Source: a bacterium
GTDB taxonomy: Bacteria; NPL-UPA2; JAUVJM01
Assembly (NCBI GenBank): GCA_030606215.1
Contig: JAUWGW010000001.1
Coordinates: forward strand, 62,001-126,000
Length of the DNA: 64,000 bases
Reading direction: 5' to 3'
Shown: positions 1-64,000 of the stretch, piece by piece
Layout: every line of letters starts with the position of its first letter
How positions within the stretch are numbered: position 1 is the first letter of the stretch
Notes under the pieces: generated by a model
Databases searched by the model: none
What the model was told of the DNA's origin: nothing
The model's input: the letters and a program-made list of their open reading frames with translations, nothing else
Position numbers and translations under genes: made by a program

Positions 1-333
1 ATCGTTATCAACTTCGTTGTTGGTTGGGGTATCCTTATCTCTAAAACTTGTGGACCACGAGTCATCGTAGCAGTCATAAGCATTACCGCTATCTCTATCA
101 TTCCTCAGCAGAGCAATTGCATATTCAACACCGGCTCTTGCTATGCAATCAGTTGTTATTGCATCAAGATAATTTCTTGCGGCTTTCTGCTCAAGGCGCA
201 TGTTAAAGGCAAAGGTCGTTGCGAGCACTACAAGGACTGCAAGAATACCAAGGACAAGAATAAGAGCTATTCCATTCTTATTATTACGGGTTTGATGAAT
301 CAAACCCCTACTTTCATACATTTTCTGTTTCAT
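1..333 (-). CDS. gspK: GspK-like pseudopilin / general secretion pathway protein K, truncated by window edge
   Basis: Reading the reverse strand from ATG at 333 gives MKQKMYESRGLIHQTRNNKNGIALILVLGILAVLVVLATTFAFNMRLEQKAARNYLDAITTDCIARAGVEYAIALLRND..., open to the window edge; hydrophobic prepilin N-terminus; GHIJK gene order. Confidence 0.75.
   Translation of the reverse strand, partial: MKQKMYESRGLIHQTRNNKNGIALILVLGILAVLVVLATTFAFNMRLEQKAARNYLDAITTDCIARAGVEYAIALLRNDRDSGNAYDCYDDSWSTSFRDKDTPTNNEVDND
286..311. repeat. Palindromic repeat, family A, inside gspK-like gene
   Basis: acGGGTTTGATgaATCAAACCCCtac. Confidence 0.7.
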
Positions 334-1037
334 TAGTGCGTCTCCGGAATGTAAACAACAGTCTTAAATTCCCTTTCCTCTGCAATCTGTTTGTCATCCT
401 GAACTCTAATTGTAATCTCAACAGCTTTTGGCAATTCCCAATACTCTTTTGTTGGATCTGTTGAATCCCATTCATCGTGCTCGTTATTATTTTCATCCCA
501 GCATTTGAACTCGAGAGAGTTTATATTTGAAACCAGTGGTTGCCAATTGCTACTGCTTATAACAATATCATCGCTTAAATCAGGATCGGGATCAAATCCC
601 CTTTGAATTCTTTTTTCACTAATTTCAATCTGCCCATCTCCATCATCATCATTCTCATAATATTGGTATCCTACCTTACACAGGTCCCAACTGCCACTAT
701 GACTATCGCTATCAATAGAAGCGACAAACCTAAATTCACCACTCTCGTAGATTAACCCTGTCTTATAAATGTTTTGTGTAACCAGATACATTGCTGAAAT
801 TTCCCTTGACATCATATCAAGTGCGCCTCTTGCATTCTGATATTTCTGAACAATAGTTTCACCAACCTGCCAGGATTGTTTGCCGGAGTTGAAGGCAACA
901 TAAACAGAAGCAACTATGATAGCCAGGATTACCATAGCAACTAATAGCTCCATGAGAGTTACACCATGAGAATATTTAGCTTTAGCGGTTAGCAATGTAG
1001 GTGATAAATTCTGCATCTCTTTCCACTCCCCTATCAT
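333..1037 (-). CDS. gspJ: GspJ-like pseudopilin
   Basis: Prepilin motif SHGVTLMELLVAMVILAIIVASVYVAF; position after gspI-like gene; overlaps next gene by TAATG. Confidence 0.75.
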   Translation of the reverse strand: MIGEWKEMQNLSPTLLTAKAKYSHGVTLMELLVAMVILAIIVASVYVAFNSGKQSWQVGETIVQKYQNARGALDMMSREISAMYLVTQNIYKTGLIYESGEFRFVASIDSDSHSGSWDLCKVGYQYYENDDDGDGQIEISEKRIQRGFDPDPDLSDDIVISSSNWQPLVSNINSLEFKCWDENNNEHDEWDSTDPTKEYWELPKAVEITIRVQDDKQIAEEREFKTVVYIPETH

Positions 1038-1479
1038 TCCAGTAAATCCATAGTGTTACTTTAGCCAAATTCGCTGTACTATAGTCATCACCTGCAACAT
1101 CTATGAACCATTTATATCTATCATCTGGAGCAGGGAAAGAATTTTTCCCATCATCACTGGGAGGATCAGCTGTGTCAGACGGTATTCCAGTAAGATCATC
1201 ATCAACAGAGCTCCAATTATTGTATCCCAAGTACATAAGTTCTGCCATTTTCTCCTGGGCGAGAATTGCGGCTGAGCTGAAATCTGCGGCTCTTTTGCTT
1301 GCATGTAAGCCTACCGGAAACATGTTGACAACCGATGCCACTCCAATGATGAGGATGGCAAGAGCAATAAGTATTTCAAGTAAGGTAAAACCGGCACTAC
1401 TATATTTGTTATTGCGTGGGATAAAACTCTGAGGCAATCCTGAGATTGCTTCGCTTACGCTCACAATGACGTACTTCAT
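982..1479 (-). CDS. gspI: GspI/PilV-like pseudopilin
   Basis: Prepilin motif AGFTLLEILIALAILIIGVASVVNMFPVGL; GHIJK order; N-terminus encoded by a repeat (see findings). Confidence 0.7.
   Translation of the reverse strand: MKYVIVSVSEAISGLPQSFIPRNNKYSSAGFTLLEILIALAILIIGVASVVNMFPVGLHASKRAADFSSAAILAQEKMAELMYLGYNNWSSVDDDLTGIPSDTADPPSDDGKNSFPAPDDRYKWFIDVAGDDYSTANLAKVTLWIYWNDRGVERDAEFITYIANR
1439..1472. repeat. Repeat family B, encodes N-terminus of gspI-like gene
   Basis: cctgagattgcttcgcttacgctcacaatgacgt. Confidence 0.7.
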
Positions 1480-1955
1480 TGGATTTCTCCAATTTTTACC
1501 CGACCTGTGGTCCCCTGAACTGTAATGTCAATACATCTATTGTTTGGGTCAACAACTCTAATTGTATCAGTGTCTGTTGTCCCTCGTGGGGAAAAGCTGA
1601 AGGTGAGATATGTAGCAGTTGTATCATCTGTGAAGTAAATATTTGCAGCAGCTCGTTGTGTCTTTATACTATCCGCTGTTTCATAGAAACTCACAGCATT
1701 TTGTAATGTATCATCGGTGTAATCATATAAGTAAACCTTGACGGCACGCGCTACTCTGGTTGTAATGGCATATCGGCGGGCGGAGCGGAGAGCAGTAGTT
1801 ATATCACGGGCGGCGGCGCGCAAGCGGGCAGTGCTTGTGAATTTCATAAAAGAGGGAACGCTTGCGGCTGTGATAATTATGATTATTGATATGACAATAA
1901 TCATTTCAAGTAGTGTTACGCCCTTCTTTTTCACCTTAACCGCTCCTTGCTCCAT
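1476..1955 (-). CDS. gspH: GspH-like pseudopilin
   Basis: Prepilin motif KKGVTLLEMIIVISIIIIITAASVPSF; GHIJK order. Confidence 0.7.
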   Translation of the reverse strand: MEQGAVKVKKKGVTLLEMIIVISIIIIITAASVPSFMKFTSTARLRAAARDITTALRSARRYAITTRVARAVKVYLYDYTDDTLQNAVSFYETADSIKTQRAAANIYFTDDTTATYLTFSFSPRGTTDTDTIRVVDPNNRCIDITVQGTTGRVKIGEIQ

Positions 1956-2616
1956 CCCAGCTATTTATGTCATCATAGCGTGGGTCACTACTATCCACAT
2001 CGCTATCATTCCAATGACCATCTTCATCATCATCGTAAAGCTCATCATCATCCCAGTTGCTATTATCGTGACTTTCCCCTTGATATGTCTTTTTATCCGG
2101 ACCAAGCGAGCAGATGTTGTAGGTATTGCTATCTTTATCAGGAGGTGATAAATTGGGATGAAATGGTCCTTCATTATCAACATCGTCTCCGTCAATATCT
2201 TTCTGGCATACATAAATGTATGCTTGTCCCCATGGGTCAAGGAGAACTGGGCGGTTTGAATCTGTCTCATCCAAGTCTTTTCCCTTGAATTCCATGTAAG
2301 GGCCACCCATAGTAGATGTAGTCAGAGCATTTACAAGATTATTGGGTCTATTTGCTCCAGGGACAAAAACAGAATCATTGGCTGAGTTACCATTATGTTG
2401 ATCGTTTTCATTACTGGTTGACGGTGGATATACACCATAATCCACCGAATACATTGAAAGGGCGGTTTGGAGGGAGGCAATGGTAGTGACACATTTGGCA
2501 ATTTTTGCCCTTTCTCTGGCTTTGCCAAGTGCAGGTAGCAGTAAACCAGCCAGAACTCCGATTATAGCTATGACTGTGAGTAACTCAAACAGGGTAAATC
2601 CATTTTTTCTATTCAT
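1936..2616 (-). CDS. gspG: GspG-like major pseudopilin with acidic C-terminus
   Basis: MNRKNGFTLFELLTVIAIIGVLAGLLLPALGKARERAK...YSVDYGVYPP typical of GspG. Confidence 0.8.
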   Translation of the reverse strand: MNRKNGFTLFELLTVIAIIGVLAGLLLPALGKARERAKIAKCVTTIASLQTALSMYSVDYGVYPPSTSNENDQHNGNSANDSVFVPGANRPNNLVNALTTSTMGGPYMEFKGKDLDETDSNRPVLLDPWGQAYIYVCQKDIDGDDVDNEGPFHPNLSPPDKDSNTYNICSLGPDKKTYQGESHDNSNWDDDELYDDDEDGHWNDSDVDSSDPRYDDINSWDGARSG

Positions 2617-2639
2617 TGTTCTGGTCTCCTTTTCAAAGA

Positions 2640-2658
2640 AGCCTCATAAATGAGGCAA
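2640..2658. repeat. Palindromic repeat, family E, in gspG leader
   Basis: aGCCTCATaaATGAGGCaa. Confidence 0.65.
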
Positions 2659-2667
2659 CTACTCTAA

Positions 2668-2696
2668 AGTATACAATGTTCATCTATTATTGTCCA
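2668..2696 (-). promoter_or_regulatory. Putative sigma70 promoter for gspGHIJK
   Basis: Reverse strand TGGACA-17 nt-TATACT. Confidence 0.5.
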
Positions 2697-2744
2697 CTGC
2701 TATAAACAGCAAGTTCTGTGCCAGCGGGTGAAGGGACTGCTATA

Positions 2745-2780
2745 TGAGATTGCTTCGTCGCTGTGCTTCTCACAATGACA
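2745..2780. repeat. Repeat family B
   Basis: tgagattgcttcgtcgctgtgcttctcacaatgaca. Confidence 0.7.
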
Positions 2781-2790
2781 GGCGAGAAAT

Positions 2791-2813
2791 CTTATCGCTT
2801 CTCGCAATGACAT
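2791..2813. repeat. Repeat family B, partial
   Basis: cttatcgcttctcgcaatgacat. Confidence 0.55.
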
Positions 2814-2879
2814 CATAAAGAGTGAATAATAGTGCGCAGGTGCGTTAAATAGTGCTCACTTCCCTCTTGTATCCTAACA

Positions 2880-2913
2880 ACTGAGATTGCTTCGCTGACG
2901 CTCACAATGACAA
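2880..2913. repeat. Repeat family B, supplies stop codon of histidine kinase gene
   Basis: actgagattgcttcgctgacgctcacaatgacaa; kinase reads ...CCA TTG TCA TTG TGA. Confidence 0.7.
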
Positions 2914-4611
2914 TGGAATGATGATGGTGAAGGTTGTTTCCTGCCCTACTTTTGAGCTGACTTTGATTTCCCCGTTATGCTCATCAATGATTTTCTTTGT
3001 TACAGCAAGACCGAGTCCCGTTCCCCTTGCACCTTTTGTGCTGTGGAAGAGGTCAAAGATGTGTGGGATATCTTCTTCGGGGATTCCGGGGCCGTTGTCG
3101 GAGATGGAGATTTGAACCCGTCTTTCCCCCTCACCCTTCCCTCTCCCACCAGGGGAGAGGGATTGGAGCATTTCCCCCTCACCTTTTCCTTTCCCACCGG
3201 AAGGCAGAGGAACAATTGAGGTGGTGAGGGTGATTTCAGATGAGGGAGCCTGCCTCTCGCAATGATGCATGACGACAGCATCAATTGCATTGGTTGTGAG
3301 ATTCAGGATTGCGCGGTGAATTCCCGTTGGGTCAATATTAATCTCGGGGATATTTTCATCGCAGATGGTTTTCATCTTTATGGATTTTCCCTTGCATCTC
3401 TGCTCCAGGAGGGAGGAAATGTCCTTCACTATATCATTGACATCACTCTTTTCTCTCACAGGTTTCCTCTCTTTTGAGAAGTCAAGCATATTGAGGACAA
3501 GTTGTGATATTCTTTCATCGCTGCTTCGGACAACTTTCCACCCTTTTTTAACTAATTCTTCGTCACTTTGATTTAGACCCATTTCGACAAGAGTTGCTCC
3601 GCCTTCAACTCCGGTCAGTATATTTTTTATGTAATGGGAAAGTCCTGCAATCGTCTGCCCGATTGCGGCAAGCCGCTCTGCTTTTAGATTTGCGGCGTAA
3701 AGCCTGGCATTTTCAACCACAACCCCCGCTTCTGCACCAATTGTGGAAAGCAGTTCAAGGTCTTCCTCGGTAAAAGAGCGGGTGGATACTTTATTATCAA
3801 TATGGATGATGCCGAGAATTTTGTCCTTGCTCTTCAGAGGAACACAGAGACACGAGCGTATGTGGTAATCAACGATACTTTTGCCGCTTGCGAATCTTTC
3901 ATCTGACATTGCATCCTGCGTAAGGATTGACTCACCTGTCTCAAATATTTTATTGACAATTGTTCTGCTTATTGTTATCTCTTTAACATCCCTGTTTCTG
4001 ACTGCCTTGGGAATGAGCTCTCCTGTTGCCTCATCCTTCAGCAATATAAATCCTCGTTCTGCTTTAATGACTTTAAGGACAACATCAAGTATTTTTTTGA
4101 GGAGTTCATCCATGTCAAAGACTGAACGAATTATGCGATTGACTTCATATAGTGTTTTCAGGTTTTGATGGGCACGCAGGAGTGCCTTGATTTTGTCGGG
4201 GTCAGGGGAGAGGGATTTAGAGGAAGGGGGAACAACTGGGGAGATTCCATTGGCTTCCTTTGTGGTGAAAAGTATGGTTGTATTCCCGAGGGAGATTTCA
4301 TCTCCGTCTTTTAATTCCAGTCTTCTGCTTATAAATATCCTGTTGATAAATGTCCCATTGGCACTGCCAAGGTCTTCAATCCAGAACTTATCCTCAACTT
4401 CACCCCCACCTAAATCCTCCCCCCTCAAGGGGGAGGAATGAGGAAAGGGAGGATTAAAGAGGGGGGACATCTTACATATCCTGCAGTGTTTTTTGGATAC
4501 TTTGTCATCATCAAGCTGGAGTGCGTTAGACGGGTCACGGCCAATGGTAACTGTACCAAACCCCAATGGGAAAAATCTTTCTTGAGAACCTTTAATGATT
4601 AACGCAGCCAT
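2902..4611 (-). CDS. Sensor histidine kinase with FHA and GAF domains
   Basis: FHA motifs (GRDPSNALQLDDDKVSKKHCRI, LGSANGTFINR), GAF region, HATPase motifs (NLTTNAIDAV, DNGPGIPEEDIPHIFDLFHSTKGARGTGLGL). Confidence 0.85.
   Translation of the reverse strand: MAALIIKGSQERFFPLGFGTVTIGRDPSNALQLDDDKVSKKHCRICKMSPLFNPPFPHSSPLRGEDLGGGEVEDKFWIEDLGSANGTFINRIFISRRLELKDGDEISLGNTTILFTTKEANGISPVVPPSSKSLSPDPDKIKALLRAHQNLKTLYEVNRIIRSVFDMDELLKKILDVVLKVIKAERGFILLKDEATGELIPKAVRNRDVKEITISRTIVNKIFETGESILTQDAMSDERFASGKSIVDYHIRSCLCVPLKSKDKILGIIHIDNKVSTRSFTEEDLELLSTIGAEAGVVVENARLYAANLKAERLAAIGQTIAGLSHYIKNILTGVEGGATLVEMGLNQSDEELVKKGWKVVRSSDERISQLVLNMLDFSKERKPVREKSDVNDIVKDISSLLEQRCKGKSIKMKTICDENIPEINIDPTGIHRAILNLTTNAIDAVVMHHCERQAPSSEITLTTSIVPLPSGGKGKGEGEMLQSLSPGGRGKGEGERRVQISISDNGPGIPEEDIPHIFDLFHSTKGARGTGLGLAVTKKIIDEHNGEIKVSSKVGQETTFTIIIPLSL
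3126..3212. repeat. Two copies of family C GC-skewed palindrome within histidine kinase ATPase domain
   Basis: ccccctcacccttccctctcccaccaggggagaggg and ccccctcaccttttcctttcccaccggaagg. Confidence 0.7.
4401..4467. repeat. Family C palindrome within FHA domain of histidine kinase
   Basis: cacccccacctaaatcctcccccctcaagggggaggaatgaggaaagggaggattaaagagggggga. Confidence 0.7.
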
Positions 4612-4614
4612 AAT

Positions 4615-6018
4615 TTAATAGATTTTATATTTTTTTATTTTCTGATGAAAATATCTTCTGCTGATACCGGATTTACGGGCGGCTTCTGATATGTTTCCGC
4701 CGCATATGTCGAGGATTTTTCTCAGGAACTGTTCTTCAAATTCATCCCTTGCTTTTTTGAAGTTGAGGGGCTCAACAATAGATTGATTCGTCCGAGCAAG
4801 CTCGTCTACTACAAGTCCTTCCGGCAGATCCTCCGGTGTGATAGTATCTCCTGTTCCAAGCACCATAGCCCTTTCAAGGACATTCTCAAGTTCGCGGACA
4901 TTTCCGGGCCAGGAATAATTTGTAAGCAGAGCCATTGCAGGTTTTGATACTGTCTTAGATGAAGCGAAGGACCCCGTGCTTCCGCGCGGGAGATTCTGGC
5001 TGCTTTTACTAAATTGTTTCAGGAAATGTTGGACAAGAAGAGGAATGTCATCTTTTCTCTCACGCAGTGGTGGAAGTTCAATTGTAACAACATTCAGTCT
5101 GTAATAGAGGTCTTCCCTGAATTTCCCATCCTTTGCAGCCTTCTCAAGGTCCTTATTAGTCGCGCTGATAAGGCGAATATCAACTTTTATCTGTTTCACT
5201 CCTCCAACAGGTTGAAATTCCCTCTCCTGAAGAACACGCAGAACTTTAATCTGTGTTGAAGGACTCAAATCTCCAATTTCATCAAGGAAAAGTGTCCCAC
5301 CGTCAGCCATTTCAAAAAGTCCCGGTTTTCTTGAGACAGCTCCTGTGAATGCCCCTTTTTCATATCCAAAGAGTTCACTTTCAAGAAGCGTCTCGGGAAG
5401 TGCTCCACAGGAAAGCGGAACAAATTTCCCGTTTCCCCTCTGACTCATATGGTGGATGGCTCTCGCAGCAAGTTCTTTCCCGGTGCCGCTTTCTCCCCGA
5501 ATGAGAACAGTTACATTGGTGCCTGCCACTTTTCTTATAAGGTCAAAAGTGCGAAGCATTCCGGGTGTGGTGCCTACAATATTATCGGGATGATATTTAT
5601 CCTTTAGTTCCCGCTTCAGATAAACATTCTGTCTCAGTAATTCTGCATGCTGCAGAGCTCTTTTAACTGTGAGCAGGATTTCTTCCATCTTAAAGGGCTT
5701 TTGAATGTAATCATAGGCACCGAGCCTGATTGCCCTTATAGCTGATTCAAGCCCCGCGTGAGCTGTGATGATGATTGCAAGAGTTTCCGGATTGGTCTTC
5801 CTGACGGCGCTGATAAGCTGAACACCATCTATATCAGGAAGTTTGAGGTCGGTAATCAGGAGGGTAAACTGACTCTTTTTATTCTCTTCAATTGCCTCTT
5901 TACTGCTGGATACTACTACAACATCATATCCTTCTTTCCGTAAAACTAATCCAAGGGTCTCACGGATATTCTTATCATCATCAACAAGGAGTATTCGTGG
6001 TGTGTTAGCCACCGCCAA
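4615..6018 (-). CDS. NtrC-family sigma54-dependent response regulator
   Basis: Receiver domain, [21 protein letters not shown] ([18 protein letters not shown]), [17 protein letters not shown]-terminal Fis-type HTH. Confidence 0.93.
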
Positions 6019-7276
6019 TCAGCATCCCCAACTGGATAAGAGGCAGGAATAAAGCTATAACAATAACTCCAACTGCTCCTCCCATGAAGATAATAAGAAT
6101 GGGTTCCATGACTGACATCATTCCGGCTACTGCCACATCAACCTCTTCATCGTAAGAATCTGCAACCTTGTTCAGCATCGTATCCAGCGAACCTGTCTCT
6201 TCCCCCACATCAATCATACTTGTAACCATAGCCGGAAACACATGGCTCATCTCAAGAGCAGGAGCGATATTTTCCCCCTCACGGATGTTGTCATGAGCTC
6301 TTCCGACAGCCGCTGCTACAACATCGTTACCAACAGTGTCTCTGGTAATATTCAATGCTTGAAGAATCGGAACACCACTTGTTATTAATGTTCCAAGTGT
6401 CCTGCTGAACCGCGCTGTAATTATCTTTAAGATTAATGAACCAAATATTGGTATGCGCAGCTTTATTTTATCTACTATAAATTTTGTTTTAGGGTATTTA
6501 TTTAGCAATTTTAAAATTATTATAAGAAAAATTATTCCCCCTATTACGACATAGTACCTATGTTTCAAAAGGTCGCTTATCGCTATAAGCATAAGTGTGA
6601 GTTTTGGCAGATTTGCACCTAAATCAGCGAACATTTCTGCAAAAGTTGGTATGATAAATGTAACAAGGAATGTAATAATTGTAGTGGCGGCAACGACCAC
6701 AAATATTGGGTAAATCATTGCTGACTTTATCTTTCTTTGAAGCGTCTGCTGCTTCTCAGCAAATTCTGCAAGCCTTGTAAGAACTGTTTCCAGCACACCA
6801 CCTGCTTCACCTGCCTTCACCATGCTTACATATAATTTACTGAATGCCCGCGTGTGTTTTGCAAGAGCCTCGGAAAAACTGCTTCCACTTTCCACATCCT
6901 CACACAGAGTTGCTATTATATCCTTTAAAGTCCCGGGTTTTTGCTGGTTTCCGAGTACAGTAAGACTTCTGACAAGAGGTAAACCGGCATCAATCAAAGT
7001 AGCGAGTTGTCTGGTGAAAATTGTAAGTTGTTTCGAACCTACGCGGCCTGCAAGAAATGGGATTCGGATCTGCATCTGGAGACCGCCCGACGCCCGCTGT
7101 CTTGAAATAGGAGCGGCAGGAGCAGCTTTCAGCGCACCCTTTTTCTCCACGATGCGTGTTGGGAAATAACCAAGCTCACGCACTTGAGAGACAGCCAGAG
7201 CTACTGTCTCGGCTTCCAGAGTGCCTGCTACTTCCTTCCCTACCCTATCCATCGCCTTGTATGTATACACTGCCAT
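6005..7276 (-). CDS. pilC: Type IV pilus assembly / type II secretion inner membrane protein PilC/GspF
   Basis: YTYKAMDRVGKEVAGTLEAE, FTRQLATLIDAGLPLVRSL, EPILIIFMGGAVGVIVIALFLP. Confidence 0.92.
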   Translation of the reverse strand: MAVYTYKAMDRVGKEVAGTLEAETVALAVSQVRELGYFPTRIVEKKGALKAAPAAPISRQRASGGLQMQIRIPFLAGRVGSKQLTIFTRQLATLIDAGLPLVRSLTVLGNQQKPGTLKDIIATLCEDVESGSSFSEALAKHTRAFSKLYVSMVKAGEAGGVLETVLTRLAEFAEKQQTLQRKIKSAMIYPIFVVVAATTIITFLVTFIIPTFAEMFADLGANLPKLTLMLIAISDLLKHRYYVVIGGIIFLIIILKLLNKYPKTKFIVDKIKLRIPIFGSLILKIITARFSRTLGTLITSGVPILQALNITRDTVGNDVVAAAVGRAHDNIREGENIAPALEMSHVFPAMVTSMIDVGEETGSLDTMLNKVADSYDEEVDVAVAGMMSVMEPILIIFMGGAVGVIVIALFLPLIQLGMLIGGG

Positions 7277-7280
7277 TATG

Positions 7281-9008
7281 TTACTCCTGTGCCATGGTTT
7301 CTCTCGCTACTTCTTCTATGGTTGTAATCCCTGCAAATATTTTTTCAAGTCCATCTTCCCTCAGAGTTTTCATTCCTGCTTTCCTTGCCACATTTCTCAG
7401 GTCTTTTGTCGCTGCCTTTTCGAGAACCAGACTGCGCAATTCTTCTCCTACAACGAGCAGTTCAAATATTCCTGTCCTGCCGAGATAGCCGATATTCTTG
7501 CACACATCACATCCTTTGCCGCGGGAAAATATCTTCCCCTTAGCATCTCCACGCGTCAGCCCGATGGAAGAAAGTTCCTCCTCCGTCGGCTCATATTGCT
7601 CTTTACAATTATTGCATATTGTTCTAATAAGTCTCTGTGCAATGACTGCCTCCATGGTTGAGGTTATGAGGAATGGTTCAACCTCCATATCAATAAGCCT
7701 TGTTATTGTTCCAGCAGCATCATTGGTGTGAAGAGTGCTCAGCACAAGATGCCCGGTGAGGGATGCTTGAATTGCCATATCAGCTGTTTCTTTATCGCGT
7801 ATTTCTCCGACAAGTATTATATCGGGGTCCTGACGGAGAATGTGACGCAGACAAATTGCGAATGTTAGTCCAATTGGCTCATTAATGTGAATCTGGATAA
7901 TTCCGGGGATGTCATACTCCACCGGGTCCTCAGTAGTAATAATCTTAACATCTATCTCATTAAGAGCCTTAAGACATGAATAGAGGGTGGTAGTCTTACC
8001 GCACCCGGTAGGTCCGGTAGCGAGAATAATTCCATTTGGTTTTTTGATAATTTCGTGGACCGTTTTTCTATCCTGTTCTGAAAGCCCCACCTGTCCAAGG
8101 TCAAGCATTACAATGCTTTTGTCAAGAACCCTCATCACAACACTTTCACCAAAAATGGTCGGAAGAGTTGAGACACGAAGGTCAACACCTTTTCCCTTCA
8201 TGCTGAGTTGAATCCTTCCATCCTGAGGGAGCCGGCGTTCAGCAATATCCATATTTGCCATTACCTTAATTCTGGAGGTTATGGCAAGACTTAGATGTTT
8301 TGGCGGAGGGACCATTTCATAAAGCACACCATCCACGCGGTATCGTATTTTGAACTGGTCTTCAAAAGGCTCAAAATGGATATCGCTTCCCCTGTCTCTT
8401 ATTGCCTGAATGAGAACAAGGTTGAGCAATTTGACCACAGGTGCCTGCCCAGCCAGTTCTTTTAAACTTACAATATCAACGTTTTCGCTTTCTTCTTTAC
8501 CTCCTCCGAAAGTGACTGGTCCTCCCATTTCAGTTTCAATCTGTTTGAGCAAATCCCCTACTGTCTCCATTTCTGTCCCATAGTATTTGTCAATTGTGCG
8601 GATAATATCGTCCTCACTTGCAATGGTTCCCTTCACATCGCAGTTCAGCATGAACCTCAGGTCATCAAGAGTTTGAATATCGAGAGGATCTGCCATTGCA
8701 ATTAGTAAAGTATTATCGTTAAATTCTAACGGCAGGATTTTATAAATCCTTGCAACTGCGCCTGATACACGGTTGAGAAGTTCCGTATCAGGCTCATAAC
8801 TGGCAAGATTTATCACACGCATACCGCTCTGTGCCTGCAATGCCGAAAGGATGTCTTTTTCACTTGCCAGTCCCATATTAACAAGTGCCTGACCGAGCAA
8901 TTCCCCGGTCGAATGCTGCCTTTCAAGAGCGGTTTCAAGATCCTTTTCAGTTATAAGACCGCGCTCAACTAAAAGAGTTCCAAGTGGTTTATGAACTTTC
9001 TCAACCAT
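7281..9008 (-). CDS. pilB: PilB/GspE-type assembly ATPase
   Basis: Walker A ATGPTGCGKTTTLYS, RQDPDIILVGEIRD, TLHTNDA, CNNCKEQYEP...CDVCKNIGYLGRTGIFE zinc motif. Confidence 0.92.
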   Translation of the reverse strand: MVEKVHKPLGTLLVERGLITEKDLETALERQHSTGELLGQALVNMGLASEKDILSALQAQSGMRVINLASYEPDTELLNRVSGAVARIYKILPLEFNDNTLLIAMADPLDIQTLDDLRFMLNCDVKGTIASEDDIIRTIDKYYGTEMETVGDLLKQIETEMGGPVTFGGGKEESENVDIVSLKELAGQAPVVKLLNLVLIQAIRDRGSDIHFEPFEDQFKIRYRVDGVLYEMVPPPKHLSLAITSRIKVMANMDIAERRLPQDGRIQLSMKGKGVDLRVSTLPTIFGESVVMRVLDKSIVMLDLGQVGLSEQDRKTVHEIIKKPNGIILATGPTGCGKTTTLYSCLKALNEIDVKIITTEDPVEYDIPGIIQIHINEPIGLTFAICLRHILRQDPDIILVGEIRDKETADMAIQASLTGHLVLSTLHTNDAAGTITRLIDMEVEPFLITSTMEAVIAQRLIRTICNNCKEQYEPTEEELSSIGLTRGDAKGKIFSRGKGCDVCKNIGYLGRTGIFELLVVGEELRSLVLEKAATKDLRNVARKAGMKTLREDGLEKIFAGITTIEEVARETMAQE

Positions 9009-9009
9009 T

Positions 9010-10074
9010 TTATTTCACACCTGAAAGTTTTTCCTCCATCCCTTCCGGCTCAAACGACATTGCTACCATATCATCGTATGCAATAAGGTTTTTCTCATAA
9101 AGTTCAAAGAGTGACTGGTCCATTGTTTTCATCCCGAACTTTGCCCCTGTCTGGATAGAAGAAGTAATTCTGTATGTTTTCTTTTCTCTTATCAGATTTG
9201 CAATCGCAGGAGTGGACACCATTATTTCAAAAGCCGCTATCCTGCCTTTTCCGCTCGCCCTTGGCAAAAGCACCTGCGAGATTACTGCGACAATTGAAAC
9301 AGACAACTGGGTTCTTATCTGCTCCTGTTGAGCAATCGGGAAAGCGTCTATGATTCTGTCAACTGTCCTTGCGGCTCCTGTTGTATGAAGTGTCGCAAAA
9401 ACAAGGTGTCCCGTTTCAGCAGCAGCAATAGCCGCCTCCATTGTGGCAAGGTCTCTCATCTCACCAATAAGAATGACATCAGGGTCCTGACGTAAGCCCC
9501 TCATAACAGCTTCACTGAAGGATTGAACATCCACTCCCACTTCCCTCTGAGTTACCAGACTTTTCTTATGTGAATGGTAATATTCTATCGGGTCTTCAAT
9601 TGTGACAATGTGGCAATTGCGCTCTTCATTAATTAGATTAATCATTGCCGCAAGCGTAGTGGTTTTGCCGCATCCTGTAGGTCCTGTCACAAGGATGAGA
9701 CCGCGAGGGCGATAAAGCAACTCCTTTATAGTCGGAGGAAGCCCTATTTCTTCAAGGCTCATCAGCCTGACCGGAATAAGCCGCAGCGCCAGGCCATAAT
9801 GCCCTCTTTCCCTGAATACACTGATACGGAAGCGCGCAATATTTCCAAATGAGAAACCAAAATCTGTCCCGCCCATTTCCTCAATTTTCTGCTGATGTCT
9901 CTCCGAAGTTACGGCTTTCATAAACCTCTCAGTATTCTCAGAAGTCAGTGAGTCCACATCAAGATATTTCAGAACTCCATCAATACGAAGCACAGGGGGT
10001 TTTCCAATTGCAAGATGCAAATCTGACGCATTTCTCTCAACTACAATGCTCAGAAGCTCTTTCATCTCTACCAT
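9010..10074 (-). CDS. pilT: Twitching motility retraction ATPase PilT
   Basis: NASDLHLAIGKPPVLRIDG, TGPTGCGKTTTLAAMI, RQDPDVILIGEMRD, AIANLIREKK motif. Confidence 0.92.
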   Translation of the reverse strand: MVEMKELLSIVVERNASDLHLAIGKPPVLRIDGVLKYLDVDSLTSENTERFMKAVTSERHQQKIEEMGGTDFGFSFGNIARFRISVFRERGHYGLALRLIPVRLMSLEEIGLPPTIKELLYRPRGLILVTGPTGCGKTTTLAAMINLINEERNCHIVTIEDPIEYYHSHKKSLVTQREVGVDVQSFSEAVMRGLRQDPDVILIGEMRDLATMEAAIAAAETGHLVFATLHTTGAARTVDRIIDAFPIAQQEQIRTQLSVSIVAVISQVLLPRASGKGRIAAFEIMVSTPAIANLIREKKTYRITSSIQTGAKFGMKTMDQSLFELYEKNLIAYDDMVAMSFEPEGMEEKLSGVK

Positions 10075-10086
10075 TTTTGCTCTCTC

Positions 10087-11790
10087 CTATGATATATCTT
10101 GCTGTGTTATTCTCAACACTTCTGAGATTGTTGTGCGACCCAGCAGGACTTTTCGCATACCATCATCTCTGAGAGTAGCCATTCCTTCTTTGCGGGCCTG
10201 TTCCCTTATCTCAACTGCAGAAATCTTGTGCATTACCATCTCCCGAATTGTAGGGCTCATTTCCATCAATTCAAATATTCCTTTCCTACCTTTGTACCCG
10301 GTGAAATGACATTCCCCGCAGCCTTTGCCGCGATAGAGTTTTACCTTCCCTTTCTCGGAAGGGTCAAGACCAAGCTGGATTAATTCATCTGCTCTCGGCT
10401 CATATGGCTCCTTGCAGCTGTCGCATATTAGACGGACCAATCTCTGTGCAAGAATCGCCTGAACGGAAGAAGCAACAAGGAATGGTTTAATTCCCATATC
10501 AATAAGGCGCGTTATAGCGCTTGGAGCATCATTCGTATGCAGAGTACTAAACACAAGGTGCCCTGTAAGAGCTGCCCTTACGGCTATTTCCGCTGTCTCC
10601 ATATCACGAATCTCTCCAACCATAATAATATCTGGAGCCTGCCTGAGCATGGAACGCAGAACTGCCGCAAATGTGAGACCTATCTCGGGTCTGACCTGGC
10701 TCTGGTTAATTCCCGAAATCATATACTCTACGGGCTCCTCCACTGTAATTATCTTTTTATCAGTTTTATTGAGCTTGCTGAGTGAAGCATACAGTGTTGT
10801 TGTTTTTCCCGAGCCCGTAGGTCCTGTAACAAGAACTATACCATTAGCTACATCCAGTATAGAATCAAAACGTTTTTCTTCCTCTTTTAGGAAACCGAGC
10901 TCGTCAAGCCCTAACAGCAGACTGCCTTTATCCAGAATTCTCAATACGATGCTTTCGCCGTAGAGCCCCGGAATTGCCGAAACCCTTAAGTCCACTTCCC
11001 TGCCAAGTAGATCTAATTTTATCCTTCCATCCTGTGGAAGACGTTTCTCAGCAATGTCCATACCTGCCATAATCTTAATACGAGATGTAACAGACCCGCG
11101 CAATTTTCTTGGAGGGCCGGGAACTTCATGAAGCACGCCATCAACTCTATACCTTATACGGAATTTGTCCTCAAGCGGTTCAATGTGGATATCGCTTGCC
11201 CGCGAACGGAAAGCTTCAAGTATCACGAGACTCACAAGTTTTACAACAACTGCATCTTCCTCCTTTTCTTCCTCCTCTAATTTAACCTCACCCGTTTCCC
11301 CAAGAGTAATATCGCTCTCAGTCAATTCCTCAATCATTGTGTCCACAGTCTTCTCTTCAGTTCCATAGTAATCTGTAAGCGCTTTTTCAATATCATGCTG
11401 GGTGCTGAGAACCCCTATGACATCACACCCCAACATTGCACGTAAATTGTCAAGAGCAAGAAAATCAAGAGGATTCGCCATTGCTATAGTAAGAGTGTTG
11501 TTCTCCATCCTTATCGGAATAATCTTCTGCCGTTTTGCTAACGCGGCTGGCACTTTCTTCAACACTTCAGACTCTATCTCCTCTTTGGAAATGTCAATGA
11601 CATCCATACCAAACTGTGTCGCAAGAGCATTACAGAGAGCTTCATTGCTGATAATACCCATCCTGACGAGAATGGTACCCAGGCTTTCCCTGGTTGCTTT
11701 CTGCTCCTCAAGAGCAGCTTGCAGGTGCTCCTCGGTGATAAGTCCAATGTCCTGAAGTATCTCGCCCAGCTTTTTTCTCTTCATAACCAT
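10087..11790 (-). CDS. pilB: PilB/GspE-type assembly ATPase, second paralog
   Basis: GPTGSGKTTTLYASL, RQAPDIIMVGEIRD, CDSCKEPYEP...CGECHFTGYKGRKGIFELM; start placed at MVMKRKKLGEIL because the longer ORF (to 11838) runs through a likely promoter. Confidence 0.9.
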   Translation of the reverse strand: MVMKRKKLGEILQDIGLITEEHLQAALEEQKATRESLGTILVRMGIISNEALCNALATQFGMDVIDISKEEIESEVLKKVPAALAKRQKIIPIRMENNTLTIAMANPLDFLALDNLRAMLGCDVIGVLSTQHDIEKALTDYYGTEEKTVDTMIEELTESDITLGETGEVKLEEEEKEEDAVVVKLVSLVILEAFRSRASDIHIEPLEDKFRIRYRVDGVLHEVPGPPRKLRGSVTSRIKIMAGMDIAEKRLPQDGRIKLDLLGREVDLRVSAIPGLYGESIVLRILDKGSLLLGLDELGFLKEEEKRFDSILDVANGIVLVTGPTGSGKTTTLYASLSKLNKTDKKIITVEEPVEYMISGINQSQVRPEIGLTFAAVLRSMLRQAPDIIMVGEIRDMETAEIAVRAALTGHLVFSTLHTNDAPSAITRLIDMGIKPFLVASSVQAILAQRLVRLICDSCKEPYEPRADELIQLGLDPSEKGKVKLYRGKGCGECHFTGYKGRKGIFELMEMSPTIREMVMHKISAVEIREQARKEGMATLRDDGMRKVLLGRTTISEVLRITQQDIS

Positions 11791-11809
11791 TCCTTCGTCC
11801 TCTGAATAT

Positions 11810-11838
11810 TTTATACTACTATTGACACTTATTGTCAA
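11810..11838 (-). promoter_or_regulatory. Putative sigma70 promoter for pilB-pilT-pilB-pilC operon
   Basis: Reverse strand TTGACA-17 nt-TATAAA, overlapping 3' end of AsmA-like gene. Confidence 0.6.
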
Positions 11839-13189
11839 GATTCTCTTTATTCAAATATGAGGCTTCCTTGTGCTCCGGGAAGAGCATTCTAAGAACTCTC
11901 TTAATTTGCAGAGGAATAGCTGTAATTACCGGTAGAGGGAGCAATTCATAGGAAGGTTTACTCAATGTGCCTCCTATACGGTATTGAACAATAAAAAAGT
12001 CAAGAAGTTTTGAAAGAAGGGACGTAACATTAATTACTCCAGGAGTCTTAGCCATAAACTCTTCGGTAAAGACAGTCGTAACCATGAAATCAAGTTTTCC
12101 ATCAAAACCGAGTTTGCCCTCTGCCGCCAGACCTACGTCCTCGCTCATTAACCGCAGGTTCTCTGTGTGAAGCGTCCCTTCGGCAATTTTGAAATCACAC
12201 CCTCCTTCCCTGAAGGCAGCTCCTTTAAAAGCTGACTTTAATAGAAGAGTCTGTAGACCATGGAGGACAGGCACTTCCCAAAGCTGCCCATCTCTTATCT
12301 TAATCCAGCCATTTCCGCGGAGAGAGCGCCAATCCTCTGCATTTGCGGATAATTTCAGCTGCATATCCAGTTTGCCGCTAATGTTTTTCTCCTTAGGATT
12401 CAAATCTCTGACCAAGTTCTCAATGTTGAGCCCAAAAAGTTCACATCCAAGCAGGTATTCCTTTCTGTCAAGTTCTACTTGAACCCAGCCGCTTAGTAGA
12501 CCATCAAAGAGCGTGCTGCAGATTTCTGTTACACTCAATTTGTTCCCGTTAAGCTTCAGACAAGCTGTAAAATCTTTGCTCTTGAAGTCTCCAAGTTGAA
12601 GGTTGGGAAAATAAACCCGGGCGTGCATTTTTGAACCAGAGATATGTCCAATAATGTACACTTTGCCTTTGAATTTCGCCGGAATTTTTCCTGAACATAA
12701 TTCAAGGTCGGGGAAAATCTCTATATTAAAACCAACAGGAGATGTGAATCCATTAAACTTCAGATAATTAACATTGACTATTTCGCTTTTACTGAATATG
12801 CGGGAAAACCCGTCCTTCAGCATCAACCTTCCATTATTAACAATTACTGTGGGAGGTGTTGTTAAGAAGGGAGGCAACTTATCGAAACCCAAATATTCTA
12901 AAATATTCCGCCTGCCTGCACTGGAGAGGAAAAGAAGAGGTTTATTCAAAATAACTTTTTCTATACCCACTTTGCCCGGAGGGTGAAACTTCATATCCAG
13001 CAGAAGTTCTTCCACATTTAGAAATATCCCTCCATTTTCAATGCTAACATTCTGAAGTCTTAATCCATTGGAGAAAATGACCGCTTTACCAATTCTAACT
13101 TCTTGCTGGAGCAAAGCTGACAGAACAATGCCCATAAATTGGCTCAGGAACAGATAGGAAACTGTCAGGAGAATTCCGGGAATAAGCAA
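11819..13189 (-). CDS. AsmA-like (AsmA C-terminal domain) envelope protein
   Basis: N-terminal TM, repetitive beta-rich sequence, C-terminal AEGKLGFDGKLDFMVTTVF...YRIGGTLSKPSYELLP typical of AsmA/DUF3971-like proteins. Confidence 0.65.
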   Translation of the reverse strand: MLIPGILLTVSYLFLSQFMGIVLSALLQQEVRIGKAVIFSNGLRLQNVSIENGGIFLNVEELLLDMKFHPPGKVGIEKVILNKPLLFLSSAGRRNILEYLGFDKLPPFLTTPPTVIVNNGRLMLKDGFSRIFSKSEIVNVNYLKFNGFTSPVGFNIEIFPDLELCSGKIPAKFKGKVYIIGHISGSKMHARVYFPNLQLGDFKSKDFTACLKLNGNKLSVTEICSTLFDGLLSGWVQVELDRKEYLLGCELFGLNIENLVRDLNPKEKNISGKLDMQLKLSANAEDWRSLRGNGWIKIRDGQLWEVPVLHGLQTLLLKSAFKGAAFREGGCDFKIAEGTLHTENLRLMSEDVGLAAEGKLGFDGKLDFMVTTVFTEEFMAKTPGVINVTSLLSKLLDFFIVQYRIGGTLSKPSYELLPLPVITAIPLQIKRVLRMLFPEHKEASYLNKENLDNKCQ

Positions 13190-13216
13190 ACAGACTACTA
13201 CTATTCTTCTTTTCAG

Positions 13217-13399
13217 CTATTCCCCTCGTTTTTTTGATTTGAGTAGTTTTCTGCGCTTGCGCTGGCTGGGCTTTTCATAATGTTCATGTCTCTTCATCTG
13301 TTTCAGTGTCCCCTCTTTATCAAGTTTTTTCTTGAACCTGCGCAAAGCTCTCTCTAAAGATTCATCCTCGCGTATCTTCACTATAGGCACAAATTTCAA
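13217..13399 (-). CDS. rpsU: 30S ribosomal protein S21
   Basis: 60 aa, VKIREDESLERALRRFKKKLDKEGTLKQMKRHEHYEKPSQRKRRK. Confidence 0.93.
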   Translation of the reverse strand: MKFVPIVKIREDESLERALRRFKKKLDKEGTLKQMKRHEHYEKPSQRKRRKLLKSKKRGE

Positions 13400-13449
13400 C
13401 TCCCTTCTTCTTAAGAATTAAGGCAAATATTTTAACAAATTCCCCCTAA

Positions 13450-14502
13450 CTATTCAACATATTCCTTTTGCCCCGACTCCATCAATTTCTTTACCATCTT
13501 CTTCACTTCCTGGGCTTTTTCTTTGGGGCAGATGAGTATAGCATCGTCTGTGGCAACCACTATCATATCCGAGATACCAATTGTAGCTATAAGTGCACTA
13601 TCCCCGATAATTGTTGAATTATGAGTATCAATCCCGATGAACTTACCCGCGGAAACATTCCCTTCTCCATCTTTTTTCCATATCCTTTCCATTGCAAGCC
13701 ACGAGCCAACATCATCCCACCTGAAATCACCCATCACCATAGCCCTGTTCTCTGCCTTTTCCATTACTCCGTAATCAATAGAGACATCCTCAAGTTCATT
13801 ATAGACTTCCGCGATAACTTCTTTTTCCGGTGCAGCTTTTATCCTCTGCAAACCACTGAACAGATGCGGCATATAATTCTCTATCGCCGTCATTATAGTC
13901 TGGTATGTCCATACAAACATTCCGCTGTTCCAGTAATATCTGCCATCGGCAAGAAACTTCTTTGCCATTTCCTCATCCGGCTTTTCCATAAATGTTTCTA
14001 CTTTACAAGCTTTTTCACTAATTTCTTCACCTGCTTTTATGTATCCATAACCGGTTTCCGGACGGTTCGGTTTTATACCGAACACAACGAGACTCTTTCT
14101 GGATTCAGCTACTTTTACTGCTGTTGAGACGCATGCAAGAAATTCCTCTTCATCAAATATAAGATGGTCAGCAGGTAGAACAACCATTGTGGCATCCTCA
14201 TTGCCTTTACCGAGCCACACAGCAGATAATCCAACAGCGGCGGCTGTATTTTTGCCAATCGGTTCAACAACAACATTCTGTTCTGGCAGAAAAGGCAGTT
14301 GTCTCTTCACTTCCTGCTCAAGTTTTTGACCTGTAATAATATAAATTTGCTCAAGAGGAATGAGAGGCTTCATCCTCCTTACAGTCATCTGCAGCATTGT
14401 TTCTGACCCTGTAAATGCCTGTAGTTGTTTTGGTTTATGAAATCTGCTTCTTGGCCAAAATCTTTCACCATGCCCGCCCGCTATAATTACTGCACTAAGC
14501 AT
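13450..14502 (-). CDS. manC: Mannose-1-phosphate guanylyltransferase
   Basis: AVIIAGGHGERFWPRSRFHKPKQLQAF, VVEPIGKNTAAAVGL, MEKPDEEMAKKFL, DDVGSW. Confidence 0.92.
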   Translation of the reverse strand: MLSAVIIAGGHGERFWPRSRFHKPKQLQAFTGSETMLQMTVRRMKPLIPLEQIYIITGQKLEQEVKRQLPFLPEQNVVVEPIGKNTAAAVGLSAVWLGKGNEDATMVVLPADHLIFDEEEFLACVSTAVKVAESRKSLVVFGIKPNRPETGYGYIKAGEEISEKACKVETFMEKPDEEMAKKFLADGRYYWNSGMFVWTYQTIMTAIENYMPHLFSGLQRIKAAPEKEVIAEVYNELEDVSIDYGVMEKAENRAMVMGDFRWDDVGSWLAMERIWKKDGEGNVSAGKFIGIDTHNSTIIGDSALIATIGISDMIVVATDDAILICPKEKAQEVKKMVKKLMESGQKEYVE

Positions 14503-14574
14503 TCTCTCCCCTTCACCTCCGCCTTCATTCGTAAACGGTGCTTTGACTTGACCGAATATTTACCATTTTTTATT

Positions 14575-14603
14575 ATATTAGCATAAACTGACAGTCCGGT
14601 CAA
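14575..14603 (-). promoter_or_regulatory. Putative sigma70 promoter for manC-rpsU operon
   Basis: Reverse strand TTGACC-17 nt-TAATAT. Confidence 0.6.
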
Positions 14604-14615
14604 TCCAATTTGGGT

Positions 14616-14644
14616 TTGACTTTCTCCCAATTATTCCGTAGTAT
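14616..14644 (+). promoter_or_regulatory. Putative sigma70 promoter for mlaEFD operon
   Basis: TTGACT-17 nt-TAGTAT. Confidence 0.55.
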
Positions 14645-14653
14645 AGTAAGTAG

Positions 14654-15436
14654 ATGAATAGCAGAGCGACAAGTTTTCTTGGCAGGACCGGAACCGGAAT
14701 TCTGAATGGTTTTGCCGGAGCGGGCGGTACCATATGTCTTCTTGGAAAAGGTATTTACTGGTGCAAAGCATCTATCCCAAACCGCTCAAAAATTGTTCAT
14801 CAGATGGATGTGGCAGGAGTAGGAAGTCTTCCCGTAGTCAGTTTAGTTGCCATTTTCTCCGGTATGGTTCTTTCACTACAGACAGGCATTGAACTATCCC
14901 ATTTTCATATTGAGGAGATGGTCGGCAGTATTGTTTCAGTTTCAATGTTTCGTGAGATGGGGCCTGTTATAAGCGCTATAATTGTTGCAGGAAGAGTTGG
15001 TGCGGCAATGGCGGCTGAACTCGGAACAATGAGAGTTTCCGAAGAAATTGACGCTCTTGAAACAATGTCTATAAATCCAGTGCGTTTCCTAATTATGCCT
15101 CGTCTTGCCGCTCTGGTTCTGATGCTGCCGGTGCTCACAGTTTTCGGGATTCTGATTGGAATTTTTGGAGGTGCAGTTATAGCAAAAAATATAATGAATG
15201 TTGATTACCAGGTTTTCTTGCAAAATGGCATTGATTTTCTGCATTACAAAGATATTTTCTCAGGTATGACTAAATCCGTTGTTTTCGCTTTCCTTATTGC
15301 AGGCATTTCATGCTACCAGGGTATGAATGCAGCAGGCGGGGCGGAAGGTGTTGGAAAAGCAACTATAAGGGCAGTGGTCCTCTCCTTTCTGTTTGTTCTC
15401 ATATTTGATTACTTTCTAACGAGGTTCTTTTATTGA
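14654..15436 (+). CDS. mlaE: MlaE-type ABC transporter permease
   Basis: EMGPVISAIIVAGRVGAAMAAELGTMRVSEEIDALETMSINPVRFLIMPR. Confidence 0.92.
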   Translation: MNSRATSFLGRTGTGILNGFAGAGGTICLLGKGIYWCKASIPNRSKIVHQMDVAGVGSLPVVSLVAIFSGMVLSLQTGIELSHFHIEEMVGSIVSVSMFREMGPVISAIIVAGRVGAAMAAELGTMRVSEEIDALETMSINPVRFLIMPRLAALVLMLPVLTVFGILIGIFGGAVIAKNIMNVDYQVFLQNGIDFLHYKDIFSGMTKSVVFAFLIAGISCYQGMNAAGGAEGVGKATIRAVVLSFLFVLIFDYFLTRFFY

Positions 15437-16158
15437 TCGAGATTGTGGATATCTGGAAAAGTTTTAGCAGGAAGAAAATTCTCTGCGGCGTGAATCTCAG
15501 CATAAGCGACGGAGAAATAATGGTTATTATTGGTGGAAGTGGTGCGGGAAAAACTGTGCTTCTGAAACATATAATTGGTCTTCTCAAACCTGACAGGGGG
15601 CAAATATTTATTAACAGTATTTCACTTTCAACTGCGGCAACCTCTCACCTTGAAAAAATCCGCAAACAGTTTGGTATGGTTTTCCAATCCTCAGCGCTTC
15701 TCAATTCTCTTACCGTATGGGAAAATGTTGCACTTCCTCTTATTGAGCACACCAATATGTCAACGGAGGAAATAGGAAAGCTGGTTTCTGAAAAATTAAA
15801 CCTCGTTCAATTACATGGGATTGAAAGAGAAATGCCCGCAAATCTGAGTGGAGGAATGAAGAAGAGAATTGCAGTTGCGCGCGCAATTATAAGAAATCCA
15901 GCAATAATTCTCTACGATGAGCCAACGTCCGGACTTGACCCCGTTACTGGACACAGTATTGAGAACCTTATCGTTGACTTGAAAAGGAATCTTAATGTAA
16001 CATCTGTTATTGTCACTCACGATATTGAGGGGGCTTGCAGAATGGCTGATAGAATAGCGATGCTTCTTCATGGAGAGATTGTTGAAGTTGGCACACCTTC
16101 TGAAACAAGAAAAAGCAGCAACCCTGCAATAAGGCAATTTCTACAATATGAAAAATAG
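15433..16158 (+). CDS. mlaF: MlaF-type ABC transporter ATP-binding protein
   Basis: IGGSGAGKTVLLKHIIGL, LSGGMKKRIAVARAI, ILYDEPTSGLDPVT. Confidence 0.93.
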   Translation: MIEIVDIWKSFSRKKILCGVNLSISDGEIMVIIGGSGAGKTVLLKHIIGLLKPDRGQIFINSISLSTAATSHLEKIRKQFGMVFQSSALLNSLTVWENVALPLIEHTNMSTEEIGKLVSEKLNLVQLHGIEREMPANLSGGMKKRIAVARAIIRNPAIILYDEPTSGLDPVTGHSIENLIVDLKRNLNVTSVIVTHDIEGACRMADRIAMLLHGEIVEVGTPSETRKSSNPAIRQFLQYEK

Positions 16159-16172
16159 GAGGATGTGACTAA

Positions 16173-17333
16173 ATGGCGGTTTCTACTGAGGTAAAAGTGG
16201 GTTTTGTTTTCTTTCTTGGATTGGGGCTCCTCATAATTCTTACGATAATGGTCGGGCAAGGAGAACTCAGCCTTAGCAAGAAAGGTTACTGCATTGATGT
16301 TCTCTTCGATTCTGTAGGTGGTCTTAGGAAGAACGATACTGTTGAACTGGCTGGCATGGAAGTAGGAAAAGTGGAATCACTTCAGATTGAGGAAAACAGG
16401 ATAAGGGTGCGTCTTAGAGTAGATAATGGTGTGGAAATAAGGACGGACTCCAAGATTATCATTATTGAGAAAAGTCTTCTTGGGGGCAGGGTTGTCTCAA
16501 TCAGTATGGGTAAAGACGGCAAGGTAGTTTCTCCAGGCGCTGCTCTGACAGGCGAGAAAGTCCCAAGCGCAACCGAACTTATTGCAAAAGCAGGCGATAT
16601 AGGAGAGGAATTGGAGGCAACATTGGCTGAGATGGAAACTGCAATGCCAAAACTGACTTCCACGCTTGAGACAGTGGATAGAATTGCAAAAAAAATTGAA
16701 AAGGGTGAGGGGACACTGGGAAAACTTGTAGCTGAGGAAGAACTGTACGAAGATGTGTCAGAAACCCTTAAATCAGCCCGTGTTGCGGCGGATGAAGTTA
16801 CAAAGTTCACAGAGCGCGTGGAGCAAGTTACAACCTATATTGGGGTAGATTCTACTTACAATGAGAATACAAGTCAGACACTGACAAAGGTGTATCTTAG
16901 AATTCAGCCAAGACCGCACAAACTTTATCTTGTTGGGGCAACTGCCCTTGCAGGACCGGGGACTGAGTGGGATGAAAAAGATGAGGCTGACCTTGAACTG
17001 GACTTGCAGCTTGGAAGAAGGTTTTTTGAAAACAAGCTTACCGGGAGAATAGGACTTTTTGAGACAAGAGTTGGAGCCGCTGTTGACTATGCATTCAATG
17101 ATAGGTTATTGCTATCCGTTGAGGGGCGGGATACATGGACAAAGGAAAAAGATGAAAATATAGAGCCTTTCCTTCTGAGAAGTAGACTTCAGTGCAGAAT
17201 CTGGAGGGGGTTTTACCTCCATGCGGGCGCGGATAACATTCTTGATGAGGTTGGCGTTAATTTCGGATTAAGGCTGGAATATAGCGATGAGGACATAAAG
17301 TATATGTTGAGCACTCTCAGTCTTGGGAGATAA
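16173..17333 (+). CDS. mlaD: MCE/MlaD domain protein
   Basis: VKVGFVFFLGLGLLIILTIMVGQ...YCIDVLFDSVGGLRKNDTVELAGMEVGKVESL; operon with mlaEF; beta-rich C-terminus. Confidence 0.88.
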   Translation: MAVSTEVKVGFVFFLGLGLLIILTIMVGQGELSLSKKGYCIDVLFDSVGGLRKNDTVELAGMEVGKVESLQIEENRIRVRLRVDNGVEIRTDSKIIIIEKSLLGGRVVSISMGKDGKVVSPGAALTGEKVPSATELIAKAGDIGEELEATLAEMETAMPKLTSTLETVDRIAKKIEKGEGTLGKLVAEEELYEDVSETLKSARVAADEVTKFTERVEQVTTYIGVDSTYNENTSQTLTKVYLRIQPRPHKLYLVGATALAGPGTEWDEKDEADLELDLQLGRRFFENKLTGRIGLFETRVGAAVDYAFNDRLLLSVEGRDTWTKEKDENIEPFLLRSRLQCRIWRGFYLHAGADNILDEVGVNFGLRLEYSDEDIKYMLSTLSLGR

Positions 17334-17377
17334 ACCACAGTATGTACTGTTCTGATTCAGATAGTGAGTGATCTAGG

Positions 17378-17548
17378 TGATAAGATATGGAAGCTATTCC
17401 TCGTCGGGACGTTCAGCTAAGTTTCTAAATGCATCTGGTGGCCTCACTCCACGGAAAATTACCCCAACTGTTTTTTTGAATAAGTCAGCAGTTTCTGCAC
17501 GAGATAATTTTCCAAGGCCCTACTCGGAACAGCTTCCATATCTTATCA
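17378..17548. repeat. Possible small non-autonomous element bounded by 18-nt inverted repeats
   Basis: tgataagatatggaagct at 17378-17395 and its exact reverse complement at 17531-17548. Confidence 0.55.
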
Positions 17549-17556
17549 AGGAGCAT

Positions 17557-18903
17557 CTATGAGAGAACTGGGTTAGAAGAGAGTTTGTTTATGACGAGCC
17601 CGCTCAGAGGTTTTGGATAGAAATAGGTAGCTTTTCCCGGCATTTTGCCTCCAATAGATGCAATCGCTTTGACCTGTTCCACCTTAGTCGGGTTCAGCAG
17701 AACTGCAAGCTCAAACTTGCCTTCATCAACCAATTTCATAGCCTGCTTTTCATCTTTCACATAAGTAATATTATCTTCTAACATCTTCCTGCCATTATTA
17801 AGGATATGATCCAATAGAAGGTTATGTGCAACTACCACATCAAGAGACTTATAAATATCGGGGATTCCGCTACCCATAACTTCATCACGCTTTTTACTAT
17901 CTCTTAGAACAAGGAATTCCAGTCTTTTGCCATTATACATGCCGAATGCATTCTCCCTACCAATGGAATCCTTCATCAATTTTGACATTTCTTCATATGA
18001 GGAACAACTCCTTCTTATAAAAAATTCATTTAACTTCCCTTCCCGCACAGTGGAGCATTCCCCACCTGTCGTCTGGCGGGCAGGTTTGCTGCTCGGAAGA
18101 CTTCTAACAAGACGGTGCGCAGGCAGAATGGTCAACCCATCATCATCCATATTAGTCAGATAAATCATTATGTGGTTATACAGCTCCTCTCCGGTAAAAC
18201 CACCTTCAATCTTTCGCCTGTTTTCTCTATAGGAAATAGCCGTTTCATATCTGTGATGTCCGTCAGCTATATAGATTTTCTTAGGGTGAAGCAGCGTTTG
18301 TATTATCCGTATTGTGTCAGAATTGTGCACCCTCCACAGTCTATGTAATATACCATCTGCATCTTTGACATTAATAGAGGGAGGTTTATCCATGTTTTCC
18401 TTAAAAAGCGTTTCAAGATGGAAATTCGGGTCAGAATATAATCCAAAAATAGGGGAAAGATTTGCATGACACGCAGACATAAGTCTCAGCCTGTCTTCTT
18501 TCGGTTTGCGCAGTGTCTCTTCATGCGGGAGAACTCCTCCATTTTCGGAGAATTCTTCAAGGCGGAGAATACAGATAAAACCTTTTTGGATTTTTCTAAC
18601 TTCTCCAAGTTCATATTCCTGACTGTAGAAATAAATGCAATTGTTTTTTCCCTCAACGAGAACCTTTTCATTTAGCCACTTTTTGAGAAAAGACGCCGCG
18701 CGGGTATATCTGTTATCCTCCGGCCCATCTTCTGGGTTTTCTTTACCAAGTATAAGACGTATTATGTTGTGTTCATCAATTTTATAATACTGGTCCTGCT
18801 CCTTTTCTGAAATTACATCATATGGCGGGGCTGTTACAAGTGCAAAATCCCATACCCTCTCTTTATTATACAAAATCCCCTTAAATGGAAAAATGTTCGC
18901 CAT
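17557..18903 (-). CDS. DUF1015 family protein
   Basis: PFKGILYN...APPYDVISEKEQ, YIADGHHRYETAISYRE, LTILPAHRLV. Confidence 0.88.
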   Translation of the reverse strand: MANIFPFKGILYNKERVWDFALVTAPPYDVISEKEQDQYYKIDEHNIIRLILGKENPEDGPEDNRYTRAASFLKKWLNEKVLVEGKNNCIYFYSQEYELGEVRKIQKGFICILRLEEFSENGGVLPHEETLRKPKEDRLRLMSACHANLSPIFGLYSDPNFHLETLFKENMDKPPSINVKDADGILHRLWRVHNSDTIRIIQTLLHPKKIYIADGHHRYETAISYRENRRKIEGGFTGEELYNHIMIYLTNMDDDGLTILPAHRLVRSLPSSKPARQTTGGECSTVREGKLNEFFIRRSCSSYEEMSKLMKDSIGRENAFGMYNGKRLEFLVLRDSKKRDEVMGSGIPDIYKSLDVVVAHNLLLDHILNNGRKMLEDNITYVKDEKQAMKLVDEGKFELAVLLNPTKVEQVKAIASIGGKMPGKATYFYPKPLSGLVINKLSSNPVLS

Positions 18904-19843
18904 AGGATTCTCCCTTCAACTCCTCAACATAACTCCCTGCGCTGAACGATGCCGCTGCTCCCTCACCACAGGCAGTTACAACCTGCCTCAGTGTTTTCTT
19001 CCTTGCATCTCCACAGGCATAGATACTGTCTACAGAAGTTTTCATGTTTTCATCGGTTATGATATATCCATTTTCATCCAGTCTAATTGTATCTTTCAAG
19101 AATTCCGTGTTTGGTTTAACTCCAACAGCTATGAATATTCCATCAAGATGCAGTTCAGATTCAACTCCTGTTTTTAAATTCTTAACAGAGACAGCTTCTA
19201 CTCTATCCTCCCCATATATTTTAGTAACTATTGAATCTTTGATAAACTTAACTCTTTCATTCTTAGAAAACCTCTCCTGAAGTATCTTCGTGGCACGCAG
19301 TCTTGACCGCCTGTGGATGAGATGAATACGAGTTGCAAACTTCGAAAGAAGAAGGGTTTCCTCAAGGGCAGTATTGCCTCCTCCAACCACTGCAATTTCC
19401 TTATCTTTAAAAAATGGGCCGTCACACGTTGCGCAGTAAGAAACTCCTTTACCACGCAGCTCATCTTCTCCCGGAATGCCAAGTTTCATTGGATTACATC
19501 CCACCGCCGTTATTATGGCAAGAGTCCTATACTTTTGGTCTTCTGTTTCAACAACCTTCTCCCCTCCCTTTTCTATAATCCTCTTTACTCCTGCCGCTTG
19601 TATATTCAATCCGAACTTTTCTGCCTGCAGTTTGAACTTCTCCGCCAGTTCATACCCATTTATCCCTTCAGGGAAGCCAGGATAGTTTTCAACCAGTCCT
19701 GCTGTAGCTATCTCCCCGCCTGCTCCTATTTTCTCAAGCAGAACAGTATCCATCCCCGCGCGGCACGCATAGAGCCCCGCTGTCAGCCCTGCAGGCCCTC
19801 CCCCAATAATTATAATGTCATATAGAGTTTTATCACCTGTCAT
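18881..19843 (-). CDS. trxB: Thioredoxin-disulfide reductase
   Basis: IIIIGGGPAGLTAGLYACRAG, CATCDGPFFKDKEIAVVGGGNTALEE, YACGDARKKTLRQVVTACGEGAAA. Confidence 0.94.
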   Translation of the reverse strand: MTGDKTLYDIIIIGGGPAGLTAGLYACRAGMDTVLLEKIGAGGEIATAGLVENYPGFPEGINGYELAEKFKLQAEKFGLNIQAAGVKRIIEKGGEKVVETEDQKYRTLAIITAVGCNPMKLGIPGEDELRGKGVSYCATCDGPFFKDKEIAVVGGGNTALEETLLLSKFATRIHLIHRRSRLRATKILQERFSKNERVKFIKDSIVTKIYGEDRVEAVSVKNLKTGVESELHLDGIFIAVGVKPNTEFLKDTIRLDENGYIITDENMKTSVDSIYACGDARKKTLRQVVTACGEGAAASFSAGSYVEELKGESYGEHFSI

Positions 19844-19854
19844 TATTTTCAGAT

Positions 19855-19884
19855 ATTATAATCTCCAAACCTTATTTATGTCAA
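19855..19884 (-). promoter_or_regulatory. Putative sigma70 promoter for trxB
   Basis: Reverse strand TTGACA-18 nt-TATAAT. Confidence 0.6.
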
Positions 19885-19898
19885 AGATTTTCAATTTC

Positions 19899-21128
19899 TC
19901 AATCAGCCTTTCTTGGTGAGAGGAGTCTTGGAACACCACTTGCGGCGAATATTATTACGTACGGCATTATCGGGATGCGATATCTTATGGAACCAAGTAT
20001 TACTGTATGGAGCAAAGTAAAGAAAATAACCGGCAAATAAAGAAATACCAGTTTCCTCCATCGCTTGCGTGTAGCAACTATCTGCCAGATTGCCAGCAAT
20101 ACTACTGGACCGTACGACATAATGCTGGCCAGTTTATACTTCCAGCTCTGATAGCCGCCCGCATTTGGAGTAAATGACCAGAAACGCCTAAATTTTATCA
20201 CAGCCAGCTCAAGAAATCTGCGCGGATTATTTTTGATAAAGTGAATGGTTTCCCGTTTGAAATATCTATCAAGTTCTATTTCATTCATGCTTTTCATCTC
20301 TTCTGTCCAGACAATCTTTTCTACTCCTGGACCTCCATCTGCCCGCGGATTGTTTGATTCGTACAAAGTTAATCCGCCACCAGTCGTAAGGAAAATAAAT
20401 TTCCCAGACCTTTTGTAATTATCCCATGCCCAGGGAGCCATAACAAATCCAGCTATTAGAAAAATTAACAAGCCATCTGCTAAGAGCAATTTTCTCCTGT
20501 CATTATATATAGTCAACATAATGATGAAAGCAAATGGGAGAAAATACACCATTACCGGTTTAATGAGAATTGATAGTCCTGCTAATATGCCAGTGCAGAC
20601 CGCGTAACCCCACTTCATGTGGAAAACTGCGTGATTCCACCTCGAGTGGGTAGTCGGGCTTGTCCCTGAGCCCGACAAAATTTGGACAGTCGTCTTTCTC
20701 AGGAAGAAAATCAAGCACAAGAACAAAAAAACGAAAAGGGTTTCTGTAAGTATGAGTCCTGTGAAGAAAACAAAAAATGGGTAGACTGCACCCAAAAAAC
20801 CTGCTATCAATCCCACTTTTTCAGAGAATATTTCTCTTGCAATAAGATATATAATAAAAATTGAAGCAGTCCCTATGACAGAATGCATTATCCTGACTGC
20901 AAGAAAGGAGTGTCCAAAAAGGGCATACACCCAGCTCAAGAAAACAGGATAGAGTGGAGCAGTTGAGGCAGAACTGAATTCTTTACCGAGAATTAGCTCT
21001 GAGGCAATCCCGTCATACCTGACGGAGTCCGGGAAGAAAAACTTATCTTGCAGGGTCAGAACATAACCTATCCTGATACCCAAACAAATGACTAAAATGA
21101 ATAATAAACTTTTGAGGTCAGATTTCAT
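19899..21128 (-). CDS. GT39/ArnT-like membrane glycosyltransferase
   Basis: Multi-TM; PDSVRYDGIASELI, APLYPVFLSWVYALFG, LIREIFSEKVGLIAG pattern. Confidence 0.75.
   Translation of the reverse strand: MKSDLKSLLFILVICLGIRIGYVLTLQDKFFFPDSVRYDGIASELILGKEFSSASTAPLYPVFLSWVYALFGHSFLAVRIMHSVIGTASIFIIYLIAREIFSEKVGLIAGFLGAVYPFFVFFTGLILTETLFVFLFLCLIFFLRKTTVQILSGSGTSPTTHSRWNHAVFHMKWGYAVCTGILAGLSILIKPVMVYFLPFAFIIMLTIYNDRRKLLLADGLLIFLIAGFVMAPWAWDNYKRSGKFIFLTTGGGLTLYESNNPRADGGPGVEKIVWTEEMKSMNEIELDRYFKRETIHFIKNNPRRFLELAVIKFRRFWSFTPNAGGYQSWKYKLASIMSYGPVVLLAIWQIVATRKRWRKLVFLYLPVIFFTLLHTVILGSIRYRIPIMPYVIIFAASGVPRLLSPRKAD
20605..20690. repeat. Composite palindromic repeat inside GT39-like gene
   Basis: contains TCGGGCTtgtccctgAGCCCGA and CCACctcgaGTGG hairpins. 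Confidence 0.6.
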
Positions 21129-21234
21129 TCACAACCTATAAAAAGATACTGTATATATCTGTTTTAACTGTTTCTGACCAACTCAAATCCTAACATGGGT
21201 TCTTTTTGATTTGGTTGCACATGTCCAACCTTTA

Positions 21235-23133
21235 CTATTTGACATTAAATAATCCTACTCTTCCACCAGGACCAGAAAATATCTTCATCCGGGAAAAATA
21301 AACTGTATCTCCTTCAAAAATTGCCTCCACTGCGGATCTATCTATGTGAAGTGAATAAACTGATTCGGGTAAGAACAGATAGGAAACTCCTTTCAATTTC
21401 GCTTTTTCATATAAACCTTCTATTCCAGGTAAGAGTTCATCCTGAGATTTCACAAGCTTCCATTCTACGTTGAGGTGATGTTTGAAAGAATAAAACTCCC
21501 TAGGGTCAGGGAAGTCATCGGCCATAACCTTACTCGCGGGAGGCAAATGTCTTTTCATATACAAAATCATGTTCTCATAGGGCAGGAAGATACCCAGATG
21601 AGCAGGATTCTCGGAATCAGTCCTATACAGGGCGTACTCTGCGTGCAATGGAGAAAAATGTAAAAATGTAGAGCATAAAATCATGAAGAATAAATATCCA
21701 CTGAAAACAATCATTCCTATATTCCTCCATTTGCTCATAAGAAATCTAAAACAGAATGCCAGACATATTGCTATAAAAGGATAAAGAGGTAACTGCCAGC
21801 GAGGGTAAGTGGAAGGCAATACCTTAAGAGACATAGTCAATATTATATACCAGCACAAAAAACTAATTGCTAAAGGCCAGAATTTTCTAAGATATGCCCT
21901 TTGGACCAAAAAGAGGACTAAACCGGCACAAAAGAGAACCAATCCTACAAAACTAATCTGCTTAGGTATCATACTAAAATATAAGGATATTTGTCCAACA
22001 CGAAATAGAGGAGAAAAGCTTAGAACCCTTTCCAGCTTTGCTGCATTAAAACTTAGCTCTACAAAAAATTGCCCTATAAGGATAAACGGCAAAATCACCC
22101 CCAGCGAAAAAAGCCAATATACAAACCCCTTTCTTAAAGAGACACGTTCAATAAATATATGATGTATAATCAGGATAAGGATAAGGCAAATTTCCCCGGT
22201 TATCAGGAATCGCTTCCACAAAAATCCTACGGCTGCCCAGAAGAAACACCAGTAAAGAGCTGGATAATGCCTTGACTTTAAGAAATGGATCAAAAAATAT
22301 AGGGGAAGTAAACTGAAGAAAACCGTTCCGCATCCGAGAGCAGCACTAGAAGAATAATAGGAAATGTTAGGGAAGAAGAGAAAGAGCACTGCCGCCATCC
22401 TGGCTAAGTCTCTATATCCAAAACGAGCTACTATCTCATAAATTAGTGCAGAACTAAGAATACAAAATAGTAAAGAAGGCAACCTTACCCAGAACACATT
22501 CGGCTCCGTTAATGTAGTCATCCCTAAAGAAACCCACCGACTTAAAGGTGGAGGCTTGTAAAGAAAAACATAGGAAGGTACACTTTTTAATAGGAAAAAC
22601 AGCAAATGTGAAAGCGAAAAAACAGTGATTACCAACAAGATAATCTTCTGCCTAGCAGAGAGTTTCGCAAAACATTGCCACGGTTTATATTTAACTATTA
22701 TAACTATCCCTATTAATACTGTTAGGCGTAAGAACCATTGGAGCATTTCAAATTTAGCTCTGGGGCAAACCGGTCCAAAGCTTACTGCTTGCAAAATCTG
22801 TATTCCGGAGCATGCATGAGAAGGCTCATCGCTCCATGTTCTCAAAGGTAAAAAACTAATGGGATAAACATGAAGTAAGACAAAGACAATGACTGCTCCT
22901 ATAAAACTCCAATCCCTCTCTTTCAAAAGCGTAATGGGGGAACGCCTACCTTTATCAGGTATCTCTACTCCTTTAAAATATAGAATGCTAAGTACTCCAA
23001 AATAGAAAAGGAAGGACAAAAGCCATATGTATCTTCTAAATGGGGAACCAGGGACAAGCCAGCAGGGATATAAAAGATAACAAAAAGTCCATAGAAAGAA
23101 ATACGGTAACCAATACTTTAATCTCTTATCCAT
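21235..23133 (-). CDS. GT39-like multi-TM glycosyltransferase
   Basis: Multi-TM; LRTWSDEPSHACSG, RWVSLGMTTLTEPNVFWVRLPSLLFCILSSALIYEIVARFG. Confidence 0.7.
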   Translation of the reverse strand: MDKRLKYWLPYFFLWTFCYLLYPCWLVPGSPFRRYIWLLSFLFYFGVLSILYFKGVEIPDKGRRSPITLLKERDWSFIGAVIVFVLLHVYPISFLPLRTWSDEPSHACSGIQILQAVSFGPVCPRAKFEMLQWFLRLTVLIGIVIIVKYKPWQCFAKLSARQKIILLVITVFSLSHLLFFLLKSVPSYVFLYKPPPLSRWVSLGMTTLTEPNVFWVRLPSLLFCILSSALIYEIVARFGYRDLARMAAVLFLFFPNISYYSSSAALGCGTVFFSLLPLYFLIHFLKSRHYPALYWCFFWAAVGFLWKRFLITGEICLILILIIHHIFIERVSLRKGFVYWLFSLGVILPFILIGQFFVELSFNAAKLERVLSFSPLFRVGQISLYFSMIPKQISFVGLVLFCAGLVLFLVQRAYLRKFWPLAISFLCWYIILTMSLKVLPSTYPRWQLPLYPFIAICLAFCFRFLMSKWRNIGMIVFSGYLFFMILCSTFLHFSPLHAEYALYRTDSENPAHLGIFLPYENMILYMKRHLPPASKVMADDFPDPREFYSFKHHLNVEWKLVKSQDELLPGIEGLYEKAKLKGVSYLFLPESVYSLHIDRSAVEAIFEGDTVYFSRMKIFSGPGGRVGLFNVK

Positions 23134-23163
23134 AAGTCCTTTTCCATTTCTCTCTAAAAAATG

Positions 23164-25149
23164 TCAAAAATTCGCATCCGGGATTCTGTCAATGAACATC
23201 CGATGCCATAATTCAAAATTAAGAAGTGCCCAGAGTCTGGAGCCATGGTCATACCGCTTGTTGCAATGCTCATCTACAATTAATTTCAAATAATCCTCTC
23301 TGAAATATCCCCGCTGAAGACTTTCCCTGGATAAGAGGATTTCATAGATGTATTTTTTAAGTTCATTCCTCAGCCAGCGGCTGACGGGCACACCAAATCC
23401 CATCTTCCCCCGATGGAGTATTTGATATGGAAGAAGATTTGAGAATGCCTTCTTTAGAATATATTTGCTGTTGAATCCTTTAAGCTTGAGATTGGAGGGA
23501 ATGGATGCAGTAAACTCCATAAGTTTATGGTCAAGGAAAGGGGAACGCGCTTCAAGTGAATTTGCCATCGTAGCTATATCCATCTTGACAAACAAATCAT
23601 TTGGGAGATATGTCATAATGTCTACGAAAAGAGTAGTATCCAGAAAATCCTGCCCCATTCCTTTTTTATCTGCAGGGGTTTGGTCCATCAAACCCTTATC
23701 TGTAGTGGTCTGATTTATCAGACCTGTCTTAAAGTGATTTAGCAGATAATCAAATGAATCTATTCCCTCAACAGCTTCTTTAAAAAAAGGAGTGTAAAGT
23801 TCATTTTTTCTTTCATTGTCAAAGATGCATGTCCAGCGGATGTATCTTTGCTCCCTTGAATAATTCACGGATTTCATAAATCTTCTGACACGTCTACCAT
23901 AAGCTTTCTGCTCTGGAGAATATGGAATTAACTTAACTATACCGTCGATTATATCCTTACGAATCCACAGGGGTAGTTTCTCAAAATATTCGGCTAACTT
24001 AACTGCCCTATAGCGGGGATACCCTGCAAAATTCTCATCTCCACCATCTCCATTCAGTGCAACTGTTACTTCCTGAGAGGTCTTTTCTGCAACATAATAA
24101 GTAGGAATTGCAGATGAATCAGCAAATGGTTCATTGTAATGCCAGATAAGCTTTGGAAGGAGCTTAATCGCATCCGGCTTTACAACATATTCATGATGGT
24201 CAGTCTTGAAATGTTTTGCCACAATTCGGGCATATTTAAGTTCATCATATGCTCTATCTTCAAACCCTACTGAAAAAGTTTTAACCCTCCTCCCCATTAA
24301 TTTACTCATTATTCCAACAATAATGCTTGAATCAATCCCGCCACTCAAGAAAGCCCCCAGAGGAACGTCACTGACAAGTCTCAATTTAACTGCTTCCTCA
24401 AGCACCTCCCGAATACGCTTGCAGTATTCATCTTCCGTCATTTTAATCTTATTATTCATGTTAAGATTCCAGTATCGTTCAATTGAAATCTTGCCCATCT
24501 CACACACTAAATAATGGGCGGGAGGCAACTTCCGGATATTTTTAAAGGCAGTTAATGGGGATGGAACATATTGATAAGTAAGATAGTTGTGTATAGCAGG
24601 CAAGTTAACCTCTCTTGGAATTCTGGGTACTTGAAGGATTGACTTAATTTCAGATGCAAAGATTAGTTGGTTCCTGCAGTTGGTGTAACACAGTGGTTTC
24701 TGCCCGAGCCTATCTCTTGCCAGAAACAACCTATTTTTCTTTTCATCCCATATTGCAAAAGCAAACATCCCGCGGAGGAATTCCAGACAATCAATGCCAT
24801 AAGTTTCGTAAAGATGGATTATTACCTCAACATCACTATTGGTATAGAAATGATGCCCCTCATTTTCCAGTTTTTTTCTTAACTCCTTGAAATTATATAC
24901 TTCCCCGTTACATACAATCCAGATTGTCCCATCCTCATTATGAATCGGTTGATGCCCCGTCTTTAAATCTATAATAGCAAGCCGCCTTATTCCCAACCCT
25001 ACATTATTTTGCTCATTTCTTTTCCACCCCAAATATATCCCTTCATCGTCAGGACCTCTGTACTCCATCACCTTGCACATCTTTCTGATGGTTTCTTCCT
25101 GAATGCCACTTTCAGAATCTATATTCAGGATACCGCATATCCCGCACAT
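23164..25149 (-). CDS. asnB: Asparagine synthase (glutamine-hydrolysing)
   Basis: MCGICGI N-terminal Ntn nucleophile, YRGPDDEGI, GAFLSGGIDSSIIVG, SLEARSPFLDHKLMEF. Confidence 0.94.
   Translation of the reverse strand: MCGICGILNIDSESGIQEETIRKMCKVMEYRGPDDEGIYLGWKRNEQNNVGLGIRRLAIIDLKTGHQPIHNEDGTIWIVCNGEVYNFKELRKKLENEGHHFYTNSDVEVIIHLYETYGIDCLEFLRGMFAFAIWDEKKNRLFLARDRLGQKPLCYTNCRNQLIFASEIKSILQVPRIPREVNLPAIHNYLTYQYVPSPLTAFKNIRKLPPAHYLVCEMGKISIERYWNLNMNNKIKMTEDEYCKRIREVLEEAVKLRLVSDVPLGAFLSGGIDSSIIVGIMSKLMGRRVKTFSVGFEDRAYDELKYARIVAKHFKTDHHEYVVKPDAIKLLPKLIWHYNEPFADSSAIPTYYVAEKTSQEVTVALNGDGGDENFAGYPRYRAVKLAEYFEKLPLWIRKDIIDGIVKLIPYSPEQKAYGRRVRRFMKSVNYSREQRYIRWTCIFDNERKNELYTPFFKEAVEGIDSFDYLLNHFKTGLINQTTTDKGLMDQTPADKKGMGQDFLDTTLFVDIMTYLPNDLFVKMDIATMANSLEARSPFLDHKLMEFTASIPSNLKLKGFNSKYILKKAFSNLLPYQILHRGKMGFGVPVSRWLRNELKKYIYEILLSRESLQRGYFREDYLKLIVDEHCNKRYDHGSRLWALLNFELWHRMFIDRIPDANF
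23670..23731. repeat. Two tandem family A palindromes inside asnB
   Basis: tgcaGGGGTTTGGTccATCAAACCCttatctgtagtGGTCTGATttATCAGACCtg. Confidence 0.75.
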
Positions 25150-25198
25150 ATCTCTCTACTCCAAATCTATAATCACACAGCGGCTTTTGTTATTCCTG

Positions 25199-25217
25199 CC
25201 CCTGATTTAATCAGGGG
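25199..25217. repeat. Perfect palindrome just 3' of GT4 gene
   Basis: CCCCTGATTtAATCAGGGG. Confidence 0.6.
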
Positions 25218-25220
25218 TTG

Positions 25221-26348
25221 TCAGTAACAGGTTTTAGACAAAATCTCATCATATACGTTTTCTATTTTTCTTGCCATTGCACCTGCTGTGAATCTTTTCT
25301 CTACTTCTCTTCTACCTGCATCCCCTATTCGTTTTGCTTCCATAGGATTTTTCAATAGCTTCACCACGGAACTTGTAATCCCTGATGGATTAGCTGGCTC
25401 TACTATCACACCCGTCAGCCCGTGGGCTACTATTTCAGGAATTCCTCCCACCCTACTTGCAATAACAGGTCTCCCCATCGCCATAGCTTCAAGAAGAACA
25501 ATCCCAAACCCCTCAAATATAGACGGCAGGACAAAAATATCCATCACCGAAAGAATCTCCGGTATATCACGCCTGATTCCTGTGAAGATAACATTCCGGT
25601 TTACTTTCAACTTTCTACTCAATTTTTCTAATTTACTTTGTAGAGGTCCATCACCTACAAATATGAATTTTACATCCGGAACACTTTCTAAAATTTTTGG
25701 TATTGCTTCTAAAAAAAACATATATCCTTTCTGCTCATCAAATCGTCCGACACTTCCAACAACTTGCGATGATAAATTTATGCCTAATTCCTTCTTTTTC
25801 TCCGGAATATCAGCATCAATATTAAATTCTTCCAGATCAATCCCATTATGAATAACTGTAAATTTATGCTTGTGGATTTTCTCCCACCTGATAAGAAAAT
25901 CCTTTACTGCATAAGATACAGCAATGACTCTGTCTGAATGATTACTGAATATTCCATCCAGCCACACGCAAATACTAAACCTCTTCCTGAATTTATCAGG
26001 GTTATGTTTGGTGGAAATAATGACTGGCACGCCTGCCATCTTCCCTGCCAGAAATCCACATACATCCGCTTGAATTAAATGGGTGTGAAGAATCGTAATC
26101 TCCTCTCTTTTCAATAAACGATATAACCTTGCAATTGCACGAATATTCATCCTATTTTTCATCTTTAAATCAAAAACCCTGATACCTGCATTTCTGAAAT
26201 CCTCAGTAAGTTTCCCTTCTCCCTTCATATAAGCAACTATTACATTGTATTTATCCCTGTTCAGCTTCCTGATAAATGAAAGCAATACCTTCTCAGCCCC
26301 CCCTATATCAAGCTCGGTTATAAGTTGTAAAACTTTAATCTTTCCCAT
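25221..26348 (-). CDS. Glycosyltransferase family 4
   Basis: LDIGGAEKVLLSFI, VGRFDEQKGYMFFLEA, PSIFEGFGIVLLEAMAMGRPVIASRVGGIPEIV. Confidence 0.9.
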   Translation of the reverse strand: MGKIKVLQLITELDIGGAEKVLLSFIRKLNRDKYNVIVAYMKGEGKLTEDFRNAGIRVFDLKMKNRMNIRAIARLYRLLKREEITILHTHLIQADVCGFLAGKMAGVPVIISTKHNPDKFRKRFSICVWLDGIFSNHSDRVIAVSYAVKDFLIRWEKIHKHKFTVIHNGIDLEEFNIDADIPEKKKELGINLSSQVVGSVGRFDEQKGYMFFLEAIPKILESVPDVKFIFVGDGPLQSKLEKLSRKLKVNRNVIFTGIRRDIPEILSVMDIFVLPSIFEGFGIVLLEAMAMGRPVIASRVGGIPEIVAHGLTGVIVEPANPSGITSSVVKLLKNPMEAKRIGDAGRREVEKRFTAGAMARKIENVYDEILSKTCY

Positions 26349-26563
26349 TACACACTTAAAAATTTTTCTGCATAAAGAGGAGCGTTCAAAACTAATTCAA
26401 CATCATCCTCTTTAAACAAGAACGGCTTAACCTGCTCTGCTAAAAACTTCAATTCTTTTTCTGACAACCCCTTCAAGTGCTTTAATATAACTTCCTTGGG
26501 AGGCCCTTTTATTTTATTAGCCACAAGCACATCCTTATTAAGCGGGAACTTTTTCTTTAACAT
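26348..26563 (-). CDS. Hypothetical 71-aa protein
   Basis: Open frame ending at the start codon of the GT4 gene; no recognised motif. Confidence 0.45.
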   Translation of the reverse strand: MLKKKFPLNKDVLVANKIKGPPKEVILKHLKGLSEKELKFLAEQVKPFLFKEDDVELVLNAPLYAEKFLSV

Positions 26564-26659
26564 AAATAATGTATCATAGATATCTCTCCCTCTTTTCTTA
26601 AGAATAGGTAATCCATTTCACTTAATCCTTGTATTTAGGGACTATATAACCACCCAAAG

Positions 26660-27460
26660 TCATCTGTGGAATATTTTTCGATAAAACCGTAAAAACCTGC
26701 TATTGTAGTTGCTCCTCAGAATCACTATTATAACAAACCTCTTCAGCATAGAAGTCAACAGGACAACTACATTTAGAAGAAAATATTTTCTTCCGAAATA
26801 TTTCTTTCTGATAGCATGTTCTTCCCTGGAAGCTTGATACATAGCACTTTTACCACCTGTCCGTGCATAAGCTATTACCTCATTGCAGTAGTGAAATTTA
26901 ACCCCAGAGAAATAAAGGTTTAAAAAAAAGTCATAGTCGGCTAAGAGGCTGAAATTCAAATTATAGCGCTGCTTTGCATAAACATTTCTTGCTACGAAAG
27001 ATGAAGGGTGAATAACCCGCCAGCGGTAAGTTCCAATAAGTTCCGGCTTACCGCGGACTCTTTCTATGTACTCAAGATTCTTAGAAACCACTTGAATATC
27101 ACCAAAGAAAACTCCTGCTTCCCTATCTTTCAGATACCCGGAGACAATAAGCTTCACTGCATCCGGTTGATACCAATCATCACTATTAATAATTCCGACA
27201 AGTTCACCATGGGCTATATCAATTCCCTTATTCATTGCATCATAAAGCCCTTTGTCCGGTTCACTGACGAAGTGGGCAATTCTGCTTCTGTAATTCTTGA
27301 TTATCTCAAATGTTTTATCTTTAGAACCACCGTCAATAATAATGTATTCTATATTCGGATGACTCTGGCTGAGGACACTCTTAATTGTTTCTTCTAAATG
27401 CTTCTCACTATTAAGAGTGGGGGTGATAATACTCACCAGGGGAAGATTATCATTCATCAA
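26660..27460 (-). CDS. Glycosyltransferase family 2
   Basis: VSIITPTLNSEKHLEETIKSVLSQSHPNIEYIIIDGGSKDKT, DKGLYDAMNKGI, INSDDWY. Confidence 0.92.
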   Translation of the reverse strand: MMNDNLPLVSIITPTLNSEKHLEETIKSVLSQSHPNIEYIIIDGGSKDKTFEIIKNYRSRIAHFVSEPDKGLYDAMNKGIDIAHGELVGIINSDDWYQPDAVKLIVSGYLKDREAGVFFGDIQVVSKNLEYIERVRGKPELIGTYRWRVIHPSSFVARNVYAKQRYNLNFSLLADYDFFLNLYFSGVKFHYCNEVIAYARTGGKSAMYQASREEHAIRKKYFGRKYFLLNVVVLLTSMLKRFVIIVILRSNYNSRFLRFYRKIFHR

Positions 27461-27468
27461 ATCATCAC

Positions 27469-28439
<971 letters not shown>

Positions 28440-28453
28440 TTATAGTAAGGTTG

Positions 28454-29338
28454 TTAAAACAGACTACTGAATTCTACTCTCGGAAAAACTTCAAGTTTCC
28501 CACCTACAGTGGCATTAAGAACCTTTACTCCCGACCGGTCACAAACCTGCTTTGCTTGCTCATAACCGAAGATCATCTGCTCTGGATGGGGTTGGTGATA
28601 TTTCTTCCCAGCTCCAAAATAATTAGGGGCAAAGTGATTAACGTCATCATCACGTGTTGCGACAATTAGATAGCGCTCATGATCTTCATAAAGGGCTGAG
28701 TCTGGTACCTGGTAATCAGTATCACATCCGATCAAGTAAATCGGGTTGAATCCAAGAAAGACAGCAATCTGCATAGCGGCCAGCGTAACTGTCGTTACAA
28801 ATCGCACATAATCTGCAACTGAGACAGAAAAATGCCCATAAGGAAGGTCATTGTCGTCAAATAGAATTTCTTTGTACCAATATGTATTGGCTGATGACAG
28901 CAGTGTCCTCTGCAAACGAAAATCCATGGGGAAGAAAAACAAAGTCTCAGGAAGTTCCCCGATCAATCGGTTGATTTCCATGCTGTTGTCCGGGACGACA
29001 CGTGTATCAATGGCAGTATAGAACGCTGGACGCCACGAAATACGGTCGAAAAGCAGGTAACATCTATTAGAGCCCCACACAAAATCACCTTTGAGTTTAT
29101 CCAGATTCATCTGGTTGAGACTCGGCCCATTTCCCATGATGAAACAACGACGTCCACGATACAAATCCTTAAGAGAAAGAAGTCGTTGGCGATAATCTCG
29201 TACAATTGGGTCTGTGCACATAGCAATGCCCATAGCAACCAGCCTCCCCGGCCCCATCAACTTCCTTGCTCGGTAAATATACCTGCGCATAGATAATGGC
29301 ATGACCTGCCGATATATTGTTTTAATAAGTGATCTCAC
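28454..29338 (-). CDS. DUF115 / MptE-like domain protein
   Basis: CFIMGNGPSLNQMNLDKLKGDFVWGSNRCYLLFD, LGFNPIYLIGCDTDY. Confidence 0.7.
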   Translation of the reverse strand: MRSLIKTIYRQVMPLSMRRYIYRARKLMGPGRLVAMGIAMCTDPIVRDYRQRLLSLKDLYRGRRCFIMGNGPSLNQMNLDKLKGDFVWGSNRCYLLFDRISWRPAFYTAIDTRVVPDNSMEINRLIGELPETLFFFPMDFRLQRTLLSSANTYWYKEILFDDNDLPYGHFSVSVADYVRFVTTVTLAAMQIAVFLGFNPIYLIGCDTDYQVPDSALYEDHERYLIVATRDDDVNHFAPNYFGAGKKYHQPHPEQMIFGYEQAKQVCDRSGVKVLNATVGGKLEVFPRVEFSSLF

Positions 29339-29398
29339 TCTATACTTAACCTCGCAATCACTACACTATCTACAACAATCTCGAACTACTCATAAATG

Positions 29399-30364
29399 CT
29401 AACTGTTCTCTAAAGTCTCCAGTATTGCATCATGTTCTGGCTTCTCGCCTTTCAGTACTCTTATACAATTCTCTGCAGCACCCAATTCCATCAAAAATCT
29501 GGATTCACGAGCTGATGCTCCCATATGGGCTGTAAGAATCACATTATCAAGCTGTGTTAGCATTCCTTCATATGGCTCCTTCTCGAATACATCTAATGCC
29601 GCTCCGCCTAAATGCTTCTGGAGAAGTGCATCAGTCAGAGATTCTTCATCTACCACCGGACCGCGGGAGGTGTTAATCAGACAACTACCTGTTTTCATCC
29701 TGGATATGATTTTACGGTCAACATAATGATGATTTCGCTTATTGTATGGGATGTGCAGAGTTACCAGGTCTGCACATGAAAATAATTCCTCTTTAGATAC
29801 CCATCTCAACCCAAATTTTTTGCCAAATTCAAAATCGGGTTCCAGTTCACAAGCTAATATTTTCGCATTAGATGGCTGAAGTAATTGGCAGACTCTCTTG
29901 CCAATTCGTCCCACTCCAACAATTCCAATGGTTATTTCTTTCAAAAGCACTCCCATATAACGATTCCACGTTCCTTCTCGCACAGAACGGTCAGATGATA
30001 AAATATGCCTGCTCAGATTGATGATATTGCCAACAGTAAGTTCCGCCACAGCTTGCGATGGAGCATCCGGCGTGTAGGTAACAGCAATACCAAGTTTTTT
30101 GCAGGCTTCTAAATCCACACTGTCAAGCCCGATACCAACCCTACTAATGACTTTCAATTGCCTGGCATCCTGTAGTAAATCAGATGTGTAGGGTTCAGTT
30201 CCAGCAATCACTGCATCAATATCCTCAACAAGTTCACCTACCTCTCCAGCCTTCAACCTACGACCGTATGGGTTTTTTATTATTTCCCAGCCTGTTGCTT
30301 CCAACAATTCCAGCGGCTCTCTACCAGCTTTTCCAAAAGGGTAAGTAGCAATAAATATTTTCAT
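29399..30364 (-). CDS. D-isomer-specific 2-hydroxyacid dehydrogenase (SerA-like)
   Basis: ITIGIVGVGRIGKRVCQLL, MKTGSCLINTSRGPVVDEESLTDAL, AALDVFEKEP; start set at MKIFIATYPFG since the longer ORF overlaps upstream gene. Confidence 0.88.
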   Translation of the reverse strand: MKIFIATYPFGKAGREPLELLEATGWEIIKNPYGRRLKAGEVGELVEDIDAVIAGTEPYTSDLLQDARQLKVISRVGIGLDSVDLEACKKLGIAVTYTPDAPSQAVAELTVGNIINLSRHILSSDRSVREGTWNRYMGVLLKEITIGIVGVGRIGKRVCQLLQPSNAKILACELEPDFEFGKKFGLRWVSKEELFSCADLVTLHIPYNKRNHHYVDRKIISRMKTGSCLINTSRGPVVDEESLTDALLQKHLGGAALDVFEKEPYEGMLTQLDNVILTAHMGASARESRFLMELGAAENCIRVLKGEKPEHDAILETLENS

Positions 30365-30380
30365 TCCACTGATGCTCTGT

Positions 30381-31061
30381 TTAGTGTGAACTGGCATATA
30401 AAGCGAGTAATTCGGCAAGACGGAAAGAAAACTCATCATCTATATCAATGGATTCCACTCTTGGTGTTTCAAACATCATTGGCTTATCTCCTATGCGGTG
30501 CTCATGCAAAGCGAATGATTGTTTCGTGAATATATAAAGAACGGAATTTTCCTCATATACCGGTTGTAAATCCTGGGTAGGGATTAAATTCTCAGGGTCG
30601 TGGTTAATTGGTTTAACATCAGAAAGATAAAATCGGCTTTGGTGCCGGTTAACAGAGAAGAGAGAATCATATCCGGTTTCATCTTCCACAAATACCTTTA
30701 ATGCTCTTGCAATGGTTTCAGCCTTTAAAAGCGGATTTGTAGCATGGGTTTGTAGGTAGATGTCACCATCTGAGATTGACAAATCATACCCAAAAATCTT
30801 GTTTACATTGACATAATCACCTCTTAATTCTTTCGGTCTCTCCACAACTTTCACCTTAGAAAATAATTTTGGGGCCTCATTGATAACCAGAGGGCTATCT
30901 GTGTTAATAATGACCTCATCAACTGCATAGGTGTGTTCAAGCGTTCCCAAAATGTGATGATAAAGAGGCTTCCCGCAAAAATTGCGAAAATTCTTATCTT
31001 TTACTCGTTCACTATGCTCCTTGATTGGGACCAGCGCCACAACCTTCTGACTATGCATCAT
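30381..31061 (-). CDS. Acylneuraminate cytidylyltransferase family protein
   Basis: VALVPIKEHSERVKDKNFRNFCGKPLYHHIL, RPKELRGDYVNVNKIF, ESIDIDDEFSFRLAE. Confidence 0.85.
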   Translation of the reverse strand: MMHSQKVVALVPIKEHSERVKDKNFRNFCGKPLYHHILGTLEHTYAVDEVIINTDSPLVINEAPKLFSKVKVVERPKELRGDYVNVNKIFGYDLSISDGDIYLQTHATNPLLKAETIARALKVFVEDETGYDSLFSVNRHQSRFYLSDVKPINHDPENLIPTQDLQPVYEENSVLYIFTKQSFALHEHRIGDKPMMFETPRVESIDIDDEFSFRLAELLALYASSH

Positions 31062-31086
31062 TTGCTATCCCTCCTGTAATATATCT

Positions 31087-31926
31087 CTACTTCCTCCTCC
31101 TTGACGGGGGAGGATTAAGGTGGAGGTGTAGGTTGTTCAACTTTTGCCGAATTTCTTCCAACCCCTGACGGCAAGCATTACCTACCATAGTAATATCTAA
31201 ACTGTAAGCCATTATAGAAAACCCTTCCTCAATTCTTTTCATTGCCTCTTGTGGGTCGGGCTCAATGACATGAATGCCTGCTCTGGCATTATTCCGTAAA
31301 CACTCATCAAGAATGTTTCTTCTTACCTTCAAGTAATCAGGATGTTCAAATTGACCTGTGATGCCCATTGACGCAGTCAGATCATATGGTCCAATAAACA
31401 CGGCATCAACTCCCTCAACTGAAAGGATTTCGCCAAGATTCTTAACCGCCTTTATATGCTCAATTTGGACACAGACGAAGGTTTCCTTGTTTGCTTTAGC
31501 CATATATTCATTAAAGGAGAATCCATAGCCATGGCTGCGACCGTAGCCTACCCCTCGTTCGCCCATTGGAGGATACTTCACAGAACGTACAAGCTCTTTT
31601 GCATCATGCGCACAATTAATGAGTGGTGCGATTACCCCCATCGCTCCTGCATCCAGATATCGTTTTGTTTCAGCATATGAATTTTCAGGCAAGCGTACCA
31701 TCGGTACACAATTTGGATTACCTGCTTTAATCGCTTGAAATATAACCTGTGCTTGTGGAACATCTACTGCTGAATGCTCCGCGTCAACAACAAGAAAGTC
31801 AAAACCACATGCCGCCATTATCTCTGCAACAACAGCACTTCCTGTATTGATCCAACTGCCCAAAAGACAACTCCTCTCATTTAACATAATCTCCGTACCC
31901 TCCTTTGAGTTTCCCTGCCTCATCAA
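31087..31926 (-). CDS. HpcH/HpaI aldolase/citrate lyase family protein
   Basis: LGSWINTGSAVVAEIMAACGFDFLVVDAEHSAVD, MVRLPENSYAETKRYLDAGAMGVIAPLI, VQIEHIKAVKNLGEILSVEGVDAVFIGPYDLTASMG. Confidence 0.9.
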   Translation of the reverse strand: MMRQGNSKEGTEIMLNERSCLLGSWINTGSAVVAEIMAACGFDFLVVDAEHSAVDVPQAQVIFQAIKAGNPNCVPMVRLPENSYAETKRYLDAGAMGVIAPLINCAHDAKELVRSVKYPPMGERGVGYGRSHGYGFSFNEYMAKANKETFVCVQIEHIKAVKNLGEILSVEGVDAVFIGPYDLTASMGITGQFEHPDYLKVRRNILDECLRNNARAGIHVIEPDPQEAMKRIEEGFSIMAYSLDITMVGNACRQGLEEIRQKLNNLHLHLNPPPSRRRK

Positions 31927-33581
31927 CGGTATCTAAACGGCTCCCCATGCAAAATAGCACGCAGGATGACATCTATTTCCTGTGAGTTTTCTGGCATTAG
32001 GTCCTGGACACTATTGATGGTTATTTTTGGAACTTGACTACCAGTGCCCAGGAAAGCTGAGAGGTCAAGGCAAGTTTTAAAAAGTATATAATAGTAATAG
32101 CGGCGTGCCAGACTTCGTCGTTCTTCATTACCTGGCATTTCCTCCGCAGTCAGGAAATCCATCACCTGCCGATGATATGCTTCTGGTGTGGGGGGGAAGA
32201 GCACTGCTCTACAATCCTGGTAGGGCACTGCCCCTCCAGCAATCATCGGCTTGCCCAGTACCAACGACTCCAAACCAATGGTGGAACTATAAACCAACAC
32301 AAATTTAGAACGGTGAATCAGTTCATACGAACTCAAGTGTTCATTTGGTCCAATAAACTCCACATTTTTTAGTGTTAGCCATCCCTGCTCTTTCAACCAA
32401 TCTCCTACTGGCTCACGGCTCGGTTTGCCAGGACGCGCCTCGTCAGGATGCGCACGCACAACGAACAGGGTATCCGGGCTTTCCCGCACAATGCTCATCG
32501 TCATATTTAACCAATCAAACATATTATCAAAGCTGACATTCGCATACTTCTGAATAGCGTCGTAGCTAACGTTGGTAAAGATGGGCACCAACTGGCGATA
32601 ACAGCTAATCTTCTTCAACAAATTCTCATCCAGTTCCTTCATTTTTGGCCAGAAACGAAGACCTCCAACTGTGAAGTTGCCTTTAAACCTTCTGGTTAGA
32701 TAGTCATCAAGTTCTTTGTTCATGGGCTCGCTCAGTTCAAAATCTTTTGGCACTTCTACCTCAAATCTTACTGCCCGATTATGTGCTAAAAAAGTTGTCC
32801 CTTCGCGAAGACCTGCCTCATACGTAATGACAGGGACACCTTGCTCCCGTGCAATTGTCAAGACGACTGCCTCCGGATATGTCAAACCACTAAAAACGAC
32901 AACCGCAAGCGGGGTTTCATTAGCGACAAGTTGGCGGAAACAGCGTGCCAGGTGGGCAGCACCGACAATATATCGCGCCAGCAGCTGAGGTGCCCTCTTA
33001 TCTTTTGCCGGATCTCCTGAGTTTAAAGCCCACATCAAAGATGGATAGCCTAACCTACCCAGGGGCAAACCCTCAAATATAACATCTCTTAACTTCATTA
33101 GTGATTGGTCTTGCAAAGTATCCAGCCACGCAGTCAAATCGGAGTCGTAGCTATCGGGCCACCTGCCCCAATCGTGGCGCAGTTGGGCAGGAAATGTGAA
33201 CTGACTCAACTTGACACAATTGCGGCAAGGCTCCGGTGTGCATGGCTCGTCCCGCCAATCGGCGCCTCTCTGACACTGTAACAAACTCCGCTGACAGGAA
33301 TAATATATTACCCGATGACCTTTCAATCGCAAAGCCCAGCCTATCAGCAAATCAGTCGCCGAGTTAAAACTAACACTTCCCCAAAATGACCGGGACGAAA
33401 TATTCATCAGGACGATAGGTGGCCCTGCCAGCGGGTGTTTACGCTCCCAGGCCTGGACAGCATGTTCGACATCACGGAAGGAGCGCATCCTCTGTCTCTG
33501 CCGGAACAAGAGACCGGCGCCGCCATATATCAGAGAAATCACTGATTTTCCAAGAGAATTGTCCTCTTTTCTATTCATCAT
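31923..33581 (-). CDS. Capsule/surface polysaccharide biosynthesis protein (GT-B-like)
   Basis: SSTIGLESLVLGKPMIAGGAVPYQ and VVRAHPDEARPGKPSRE motifs resembling capsule polysaccharide glycosyltransferases. Confidence 0.6.
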   Translation of the reverse strand: MMNRKEDNSLGKSVISLIYGGAGLLFRQRQRMRSFRDVEHAVQAWERKHPLAGPPIVLMNISSRSFWGSVSFNSATDLLIGWALRLKGHRVIYYSCQRSLLQCQRGADWRDEPCTPEPCRNCVKLSQFTFPAQLRHDWGRWPDSYDSDLTAWLDTLQDQSLMKLRDVIFEGLPLGRLGYPSLMWALNSGDPAKDKRAPQLLARYIVGAAHLARCFRQLVANETPLAVVVFSGLTYPEAVVLTIAREQGVPVITYEAGLREGTTFLAHNRAVRFEVEVPKDFELSEPMNKELDDYLTRRFKGNFTVGGLRFWPKMKELDENLLKKISCYRQLVPIFTNVSYDAIQKYANVSFDNMFDWLNMTMSIVRESPDTLFVVRAHPDEARPGKPSREPVGDWLKEQGWLTLKNVEFIGPNEHLSSYELIHRSKFVLVYSSTIGLESLVLGKPMIAGGAVPYQDCRAVLFPPTPEAYHRQVMDFLTAEEMPGNEERRSLARRYYYYILFKTCLDLSAFLGTGSQVPKITINSVQDLMPENSQEIDVILRAILHGEPFRYR

Positions 33582-33591
33582 TAACCCTTCA

Positions 33592-34542
33592 TCACAAGGG
33601 AGTCTGCGTAAAAGGATTAAACCAAGCCTCTTTAATCTTGCTCTTAAGTACTTTTTCTATTCCGTCTTTTAGGCTGACCGTACACTTGTACCCTAAAAAT
33701 CTCTTCGCTTTGGAAATATCCGGAGTCCTTGTTACTATCTCTCGACATGCCTCCCTATCAGCATTTTGTAGGGGGACAAACTCGGGCTTAATTCTCTTGC
33801 CGCCAATTCCAATAACAGTCGTAGCTAAATCTTTCATAGTGATAGGCTTTTTGTCATCACCTATGTTGAATACTTCACCGTCAGCTTTCGTCGCAAACAA
33901 AGCTAAAGCTATCCCTTCTACCGCATCATCAACATAACAGAACGCTCTCACTTGCTCTCCAGTCCCATAAATACATGGTGATAACCCTTGCTGTATAGCT
34001 TTTACAAATCTGGGAATCACAAACTCAGCAATTTGTCCAGTACCGTAAATATTGAATAGTCTTACAATAGTATGATCCAGAGCATAGGCTTGACGATATG
34101 CCCGAACATACTCTTCACCGGCCAACTTTGTTACCCCATATACTGATTTGGGATTGACAGGATTTGTCTCAGAAATTGGTTGCTTGGCTTGGTCGCCATA
34201 AACCTCTGAAGATGATATAAACAGAATTTTCTTTACTCTCTCCTTTACACAATTCTCAAGCACATTGACCGTCCCCAATATATTAATATTCAAGCAGTCC
34301 AGTCTTCTAATTTCTGTTCTCCTGACACCCACCATAGCAGCCAAATGCACAACATACTCACACCCCCGGATAGCTAATCGCAGTGCATCCGTATCCAGTA
34401 TGCTACCCATGTAGTTTTCTGCACCTTTAGCTCTTGATTCCACTATATCAAAAGCTCTTACATCATACCCTAATTTGACCAAATGTCTCACCAATGCTGA
34501 ACCAATAAACCCAGAGCCTCCAGTAACCAAAACCTTAGACAT
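33592..34542 (-). CDS. NAD-dependent epimerase/dehydratase (extended SDR)
   Basis: KVLVTGGSGFIGSALVRHLVKLGYDV, SSSEVYGD, YGVTKLAGEEYVRAY. Confidence 0.9.
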   Translation of the reverse strand: MSKVLVTGGSGFIGSALVRHLVKLGYDVRAFDIVESRAKGAENYMGSILDTDALRLAIRGCEYVVHLAAMVGVRRTEIRRLDCLNINILGTVNVLENCVKERVKKILFISSSEVYGDQAKQPISETNPVNPKSVYGVTKLAGEEYVRAYRQAYALDHTIVRLFNIYGTGQIAEFVIPRFVKAIQQGLSPCIYGTGEQVRAFCYVDDAVEGIALALFATKADGEVFNIGDDKKPITMKDLATTVIGIGGKRIKPEFVPLQNADREACREIVTRTPDISKAKRFLGYKCTVSLKDGIEKVLKSKIKEAWFNPFTQTPL

Positions 34543-35690
34543 TATAGACTTCTCCTATATTGAGAACATAGAGTTTCCACTACTTCCACAACAATAGATA
34601 CTTCTTCCTCACTCATTGCGGGATAAATTGGCAGGGATAATGCAGTCCTGGCGAACTCAAGAGTATTTGGATAGTCATCGGAGATAGCCAAATCCGTGAA
34701 CACTTTTTGTGTGTGTAGAGCCGGATAGTATAGTCTTGAACTTACCCCTTTTTCAGACAGGGCTTCAATGAACTGATTTCTGGTTATAGTCACCTCATCA
34801 AGATTTAACCTGATTGTATAAAGCTGATAATTGATGTCATTCTCAGTTCTTTGAAATGGAGTGATGATGGCCTCTAAATCTTCAAACGCCATGGTATATC
34901 TATGAGCAATACTTCTTCTCCGACGAACTGCTTCTTCCAATTTTCTTAGCTGGACCAAACCTACGCCACCCATTACCTCAGGCATTCTAAAATTAAAACC
35001 TAAATTCTCATACTCGAATTTACCTATGTCACTGAAATCCCTTATTAATCTACATTTTTTTGCTAAATCAGACTTATTTGTGGTAATCATGCCACCTTCC
35101 CCGGTAGTTATAGGTTTTGAAGGAGTGAAACTAAAAATAGCAATGTCTCCTATCCCCCCCGCCTTTTTGCCTTTGTACTCAGACAAATGTGCTTCTGCCG
35201 CATCCTCTAAGACGAACAGGCCGTATCTTTTTGCTATTTCTAATATATATTCCATATCAGCACTTTGCCCGGCATAATGCACAGGAATAATACCTTTGGT
35301 TCCCTTAGTAATTCTTCGCTTTATATCACCTGGATTTATACAATAGGTTTTCATCTCAATGTCTGCAAAGACTGGCTTAGCTCCCAGATACATGCAGGAT
35401 GAGGCAGTGGAGATAAACGTCATATCTGGCACAATAACCTCATCGCCAGCCTGGACTCCCAGAGCTTGCTGTGCAATTAGCAAAGCACTGCTTCCACTGT
35501 TAACAGCAACTGCGTGCCTAACAGCAATTTTTTCTGCAAATCTTTTTTCAAATTCAGCAACTTTAGGGCCGGATATGAGCCACCCAGACTTTACAATACT
35601 CTGGGCAATCTGTGCCTCTTCTGCACCGATCCATGGTTTTGACAAAGGGATCTTTACATTTCCCCTAATACTGCTTCCTGCAATACTCAC
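34542..35690 (-). CDS. DegT/DnrJ/EryC1-family PLP-dependent sugar aminotransferase
   Basis: IPLSKPWIGAEEAQIAQSIVKSGWL, NSGSSALLIAQQALGVQAGDEVIVPDMTF, FSFTPSKPITTGEGGMI; GTG start with upstream GGAGG proposed, track ORF extends to 35786. Confidence 0.9.
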   Translation of the reverse strand: MSIAGSSIRGNVKIPLSKPWIGAEEAQIAQSIVKSGWLISGPKVAEFEKRFAEKIAVRHAVAVNSGSSALLIAQQALGVQAGDEVIVPDMTFISTASSCMYLGAKPVFADIEMKTYCINPGDIKRRITKGTKGIIPVHYAGQSADMEYILEIAKRYGLFVLEDAAEAHLSEYKGKKAGGIGDIAIFSFTPSKPITTGEGGMITTNKSDLAKKCRLIRDFSDIGKFEYENLGFNFRMPEVMGGVGLVQLRKLEEAVRRRRSIAHRYTMAFEDLEAIITPFQRTENDINYQLYTIRLNLDEVTITRNQFIEALSEKGVSSRLYYPALHTQKVFTDLAISDDYPNTLEFARTALSLPIYPAMSEEEVSIVVEVVETLCSQYRRSL

Positions 35691-35706
35691 CTTAGATATC
35701 CTCCTT

Positions 35707-36360
35707 CTATTTTTCTGCAGGTTTAGCTGGTATTCCCACATATACTTTGTTATTCTCAGTATCTTTGGTGATGACAGCTCCTGCACCTACAAAGACGTTT
35801 TCACCGACTATTCTATTTTCTAATACAGTAGCACCTGCTCCTACTTGACTGAAATCACCTACTGTCGCAAATCCTAACACTGTCGCGCTGGGACTAATAT
35901 GACAATACTTGCCTATATTGGAGTTATGTTCAACAACCGCATTGCTGTTAATGATTGTATAGTCACCAATCACAGCATGAGGGTTGACCACACAGTTTAC
36001 ACACAATTGTGCTGTTTCGCTTATCCTGGCGTTGTCAGAGACATAACATTGTGGGTGCTTTGCTCCAATTAGGGTTAGGCCTTTTTCCGCACTCCTTTCT
36101 ACCAACATCCTTCTCACTCTCCCATCAGCGACAGCAACAATCCCTTTCTCAACACCCTTTTTGATTAAACCATCTACTTTCTCAAAATTGCCCAAAACTT
36201 TTACTCCATCTATCGCGGTGTCATACAATTCTTTACTGTCATCTATAAATCCTGCTACTTCAATATCGTTAAGTCTTAGTATCTCTAAAATTATTCTTCC
36301 GTGTCCTCCTGCACCAATAATTATGCACTTCATTATATATCCCCTATGCTCATTCATCAT
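35707..36360 (-). CDS. neuD: NeuD-type sugar O/N-acetyltransferase (left-handed beta helix)
   Basis: KCIIIGAGGHGRIILEILRLNDIEVAGFIDDSKELY; hexapeptide repeats. Confidence 0.87.
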   Translation of the reverse strand: MMNEHRGYIMKCIIIGAGGHGRIILEILRLNDIEVAGFIDDSKELYDTAIDGVKVLGNFEKVDGLIKKGVEKGIVAVADGRVRRMLVERSAEKGLTLIGAKHPQCYVSDNARISETAQLCVNCVVNPHAVIGDYTIINSNAVVEHNSNIGKYCHISPSATVLGFATVGDFSQVGAGATVLENRIVGENVFVGAGAVITKDTENNKVYVGIPAKPAEK

Positions 36361-36366
36361 ACTCTG

Positions 36367-37521
36367 TCAATAAGTTATTTGTTTCTGCAGTAACTTTCTA
36401 TCTATCCTTACCCCAGCCAAAATATCGGCAATTCTATGACCTGTCTTGCCATCACCATAAGGATTCTTGCAATGCTGAACTCTCTCACGAAATTTCTTAT
36501 CATATAAAGCTTCTTCTATTGCACGCACTATTTCGTGCTTATCATATCCAACATCAATAATATTTTCTCCTCTCTCTCTATTTTTCTGCCTTGTGCCAAC
36601 ATTTACTACAGGTAATCTGAAGGATGCCGACTCTATGATACCGCTACTGGAATTGCCAATCATGACACTTGCAATGCCCATTAGGCTTAGGTAATCTTCA
36701 TAAGGCAAACTCTTATATGTCTGCAGAAATGGCAAGTTTTCATATTTTCTAATTCTTTGAACCATTACTCTTCCACCAGCATCAGCGTTCGGATATATCC
36801 ATACACATTGCAGTTGCAATTTCTTGATTGCCTCAAGAGTTTGCTCAATCTGAAATTCGCAGTCAGATATTTCCATAGAGACAGGATGCTGAACTGCCAA
36901 CAATATGGGCTCTTTAAAATCCAAATGATATTTTTTTCCCAATTCGTCTTTTTTGATTAGCGGTGCATTTAAGATTGTGTCCAAAGATGGCGCACCAACA
37001 ACATGTACTCTCCAAGCCTCTTCGCCCATCTTCAGGATTCTCTTTGCACTATTTTGAGTCGCTGGAAAGTGTATATGCGCTAATTTGGTAATCGCATGCC
37101 TGGCAATTTCATCCACTGTGCTGGATACCTCGCCTCCATGGATATGGGCGACTGGAATGCCACAGTAGACACCAGTAACAGCACCAGACAACATCTCTCC
37201 TCTATCACCAAGAACTATAATTATATCCGGCTGTATCTTTTTAACAATCTGGAGAATACCCACTATGCAGTTCCCTACAAATTCCGCCATAGCAGGTTTA
37301 TTATCTTCCTGATAAACAAAATTAGCAATTTCGTATTCAAAACCATCCTTTTTAATCTCTTTAATGGTTTCTCCAAATTCAGACATCAAATGCATTCCTG
37401 TAACTATCAGAGTCAATTCAAGTTTTGGATGGTTTCTTACAGCATTTAGTACCGATTTCATCAGGCCGTAATCTGCCCTGGTTCCTGTAACATAAACAAT
37501 TTTCCTCGCAGTAGGTCTCAT
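36367..37521 (-). CDS. neuC: UDP-N-acetylglucosamine 2-epimerase (hydrolysing), NeuC/LegG-like
   Basis: KIVYVTGTRADYGLMKSVLNAV, LGDRGEMLSGAVTGVYCGIPVAHIHGGE, IGNSSSGIIESASFRLPVVNVGTRQKNRERG. Confidence 0.92.
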   Translation of the reverse strand: MRPTARKIVYVTGTRADYGLMKSVLNAVRNHPKLELTLIVTGMHLMSEFGETIKEIKKDGFEYEIANFVYQEDNKPAMAEFVGNCIVGILQIVKKIQPDIIIVLGDRGEMLSGAVTGVYCGIPVAHIHGGEVSSTVDEIARHAITKLAHIHFPATQNSAKRILKMGEEAWRVHVVGAPSLDTILNAPLIKKDELGKKYHLDFKEPILLAVQHPVSMEISDCEFQIEQTLEAIKKLQLQCVWIYPNADAGGRVMVQRIRKYENLPFLQTYKSLPYEDYLSLMGIASVMIGNSSSGIIESASFRLPVVNVGTRQKNRERGENIIDVGYDKHEIVRAIEEALYDKKFRERVQHCKNPYGDGKTGHRIADILAGVRIDRKLLQKQITY

Positions 37522-37535
37522 CTTACGAACATATT

Positions 37536-38663
37536 TTAAGAGAAAGATTCTTCAGTTAACAACTCATCAGCTCTTATATTTCTTGCAGCCTTTTTACCAA
37601 TGATGTTTTTGAACTGTTTTGGAGGTAGACCAGTCCCTGGCCTTTTGATAGTTATCATATCCTCCTGGATTACTACTCCTTTCTTAATATCCTTTGCCGC
37701 CACCACGCTTTTCCTTACAGCCTCTGCAATCCTTAATTCACTTTCCGTGGGCTTGACATTTCTTGAGCCTAAAATTAACTCAACACTATCCAGCGGAAAA
37801 GCGGTTTTGAGCTTCCTGTTAATCTCTCTTAGAACCTCAAAAGGATCCCTTATTTGAGCTTGTTCAACAAACCTTGCCATCTCGATCATTTGCTTGAGTT
37901 CATTTGGTTCCAGAGAAGCTTTATGGTCTAACCCATCCATATTCTTATCTAAGGTGAAGTGTTTTTCAATAATCGCAGCCCCTAAGGAAACGGCGACAGC
38001 CGCAGGCTCTATCCAAGAGGTATGGTCAGAAAATCCTACAGGCAGACCAAATTCATTCTCCAGAGTTTCCATCACTCGCAGATTCACATCCCCCAGTCTA
38101 CACGGGTAGTCTGTCGTGCAATGTAAAATGATAATCTTGTTGGTGTTTTCCCTCACTGTATCAATTGCTTCTTTCACCTCTTCAAAGGTTGCCATTCCTG
38201 TACTTATTATCAAGGGCTTGCCTTTCTCGGAAACATACTCCAGTAACGGAACATTGGTCACATCGGGACTGGGAATCTTGAAAGCTACTACCCCTAAACT
38301 ATCCAGAACATCAACACTCCATTTATTTGAATGGGATGAAGATAAGAAAATGATATTTTTCTGGTCACAGTACTCCTTTAAAACCTTATGTTCTTTTTCC
38401 GTAAGCTCAACCTTTTTGAGAACATTGAATTGTGAATCGCACTTCCCGATATTTTGGCGTTGATACTCAACGATGGGTAAGTCTTTCGTTACTATGTCTT
38501 CTGTTCTAAATGTTTGAAACTTAACCGCATCTGCACAAGCAGATACAGCTGCATCTATCATCCTCTTTGCTATTTCCATATTCCCGTTGTGGTTGACACC
38601 AGCCTCAGCAATTATGAATACTGGATATCCCTTCCCAATTTTCTTGTCAGCTATCTTAATCAT
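37536..38663 (-). CDS. neuB: N-acetylneuraminate synthase family protein (NeuB/LegI-like) with SAF domain
   Basis: FIIAEAGVNHNGNMEIAKRMIDAAVSACADAVKFQTF, LHCTTDYPCRLGDVNLR, GFSDHT; C-terminal SAF-like region. Confidence 0.93.
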   Translation of the reverse strand: MIKIADKKIGKGYPVFIIAEAGVNHNGNMEIAKRMIDAAVSACADAVKFQTFRTEDIVTKDLPIVEYQRQNIGKCDSQFNVLKKVELTEKEHKVLKEYCDQKNIIFLSSSHSNKWSVDVLDSLGVVAFKIPSPDVTNVPLLEYVSEKGKPLIISTGMATFEEVKEAIDTVRENTNKIIILHCTTDYPCRLGDVNLRVMETLENEFGLPVGFSDHTSWIEPAAVAVSLGAAIIEKHFTLDKNMDGLDHKASLEPNELKQMIEMARFVEQAQIRDPFEVLREINRKLKTAFPLDSVELILGSRNVKPTESELRIAEAVRKSVVAAKDIKKGVVIQEDMITIKRPGTGLPPKQFKNIIGKKAARNIRADELLTEESFS

Positions 38664-39394
38664 GACCTATTGCGCGAGTGCTTCCTTTCTTTCATGATTG
38701 CCTCCGCAATCTTAAAGTCAAATTCATCATCTATATCTAATGATCTTTCTTTGGACATGGTATATGCCCTGGTGTCCTTGCCGATAACAAAGTCTTTCAA
38801 TTGCATGAGTACGCTAACTTTTGTAGCATAAATTGCTGCGTTTACTCTATACAGTTTCGGGGATTCTAAGTAACTACATGGTTTCCTGCTTGCCACTCTG
38901 GATATGAATTCCTCCTCAATGCAGAACTTGATTCTCTTCTCATTATCTATCTTTAACATCCACAAGGATAAATAGTCCAATTCACATACACTGGCAACAG
39001 AATCTGCTCCTGTGTCTCTTAAGATTTTTAGAGCCTTATCAATATCTTCGACTGTTCGGAACGGGGAGGTTGGTTGTAAGAGAATAGCATAGTCAAATCC
39101 TTCTATATTTCTCAATACATGTTGCATAACTGGCAAAGTAGGAGTTATGTCTTGCACTAATTCTACCGGCCTTATCACGACTTCAGCCCCATATTGTCGA
39201 GAGACTTCGGCAATTTCGTCATCTTCAGTAGAAACCACCGTCTTTGTTATACGGTTTGATAGCAATGCCTGTTGAATGGTATAGGCAATCAGTGGTTTAC
39301 CAGCCAATATTCTTAGGTTCTTCCTCTTAACCCGTTTAGAGTTTCCCCTTGCCGGAATTATGGCTATTATTTGAGCAGCGTTTTCAGTTTCCAT
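38660..39394 (-). CDS. neuA: CMP-N-acetylneuraminic acid synthetase-like cytidylyltransferase
   Basis: IIAIIPARGNSKRVKRKNLRILAGKPLIAYTIQQAL, LLQPTSPFRTVEDIDKAL, ERSLDIDDEFDFKIAEAIM. Confidence 0.9.
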   Translation of the reverse strand: METENAAQIIAIIPARGNSKRVKRKNLRILAGKPLIAYTIQQALLSNRITKTVVSTEDDEIAEVSRQYGAEVVIRPVELVQDITPTLPVMQHVLRNIEGFDYAILLQPTSPFRTVEDIDKALKILRDTGADSVASVCELDYLSLWMLKIDNEKRIKFCIEEEFISRVASRKPCSYLESPKLYRVNAAIYATKVSVLMQLKDFVIGKDTRAYTMSKERSLDIDDEFDFKIAEAIMKERKHSRNRS

Positions 39395-40473
39395 TTGCCT
39401 TCCACTTTCTCCCAAATTTCCTTGTTGCGAAATCTTTCAGCAATGTCCCAGAATTCTTCTTCAGTATAGCCAGTGAATTCCAGAAAGTCTTTTAAGGCTT
39501 TTGGGTCTAATTTATGGTCATGTTCCTTGACCAGCTTGATTGCTTCATCCCTGCTAATCCTACCTGTGCGTATCCAGTAACAACATACGTCCGTAACTCT
39601 AGCATGACCATACTTGTAATATTTCAACCAGGGGTGTACCAGGTAACCAATAGCATCTATCTGGTCATAATCTTCTACGTATCCTTCCCTTTTCCATTCA
39701 TCTCCTAAAGATTTAAACCCATACTTTCTGGCAACTTCATAATTACGATAACCATCCCAAGGGAAAAAATAGCTCAAATAGATGGGTTCTATACCAGCTT
39801 TTTCTATCTCTTCCTTCCCAGGATAAATAAAAGTGTTAAGGTCCTTCATTGTTATTTCCTCATCCAACCAAAAGTCCCAATCTATAGGCTTTACCACATC
39901 ATTATCAATTTGGTCTTTAGCGCTATAGGTCTCTTCTTTCTGAAAACCACCATATTCATAACTCACATTTTCACCATATACTACCAAGGGAATCTTCATA
40001 TTTATGGCCATTCTAATGGGGAAAACATATACTGCTCTATCCCAGCACCACATAGGACTTCCGAGCTTTTCAAAAGCCTTTCGCATCATCTTTCTGGCTA
40101 ATTTCCTATTTAGGTGAAGAGAGATAGTATCGCAACCAAATGCATCACTAAGATTATTAAAATTGTGAAGCCCGGCCTTAGTCCAGCTGAAATTCGATAC
40201 ATTGACCAGAAGAGGATTCATCTCCATCCGCTCTTTTATTACATACGCCTGGAAATGGCTATCCTTCCCTCCACTCACAGTAACAATACAATCATAATAG
40301 TTACCATTTTTACCTCTAAACTTATCGCAGAGATTCTGAAGTTCGCTGTATCGCGAATCCCAGTCAATCCCCTTCTTCTTCTCAGCTACTTTACAAGCCT
40401 GGCAGATACCTTCGCTATCCAGGACCAGACCCGGCCTGGTATCTGGCATCACACATTTTTTACAATATCTCAT
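39367..40473 (-). CDS. N-acetyl sugar amidotransferase (WbpG/PseA-like)
   Basis: MRYCKKCVMPDTRPGLVLDSEGICQAC, PP-loop TVSGGKDSHFQAYVIKERMEMNPLLVNV. Confidence 0.92.
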   Translation of the reverse strand: MRYCKKCVMPDTRPGLVLDSEGICQACKVAEKKKGIDWDSRYSELQNLCDKFRGKNGNYYDCIVTVSGGKDSHFQAYVIKERMEMNPLLVNVSNFSWTKAGLHNFNNLSDAFGCDTISLHLNRKLARKMMRKAFEKLGSPMWCWDRAVYVFPIRMAINMKIPLVVYGENVSYEYGGFQKEETYSAKDQIDNDVVKPIDWDFWLDEEITMKDLNTFIYPGKEEIEKAGIEPIYLSYFFPWDGYRNYEVARKYGFKSLGDEWKREGYVEDYDQIDAIGYLVHPWLKYYKYGHARVTDVCCYWIRTGRISRDEAIKLVKEHDHKLDPKALKDFLEFTGYTEEEFWDIAERFRNKEIWEKVEGKWKLKTLLK

Positions 40474-40482
40474 TGTTTGCGA

Positions 40483-42123
40483 CTACTCACATTCCGCTCT
40501 GTCCAACCAACCATCGGGGCTGCTTATCGTTCCCATATCGGGTGACTCTCCAGCCTTTAGAAAAACAGATTTTAACAGCACCCAGTAAGACATACGGTCA
40601 ACCGATGAGTTGTCTGCATTAAGCCGGTACTCCAATCGCACTAATGACTCCGGACACGGATATCGGTCATTGGTAGTAACTGTGCATATCCATCCCTCTG
40701 GACGCAGCCAAAGATCTACTGACTCCTCATCATAAATGAACACTGGCGATACAATTGTATTGCGAGCAAAATTTACCGGGACGTTCAAATCCTCCGGCGA
40801 CATTCTTCTATTCATCACCAGAACTTCTCTTGTGCTCGGGACCATCTTCAGGATGAACAGCGGTGGATCCACTAAGCCAGCAGGTATTATGCGAGCCAGT
40901 TTCGTGGCCAATTCACGCTGCACCAGCGAATCATAAATGTACCATTTGGTAACTCGTAAAGAGGAGAGAGCAAGAATCATCAGCACTACAAAAAATACGC
41001 TGATTCTGATTCGATGATGCCGGATAGCCATAATAAACGTCGCGCCGATTATTGAAATACCAGGAATCGAAGCATACGCAAAGCGACTGAAAAAGTGGCA
41101 AGCCGAGGGCACTCTGCCAATTAGTGCGTAGGGTAATGCGCCCAGTATCGCAAGTAGTACTCCGAATGCAAGCTGCCAAGTAATCAGACTCCTCTGCTTC
41201 AAGTGCGACGTCTTTCTTCGCCTACCCGCTGGCTCCCAAAACCACACAATTAAAAGTCCCAAAACTCCCAAAATAATGATTCCATGCCAGGAAGCCAATT
41301 TAAGCGCGGAACTCAGTGTGTAGCTGACACCATGCAGGTAGTAGCGACCATGCCTGGCCAAATCCTTTAGTAACGGCAACATCGAGAATCTTAGCTGATT
41401 GTAACTTGCATAGTACCCGTAGGGTTTTAACCAGGTAAACTTGGCAATGATAAAAGCAACAGCTATAATCCAAAATGGCATGCAACGCCGGGTCACCTTG
41501 CGAATCCCCTTGCCACTCTGATGCACAAATAGAACTCGTAACGGTTCCAGGAACATAAGGGTTTCAAACGATAAAGAAGTAATAAAAGCTCCCACTGCCA
41601 GGATACTTCCTCTCTTTCGGCCAGAAGACATGACCCAGATGGACAACAAATAACAAAACATGAAAATGTCATAACTGGTATGTACTAAACACCCACGCGC
41701 ATAGTAGAACGGAGAAAGCAAATATATTGCCGCGGCCCAGACAGAAATATCCTGTGTCAAGCGCGGCCGCCGCAAGATCCGGTAGAGAAGAACACCATTG
41801 GCAAGATGACAGACCACGGCAAAGACCCTTGCCAGTATCCCAGCGTGTTGGCCTCCCACTCCATAGAACAGGGCAAGAGGCAGCCAGTAGCCCGGATGCC
41901 GCATCTGCAATGTGTACTCAAATAGTTTATTTAAACCCTCAACCCTTGATACCCAAAACCAGGCCCAATCATCCCAATACATGCCCGAAATAAGGAGAAA
42001 TGGAACATAGATTAGACCACAGGTGATAAATAGCACAGAAACAGCCCGCGGTGTCAGAATGTTTAAACCTCGGTTATGTGTTGATAAAAGGTGTAATCTC
42101 TGTCTGTTAATTTTACCGGTCAT
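40483..42123 (-). CDS. Multi-TM glycosyltransferase-like protein, tandem copy 1
   Basis: Multi-TM; YWDDWAWFWVSRVEGLNKLFEYTLQMRHPGYW; paralog of 42113-43819. Confidence 0.7.
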   Translation of the reverse strand: MTGKINRQRLHLLSTHNRGLNILTPRAVSVLFITCGLIYVPFLLISGMYWDDWAWFWVSRVEGLNKLFEYTLQMRHPGYWLPLALFYGVGGQHAGILARVFAVVCHLANGVLLYRILRRPRLTQDISVWAAAIYLLSPFYYARGCLVHTSYDIFMFCYLLSIWVMSSGRKRGSILAVGAFITSLSFETLMFLEPLRVLFVHQSGKGIRKVTRRCMPFWIIAVAFIIAKFTWLKPYGYYASYNQLRFSMLPLLKDLARHGRYYLHGVSYTLSSALKLASWHGIIILGVLGLLIVWFWEPAGRRRKTSHLKQRSLITWQLAFGVLLAILGALPYALIGRVPSACHFFSRFAYASIPGISIIGATFIMAIRHHRIRISVFFVVLMILALSSLRVTKWYIYDSLVQRELATKLARIIPAGLVDPPLFILKMVPSTREVLVMNRRMSPEDLNVPVNFARNTIVSPVFIYDEESVDLWLRPEGWICTVTTNDRYPCPESLVRLEYRLNADNSSVDRMSYWVLLKSVFLKAGESPDMGTISSPDGWLDRAECE

Positions 42124-43819
42124 TTTTGTCCAACCAGCCATCGGGGCTGCTTATCATTCCCATATCGGGTGACTCTCCAGCCTTTAGAAAAACAGATTTT
42201 AACAGCACCCAGTAAGACATACGGTCAACCGATGAGTTGTCTGCATTAAGCCGGTACTCCAATCGCACCAATGACTCCGGACACGGATATCGGTCGTGCC
42301 ATGTAACTGTGCATAAGTAGCCTTCTGGACGTCGCAAACCGTCAACGGACTCTTCGTCATAAATGAACACTGGCGATGCAGTTGTATTGCGAGCCAGATT
42401 TACCGGGGCGTTCAGATCCTCCGGGTCCATTCTTCTGTTTAACACCAAAACTTCTCTTGTGCTTGGAACCATCTTCAAGATGAACAGCGGCGGATGCACA
42501 AGATTAGCAGGTATTATGCGAACCAGCTTCATGACCAATTCACGCTGTACCAGCGAGTCATAAATATACCATTTTGTAATTCGTAAGGAGGAAAGAGCAA
42601 GAATCATCATTACTATGAAAAATACACTGATTCTAATTCGATAATGCCGAATGGCCATAATAAGTGCCGCGCCAATTATCGAAATACCCGGGATCGAAAT
42701 ATATGCAAAACGACTATAAAAAGCATAAGACGATGGAACTCTACCAATTAGCGCGTAGGGTAACGCACCCAGTATCGCGAGCAGTGTTCCGAATAGAAGC
42801 TGCCAACCGACCAAGTTGTGCCCTTCCCGGCATTGTGCTTCTTTTCGCCTGCTCCTTCGACTGAAAAGCCACGCGATTAAAAGTCCCAAAACTCCCAAAG
42901 TAATAATTCCAGGCCACGAAGCCAATTTAAGTGCGGAACTCAATGTGTAGCCGACACCACGCAGGTAATAGCGACCATGCCTCGCCAGATTCTGTAACAA
43001 CGGTAGCATCGAAAATCTCAACTGATTATAACTTGCGAAGTCACCATAGGGTTTTAACCAGACAACCCTAGCGACAGTGAACGCAGCAAACATAATCCAA
43101 AACGGCACGCAACGTCGGATAGTGTTGCGGACCCCTTTCCAACCCCGATGCACAAATAGGACTCGTAATGGTTCTAAGAACATAAGGGTCTCAAAGAATA
43201 ATGAAATAATAAAAGCTCCCACTGCAAGCAGATTCCCTCTCCTTCGACCAGAACGCAGGAGCCAGATCGAGAATAGATAAAAGAACATGAAGATGTCATA
43301 AATGGCATGGCTTATAGTTCCACGCGCATAGTAAAATGGAGAAAGCAAATATATTGCCGCAGCCCAGACAGAAATATCACGTGTCAAGAGCGGCCGCCGC
43401 AAGATCCGGTAGAGAAGAATACCATTGACGAGATGACAGACTACGGCAAAGACTCTCGCCAGTATCCCAGCGTGCTCACCCCCAACCCCGTAGAACAGCG
43501 CAAGAGGGAACCAGTAGCCCGGATGCCGCATCTGCAACGTGTAATCAAATAGTCTATCCAGACCCTCGACCCTTGACACCCAGAACCAGGCCCAATCGTC
43601 CCAATAGATGCCCGGAATCAACAGAAACGGGATATAGACTAAACCGCAGGCGATAAATAGTAGAAAGATAGCCCGCGGTGTCATAATAGCTGAATGTCGA
43701 TTATCCAATGCCAGAAATCGTTCGTGTCGAAATAATATCAGATGTGAGAATTTCATCCGGCGAACTCCGTTTCCCATTTGAAGTCCGGTCTGATCACACC
43801 ACTTCTTCCATCTGCCCAA
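42113..43819 (-). CDS. Multi-TM glycosyltransferase-like protein, tandem copy 2
   Basis: Multi-TM; high similarity to adjacent copy. Confidence 0.7.
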   Translation of the reverse strand: MGRWKKWCDQTGLQMGNGVRRMKFSHLILFRHERFLALDNRHSAIMTPRAIFLLFIACGLVYIPFLLIPGIYWDDWAWFWVSRVEGLDRLFDYTLQMRHPGYWFPLALFYGVGGEHAGILARVFAVVCHLVNGILLYRILRRPLLTRDISVWAAAIYLLSPFYYARGTISHAIYDIFMFFYLFSIWLLRSGRRRGNLLAVGAFIISLFFETLMFLEPLRVLFVHRGWKGVRNTIRRCVPFWIMFAAFTVARVVWLKPYGDFASYNQLRFSMLPLLQNLARHGRYYLRGVGYTLSSALKLASWPGIITLGVLGLLIAWLFSRRSRRKEAQCREGHNLVGWQLLFGTLLAILGALPYALIGRVPSSYAFYSRFAYISIPGISIIGAALIMAIRHYRIRISVFFIVMMILALSSLRITKWYIYDSLVQRELVMKLVRIIPANLVHPPLFILKMVPSTREVLVLNRRMDPEDLNAPVNLARNTTASPVFIYDEESVDGLRRPEGYLCTVTWHDRYPCPESLVRLEYRLNADNSSVDRMSYWVLLKSVFLKAGESPDMGMISSPDGWLDKNDR

Positions 43820-45039
43820 TGGGATCCTACACCCGCTGTCATATCCACGGAAAACCGAATCAGTTCAAAATCTCGGTAAAGTCGCTGTGCCCCCTTAATT
43901 CCTGTAATTACTCCCAGAACGAATGTTCCATCATTCAGTAAATTCTCAGGGATCGTGCACATAGCAACATAAATCCCCTGTTTCCGATTGTACCAGCCAT
44001 GTTCTTCAGTTCTATCGCGATCAAAGGATGTACAGACCCATTGTCCCTCAGTTGTCTTCAAAGTCAGACCAACGCGTAGATTGGACACACTCTCGGTGAG
44101 CTGATATCGAAACTCAATCTGAAACGGATATCTTGCTAGTACCCGTTCCGAAACCTTGCCTTTATGGTCTAAGATCCGTAGTGACAGCGGCACAAGTAAG
44201 CCCAGGTCGTTAAGGCGTTCCTCTTCCCATTGCCAGATGTACTCACCACTTTCCACTGAGTTACCTTTCAAATACGTTTTCACTACCTCTGCACTGGAGC
44301 CGCGCATCTGAAGACATCCCTGCTCCAGCAAAAGCGTCTGTGGACAGAGGGCCTGAATCACAGCCATATTGTGACTCACAAACAACACAGTTCGCCCCTC
44401 GCCCGTTACATCTTTCATTTTCCCCAGGCACTTCTTCTGAAACTCCACATCCCCCACTGCCAGTACCTCATCTACTAACAGTATTTCCGGTTCAAGGTGG
44501 GCGGCAACGGCAAAGGCAAGACGAACATGCATCCCTGCGCTATAGTGTTTCACAGGAGTATCAATAAACTTTTCTATTTCTGCAAATGATACTATCTCAT
44601 TAAACTTTTTATCTATCTCTCTTTTCTTCATTCCAAGAATAGCTCCATTAAGGTAAATATTCTCTCTTCCCGTAAGCTCGGGATGGAAACCGGTGCCTAC
44701 TTCAAGGAGACTCCCTACTCTTCCACGAATTTCTGCATGTCCTTTCGTTGGCTCAGTTACTCTTGATAAAATCTTGAGTAGTGTTGTCTTCCCCGCTCCA
44801 TTTCTTCCGATAATTCCAACTACCTCTCCTCTTTTGACTTCAAGGGAAACATCCTTCAATGCCCAGATGTATCCTTTTTCTCTTTTTGGAGCTGACTGGT
44901 TCTTGAGCTTCCCAAAGGGCGTGGTGAAAAGTTTAGTTATTTCATCCCTCAATGCTTTGTAAGGAACTTTCTCTCCTATCCTGTATCTTTTGCTTAAATT
45001 TTCTGCGCTGACGGCTACATCATTCATTTTCGCCCTCAT
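43753..45039 (-). CDS. wzt: Wzt-like polysaccharide ABC transporter ATP-binding protein with C-terminal carbohydrate-binding domain
   Basis: VGIIGRNGAGKTTLLKILSRVTEPTKGHAEIRGRVGSLLEVGTGFHPELTGRENIYLNGAILGM; Wzt_C-like tail. Confidence 0.92.
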   Translation of the reverse strand: MRAKMNDVAVSAENLSKRYRIGEKVPYKALRDEITKLFTTPFGKLKNQSAPKREKGYIWALKDVSLEVKRGEVVGIIGRNGAGKTTLLKILSRVTEPTKGHAEIRGRVGSLLEVGTGFHPELTGRENIYLNGAILGMKKREIDKKFNEIVSFAEIEKFIDTPVKHYSAGMHVRLAFAVAAHLEPEILLVDEVLAVGDVEFQKKCLGKMKDVTGEGRTVLFVSHNMAVIQALCPQTLLLEQGCLQMRGSSAEVVKTYLKGNSVESGEYIWQWEEERLNDLGLLVPLSLRILDHKGKVSERVLARYPFQIEFRYQLTESVSNLRVGLTLKTTEGQWVCTSFDRDRTEEHGWYNRKQGIYVAMCTIPENLLNDGTFVLGVITGIKGAQRLYRDFELIRFSVDMTAGVGSHWADGRSGVIRPDFKWETEFAG

Positions 45040-45075
45040 TCTAACTCCCTCCCACAAAGGGAGAGGAAAATTTTT

Positions 45076-45981
45076 TCACACCACATCTGCAAAAGTTTGT
45101 TCCATCTTTCGGAAATAGAGAATTCCACCGATAAGAATCAGAACTATTATCGAAATTGAAACAGCAAGAGATGGTCCCCAGATTGCTCCCTTGCCGAGCA
45201 ATGCTTTCCTAAATCCTTCTATTACTCCTACCATTGGATTAAGCCCGTAAAGAGCTCTCCATCGCTCTGGAACTATAGTGATTGGGTACGCAATTGGAGT
45301 TGCGAAAAGCCAGAGCTGTATTAGAAATCCCACGGCATAACGGACATCCCTGTACTGAACATTCAATGCTGAGAGCCATAACCCTACCCCAAATGCAGTT
45401 ATGATTGACAGAAGCACAAACAGAGGTATTGTCCATATCGCCCCTGTGGGGTAAATATTATAGAAAAACATCATCCCGATAAGGACAGTAAAAGCAATGA
45501 CAAAATCTACCAATCCTCCAAGAACTGAGGATAAAGGTAAGATCAGGCGAGGAAAATATACTTTGGTAATTGTCTGTTGATGTTCCACAAGACTGTTTGT
45601 CGCATGGGTGAGGCTATTTGCAAAATATGTCCAGGGAACAAGTGCACTATAGGCGAAAATCGGATAGGGCAACCCCTCCGAGGGAATTCTCGCAAATTTA
45701 CCAAAGAATAGACTGAAGATCATCATCGTAAAAAAAGGTTGGATAATTGCCCATGCACCACCAATTGCAGTTTGCTTATACCGCACCTTTATGTCACGCC
45801 ATGTGAGGAAGTAGACAAGTTCTCGGTATTCCCACAGTTCTTTGAAATTGAGAAATCGCCAACCATGAGTAGCCCGTATGCAGATTGTTGGAATTCCTCT
45901 CATGGATTCTGTAGGCAAGCTACAATTCCCTCCACGAACTCGCTTTTTTTTAGAATCAAGTAAACTCACTTTTCTTTCCAA
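45076..45981 (-). CDS. wzm: Wzm-like polysaccharide ABC transporter permease
   Basis: FLTWRDIKVRYKQTAIGGAWAIIQPFFTMMIFSLFFG, NVQYRDVRYAVGFLIQLWLFATPIAYP, LNPMVGVIEGFR. Confidence 0.92.
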   Translation of the reverse strand: MERKVSLLDSKKKRVRGGNCSLPTESMRGIPTICIRATHGWRFLNFKELWEYRELVYFLTWRDIKVRYKQTAIGGAWAIIQPFFTMMIFSLFFGKFARIPSEGLPYPIFAYSALVPWTYFANSLTHATNSLVEHQQTITKVYFPRLILPLSSVLGGLVDFVIAFTVLIGMMFFYNIYPTGAIWTIPLFVLLSIITAFGVGLWLSALNVQYRDVRYAVGFLIQLWLFATPIAYPITIVPERWRALYGLNPMVGVIEGFRKALLGKGAIWGPSLAVSISIIVLILIGGILYFRKMEQTFADVV

Positions 45982-46480
45982 AAACTATCAGCTTCATTGT
46001 TACTATAATTTTTGCTATCAACAACATCATGGGATTGCCAACATAATATCTGTCATTTTTGCATATTATCTGACCGTTATTAATTAACCTATTCATTCTT
46101 TTCTCAATAATCTCTTTAGCACTGTACCGTTCCAGAATTTCTGACATAGCGAGCCCTTCCTTAGAATCATATAATTCTCTTAATATTCTAATCCTCCGCG
46201 CTGTTTCCCCAAGATTTATAAAATGAAAATATCCGTATCCTAAAGCTGAATATGTAACAATATTAACAAAAGTAGAAGGCGCATTTCCTGGCAAAGATAA
46301 AGAAAGTTGCTTAAAACAATACAATTCAACAATTAACAAACTGAACATTCCAGCCGTGAAACCAACAAAAATAGACTTTAATACACTAAATCCAGTAATA
46401 TAGCGACAACAGCAAACCTGACATACTACATTTACTCCAAAGCCGATGATAGGCGAAAATGCATGTAGACAATTCATCAT
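45956..46480 (-). CDS. Small membrane protein with winged-helix-like C-terminal segment
   Basis: TM segments followed by EILERYSAKEIIEKRMNRLINNGQIICKNDRYYVGN and a terminal hydrophobic helix. Confidence 0.5.
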   Translation of the reverse strand: MMNCLHAFSPIIGFGVNVVCQVCCCRYITGFSVLKSIFVGFTAGMFSLLIVELYCFKQLSLSLPGNAPSTFVNIVTYSALGYGYFHFINLGETARRIRILRELYDSKEGLAMSEILERYSAKEIIEKRMNRLINNGQIICKNDRYYVGNPMMLLIAKIIVTMKLIVFGKKSEFT

Positions 46481-46493
46481 ATCAACAATTTTG

Positions 46494-47018
46494 TCAACCG
46501 CCCCTCTGAACTTTTCCTATAAGTCTCCGATATGCCACAAATATACGTGCTATAAAAATACCTTTTGGCTTAAGCTTGTATGTTTCTCTATCCAAGCAAA
46601 TCATTCCTCCGGCAACGAGATCTCTTAGTCTCGGCAGTATCAGAACATCATTGCTCATTTCTTGCTCAAGCGTATTTTTGTCTAATCCATTAGAACCCGC
46701 TTTAGCAATATTCATCACCATTACAAGCGAAGGGCTATCTACCTCTAACGCAGAATAAGTAGCTATATAAGCCGTGGTTAAAGAGACAAAGAAAAAAGAA
46801 AGTTGGAAATATTCATAGGTGGTCGTGGGAGCAGGCAAGCCCAAAATTGTAATATAAGCTGAAGATTTCCACAAGATTAAAAAACCGATTATCATAGTGC
46901 CAAAGAATATCTGTACCAATGCTTTTGTTTGATTTTGAGGTAAACGGATTTTCCAAATAGTAAGATGGATAAAAAATGCAATAAAAATTAAGCCTGTGCC
47001 GTAGAATAATACGTTCAT
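46494..47018 (-). CDS. Small membrane protein, likely paralog of 45956-46480
   Basis: Same size (174 aa) and same layout: TMs, TLEQEMSNDVLILPRLRDLVAGGMICLDRETYKLKPKG, terminal hydrophobic helix. Confidence 0.5.
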   Translation of the reverse strand: MNVLFYGTGLIFIAFFIHLTIWKIRLPQNQTKALVQIFFGTMIIGFLILWKSSAYITILGLPAPTTTYEYFQLSFFFVSLTTAYIATYSALEVDSPSLVMVMNIAKAGSNGLDKNTLEQEMSNDVLILPRLRDLVAGGMICLDRETYKLKPKGIFIARIFVAYRRLIGKVQRGG

Positions 47019-47040
47019 AAAAGACTCAATGTTAAATTCT

Positions 47041-48537
47041 TTATCTCTTAAGAGGTCTCATTGCCTCATACAGAAATAGTTTAGTAAAAGAGCATAATAT
47101 TCTAAATCCAAATTTTATCAAGTAAGACCACTCTTCTGGATTGAGATACCATCTTTCCGGCAGAGTTAGCCAACCGGCAGGGCCAATCCTCTCTTTCAAA
47201 ATCTTAAATATACTCTGCGGGCGAAATGAATAAAGAAGATTATACTTCAATATATCGTGGCTAAGTTCTTTCTGGGAAGCTGTAAGAGGGACGTAAGCCA
47301 GGGGAGTTTCCTTAAAGGGTGATTCTACAAGCGTTCCGCACGCGTTGAGGTTCTCCCAATTATTGCCAGGATTTAACCTATTTTCTTCTTTTGCTATCTC
47401 GTACAATTTTGTTCCGGGATAAGGCGTGGCGTTATTGAATCTCACGTAATCTAAAGCTAATTCCTTGGCAAGTCTATATGCCGCTTTTCTCTCTTCCTTG
47501 GTCTCTGTTGGAAGCCCCAATATAAATGTACCTGAGACCTGGAACCCAAATCTTTTTGCTAATTTGACTCCTTCTATTACTTGTTGTACAGTTTCTCTCT
47601 TATCAATTAGTTTCATTAATCTTTCCGATGCTGTCTCTATTCCAAAATGAATAGTTCTAAAGCCAGCCTCTCTAAGGGACTGTAAAACTTGTTCACTAAC
47701 TGTGTCCCCCCTTGCCTGACAGTCAAAAATTGCCTTTTTGTGAAAATCTTTTTGTACCATCATCTCACAAAGATGCATAATTCTTTTCTTATTCATGAGA
47801 AAAGAATCATCTACAAATGTAATATAAGGACGGTTGTATTTATATATAAGCTCTTCTATATACTGAATAACAAGTTCAGAGGGGAAAAATCTGTATTTTC
47901 TTCCTGATATACTGCGCTGACTGCAGAACATGCAATTATAGGGACACCCTCGAGAACTAGCAATAAAACCTAATTCGTACCTATCTGAATACTGCTCAAA
48001 TAAATAGTAGGGAAACTTAGGCATCTTTTCTAAATCTGGCAATTGCGCTCGCTCATTATTAACAATAAACCCATCTTTGCGAAAAGAAATGCCTTTTATA
48101 CTGCTATAATCTTCATTATTCTTTATCCTTTCATATAATAAATTTAGAATTTCCTCACCTTCACCGCAAACCACTATATCTATGTTTCTATCTCTTAGAA
48201 CCTCCTCTGGCAAAACAGTTGGATGCATACCGCCCAATATAACTTTACCATCAGGATATTTTGTCTTTATAATGTGTGCTAACTCGTGAGCTCTGCCGAT
48301 ACCCGCTGTCAAACATGATAAGCCAAAAATGTAAGGTTGCTCGAGCCCTTTGACGTATTTGCCAAGCATCTCATCAGACACACACACCATTTCCTCATCC
48401 AATATTCTGACTGTCTTACCATGCTCAATAAGATAACCTGCAAGATAACCTATGCCAATAGGAACGCTCACAGGAACATACCTTGAAAATCCACCTAATT
48501 TTTGCTTACGATTATAATCGGGATTAATCAATATCAT
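47041..48537 (-). CDS. B12-binding-domain radical SAM protein
   Basis: YLAGYLIEHGKTVRILDEE, VILGGMHPTVLPEEVL, SRGCPYNCMFCSQRSISG. Confidence 0.92.
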   Translation of the reverse strand: MILINPDYNRKQKLGGFSRYVPVSVPIGIGYLAGYLIEHGKTVRILDEEMVCVSDEMLGKYVKGLEQPYIFGLSCLTAGIGRAHELAHIIKTKYPDGKVILGGMHPTVLPEEVLRDRNIDIVVCGEGEEILNLLYERIKNNEDYSSIKGISFRKDGFIVNNERAQLPDLEKMPKFPYYLFEQYSDRYELGFIASSRGCPYNCMFCSQRSISGRKYRFFPSELVIQYIEELIYKYNRPYITFVDDSFLMNKKRIMHLCEMMVQKDFHKKAIFDCQARGDTVSEQVLQSLREAGFRTIHFGIETASERLMKLIDKRETVQQVIEGVKLAKRFGFQVSGTFILGLPTETKEERKAAYRLAKELALDYVRFNNATPYPGTKLYEIAKEENRLNPGNNWENLNACGTLVESPFKETPLAYVPLTASQKELSHDILKYNLLYSFRPQSIFKILKERIGPAGWLTLPERWYLNPEEWSYLIKFGFRILCSFTKLFLYEAMRPLKR

Positions 48538-48560
48538 TTATCTGTGATGTTGGCACAAAA

Positions 48561-49667
48561 TCATATAAAATTTATATGCAGTGGGGGGGCACCTTTCGGT
48601 TCTTCAAGAATGGCATTTCCGTGTTTCAAATCCCAGAGGAACTCATTTACCTTATGTTGAAGACACAGGGTGCCACACATCGTTTTGGCATCAAACTTAT
48701 TCGAAGCGATAAAATTCATAACCTCCCAATAACGCTCACTCTGCCAGACCTCCTTGAAAGATGTATCCACTATATTGCCAATATGAAATCTTTTATACTT
48801 TTTATTGAACAGCATACCGCAAGGGGCAACAAGTCCTGAGCCAGAAAATTGCGTAATAAAAGGTGGGCCGAAACACCGGGAATACTTACGCTTCCCACTA
48901 CTTAAAATCTTAGACCATTTCACCTTCATTAAATATCCGTTCTCAGCGTAAGTCTCTGCTCTTTTTAAAACATCAACTAACTTGAAGTACTCAGAGTAAT
49001 CTATTCCTAAACTTCCCTCCTCATCATCACTGCAATGTTTAATAATCGCATAGTCAACTCCCAATTCCTTGCCAAGTTTAGCAAAAGGAATAATCTGATC
49101 AGAAAATTCAGGCATTAAAACCATCTGTATACCTATGGTGACAGAAAGCTCTTTCTCTTCCTTTATTTTTACACATGTCTTTATTGTATTATATACTTTA
49201 TAAAAATATTCTTTTTTACAACCCATTATTTGACTATAGCGAGAAGGTTCTGCGGCGGAGATATTGAACCTGAGATAAGTTAAACAAGGCAAGAGTTCTT
49301 CCAACTTTTCATCTTTCACTAAATAACCGTTCGTTCCTAATGCCATATCTAAACCATTTGCCCTGCCTCTTAAAACAGCATCATATAGATGGGGAGAACA
49401 GGTGCTTTCTCCGTCACTTACAAAACTTATAGCTTTTACCCCAATCTCGGTGGCATCGTCGAGAAACCTGAAAATCACATCTTTTGTCATCCTCTTCTCA
49501 TCGTTAGCCTGCAGTTGACCATAACAATAAATACATCTATAAGTGCAGCGTCTGGTCAAAGCACAATCAATAGTGACGGGAGCTATTCTTTCTCCCCTTA
49601 ACCAAGCTTCCACCCTTTCCTTATGCCATGCCAGTTTGTGCCCATCAAGAATCAATTCAGCAGCCAA
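48561..49667 (-). CDS. Radical SAM protein with SPASM-like C-terminus
   Basis: CALTRRCTYRCIYCYGQL (CxxxCxxC), C-terminal Cys-rich GLVAPCGMLFNKKYKRFHIGNI...CGTLCLQHKVNEFLWDL. Confidence 0.88.
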   Translation of the reverse strand: MAAELILDGHKLAWHKERVEAWLRGERIAPVTIDCALTRRCTYRCIYCYGQLQANDEKRMTKDVIFRFLDDATEIGVKAISFVSDGESTCSPHLYDAVLRGRANGLDMALGTNGYLVKDEKLEELLPCLTYLRFNISAAEPSRYSQIMGCKKEYFYKVYNTIKTCVKIKEEKELSVTIGIQMVLMPEFSDQIIPFAKLGKELGVDYAIIKHCSDDEEGSLGIDYSEYFKLVDVLKRAETYAENGYLMKVKWSKILSSGKRKYSRCFGPPFITQFSGSGLVAPCGMLFNKKYKRFHIGNIVDTSFKEVWQSERYWEVMNFIASNKFDAKTMCGTLCLQHKVNEFLWDLKHGNAILEEPKGAPPLHINFI

Positions 49668-49690
49668 AGTAATTTCCCTCTCTCAGGCAT

Positions 49691-50473
49691 TTAATCATCC
49701 CTATTCCGTCTGATTGCTGTCAAGGAATCTTCTGTGAATCGCACCCTAATTTTTGTATCTTTCTCAATATGAATGTTGTTTACTAACCGAAAATAGCCCT
49801 TTGTGACCTGTAGCAAAGAAGGAAATGAAACCGCTTTGGAAATCCCCTCTTTTCTTAAACCAATCCTGTAAGGAACCTCAGCGAAAAGATAGCCTTCTTT
49901 TATTGTTCTTATTAGAATATCAGTTTGAAAAAAGAAACCGTTACTTCTATAGTTCAGCTCTTTCAAAATGGATTTTCGGTAGAGGACCGTACCGTTGGTG
50001 TAGTTAAGGTTAACGAAAAACGTGCTATTAATAATGAAACGATAAAAAAATGAGAGAGCATTCCTGAAGAGAGACCTCGCTCCTTTGTTAAAGATAAAAG
50101 GGATAACAATATCCACGTGATCGAGCAACCTGTAATACCGGAGAATTTCCCGTGGATTATTCTCATTATCTCCAGGGATCATAACAATTATGTTCCCGTT
50201 AGCATTATCAACCCCGTCCCAAAATGACGCACCCACACCTTGAGGAACTTGATGAGATATCATTCTAACACGATTATCTTTTTTTATTAGAGTATCCACC
50301 ACACCTTTTGTATTATCTGCACTTCCATCGTCAACAACGATTATTTCACCCTTGATGTTGAAATCCTCAAGAGCTTTTAATGTGTTATCAATAACAACCG
50401 GAATATTTTTCCCCTCGTTAAGAGCTGGCATGATAACAGTGATATTGAGTCTGTCTTTATTCTCAAGGTTCAT
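49691..50473 (-). CDS. Glycosyltransferase family 2 (dolichol-P-mannose synthase-like)
   Basis: ITVIMPALNEGKNIPVVIDNTLKAL, EIIVVDDGSADNTKGVVD. Confidence 0.9.
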   Translation of the reverse strand: MNLENKDRLNITVIMPALNEGKNIPVVIDNTLKALEDFNIKGEIIVVDDGSADNTKGVVDTLIKKDNRVRMISHQVPQGVGASFWDGVDNANGNIIVMIPGDNENNPREILRYYRLLDHVDIVIPFIFNKGARSLFRNALSFFYRFIINSTFFVNLNYTNGTVLYRKSILKELNYRSNGFFFQTDILIRTIKEGYLFAEVPYRIGLRKEGISKAVSFPSLLQVTKGYFRLVNNIHIEKDTKIRVRFTEDSLTAIRRNRDD

Positions 50474-51522
50474 TTTAGCACTCTCTTCACTTCCGTAATG
50501 ATTTGCTCCTCCCCAGAGTAATACGCCTTCTCAAGGATTGGACTCGCCGGCGTGGGGACATCAGGCAGTGCTACTCTTAAAACAGAGGTCTCCAAATGCT
50601 CAAAAGCATTTTCCATCAGAAAGGAAGAGACCTCAGAACTTATACCGCAAAACTTATACCCAAAATCTAAAATCACAGCTCTTCCTGTTTTTTTAACAGA
50701 ATTCAAAATCAAATCATAGTCTAAGGGTTTTATTGTACGCAAATCTATTAATTCTATATCAATCCCTTCTTTTTCCAACACTCTCGCGGCCGCCATCGCC
50801 AAGATCACCATAAAAGAATCAGCAATCAATGTTAAATCTTTTCCCTCCCTTCTTAAGCTCCCCTTTCCTAAGGGTATAAAATAGGGCTCAGGAGGTACTA
50901 TATCTTTATGGTCATAGAGCCAGCGGTGCTCAACAAAGACTACAGGAGACTCATTATGAATACTTGACAGAAGAAGACCTTTCGCATCATATGCAGTAGA
51001 AGGCATGACAACTTTTAATCCCGGGATATGGGTAAATAAACCTTGAAGAGGTTGAGAATGTTGAGCAGCTGAACCCCACCCACCTCCTATTATTGTCCTG
51101 ACTACCATGGGAACAGACACTTTTCCTCCAAACATGTATTTCCACTTAGCCGCATGATTCATTAGCTGATCCATTGAAAGAAGCATAAAGTCCGTTCTCA
51201 TCTGGACCAAAATTGGCCTTAGCCCTGCCAAGGAAGCTCCAATAGCAATTCCCGTTAAGGCGTTTTCACATATAGGTGTATCAAAAACTCTCTCCTGACC
51301 AAATTCTTTATGAAGGTTGAGCGTTGTTCCAAAAACTCCTCCGGGGTCATCCACCCCTTCACCGAATATGAAAACCCTTGTGTCTCTTCCCAAAGCTGAA
51401 GATAGAGCTTCTCTGATAGCTTCTCTGTAACTGATTACCCGCTCTCCCTTAAATTCATCCTTTTGAGTAAGAACTCTTATCCCGGATAAATCTACAGGCA
51501 CTCTATCCCACGACATAGTCAA
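50470..51522 (-). CDS. TPP-dependent 2-oxoacid dehydrogenase E1 beta-like subunit (transketolase-like)
   Basis: ISYREAIREALSSALGRDTRVFIFGEGVDDPGGVFGTTLNLHKEFGQERVFDTPICENALTGIAIGASLAGLRPI. Confidence 0.9.
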   Translation of the reverse strand: MTMSWDRVPVDLSGIRVLTQKDEFKGERVISYREAIREALSSALGRDTRVFIFGEGVDDPGGVFGTTLNLHKEFGQERVFDTPICENALTGIAIGASLAGLRPILVQMRTDFMLLSMDQLMNHAAKWKYMFGGKVSVPMVVRTIIGGGWGSAAQHSQPLQGLFTHIPGLKVVMPSTAYDAKGLLLSSIHNESPVVFVEHRWLYDHKDIVPPEPYFIPLGKGSLRREGKDLTLIADSFMVILAMAAARVLEKEGIDIELIDLRTIKPLDYDLILNSVKKTGRAVILDFGYKFCGISSEVSSFLMENAFEHLETSVLRVALPDVPTPASPILEKAYYSGEEQIITEVKRVLK

Positions 51523-52493
51523 TAGACATCCTTATATAGGTCTTCTTCTTCAGGGTAACGACTGGTTAGGGCAAAATCTAACGCTTCTTGAACCTCTTTC
51601 TCTATCTTTTTTCCCACTTCCTGAAGGTCTTTCTTCTCCAGCAGGTTGTTTCTTAGTACATGCTCTTCAAACTTTTTCAAAGGGCATTTATTAACCCACT
51701 CCGCAACCTCTTTCTCATCCCTGAACCCTTTTTCAATATCTGTTTCAGGACCAACATGTGTCTTCCACCTATATGTTCTCGCCTCAATTAATGAGGGACC
51801 TGAACCATGCTTTGCTCTATCTATGAATTCTTTAGCTATTTTATAGATTTCCAACACATCATTCCCATCAACACAAACCCCTGGCATGAGGAAGAAATCT
51901 GCTATTTTGTAAATATCAGGGTTCACCTGGCGGTTTTCTTGAGGAGAATTTGTGGCATAGAAATTATTCTCACACACAAATACTATAGGCAATTTCTTTA
52001 AAGAGGCGAAATTAAGACTTTCATAGAATACACCTTCATCCACAGCTCCATCTCCGAAAAATACAACGACCACTCTCTCATCCCTATTCATTTTAGAGGC
52101 TAATGCTGTTCCCACGGCTATAGGTATTCCCCCACCTACAATCGATGATGTTCCCATTATAGAACGTTCCGGGAAAACCATGTGCATTGATCCACCTTTA
52201 CCTTTGGAACATCCAGTTATTTTTCCATAGAGTTCTGCAAACATAGGCTTCAGATCCACACCCTTAGCAATTAAATGCCCGTGGTTTCTATGATTGCTAA
52301 AAACATAGTCTTCCTTCTTTAAATTAGCACAGAACCCAACGGCAATTGCTTCCTGGCCAATGTAGAGGTGAACAGGACAACGCATTTCCTGCTGAGGATA
52401 AAGTTCTATTATTTTTTCTTCAAATCTCCTTATTTTCACTAAATAATAATACATCTTCTTAAGAATTCCAGTATCAATTACGAGATTTTTCAT
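51519..52493 (-). CDS. TPP-dependent 2-oxoacid dehydrogenase E1 alpha-like subunit
   Basis: RRFEEKIIELYPQQEMRCPVHLYIGQEAIAVG, GKGGSMHMVFPERSIMGTSSIVGGGIPIAVGTALA, FFGDGAVDEGVFYESLNFASL. Confidence 0.92.
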   Translation of the reverse strand: MKNLVIDTGILKKMYYYLVKIRRFEEKIIELYPQQEMRCPVHLYIGQEAIAVGFCANLKKEDYVFSNHRNHGHLIAKGVDLKPMFAELYGKITGCSKGKGGSMHMVFPERSIMGTSSIVGGGIPIAVGTALASKMNRDERVVVVFFGDGAVDEGVFYESLNFASLKKLPIVFVCENNFYATNSPQENRQVNPDIYKIADFFLMPGVCVDGNDVLEIYKIAKEFIDRAKHGSGPSLIEARTYRWKTHVGPETDIEKGFRDEKEVAEWVNKCPLKKFEEHVLRNNLLEKKDLQEVGKKIEKEVQEALDFALTSRYPEEEDLYKDVY

Positions 52494-52496
52494 AAT

Positions 52497-53564
52497 TTAG
52501 ATAAAATTTACGTGAAGTGGAGGATTTTTAAGATTCCAGAGATATCTATTTATCTCATCAAGACGACACATTTCTCGACAATTCTCTATGTTCCACTCGC
52601 TTTCCATCATCTTCATAATTTCCCTTCTTTTCTCCCCTTCCCATATTTTAGGAAAAGAATTTTGATATATGTTCCCGTAGCAGAAACGCTCATCACCGAG
52701 AAAAGCACTACAGGCAAAAAGGTCACCCTTAGATGTAAGATAAGCCCAAAAGGAAAGACCGAAGCACTTCTTATAAGGTCTCCGCTCTCCAATTTTTAGC
52801 ATAGTGTTCTTCCGAAATATTATCTTAAAATTTTCTCTTTCGCGATTTCTGAGTTCTTCTTTAAGGAATAAAAGTCTTTCATAATCGAGCTGAGGTTTCA
52901 AACGATTTATACTTGAAGGATGCTGAGAATAGGGTTTTACAATTAAATAATCAGTTCCTATACTACTTAAGATTTCTGCCAGCATGGGAACTTCCTTATA
53001 ATTCTCATTCAAAAGAAGCAGTTGAACACCAACCGTGCAGAGATAACCCTTTTCCTTCTTTAGCTGTATTGCTTCTTTGATATTTCCAATGACCTTATCA
53101 AAATCTTTAGGATTCGTCCTGTGAATAAAAGAGTAAGTTTTGCGTGTACCTGCATCAAGGCTTATTCTCAACCAGCTAAGGTGGGGAAGTATCTCATTTA
53201 AAAGTCTTTTGGATAATAATACACCGTTAGTAGTAATCGCTACATCCAGATTGCAACTTTTCGCATATATTACTAATTCTGAAGTATCTTTATGAAGCAA
53301 AGGTTCTCCTTCTCCAGCGAACATTACACTTTTTACTCCTCTCACCGAAATTTCTTCCAAAAAACTCTTAAGCACTTCTGTGTCTAAGTGGGTAGGATTA
53401 TATTTCAAATAGTCTAAGGCGCAGAATATGCAACGGTGATTACAACCACCATATGGAGAAATTTCCATATAAAGCGGGAAAATATCCTTTCCATCAAGCC
53501 AATCTGCAACTCTCCTGGGATGGTAGATTAGCTTATGACTATCTATACGATATGTGTCCATCAA
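52497..53564 (-). CDS. Radical SAM protein with SPASM-like C-terminus
   Basis: ISPYGGCNHRCIFCALDYL (CxxxCxxC), FAGEGEPLLHKDTSELV, LFACSAFLGDERFCYGNIYQNSF. Confidence 0.9.
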   Translation of the reverse strand: MMDTYRIDSHKLIYHPRRVADWLDGKDIFPLYMEISPYGGCNHRCIFCALDYLKYNPTHLDTEVLKSFLEEISVRGVKSVMFAGEGEPLLHKDTSELVIYAKSCNLDVAITTNGVLLSKRLLNEILPHLSWLRISLDAGTRKTYSFIHRTNPKDFDKVIGNIKEAIQLKKEKGYLCTVGVQLLLLNENYKEVPMLAEILSSIGTDYLIVKPYSQHPSSINRLKPQLDYERLLFLKEELRNRERENFKIIFRKNTMLKIGERRPYKKCFGLSFWAYLTSKGDLFACSAFLGDERFCYGNIYQNSFPKIWEGEKRREIMKMMESEWNIENCREMCRLDEINRYLWNLKNPPLHVNFI

Positions 53565-53603
53565 TTTTACTGCTGTGTAAGAGCTCCCCTTGGCCTGTTA
53601 TTA

Positions 53604-54554
53604 TCACTTAAGCAGCCCTTCATGGAATGCCCGGTTAATTTCGCTAAAAACATCTTTGGGATAAATATGTCTCATACACGGGTTGTTTATTTTACACTCG
53701 GGCAAACAGCATGGAAAATCACTGCACTCCACTTTTCCCGGAGTAATGATTTTTCCCCGGTCATAAAGACATACCTCTCTAAAGTTCATGGGGCCGAACA
53801 ACGCTACAACATACTTTTTCATCGCTATTGCGAGATGCAGGCCAAACGAATCATTTGTGACGATAAGACGACATGAATGAATCCAATCAAAATATTCTTC
53901 CATATTGTCGAGTCCCTGCTGCCATGAAATGCAATATTTGTTTCCGATGATTTTTTCGAGCTTTTTCCAGTAATCCATCGGCCAGGCTTTTGAAGACCAC
54001 TTATTGCCCACTTGGTAGTTGAATCCGATATCATGTGTTACAGCTGATTTCGGTTCGTGACCGAGGATGTACTCTTCATCCCTCCACTGCGCATTTACTA
54101 TTTTGTAAAGTCCTTCCTGCCAAAACGAAGCGTATTTTTTCTTCTTCTCTATGTCCAGACATACAGCTAATGCTTCCTGAGTTCCATCATAAGCCTCTGC
54201 ACATCCAGTTCTTTCATCAAACCTGAAACCATAACGTCGCCAGGCATTGATTGAATCAGTCAGGGCACATAATCCGGGAACCTTCTCTAGATTAATAACA
54301 GTGTCGAAATATTCTGCCTGCAGTTGTAATACAGAAGAAAGGTTGTAAATCATAACTCTGTCAATATATTCGTTACCTTTTAGAATGGGATAAGCTCTCT
54401 CATCTACAAGCCACGTAACATGGTCATTTTTATAAAGATGTAACAAAACTGTTGTGCGGAGCACATCTCCGTAACTTGTCGTGTTACTTATTTCTGGATC
54501 CAGGGTTTCCGAGTAGCCTACTTTAATTATCAATACTTTTGATTTCTTGCTCAT
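53604..54554 (-). CDS. Glycosyltransferase family 9 (heptosyltransferase-like)
   Basis: VLIIKVGYSETLDPEISNTTSYGDVLRTTVLLHLYKNDHVTWLVDERAYPIL, RLIVTNDSFGLHLAIAMKKYVVALFGPMN. Confidence 0.82.
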   Translation of the reverse strand: MSKKSKVLIIKVGYSETLDPEISNTTSYGDVLRTTVLLHLYKNDHVTWLVDERAYPILKGNEYIDRVMIYNLSSVLQLQAEYFDTVINLEKVPGLCALTDSINAWRRYGFRFDERTGCAEAYDGTQEALAVCLDIEKKKKYASFWQEGLYKIVNAQWRDEEYILGHEPKSAVTHDIGFNYQVGNKWSSKAWPMDYWKKLEKIIGNKYCISWQQGLDNMEEYFDWIHSCRLIVTNDSFGLHLAIAMKKYVVALFGPMNFREVCLYDRGKIITPGKVECSDFPCCLPECKINNPCMRHIYPKDVFSEINRAFHEGLLK

Positions 54555-55431
54555 CGTGTCCGCCTCCTGGAAATTTTATGTCTACTGATGTATATCCATA
54601 AATTTGATACCTGTTTGTTTTAATCTTTACATCACATTCACTGCAAGTGCCGTAATTATCACAACTATAATATTTATCCTTAATGACCAAACCCTCATCC
54701 AAAACATTCCCTAATTTGAGAGATTTTCTTCTAAAATATAAATCGGAATGACACCGGTATATGTCACCATCCGGTGCAATAGGAACCACTGTGTCCTTGC
54801 ACATTACGCTTATCCCTTTCTTTTTACCAATACAGGCGTCCTTATACCGAAAAGTACCATATAATTTACCGTTCCAGCAACCTAAAAATTCTTTCTGCCT
54901 CACTTCAACACCAAATCTTCTGGCAAATTGTTTAACTTCAATAAACTCTTCCTTATAAGAAGGATGCTCTAAGCAGTACAAACCTATGCTTAGTACAGTT
55001 TGTAACTCGGCAATTCTTCTTATTAGTTCTTTGTAATCATGTTGCCCTTTATGATAAGAAACCCTTATGGTAGGGTAAGGAGCTTTTCTTTTGTTCCATT
55101 CTAATGTTCTCAATTTAACAAAGTGCTCTCTCGTCAGGAAAGATGGCAGTGCTGTTAGTATATCTATCTTGTGCCTGATTCCTTCTAATACCTCCCAAAT
55201 CCCGGCATAAAGAAACGGTTCTCCCCCCTGCAAGGTGATAGGAACATCCTCTGGAAGCACAAACCTGTTCAATGATTCAATCCACTGCCCTGGAGACAAG
55301 TATTTTATCTGTTCATACTGAAAGTTAGAATTGTGGTGAGCAGTTATACAGTAATCACATTTCAAATGACACTTGTTGGTGAGATAGACACCTATATAAT
55401 CGTAATGATCAGGGATAATTACCTTCTTCAT
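54523..55431 (-). CDS. Radical SAM protein
   Basis: GVYLTNKCHLKCDYCITAHH (CxxxCxxC), ITLQGGEPFLYAGI, C-terminal CDNYGTCSECDVK. Confidence 0.88.
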   Translation of the reverse strand: MKKVIIPDHYDYIGVYLTNKCHLKCDYCITAHHNSNFQYEQIKYLSPGQWIESLNRFVLPEDVPITLQGGEPFLYAGIWEVLEGIRHKIDILTALPSFLTREHFVKLRTLEWNKRKAPYPTIRVSYHKGQHDYKELIRRIAELQTVLSIGLYCLEHPSYKEEFIEVKQFARRFGVEVRQKEFLGCWNGKLYGTFRYKDACIGKKKGISVMCKDTVVPIAPDGDIYRCHSDLYFRRKSLKLGNVLDEGLVIKDKYYSCDNYGTCSECDVKIKTNRYQIYGYTSVDIKFPGGGHDEQEIKSIDN

Positions 55432-55507
55432 TTCAGATAATTGCAGGGCTTCGCCCTCTCAGTCCCAATGACTGTTTCCTTGAACCATATTTTCGATTCA
55501 TCCCGGT

Positions 55508-56008
55508 TCACTCCAACAAATCTGTTGGTAGAAGTTTGAGTAATTTTTCCAGTCTTTCTGACATTTTTCTTACGGTTTTTATTCTCTCCATATAGGTTCT
55601 GGCAAGTTTTTTGTTTTCATCATTAAATTTCTTCTCGGAATCCTTCAACATCTTTTCAACCTGCCCAACTGCTCCATTTGCTTCGGAAATCCTTCTCTCA
55701 AGCCCCACTTTCAAGCGGTTAGAGGCAATTTTCCACACATCTCTATCAGCAATATAGTGGTCGCGCCTGTTTCCTTTCACCCAGATTTTTTTTGCAGCTC
55801 CCCACCCCTCCAGCGCGCGGATATTCACACTTGCACTTGCCTTACTTATTTTGAGTTTTCCAACCATCTCGTTAAGGGAAATTGGTTCGGGACTCAGGTA
55901 AAGGAGGGCATAGAGCTGACCTGCTATTTCGTTCAGGCCCATGCTCTTGGAAAGCCGCCCTGCTGTTTCTATAAAATAATCATGTGCCTTTTCAAGTTCA
56001 GAGTTCAT
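55508..56008 (-). CDS. MarR/GbsR-like winged-helix transcriptional regulator
   Basis: GRLSKSMGLNEIAGQLYALLYLSPEPISLNEMVGKLKISKASASVNIRALEGWGAAKKIWVKGNRRDHYIA. Confidence 0.83.
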   Translation of the reverse strand: MNSELEKAHDYFIETAGRLSKSMGLNEIAGQLYALLYLSPEPISLNEMVGKLKISKASASVNIRALEGWGAAKKIWVKGNRRDHYIADRDVWKIASNRLKVGLERRISEANGAVGQVEKMLKDSEKKFNDENKKLARTYMERIKTVRKMSERLEKLLKLLPTDLLE

Positions 56009-56012
56009 ATTT

Positions 56013-56030
56013 GTTCACTTTGTTCTGAAC
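56013..56030. promoter_or_regulatory. Putative operator between promoter and start codon of MarR/GbsR-like regulator
   Basis: GTTCActttgttcTGAAC inverted repeat in the 5' leader. Confidence 0.4.
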
Positions 56031-56032
56031 GA

Positions 56033-56061
56033 ATTATACATATTAGATTAAAGCCTGTCAA
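56033..56061 (-). promoter_or_regulatory. Consensus sigma70 promoter for MarR/GbsR-like regulator
   Basis: Reverse strand TTGACA-17 nt-TATAAT. Confidence 0.7.
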
Positions 56062-56143
56062 GCGAATTCTGTTTGACAATCATAATATGCCTGTGCTAAA
56101 CTTCGCCAGTTGCGATTGGGGGTAAATGCTCAGTAAACTCTTG

Positions 56144-56207
56144 TGTCGTTCTGAACGAAGTGAAGAATCTATATAGATTCTTCGTTCCTTTGCTCCTCAG
56201 AATGACA
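56144..56207. repeat. MITE-like inverted repeat
   Basis: tgtcgttctgaacgaagtGAAGAATCTATATAGATTCTTCgttcctttgctcctcagaatgaca. Confidence 0.75.
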
Positions 56208-56256
56208 GATTAGGGAAAATCTGGTTAAAAAAGAGTGGGCGGAAGGAGAAAAGGTT

Positions 56257-56285
56257 GGCGGGTTCAATAAATTGAACCCCTACGA
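56257..56285. repeat. Palindromic repeat, family A, immediately 3' of fhs stop
   Basis: ggcgGGTTCAATaaATTGAACCcctacga. Confidence 0.7.
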
Positions 56286-57983
56286 TTAGAATAACCCAAC
56301 TGTCTTACCATTTTCATCAATGTCAACCGCAACAAAGGCTGGAACTGATGGAAGCCCCGGCATTGTCCTCATTTCTCCAAGAAGAGGATAGAGAAAACCT
56401 GCGCCAACTGAAGCTCTTATATCACGCACCGGGACACGGTAATTTTTGGGGACTCCTTTAAGGTTGGGGTCGTGTGAAAGCGAAAGGTGCGTCTTTGCCA
56501 TATTTATGCATAATTTGTCATAACCAAGTTCTGTATACAGTTTAATCCTCTTCTCTGCAATCGGAGTATAATCAACACCATCAGCGCGATAAACTTTAGT
56601 TGCAATTGTCTCAATCTTTTCCTTGATTGAAAGTTCATCAGGATAGAGGAGATGAAAATTGTTTGGCTCATCACAGGCTTTCACAATTTTTTCTGCCGCT
56701 TCAATACAACCTTCCCCGCCTTTTGCCCACGGGTCTATGGCGCATGCGGCATATGCTCCGTTTTCAAGAGCATATTTTACGACAGAATCTATTTCCTTAT
56801 CCCTGTCAGCAGTGAAACGGTTGACTGTGACCACAACAGGAATTCCAAAAGAAAGCATATTTTCAAGGTGAACTTTGAGATTCTCACATCCTCTCTCAAG
56901 CGCTGGCATATTCTCTTTCTCGGCAATCTTCCTGTCATATTTCTGTCCGGGTTTTAAAGTAAATGCTCCTCCATGCATTTTCAGAGCGCGAATACTACAG
57001 GTTATGACTACAGCATCCAGTTTAATACCGCTCTGGCGGCAGACAACATCTATCAGTTTTTCAGCTCCACAATCAGCCCCGAACCCGCTTTCAGTAACTA
57101 CATAATCGGCGACTTTTAAAGCGACAAGGTTAGCGAGAACTGAGTTATTTCCATGAGCAACATTCGCAAACGGAAAACCATGGTCAATCACAGGAGTGTT
57201 TTCAAGACTCTGAACAAGATTCGGTTTTATGGAATCCTTCATAAGGACAGTCATTGTCCCCGCAACTTTAAGGTCTTCGGCAGTTACTGGTTTCCCCTCA
57301 TATGTGAAACCGCATACCATTCTTCCAAGTCTTTTCCTCAAATCAAAAAGTCCTGTTGTAAGGGCATGGACGGCGGCTGTTTCTGTTGCTACAGTTATAT
57401 CGTATCCAGTCTCTCTCGGATAACCGTTTGCCTTACCTCCAAGCCCGACAACTATATGTCTCAGTGCCCTGTCACTGACATCAACACATCTCCTAAGTGT
57501 TATGTTTAGCAAGTCTATATTTAATTTGTTTCCATGAAGGATAGAAGCATCCAGCGCGGCATTCAGCAGATTATGGGCAGTCTCAACCGCATGAATATCC
57601 CCTGTGAAGTGGAGGTTGATATTCTCCATTGGAACCACCTGCGAATAACCTCCACCACACGCCCCTCCTTTTATTCCGAAGGTAGGACCTTTTGAAGGTT
57701 CCCTTATTGTATTACAAACATTCTTCCCAATTTTTGCTAAAGCTTGACCAATCCCAAGATTTGTAACAGTCTTCCCTTCCCCCAATGGAGTTGGAGTAAT
57801 TGCGGTTACAGTGATAAATTTTCCATTGGGCTTGTCTTTAAATCTTTCAAGAATCTTGAGGTCAATTTTAGCCATATATTTCCCGTATGGCTCAAGCTCA
57901 TCTTCCTGCACTCCGAGTTTGTCTGCAATCTGAGTGATTGGTTTTAATTTAGCCGCCTGAGCAATTTCCAAGTCACTAAGCAT
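56286..57983 (-). CDS. fhs: Formate--tetrahydrofolate ligase
   Basis: TAITPTPLGEGKTVTNLGIGQALAKIGK, EPSKGPTFGIKGGACGGGYSQVVPMENINLHFTGDIHAVETAHNLLNA. Confidence 0.96.
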   Translation of the reverse strand: MLSDLEIAQAAKLKPITQIADKLGVQEDELEPYGKYMAKIDLKILERFKDKPNGKFITVTAITPTPLGEGKTVTNLGIGQALAKIGKNVCNTIREPSKGPTFGIKGGACGGGYSQVVPMENINLHFTGDIHAVETAHNLLNAALDASILHGNKLNIDLLNITLRRCVDVSDRALRHIVVGLGGKANGYPRETGYDITVATETAAVHALTTGLFDLRKRLGRMVCGFTYEGKPVTAEDLKVAGTMTVLMKDSIKPNLVQSLENTPVIDHGFPFANVAHGNNSVLANLVALKVADYVVTESGFGADCGAEKLIDVVCRQSGIKLDAVVITCSIRALKMHGGAFTLKPGQKYDRKIAEKENMPALERGCENLKVHLENMLSFGIPVVVTVNRFTADRDKEIDSVVKYALENGAYAACAIDPWAKGGEGCIEAAEKIVKACDEPNNFHLLYPDELSIKEKIETIATKVYRADGVDYTPIAEKRIKLYTELGYDKLCINMAKTHLSLSHDPNLKGVPKNYRVPVRDIRASVGAGFLYPLLGEMRTMPGLPSVPAFVAVDIDENGKTVGLF

Positions 57984-58001
57984 TTATCCATCCTCCTTCT
58001 T

Positions 58002-59105
58002 TCAAGAGATCTTATCCCACATTCTGTCCACATCTACGTGTTTATCTATCAACTCCATTGCAATATTAATTTTTTCCGTGTCAGTGTCTCTGATTTTGAC
58101 AACAAAGTCGTGAAGTTTTGAGGCAACAGTGTATGTGTCTTGCTCCGCGCTCAAGACCGGGATATCCGTTTTCTTTATCAGGTCAACTATAGTTGTGTGT
58201 GTGGGTATCCCGCCTGTAAGTATAAGCCCTGAAATTCTCAGCTGTTTTTTATCTTTCGTGATTGTTGGTCCCATCGCAGCGAGAATCAAATCCTCTCTAT
58301 CTCCCGGAGTTACAAGGAGAGAACTATGATGAATGTATTTAAGAGCGTGATGCGGGAACATAGCTCCAACCACGATATTGTCGACTCTCTTGTAGAGAAA
58401 TTTCTCTCCGCTGATTAATTTTAGAGATAGCCCAGTTTTAATTTGAGACATTGTTGAAGTTGTAAGCGCCTTAGTATACGGTATCACACCGAGCAGGTCA
58501 ATTCCCTTCTTCTTCAATCCCTTCTCAAGATACACCTTTAACTTATCTATCTTCTCAGGTAAGACTTTATTCACAATTACACCAACAACCTCAACTCCTT
58601 CTTTTTCAAACAGCGCCTGGTTTAATACAATCTCATCAATAGGTCTGCCAATCCCGCCTATTGCTACCAGGACAACTTTTGAATTTAATATCCTTGCAAC
58701 TGTCGCATTATTCAAATCAAATGTAGAACCAACCCCGGCATGCCCCGTTCCCTCAATTACCACAAGGTCATTACCCTCACAACATTTCTCATACGAATTT
58801 TTAATGTTAGATATCAATGTATCCAGCCCGCCTTTATCCAGATATTTTTCTGTAAAACCCCTCTCAATAGCGACAGGACTCATTTCCTTCAACCTTCTAA
58901 AATCCGACTTAAAAATTTTGCTTACGAGAACAGCATCTTCATCAACCTTAACTCCATCAAATTCAACGTATCTCTGACCAACTGGTTTAATAAAACCGAT
59001 GTTTGATGTAATTTGCCTGAGCTTCATTAACAGACCGATACATACGACAGTTTTACCATCATTCTGTCTTGTAGCCGCTAAGAATATTCTTTTTTCTCTG
59101 CTCAT
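58002..59105 (-). CDS. BioD-like (AAA_26) + DRTGG domain protein, Pta N-terminal-like
   Basis: RIFLAATRQNDGKTVVCIGLLMKL, IGFIKPVGQRY, VVIEGTGHAGVG; DRTGG-like C-terminal half; no catalytic phosphotransacetylase domain in the ORF. Confidence 0.8.
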   Translation of the reverse strand: MSREKRIFLAATRQNDGKTVVCIGLLMKLRQITSNIGFIKPVGQRYVEFDGVKVDEDAVLVSKIFKSDFRRLKEMSPVAIERGFTEKYLDKGGLDTLISNIKNSYEKCCEGNDLVVIEGTGHAGVGSTFDLNNATVARILNSKVVLVAIGGIGRPIDEIVLNQALFEKEGVEVVGVIVNKVLPEKIDKLKVYLEKGLKKKGIDLLGVIPYTKALTTSTMSQIKTGLSLKLISGEKFLYKRVDNIVVGAMFPHHALKYIHHSSLLVTPGDREDLILAAMGPTITKDKKQLRISGLILTGGIPTHTTIVDLIKKTDIPVLSAEQDTYTVASKLHDFVVKIRDTDTEKINIAMELIDKHVDVDRMWDKIS

Positions 59106-61201
59106 TTTGTAATTATTCTTGCATCAACTACTTTACACCCTTCTGGATACACTATTAATGGATTTATATCAAGTTCAGATACCTCATCAAAATCCATAAT
59201 CAACTGAGACAACCTCATTAAATTCTCCCCTATTGCAGATATGTCAGCAGGCAATTGTCCTCTGGCCCCAGCCAGTATTTTGTACATCTTCACAGATTTT
59301 ATCATCTTAATTGCACCCGAACTCCCCAAAGGCGCAAACCCAAAAGCAACATCTTTTATAACTTCTGTATATATACCACCGACTCCAAACATAACCACGG
59401 GACCAAAAAGCTCATCTCTTCTGGCACCCAAAATAACCTCCTGTCCCTTTTCAGCCATCTGCTGAATATTCACTCCCCATATCTTAGCCCGCGGCATATT
59501 TTTTCTGATATTTCCCATCATCTCTTCATAGGCTTTCTTAACCTCCAAATCCTCCGCCAATCCTAAGATTACCCCTCCCGTTTCGAATTTATGGATAATA
59601 TCCGGAGAGACTATCTTCATAGCAACTGGATAGCCAACATCACAAGCTGCTTTTAAACATTCATCAGAACCTGTACACAACCTTGACTTTAATACGGGAA
59701 ACCCGTAGGCATTTAGAACTTTTAGGACTTCTATTTCCGGCAAAAAAATCCTTCCTTCCTGCTTCGCTCTGCTCAACACCTGACTTGCTTTCTCCCTATC
59801 GACGGAAAAACTTTTAACCTCAGTTCGTGGTCTGGCGCCCCACTCTCTGTAACTATTCATATCACCCAGAGCTTTTGCCGCTTTCTCAGGGAATTTATAA
59901 TGCGGGATATTTCCGCTCTCAAGTATCTCCACACCGCCGGAAACATCAGATGCACCCATAAAAGAACATAAGACCGGTTTCAGGCCTCCCTTAGCTGCCT
60001 TCACCAAAACCCGGGCTATTTCTTCTACATCAGTCATTGCCTGTGGTGTTAGCAAAACTATAACCCCATCAACATTTTTATCCTTCAGAACATTATTTAC
60101 TGCATGCTCATACTTATCGTGCCGCGCATCCCCGATCAAATCAACTGGATTGTTAAGACTTGCTGTTTTCGGAAGATGTTTCTTCAATTCCTCAACCGTG
60201 CTGTCCTCAAACTTGGCTAATTCGAGACCGCACTTTATGCTTGCATCTGTAGCCATAACCCCGGGACCACCAGCATTAGTGATAATAGCAATCCTTCTCC
60301 CCCCCGGGACAGGTGAATTAGCAAAAGCTGAAGCAGTAGCAAAAAGTTCCTCCAGCGAATCAACTCTTATAACGCCGCTCTGCTGAAACAACGCATCGTA
60401 GATTTCATCTGCCCCGGCCAATGCGCCTGTGTGAGAAAGCGCCGCTTTAGCTCCCTGTGAGGTCCTCCCCGACTTTATAGCAATTATCGGTTTTCCTCCA
60501 GCCGTAATACTTCTTGCGACTTTCATAAATTCTCTCGTATCAGTCAAATCTTCAACATATATCAAAATAACTTTTGTTTGAGGGTCCTCATTCAGATACG
60601 ATACAAAATCAATTTCGTTTAGGTGCGCCTTGTTACCGAAACTTATAAATTTGGAAAAACCTACCCCCTCACTCCTCGCATAGTCCAGAATAGCCGTGCA
60701 CAGAGCACCGCTCTGCGAAATGAAACTGATATTCCCTGCCGAAGGCATATGTTTCCCAAAAGAAGCATTCAGAGATACCGAAGGGTCAGTATTGATAATC
60801 CCAAGACAATTTGGACCAACCATCACCATTCCATATTTATCTACAATGTTAATAACCTCTTTTTCCAGCTCAACTCCCTTACTGCCAACCTCTTTGAACC
60901 CAGCAGAAATTATTATTACACCTTTCACTCCTTTTTGCCCGCAGTCATTTAGGATTTTCGGAATGATCGGACTTGGAACCACTATAACCACTAAATCCAC
61001 AGTCTCCGGAACAGACTTAATATCAGGGTAACATTTTACTCCAAGAACATCCTCAGTCTTGGGGTTGACAGGGAACAGTTTTCCTGTATACCCTCCCTTA
61101 AGTATATTGGAAAATACTTCTCTCCCTACAGCGCCTTCTTTTCTGGAAGCGCCTATTACCGCAATTGATTCAGGTGAAAATATACTCTGTAAATTTTCCA
61201 T
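59102..61201 (-). CDS. Acetate--CoA ligase (ADP-forming), fused alpha/beta
   Basis: IFSPESIAVIGASRKEGAVGREVFSNILKGGYTGKLFPVNPK, GPNCLGIIN, C-terminal ATP-grasp GGVILGLAEDLEVKKAYEEM... Confidence 0.92.
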   Translation of the reverse strand: MENLQSIFSPESIAVIGASRKEGAVGREVFSNILKGGYTGKLFPVNPKTEDVLGVKCYPDIKSVPETVDLVVIVVPSPIIPKILNDCGQKGVKGVIIISAGFKEVGSKGVELEKEVINIVDKYGMVMVGPNCLGIINTDPSVSLNASFGKHMPSAGNISFISQSGALCTAILDYARSEGVGFSKFISFGNKAHLNEIDFVSYLNEDPQTKVILIYVEDLTDTREFMKVARSITAGGKPIIAIKSGRTSQGAKAALSHTGALAGADEIYDALFQQSGVIRVDSLEELFATASAFANSPVPGGRRIAIITNAGGPGVMATDASIKCGLELAKFEDSTVEELKKHLPKTASLNNPVDLIGDARHDKYEHAVNNVLKDKNVDGVIVLLTPQAMTDVEEIARVLVKAAKGGLKPVLCSFMGASDVSGGVEILESGNIPHYKFPEKAAKALGDMNSYREWGARPRTEVKSFSVDREKASQVLSRAKQEGRIFLPEIEVLKVLNAYGFPVLKSRLCTGSDECLKAACDVGYPVAMKIVSPDIIHKFETGGVILGLAEDLEVKKAYEEMMGNIRKNMPRAKIWGVNIQQMAEKGQEVILGARRDELFGPVVMFGVGGIYTEVIKDVAFGFAPLGSSGAIKMIKSVKMYKILAGARGQLPADISAIGENLMRLSQLIMDFDEVSELDINPLIVYPEGCKVVDARIITK

Positions 61202-61252
61202 TTACAATTTCCTCCAGGAATCCATCCCCGCCTTTACCGGTAACTGCTGTTT

Positions 61253-62713
61253 TCATCTACGAAGCATCTCCAGCGCTTTATTGATGCGGCGCAGCACTTT
61301 TTCCTTCCCGAGAAGCACCATAACTTCAAAAAGTCCCGGAGTTGCCTTCTTTCCCGTTATTGCAACCCGAACAGGCTGCATTAAATCTTTCCCCTTAAGA
61401 TTCTTCTCATTAATGAACTCTTTTGCAGCCTTCTCAACAGTTGGGATATCAAATGGCTCAACTTTCGTAAGCTTCCCACTGAAAGATTCAAGAAGTTCCG
61501 GAACGCTTCCCTTCCTCAAAATCTCATCAACTGCCTTAGAGTCGTATTTGACGTCTTCAGTGAAGAAAAAGTCTGTAAACTCAGTTATCTCGCTGAGTTT
61601 CTTAAGCCGCTCCTGTTCAAGTGAAATAACCTTCTTTGCAAATTCTCTCTCCCTGCTGTTCCGCCCTTCTATCAAGTTACTCTCTCTCAAATAAGGGATT
61701 ACCAGTTCAAAAAGCTCATCTATACTGAGTTTTCTGATGTAATATCCATCCATCCACTCAAGCTTTTTCATATCAAATACAGCGGGGTTTTTACCCACCC
61801 GGTCAAGAGAAAATTTCTCAATCATTTCTTCTTTTGAATTGAATATCTGCTGGCTATCGGTAGTGCCCCATCCAAGTAAAGCAAGATAGTTTAAAAGAGC
61901 ACCCGGCAGAAAACCTTCCTTTTTGAACCACTGAACTGAAATTGCACCATGGCGTTTACTCAACTTTGCCCCATCAGAGCCAAGAATCATCGGCAGATGT
62001 GCAAATTCTGGCATCTCAAAACCTAACGTCTGATAAAGTAAAATCTGTCTCGGTGTATTTGAAAGGTGTTCATCACCTCTTATCACGTGAGTAATCTCCA
62101 TAAGATGGTCATCAATGACATTCGCAAAATTAAAAGTGGGCACATAACTTGATTTAAGAATTACAAAATCATGAAGAGAAGAATTTTTGAATTCTACATC
62201 ACCTCTGACTATATCAGAAAATCTTGTTACTCCATCCTGTGGAACTCTAAATCTTAGAACACTTTTTCGCCCCTCATTCTCAAACTTCCTCTTCTCACTC
62301 TCAGAAAGATGGGAGCAACGCCCATCATAACCAGGGGGAATCCTTTCTTTAAGCGCCTTTTCCCTTCTCTCAGTTAGCTCTTCCTCTGTGCAGTAGCATG
62401 GGTAAACTACTTTCTTTCTTAGAAGCTTCTCAGCATACTCCCTGTATATATGGAGTCTTTCCATCTGCGTATATGGACCAAACCCTCCACCAATCCCGGG
62501 TCCCTCGTCCCAGTCAATCCCCAGCCACTTAAGACCTTCAAAAATACTCCCTGTGGACTCCTCCGTCGAACGTAACTCATCAGTATCTTCTATACGAAGG
62601 ATAAACTCCCCATTATAGTGTTTTGCCAAAAGCCAGTTGAATAAAGCTGTCCTTACTCCTCCAATATGCAGGGAACCTGTTGGAGAGGGCGCAAACCTCA
62701 CTCGCACATTCAT
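61253..62713 (-). CDS. gltX: Glutamyl-tRNA synthetase
   Basis: VRFAPSPTGSLHIGGVRTALFNWLLAKHYNGEFILRIEDTD, KLSKRHGA. Confidence 0.96.
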   Translation of the reverse strand: MNVRVRFAPSPTGSLHIGGVRTALFNWLLAKHYNGEFILRIEDTDELRSTEESTGSIFEGLKWLGIDWDEGPGIGGGFGPYTQMERLHIYREYAEKLLRKKVVYPCYCTEEELTERREKALKERIPPGYDGRCSHLSESEKRKFENEGRKSVLRFRVPQDGVTRFSDIVRGDVEFKNSSLHDFVILKSSYVPTFNFANVIDDHLMEITHVIRGDEHLSNTPRQILLYQTLGFEMPEFAHLPMILGSDGAKLSKRHGAISVQWFKKEGFLPGALLNYLALLGWGTTDSQQIFNSKEEMIEKFSLDRVGKNPAVFDMKKLEWMDGYYIRKLSIDELFELVIPYLRESNLIEGRNSREREFAKKVISLEQERLKKLSEITEFTDFFFTEDVKYDSKAVDEILRKGSVPELLESFSGKLTKVEPFDIPTVEKAAKEFINEKNLKGKDLMQPVRVAITGKKATPGLFEVMVLLGKEKVLRRINKALEMLRR

Positions 62714-62722
62714 ATTAAAATC

Positions 62723-63853
62723 CTATTTTTTTGCAAACTGTTTACCTGGCAGCTGTCTAATGAGTCCTTTGACTTCAAGCATTACCAGTGTTGAAGAAAC
62801 TTTACTTACCGGCAGGTTTGCTTCACTGCAGATAACATCTATGTGGCGCGGGTCCGATGAAAGAAGCTCGTAAACCTTTTCCTCTTCCCCTTTTAAATGA
62901 GGGACATCTGTTTGCTGACGGGCAGACATTCCATTTTTTGGATCCTGGCTCTTCCCCCCACCCAAACCTCGCACCTGCATACTCAGTTCTTCAAGAATGT
63001 CATCAACATCCTGCACAAGTTTTGCACCTTCCTTGATGAGCCGATGCGTGCCATAACTTTTAGGCGAATCAACTTTCCCCGGTACCGCAAAAACTTCCCT
63101 GCCCTGTTCAAGAGCAAATCCTGCAGTAATCAACGAACCGCTATTTTTTGCCGCTTCAACAACAATAACCCCGAGAGAAAGTCCGCTTATAATACGATTT
63201 CGCCTGGGGAAATTTTCTCTATCAGGCTTGGCACCAATTGGAAACTCACTTAGAACTGCTCCTGAACTTATTATCTCCTTCATCAATCTTGCATTCTCAG
63301 GAGGATATACAGTATCTATCCCACAACCGAGAACTGCTATTGTCCGCCCTTTAACTGCAAGTGCTCCTCTATGTGCGGCTGAATCAATACCTCGCGCCAT
63401 CCCGCTTACTATCGTAAACCCTCTCATAGCAAGCTTCTTACCCAAATCTTCAGTAATCATCCTTCCATAAAAAGAAGGATACCTCGTCCCGACAATAGCT
63501 ATTGCTTTCTCATCATTAGCAGAAACCTCACCTTTCACATACAGCACAGCAGGCGGGTCATATATTTCTCTAAGCCGACATGGATACTCCTCATCATCCA
63601 GATTCAGAACATATGCCCCGTATTTTTCAACAAGCTCAAGCTCTCTTTTAACATCTACAGTCTCTCGCCACCTTGTTATCCTGCCGGCGAATTCTCTCCC
63701 AATACCTTCAACCTTCTGGAGCTCTTTCACGGATGCATTCAGAATTCTCTCAGGACTCTTGAAATATTCCAGAAGTTTTTTTATCCTGAGAGCCCCTATC
63801 CCGGGAATCAAATTCAAAACTACCCAGCAGTCTTTACTCTTATCCTTCTTCAC
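62723..63853 (-). CDS. dprA: DNA processing protein DprA/Smf
   Basis: IAIVGTRYPSFYGRMITEDLGKKLAMRGFTIVSGMARGIDSAAHRGAL, GCGIDTVYPPEN, FPRRNRIISGLSLGVIVVEAAKNSGSLITA. Confidence 0.95.
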   Translation of the reverse strand: MKKDKSKDCWVVLNLIPGIGALRIKKLLEYFKSPERILNASVKELQKVEGIGREFAGRITRWRETVDVKRELELVEKYGAYVLNLDDEEYPCRLREIYDPPAVLYVKGEVSANDEKAIAIVGTRYPSFYGRMITEDLGKKLAMRGFTIVSGMARGIDSAAHRGALAVKGRTIAVLGCGIDTVYPPENARLMKEIISSGAVLSEFPIGAKPDRENFPRRNRIISGLSLGVIVVEAAKNSGSLITAGFALEQGREVFAVPGKVDSPKSYGTHRLIKEGAKLVQDVDDILEELSMQVRGLGGGKSQDPKNGMSARQQTDVPHLKGEEEKVYELLSSDPRHIDVICSEANLPVSKVSSTLVMLEVKGLIRQLPGKQFAKK

Positions 63854-63905
63854 GCTCTTTTCCCTATACCAAGAAAAAAATTAATTGAACCTATTCTGAG
63901 CCTCT

Positions 63906-64000
63906 TTAAATAAATGCCGTTAAAAATTTGCTGGCACTAATAACCCTGATATTATCTTTCAGGAAATCAGCATTATCTTCTTTTATAACCTCATAAGTAA
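63906..64000 (-). CDS. C-terminal fragment of an ORF continuing past window edge (possibly PIN-domain-like tail)
   Basis: Reverse frame ...TYEVIKEDNADFLKDNIRVISASKFLTAFI*, open to the edge. Confidence 0.3.
   Translation of the reverse strand, partial: TYEVIKEDNADFLKDNIRVISASKFLTAFI

Follow-up and report, generated by a model that had tools for sequence, protein, structure and literature searches.

The nonulosonic acid operon

The window, as we call the entire 64,000-nt stretch of DNA from an uncultured bacterium analysed here, contains seven ORFs at positions 33592–40473 of the minus strand, whose matches to family models far exceed chance (Table 1). The genes are adjacent, mostly overlap and form one operon that is transcribed from 40473 to 33592 in the order amidotransferase (NASAT), NeuA, NeuB with its SAF, NeuC, NeuD, DegT and extended SDR. 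A reading of this DNA made from the sequence alone (the sequence-only reading) had placed all the genes needed for a CMP-nonulosonic acid at this span and on this strand, and all seven family-matched genes are indeed present; it had the cassette ending in the amidotransferase, which the direction of transcription makes the first gene. Its identification of the amidotransferase was correct, as the protein passes TIGR03573 and retains the PP-loop SGGKDS and the zinc tetracysteine (CxxC...CxxC) of the family, both of them features of the solved LpNASAT (PMC10607449).

The operon extends beyond 33592, since genes continue with gaps of about 60 bp or less, or with overlaps, to at least 27483. The first of these, starting 10 bp past the SDR gene, encodes a BFO_1060-type glycosyltransferase-like protein, which its weak family matches make a possible candidate for the transferase of the operon product. 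Two membrane-protein genes lie immediately upstream of the operon. The DegT ORF is over-extended; the likely start is the GTG at 35690, preceded by AAGGAGGATAT with the Shine-Dalgarno sequence AGGAGG. One search of genome contigs with NeuB as the sole query returned just three loci.

Table 1. Genes of the operon and neighbouring features discussed in the text
Feature	Position	Strand	Length (aa)	Family evidence
Asparagine-synthase-like protein	23164–25149			XrtA/EPS-type AsnB, 633 bits
Capsule-synthesis/BFO_1060-type glycosyltransferase-like protein	31923–33581	-	552	weak NF046086 (1.8e-8), PF05159 (3.5e-4)
Extended SDR, NDP-sugar 4,6-dehydratase-type active site (S-S-E, Y135, K139)	33592–34542	-	316	PF01370, 206 bits
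DegT/DnrJ/EryC1 sugar aminotransferase	34542–35690 (ORF to 35786)	-	~382	PF01041, 395 bits
NeuD/PglD/LegH-like hexapeptide N-acetyltransferase	35707–36360	-	217	TIGR03570, 199 bits (cut-off 161); PglD_N + Hexapep
NeuC-like hydrolysing UDP/NDP-HexNAc 2-epimerase	36367–37521	-	384	TIGR03568, 454 bits (cut-off 236)
NeuB-like nonulosonate synthase with C-terminal SAF	37536–38663	-	375	TIGR03569, 415 bits (cut-off 400); SAF, 57
NeuA-like CMP-nonulosonate cytidylyltransferase	38660–39415	-	251	PF02348 (CTP_transf_3), 94 bits
N-acetyl sugar amidotransferase (WbuX/WbpG/PtmG family, NASAT)	39367–40473	-	368	TIGR03573, 371 bits (cut-off 203)

The SDR and DegT proteins compared with LegB and LegC

Against the LegB model (TIGR04180) the SDR scored 160 bits, failing the cut-off of 475, and it lacks the LegB insertion YNSFNSWGWLD. 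Its Ser-Ser-Glu/Tyr/Lys active site aligns with the Thr-Ser-Glu/Tyr/Lys of LegB, and the glutamate of the triad is invariant between the two, present in UDP-glucuronate decarboxylase and missing in the GalE structure 4zrm; the top PDB match is 8vr2. Because the Ser-Ser-Glu/Tyr/Lys set is kept, with this glutamate in particular, a plain UDP-Glc/GlcNAc 4-epimerase is disfavoured, an assignment that the sequence-only reading had listed as damaging to its proposal.

The DegT protein reached 315 bits with PseC (TIGR03588, cut-off 423.5), 272 with ArnB and 262 with LegC (TIGR04181, cut-off 420), all below cut-off, whereas positive controls taken from Leg clusters of unrelated phyla scored 503–538 bits with LegB and 448–533 bits with LegC. 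In the DegT tree, a comparison with Leg that had been proposed beforehand, the protein falls outside the LegC clade (support 100/99) and is sister to the DegT of locus L071 in another distant genome (G350; 58% identity, 100/100), in a set of trees that does not include Legionella's own dehydratase and aminotransferase and from which the clade of the UDP route may be absent. The L071 block, NeuB-NeuC-DegT-SDR, has the same gene order as the window, with 54% identity for the SDR and 48% for NeuC, but the 20 kb covered there contain no NeuD, NeuA or amidotransferase, which means that an N-acetylated amidino product is not a necessary end point of the SDR/DegT step. Judged from these scores and trees, SDR and DegT form a lineage of their own, distinct from LegB/LegC and common to one other distant genome.

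NeuC, NeuB and NeuA

NeuC keeps its catalytic residues, with the GDR, HGGE and DE..RH motifs intact, and its best PDB match is LegG (5xvs/5zlr, 245 bits; human GNE, 215). It is without a one-residue loop insertion present in every LegB/LegC-linked NeuC sampled; the loop following its HGGE motif has the shorter form also seen in human GNE. In the tree it lies outside both the Leg and the GNE clades, with neither placement rejected by the AU test (p = 0.137 for Leg and 0.43 for GNE).

The catalytic residues of NeuB are retained, with E134 changed to D, and SSSHS and SPD are found in place of STPF and SGE, respectively. The nearest NeuB sequences are Leg-linked, in a tree that is weakly resolved. 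The NeuB phylogeny, which the sequence-only reading had put forward for assigning the substrate, was rejected for this use, as E. coli K1 NeuB nests in the Leg-linked clade and Neu cannot be separated from Leg. The best PDB match of NeuA is the CMP-Neu5Ac synthetase 1eyr.

The amidotransferase and its possible ammonia sources

In the NASAT tree, the window enzyme clades with the 'AmT1' proteins of L023 and L024 (support 97/97), which are its nearest relatives at 40–41% identity. These two loci (genomes G051 and G139) are double-amidotransferase nonulosonate clusters, in which this NASAT adjoins NeuD-NeuB. They additionally encode a PIG-L-like deacetylase, a Gfo/Idh protein, a CBS-nucleotidyltransferase and, together with HisH/HisF, another NASAT. 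LpNASAT belongs to a separate 99/98 clade of HisH-linked enzymes that includes those of Leg clusters, and the window NASAT lies outside this PtmG/LpNASAT clade. One NASAT class is linked to asparagine-synthase-like glutaminases in place of HisH/HisF. Placement of the window NASAT within the AsnB-linked clade is not favoured, with an AU p value of 0.054 that falls short of firm exclusion.

HisH/HisF partners are usually, not universally, linked to NASAT genes. Among all ORFs of the window there is no HisH or HisF, as the sequence-only reading had it, and the search of the rest of the genome that it suggested returned one HisH (contig C30) and two HisF, one beside HisH on C30 and one alone on C13, with HisA in a his operon. 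No HisH/HisF pair besides the histidine-type one was found in the genome, which is 93% complete and of which the missing 7% could hide a dedicated pair. The lone C13 HisF, narrowly below the WbuZ cut-off (296 vs 300), is not favoured as a dedicated NASAT partner, given that it is 69% identical to the C30 HisF and that both group with E. coli HisF. The window AsnB is likewise not favoured as the ammonia partner, being of the XrtA/EPS type and 14 kb off; it groups away from most NASAT-linked AsnB. We infer that ammonia comes from a non-dedicated source, either the sole HisH with one of the two HisF, or free ammonium.

Proposed pathway and alternatives

Considering gene order, families, catalytic motifs, the failed LegB/LegC matches and the tree placements together, we favour, on balance, the view that the operon yields a sialic-acid-like surface sugar, namely a CMP-activated, probably amidino-bearing di-N-acyl nonulosonic acid, by a non-canonical branch. 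The SDR would form an NDP-4-keto-6-deoxy-HexNAc, which DegT would aminate at C4, and NeuD would acetylate the C4 amine. NeuC would hydrolyse off the nucleotide and epimerise C2, giving a 2,4-diacylamino-hexose that NeuB would condense with phosphoenolpyruvate to the nine-carbon nonulosonic acid, to which NeuA would add CMP; NASAT would convert an N-acetyl into a positively charged acetamidino group by ATP-dependent ligation of ammonia. The scheme itself is already known, and by family assignment it is the first enzymes and the amidine-adding enzyme that fall outside the legionaminic-acid families.

The Leg genes of the L. pneumophila serogroup 1 O-antigen locus are ORF21-25 and ORF28, and their products, DegT, NeuD, NeuC, NeuB, NeuA and a PtmG homologue, work via UDP-diacetylbacillosamine (PMC3766260). 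The window has the same combination of aminotransferase, NeuD, NeuC, NeuB, NeuA and N-acetyl-sugar amidotransferase, and differs in that its SDR lies inside the operon, whereas the Legionella dehydratase lpg0966 is sited elsewhere, in that SDR and DegT fail to match LegB and LegC, and in that its NASAT is of another clade than LpNASAT. The designation 'legionaminic-type' of the sequence-only reading therefore fits the overall logic, and does not fit the LegB/LegC models, the LegC clade, the NeuC loop or the PtmG/LpNASAT clade. In the PtmG route of Legionella and Campylobacter the amidotransferase turns CMP-Leg5Ac7Ac into CMP-Leg5Am7Ac. Since SDR/DegT are not LegB/LegC and NASAT lies outside the PtmG clade, the product is probably not Leg5Am7Ac itself but a Leg-like isomer or derivative.

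Ordinary legionaminic acid synthesis, in which CMP-Leg5Am7Ac is made via the UDP route that Legionella uses and the LegB, LegC and PtmG equivalents are simply divergent, is in our judgement unlikely. The gene set equals that of the Legionella locus, LegG is the closest structure to NeuC, the closest NeuB sequences are Leg-linked, and the window is without a PtmE-like CBS nucleotidyltransferase, as the UDP route predicts. The phylum is sparsely sampled, and sequence divergence alone may lower the LegB/LegC scores, but the Leg clusters of other distant phyla pass these models, and the position of DegT and NASAT outside the respective Leg clades and the NeuC loop indel also argue against this route. 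The canonical LegB-LegC-LegH-LegG-LegI-LegF cassettes (L061, L062, L079, L083 and L090) share the reaction logic and the NeuA/B/C/D homologues with the window, but have curated-type LegB/LegC and a PtmE-like CBS-nucleotidyltransferase; in L061 and L062 the amidotransferase is flanked by HisH/HisF, unlike the window NASAT.

Less probable still is a division into two pathways, with NeuC-NeuB-NeuA(-NeuD) converting UDP-GlcNAc to N-acetylneuraminate or a closely similar compound, SDR and DegT making a separate 4-amino sugar, and NASAT modifying that amino sugar or another. The loop that NeuC shares with GNE, a UDP-GlcNAc enzyme, and the AU value for grouping the two would agree with such a division, the NeuB tree does not discriminate, and NASAT could act on another sugar of the cluster, in line with the use of FucNAc by WbuX-type and of ManNAc3NAcA by WbpG-type enzymes (PMC10607449). 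A single pathway is suggested, however, because two distant genomes have SDR and DegT directly after NeuC with the order conserved, and the closest NASAT relatives likewise adjoin NeuD-NeuB. A pseudaminic acid derivative, already disfavoured, is very improbable: the top NCBIfam matches of DegT and NeuA are PseC and PseF (137 bits, cut-off 206), but both are under cut-off, NeuB scores 415 bits as NeuB/NnaB vs 276 as PseI, the SDR scores just 60 bits with the PseB model, and NeuC is a hydrolysing 2-epimerase, a step that the Pse route does not have.

Implications

The non-canonical branch can be put in a stronger form, which we advance tentatively: the non-LegB/LegC SDR/DegT pair together with NeuC/NeuB may constitute a separate branch leading to an undescribed amidino-nonulosonic acid, with NASAT operating in the absence of a HisH/HisF pair of its own and drawing on the HisH/HisF of the histidine pathway or on free ammonium. 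A related, wider reading is that of a NASAT family with several ammonia modes, one of them via asparagine-synthase-like glutaminases. NASAT clades differ in their linked partners, which are HisH/HisF, asparagine-synthase-like proteins or none, and this is directly testable.

Amidino-nonulosonic acids alter surface charge and antigenicity, and the genes for them are mostly annotated by family name alone. Here, the set of NeuA/B/C/D, DegT, SDR and amidotransferase is complete, yet it fails the Leg-specific tests for the dehydratase, the aminotransferase and the amidotransferase, so that gene content should not be the basis for extending the term 'legionaminic' to other clusters.

Organization of the cassette and its surroundings

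The nonulosonic acid cassette is real and complete. ORF calling confirmed all seven genes on the minus strand where the sequence-only reading had placed them, with adjacent genes overlapping or no more than about 16 bp apart. DegT probably starts at a GTG preceded by AAGGAGGATAT, 16 bp past the NeuD stop, and its alignment to solved structures starts near residue 46 of the longer ORF. The operon probably extends to at least 27483, as the following genes overlap or lie within about 60 bp of one another.

Positions of the cassette genes, of other genes in the window and of the two HisF genes of the source genome
Feature	Position	Strand	Remarks
Amidotransferase	40473-39367	-	first in transcription order
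NeuA	39415-38660	-	second
NeuB	38663-37536	-	third
NeuC	37521-36367	-	fourth
NeuD	36360-35707	-	fifth
DegT	GTG at 35690	-	sixth; ORF listed to 35786, over-extended
SDR	34542-33592	-	seventh
Two similar membrane proteins	40483-43819	-	adjoining, 552 and 568 aa; immediately upstream of cassette
Mini-cluster	29399-33581	-	capsule-type glycosyltransferase-like protein, HpcH/HpaI aldolase, CMP-sugar cytidylyltransferase, D-3-phosphoglycerate-dehydrogenase (PGDH)-like protein; immediately downstream of cassette
Asparagine-synthase-like protein	23164-25149	-	
Pyruvate-dehydrogenase-E1-like alpha and beta genes	50470-52493	-	within polysaccharide region
HisF	C13:66552-67241		contig C13 (L002)
HisF	C30:13427-14128		contig C30 (L003)

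The upstream membrane proteins are a tandem duplicate, the first having no Pfam match. The cytidylyltransferase of the second, downstream mini-cluster is a second, divergent copy in the window, and this mini-cluster possibly yields an aldolase-made, CMP-activated ulosonic acid; among the comparison nonulosonate loci, L062 and L083 also carry PGDH homologues and L089 an HpcH homologue. Pyruvate-dehydrogenase-E1-like genes also adjoin the legionaminic (Leg) cluster in L079.

In profile searches, NeuB, NeuC, NeuD and the amidotransferase passed their NCBIfam cut-offs, and NeuA belongs to the CTP_transf_3 family and matches PseF below the cut-off. NeuB keeps the equivalents of Neisseria NeuB K53, Q55, K129, S132, S154, Y186, S213, H215, E234, H236 and D247, with Asp at the E134 position, SSSHS in place of the usual STPF and SPD in place of SGE. 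NeuC has the GDR, HGGE and DE..RH motifs. Two features described for the L. pneumophila enzyme 8WEX (PMC10607449) are present in the amidotransferase, a PP-loop (SGGKDS) and the tetracysteine. The product is best read as a CMP-activated, amidino-bearing, doubly N-acylated nonulosonic acid. Gene order, profile scores, motifs and tree positions are results of the analysis, and the reactions, the product and the source of ammonia are inferences.

The SDR and DegT proteins appear to lie outside the legionaminic families

The gene-content logic of the proposed legionaminic-type pathway is sound, but its SDR and DegT do not fit the curated dehydratase (LegB) and aminotransferase (LegC) families. The cassette resembles in gene content the L. 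pneumophila locus, where the aminotransferase, NeuD, NeuC, NeuB and NeuA occur together with a PtmG homologue that produces CMP-Leg5Am7Ac via UDP-diacetylbacillosamine, and the dehydratase gene is at another place in the genome (PMC3766260). Yet the SDR scored 160 bits against LegB (cut-off 475) and DegT 262 bits against LegC (cut-off 420), whereas positive controls from nonulosonate clusters of other phyla passed (LegB, 503 and 538 bits; LegC, 448-533 bits). In the DegT tree, LegC proteins form a 100/99 clade that excludes the window protein, whose sister (58% identity, support 100/100) comes from G350, a genome that repeats the NeuB-NeuC-DegT-SDR order (SDR 54% and NeuC 48% identical) and whose DegT has nearly equal model scores (PseC 315, ArnB 269, LegC 252). 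Given this misfit and recurrence, it appears that NeuB/NeuC have a conserved pair of partners, SDR and DegT, distinct from LegB/LegC. The SDR subfamily also extends beyond such clusters: its third member (48% identity) is in L074, where the 13 kb fetched contain no nonulosonate genes.

Residues S110, S112, E113, Y135 and K139 of the SDR are invariant across the alignment with LegB proteins, and from this pattern we infer a dehydratase-like chemistry. The Ser/Thr-Ser-Glu and Tyr-xxx-Lys signature is common to LegB and UDP-glucuronate decarboxylase. A decarboxylase-like reaction is a possible alternative. A plain UDP-Glc/GlcNAc 4-epimerase, considered in the sequence-only reading, is disfavored by an active-site pattern different from that of the 4-epimerase 4zrm.

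A one-residue-longer loop after HGGE occurs in all LegB/LegC-linked NeuC sampled, in E. coli K1 NeuC (K1 references are from UTI89) and in LegG 5zlr, and is absent from the window, G350 and human GNE proteins. The NeuC tree places the window protein outside the Leg clade, with AU tests rejecting neither a position within that clade (p 0.137) nor one with GNE (p 0.43). Its nearest relatives (52-53%) are in NeuC-NeuD pairs at L072 (G291) and L073 (G154); no NeuB or NeuA was seen in the parts fetched, the L072 contig being short. NeuB phylogeny, suggested earlier as a substrate test, does not discriminate, since the NeuB tree has weak resolution and places K1 NeuB within the Leg-linked proteins.

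Amidotransferase clades and ammonia supply

Among 41 TIGR03573 N-acetyl sugar amidotransferases (NASATs) compared with their gene neighbourhoods, the window protein groups with the L023/L024 NASAT adjoining NeuD-NeuB (support 94/98 and 97/97 in two trees); the L. pneumophila enzyme falls in another, HisH-linked clade shared with bona fide Leg clusters. Besides two NASATs that belong to separate clades, the L023 and L024 clusters encode a single HisH/HisF pair and a PIG-L-like deacetylase; a doubly modified sugar is a possible product.

A paralog search of the source genome found one HisH and two HisF (69% identical), both above the histidine HisF cut-off, below that of WbuZ (the C13 copy narrowly, with no HisH nearby) and grouping with E. 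coli HisF. Thus, no dedicated HisH/HisF pair is visible as a putative ammonia source in the assembly, which is 93% complete.

Eight NASATs (L025, L026, L039, L040, L041, L043, L045, L051), in as many genomes of different families, adjoin or neighbour an asparagine-synthase-like class II glutamine amidotransferase (AsnB), with no HisH/HisF nearby; conversely, no such gene lay within 4.5 kb of any HisH-linked NASAT. Several are accompanied by NeuB, DegT and SDR, and seven of the eight loci encode a conserved ~115-residue protein (no Pfam match in two copies tested). Six of the eight NASATs form one 100/100 clade, with the L025/L026 pair apart; for the AsnB-linked NASATs labelled in that tree, a single clade is rejected. 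The linkage suggests a second ammonia-delivery mode for NASATs, although the AsnB proteins could be independent amidotransferases, because Cys2 and the synthetase PP-loop are both kept. In Tannerella forsythia, an AsnB homologue has been proposed to account for the acetamidino group on pseudaminic acid (PMC6120980), and our literature search found no paper tying AsnB to NASATs. Nearest to the window's own asparagine-synthase-like protein is the XrtA/PEP-CTERM amidotransferase (633 bits against a cut-off of 817). The motifs of the class II glutaminase and of the PP-loop are intact in the window protein.

On the best reading, the dehydratase/aminotransferase pair and the amidotransferase of the cassette are not the legionaminic ones: the scheme is already known, and the variant is new.
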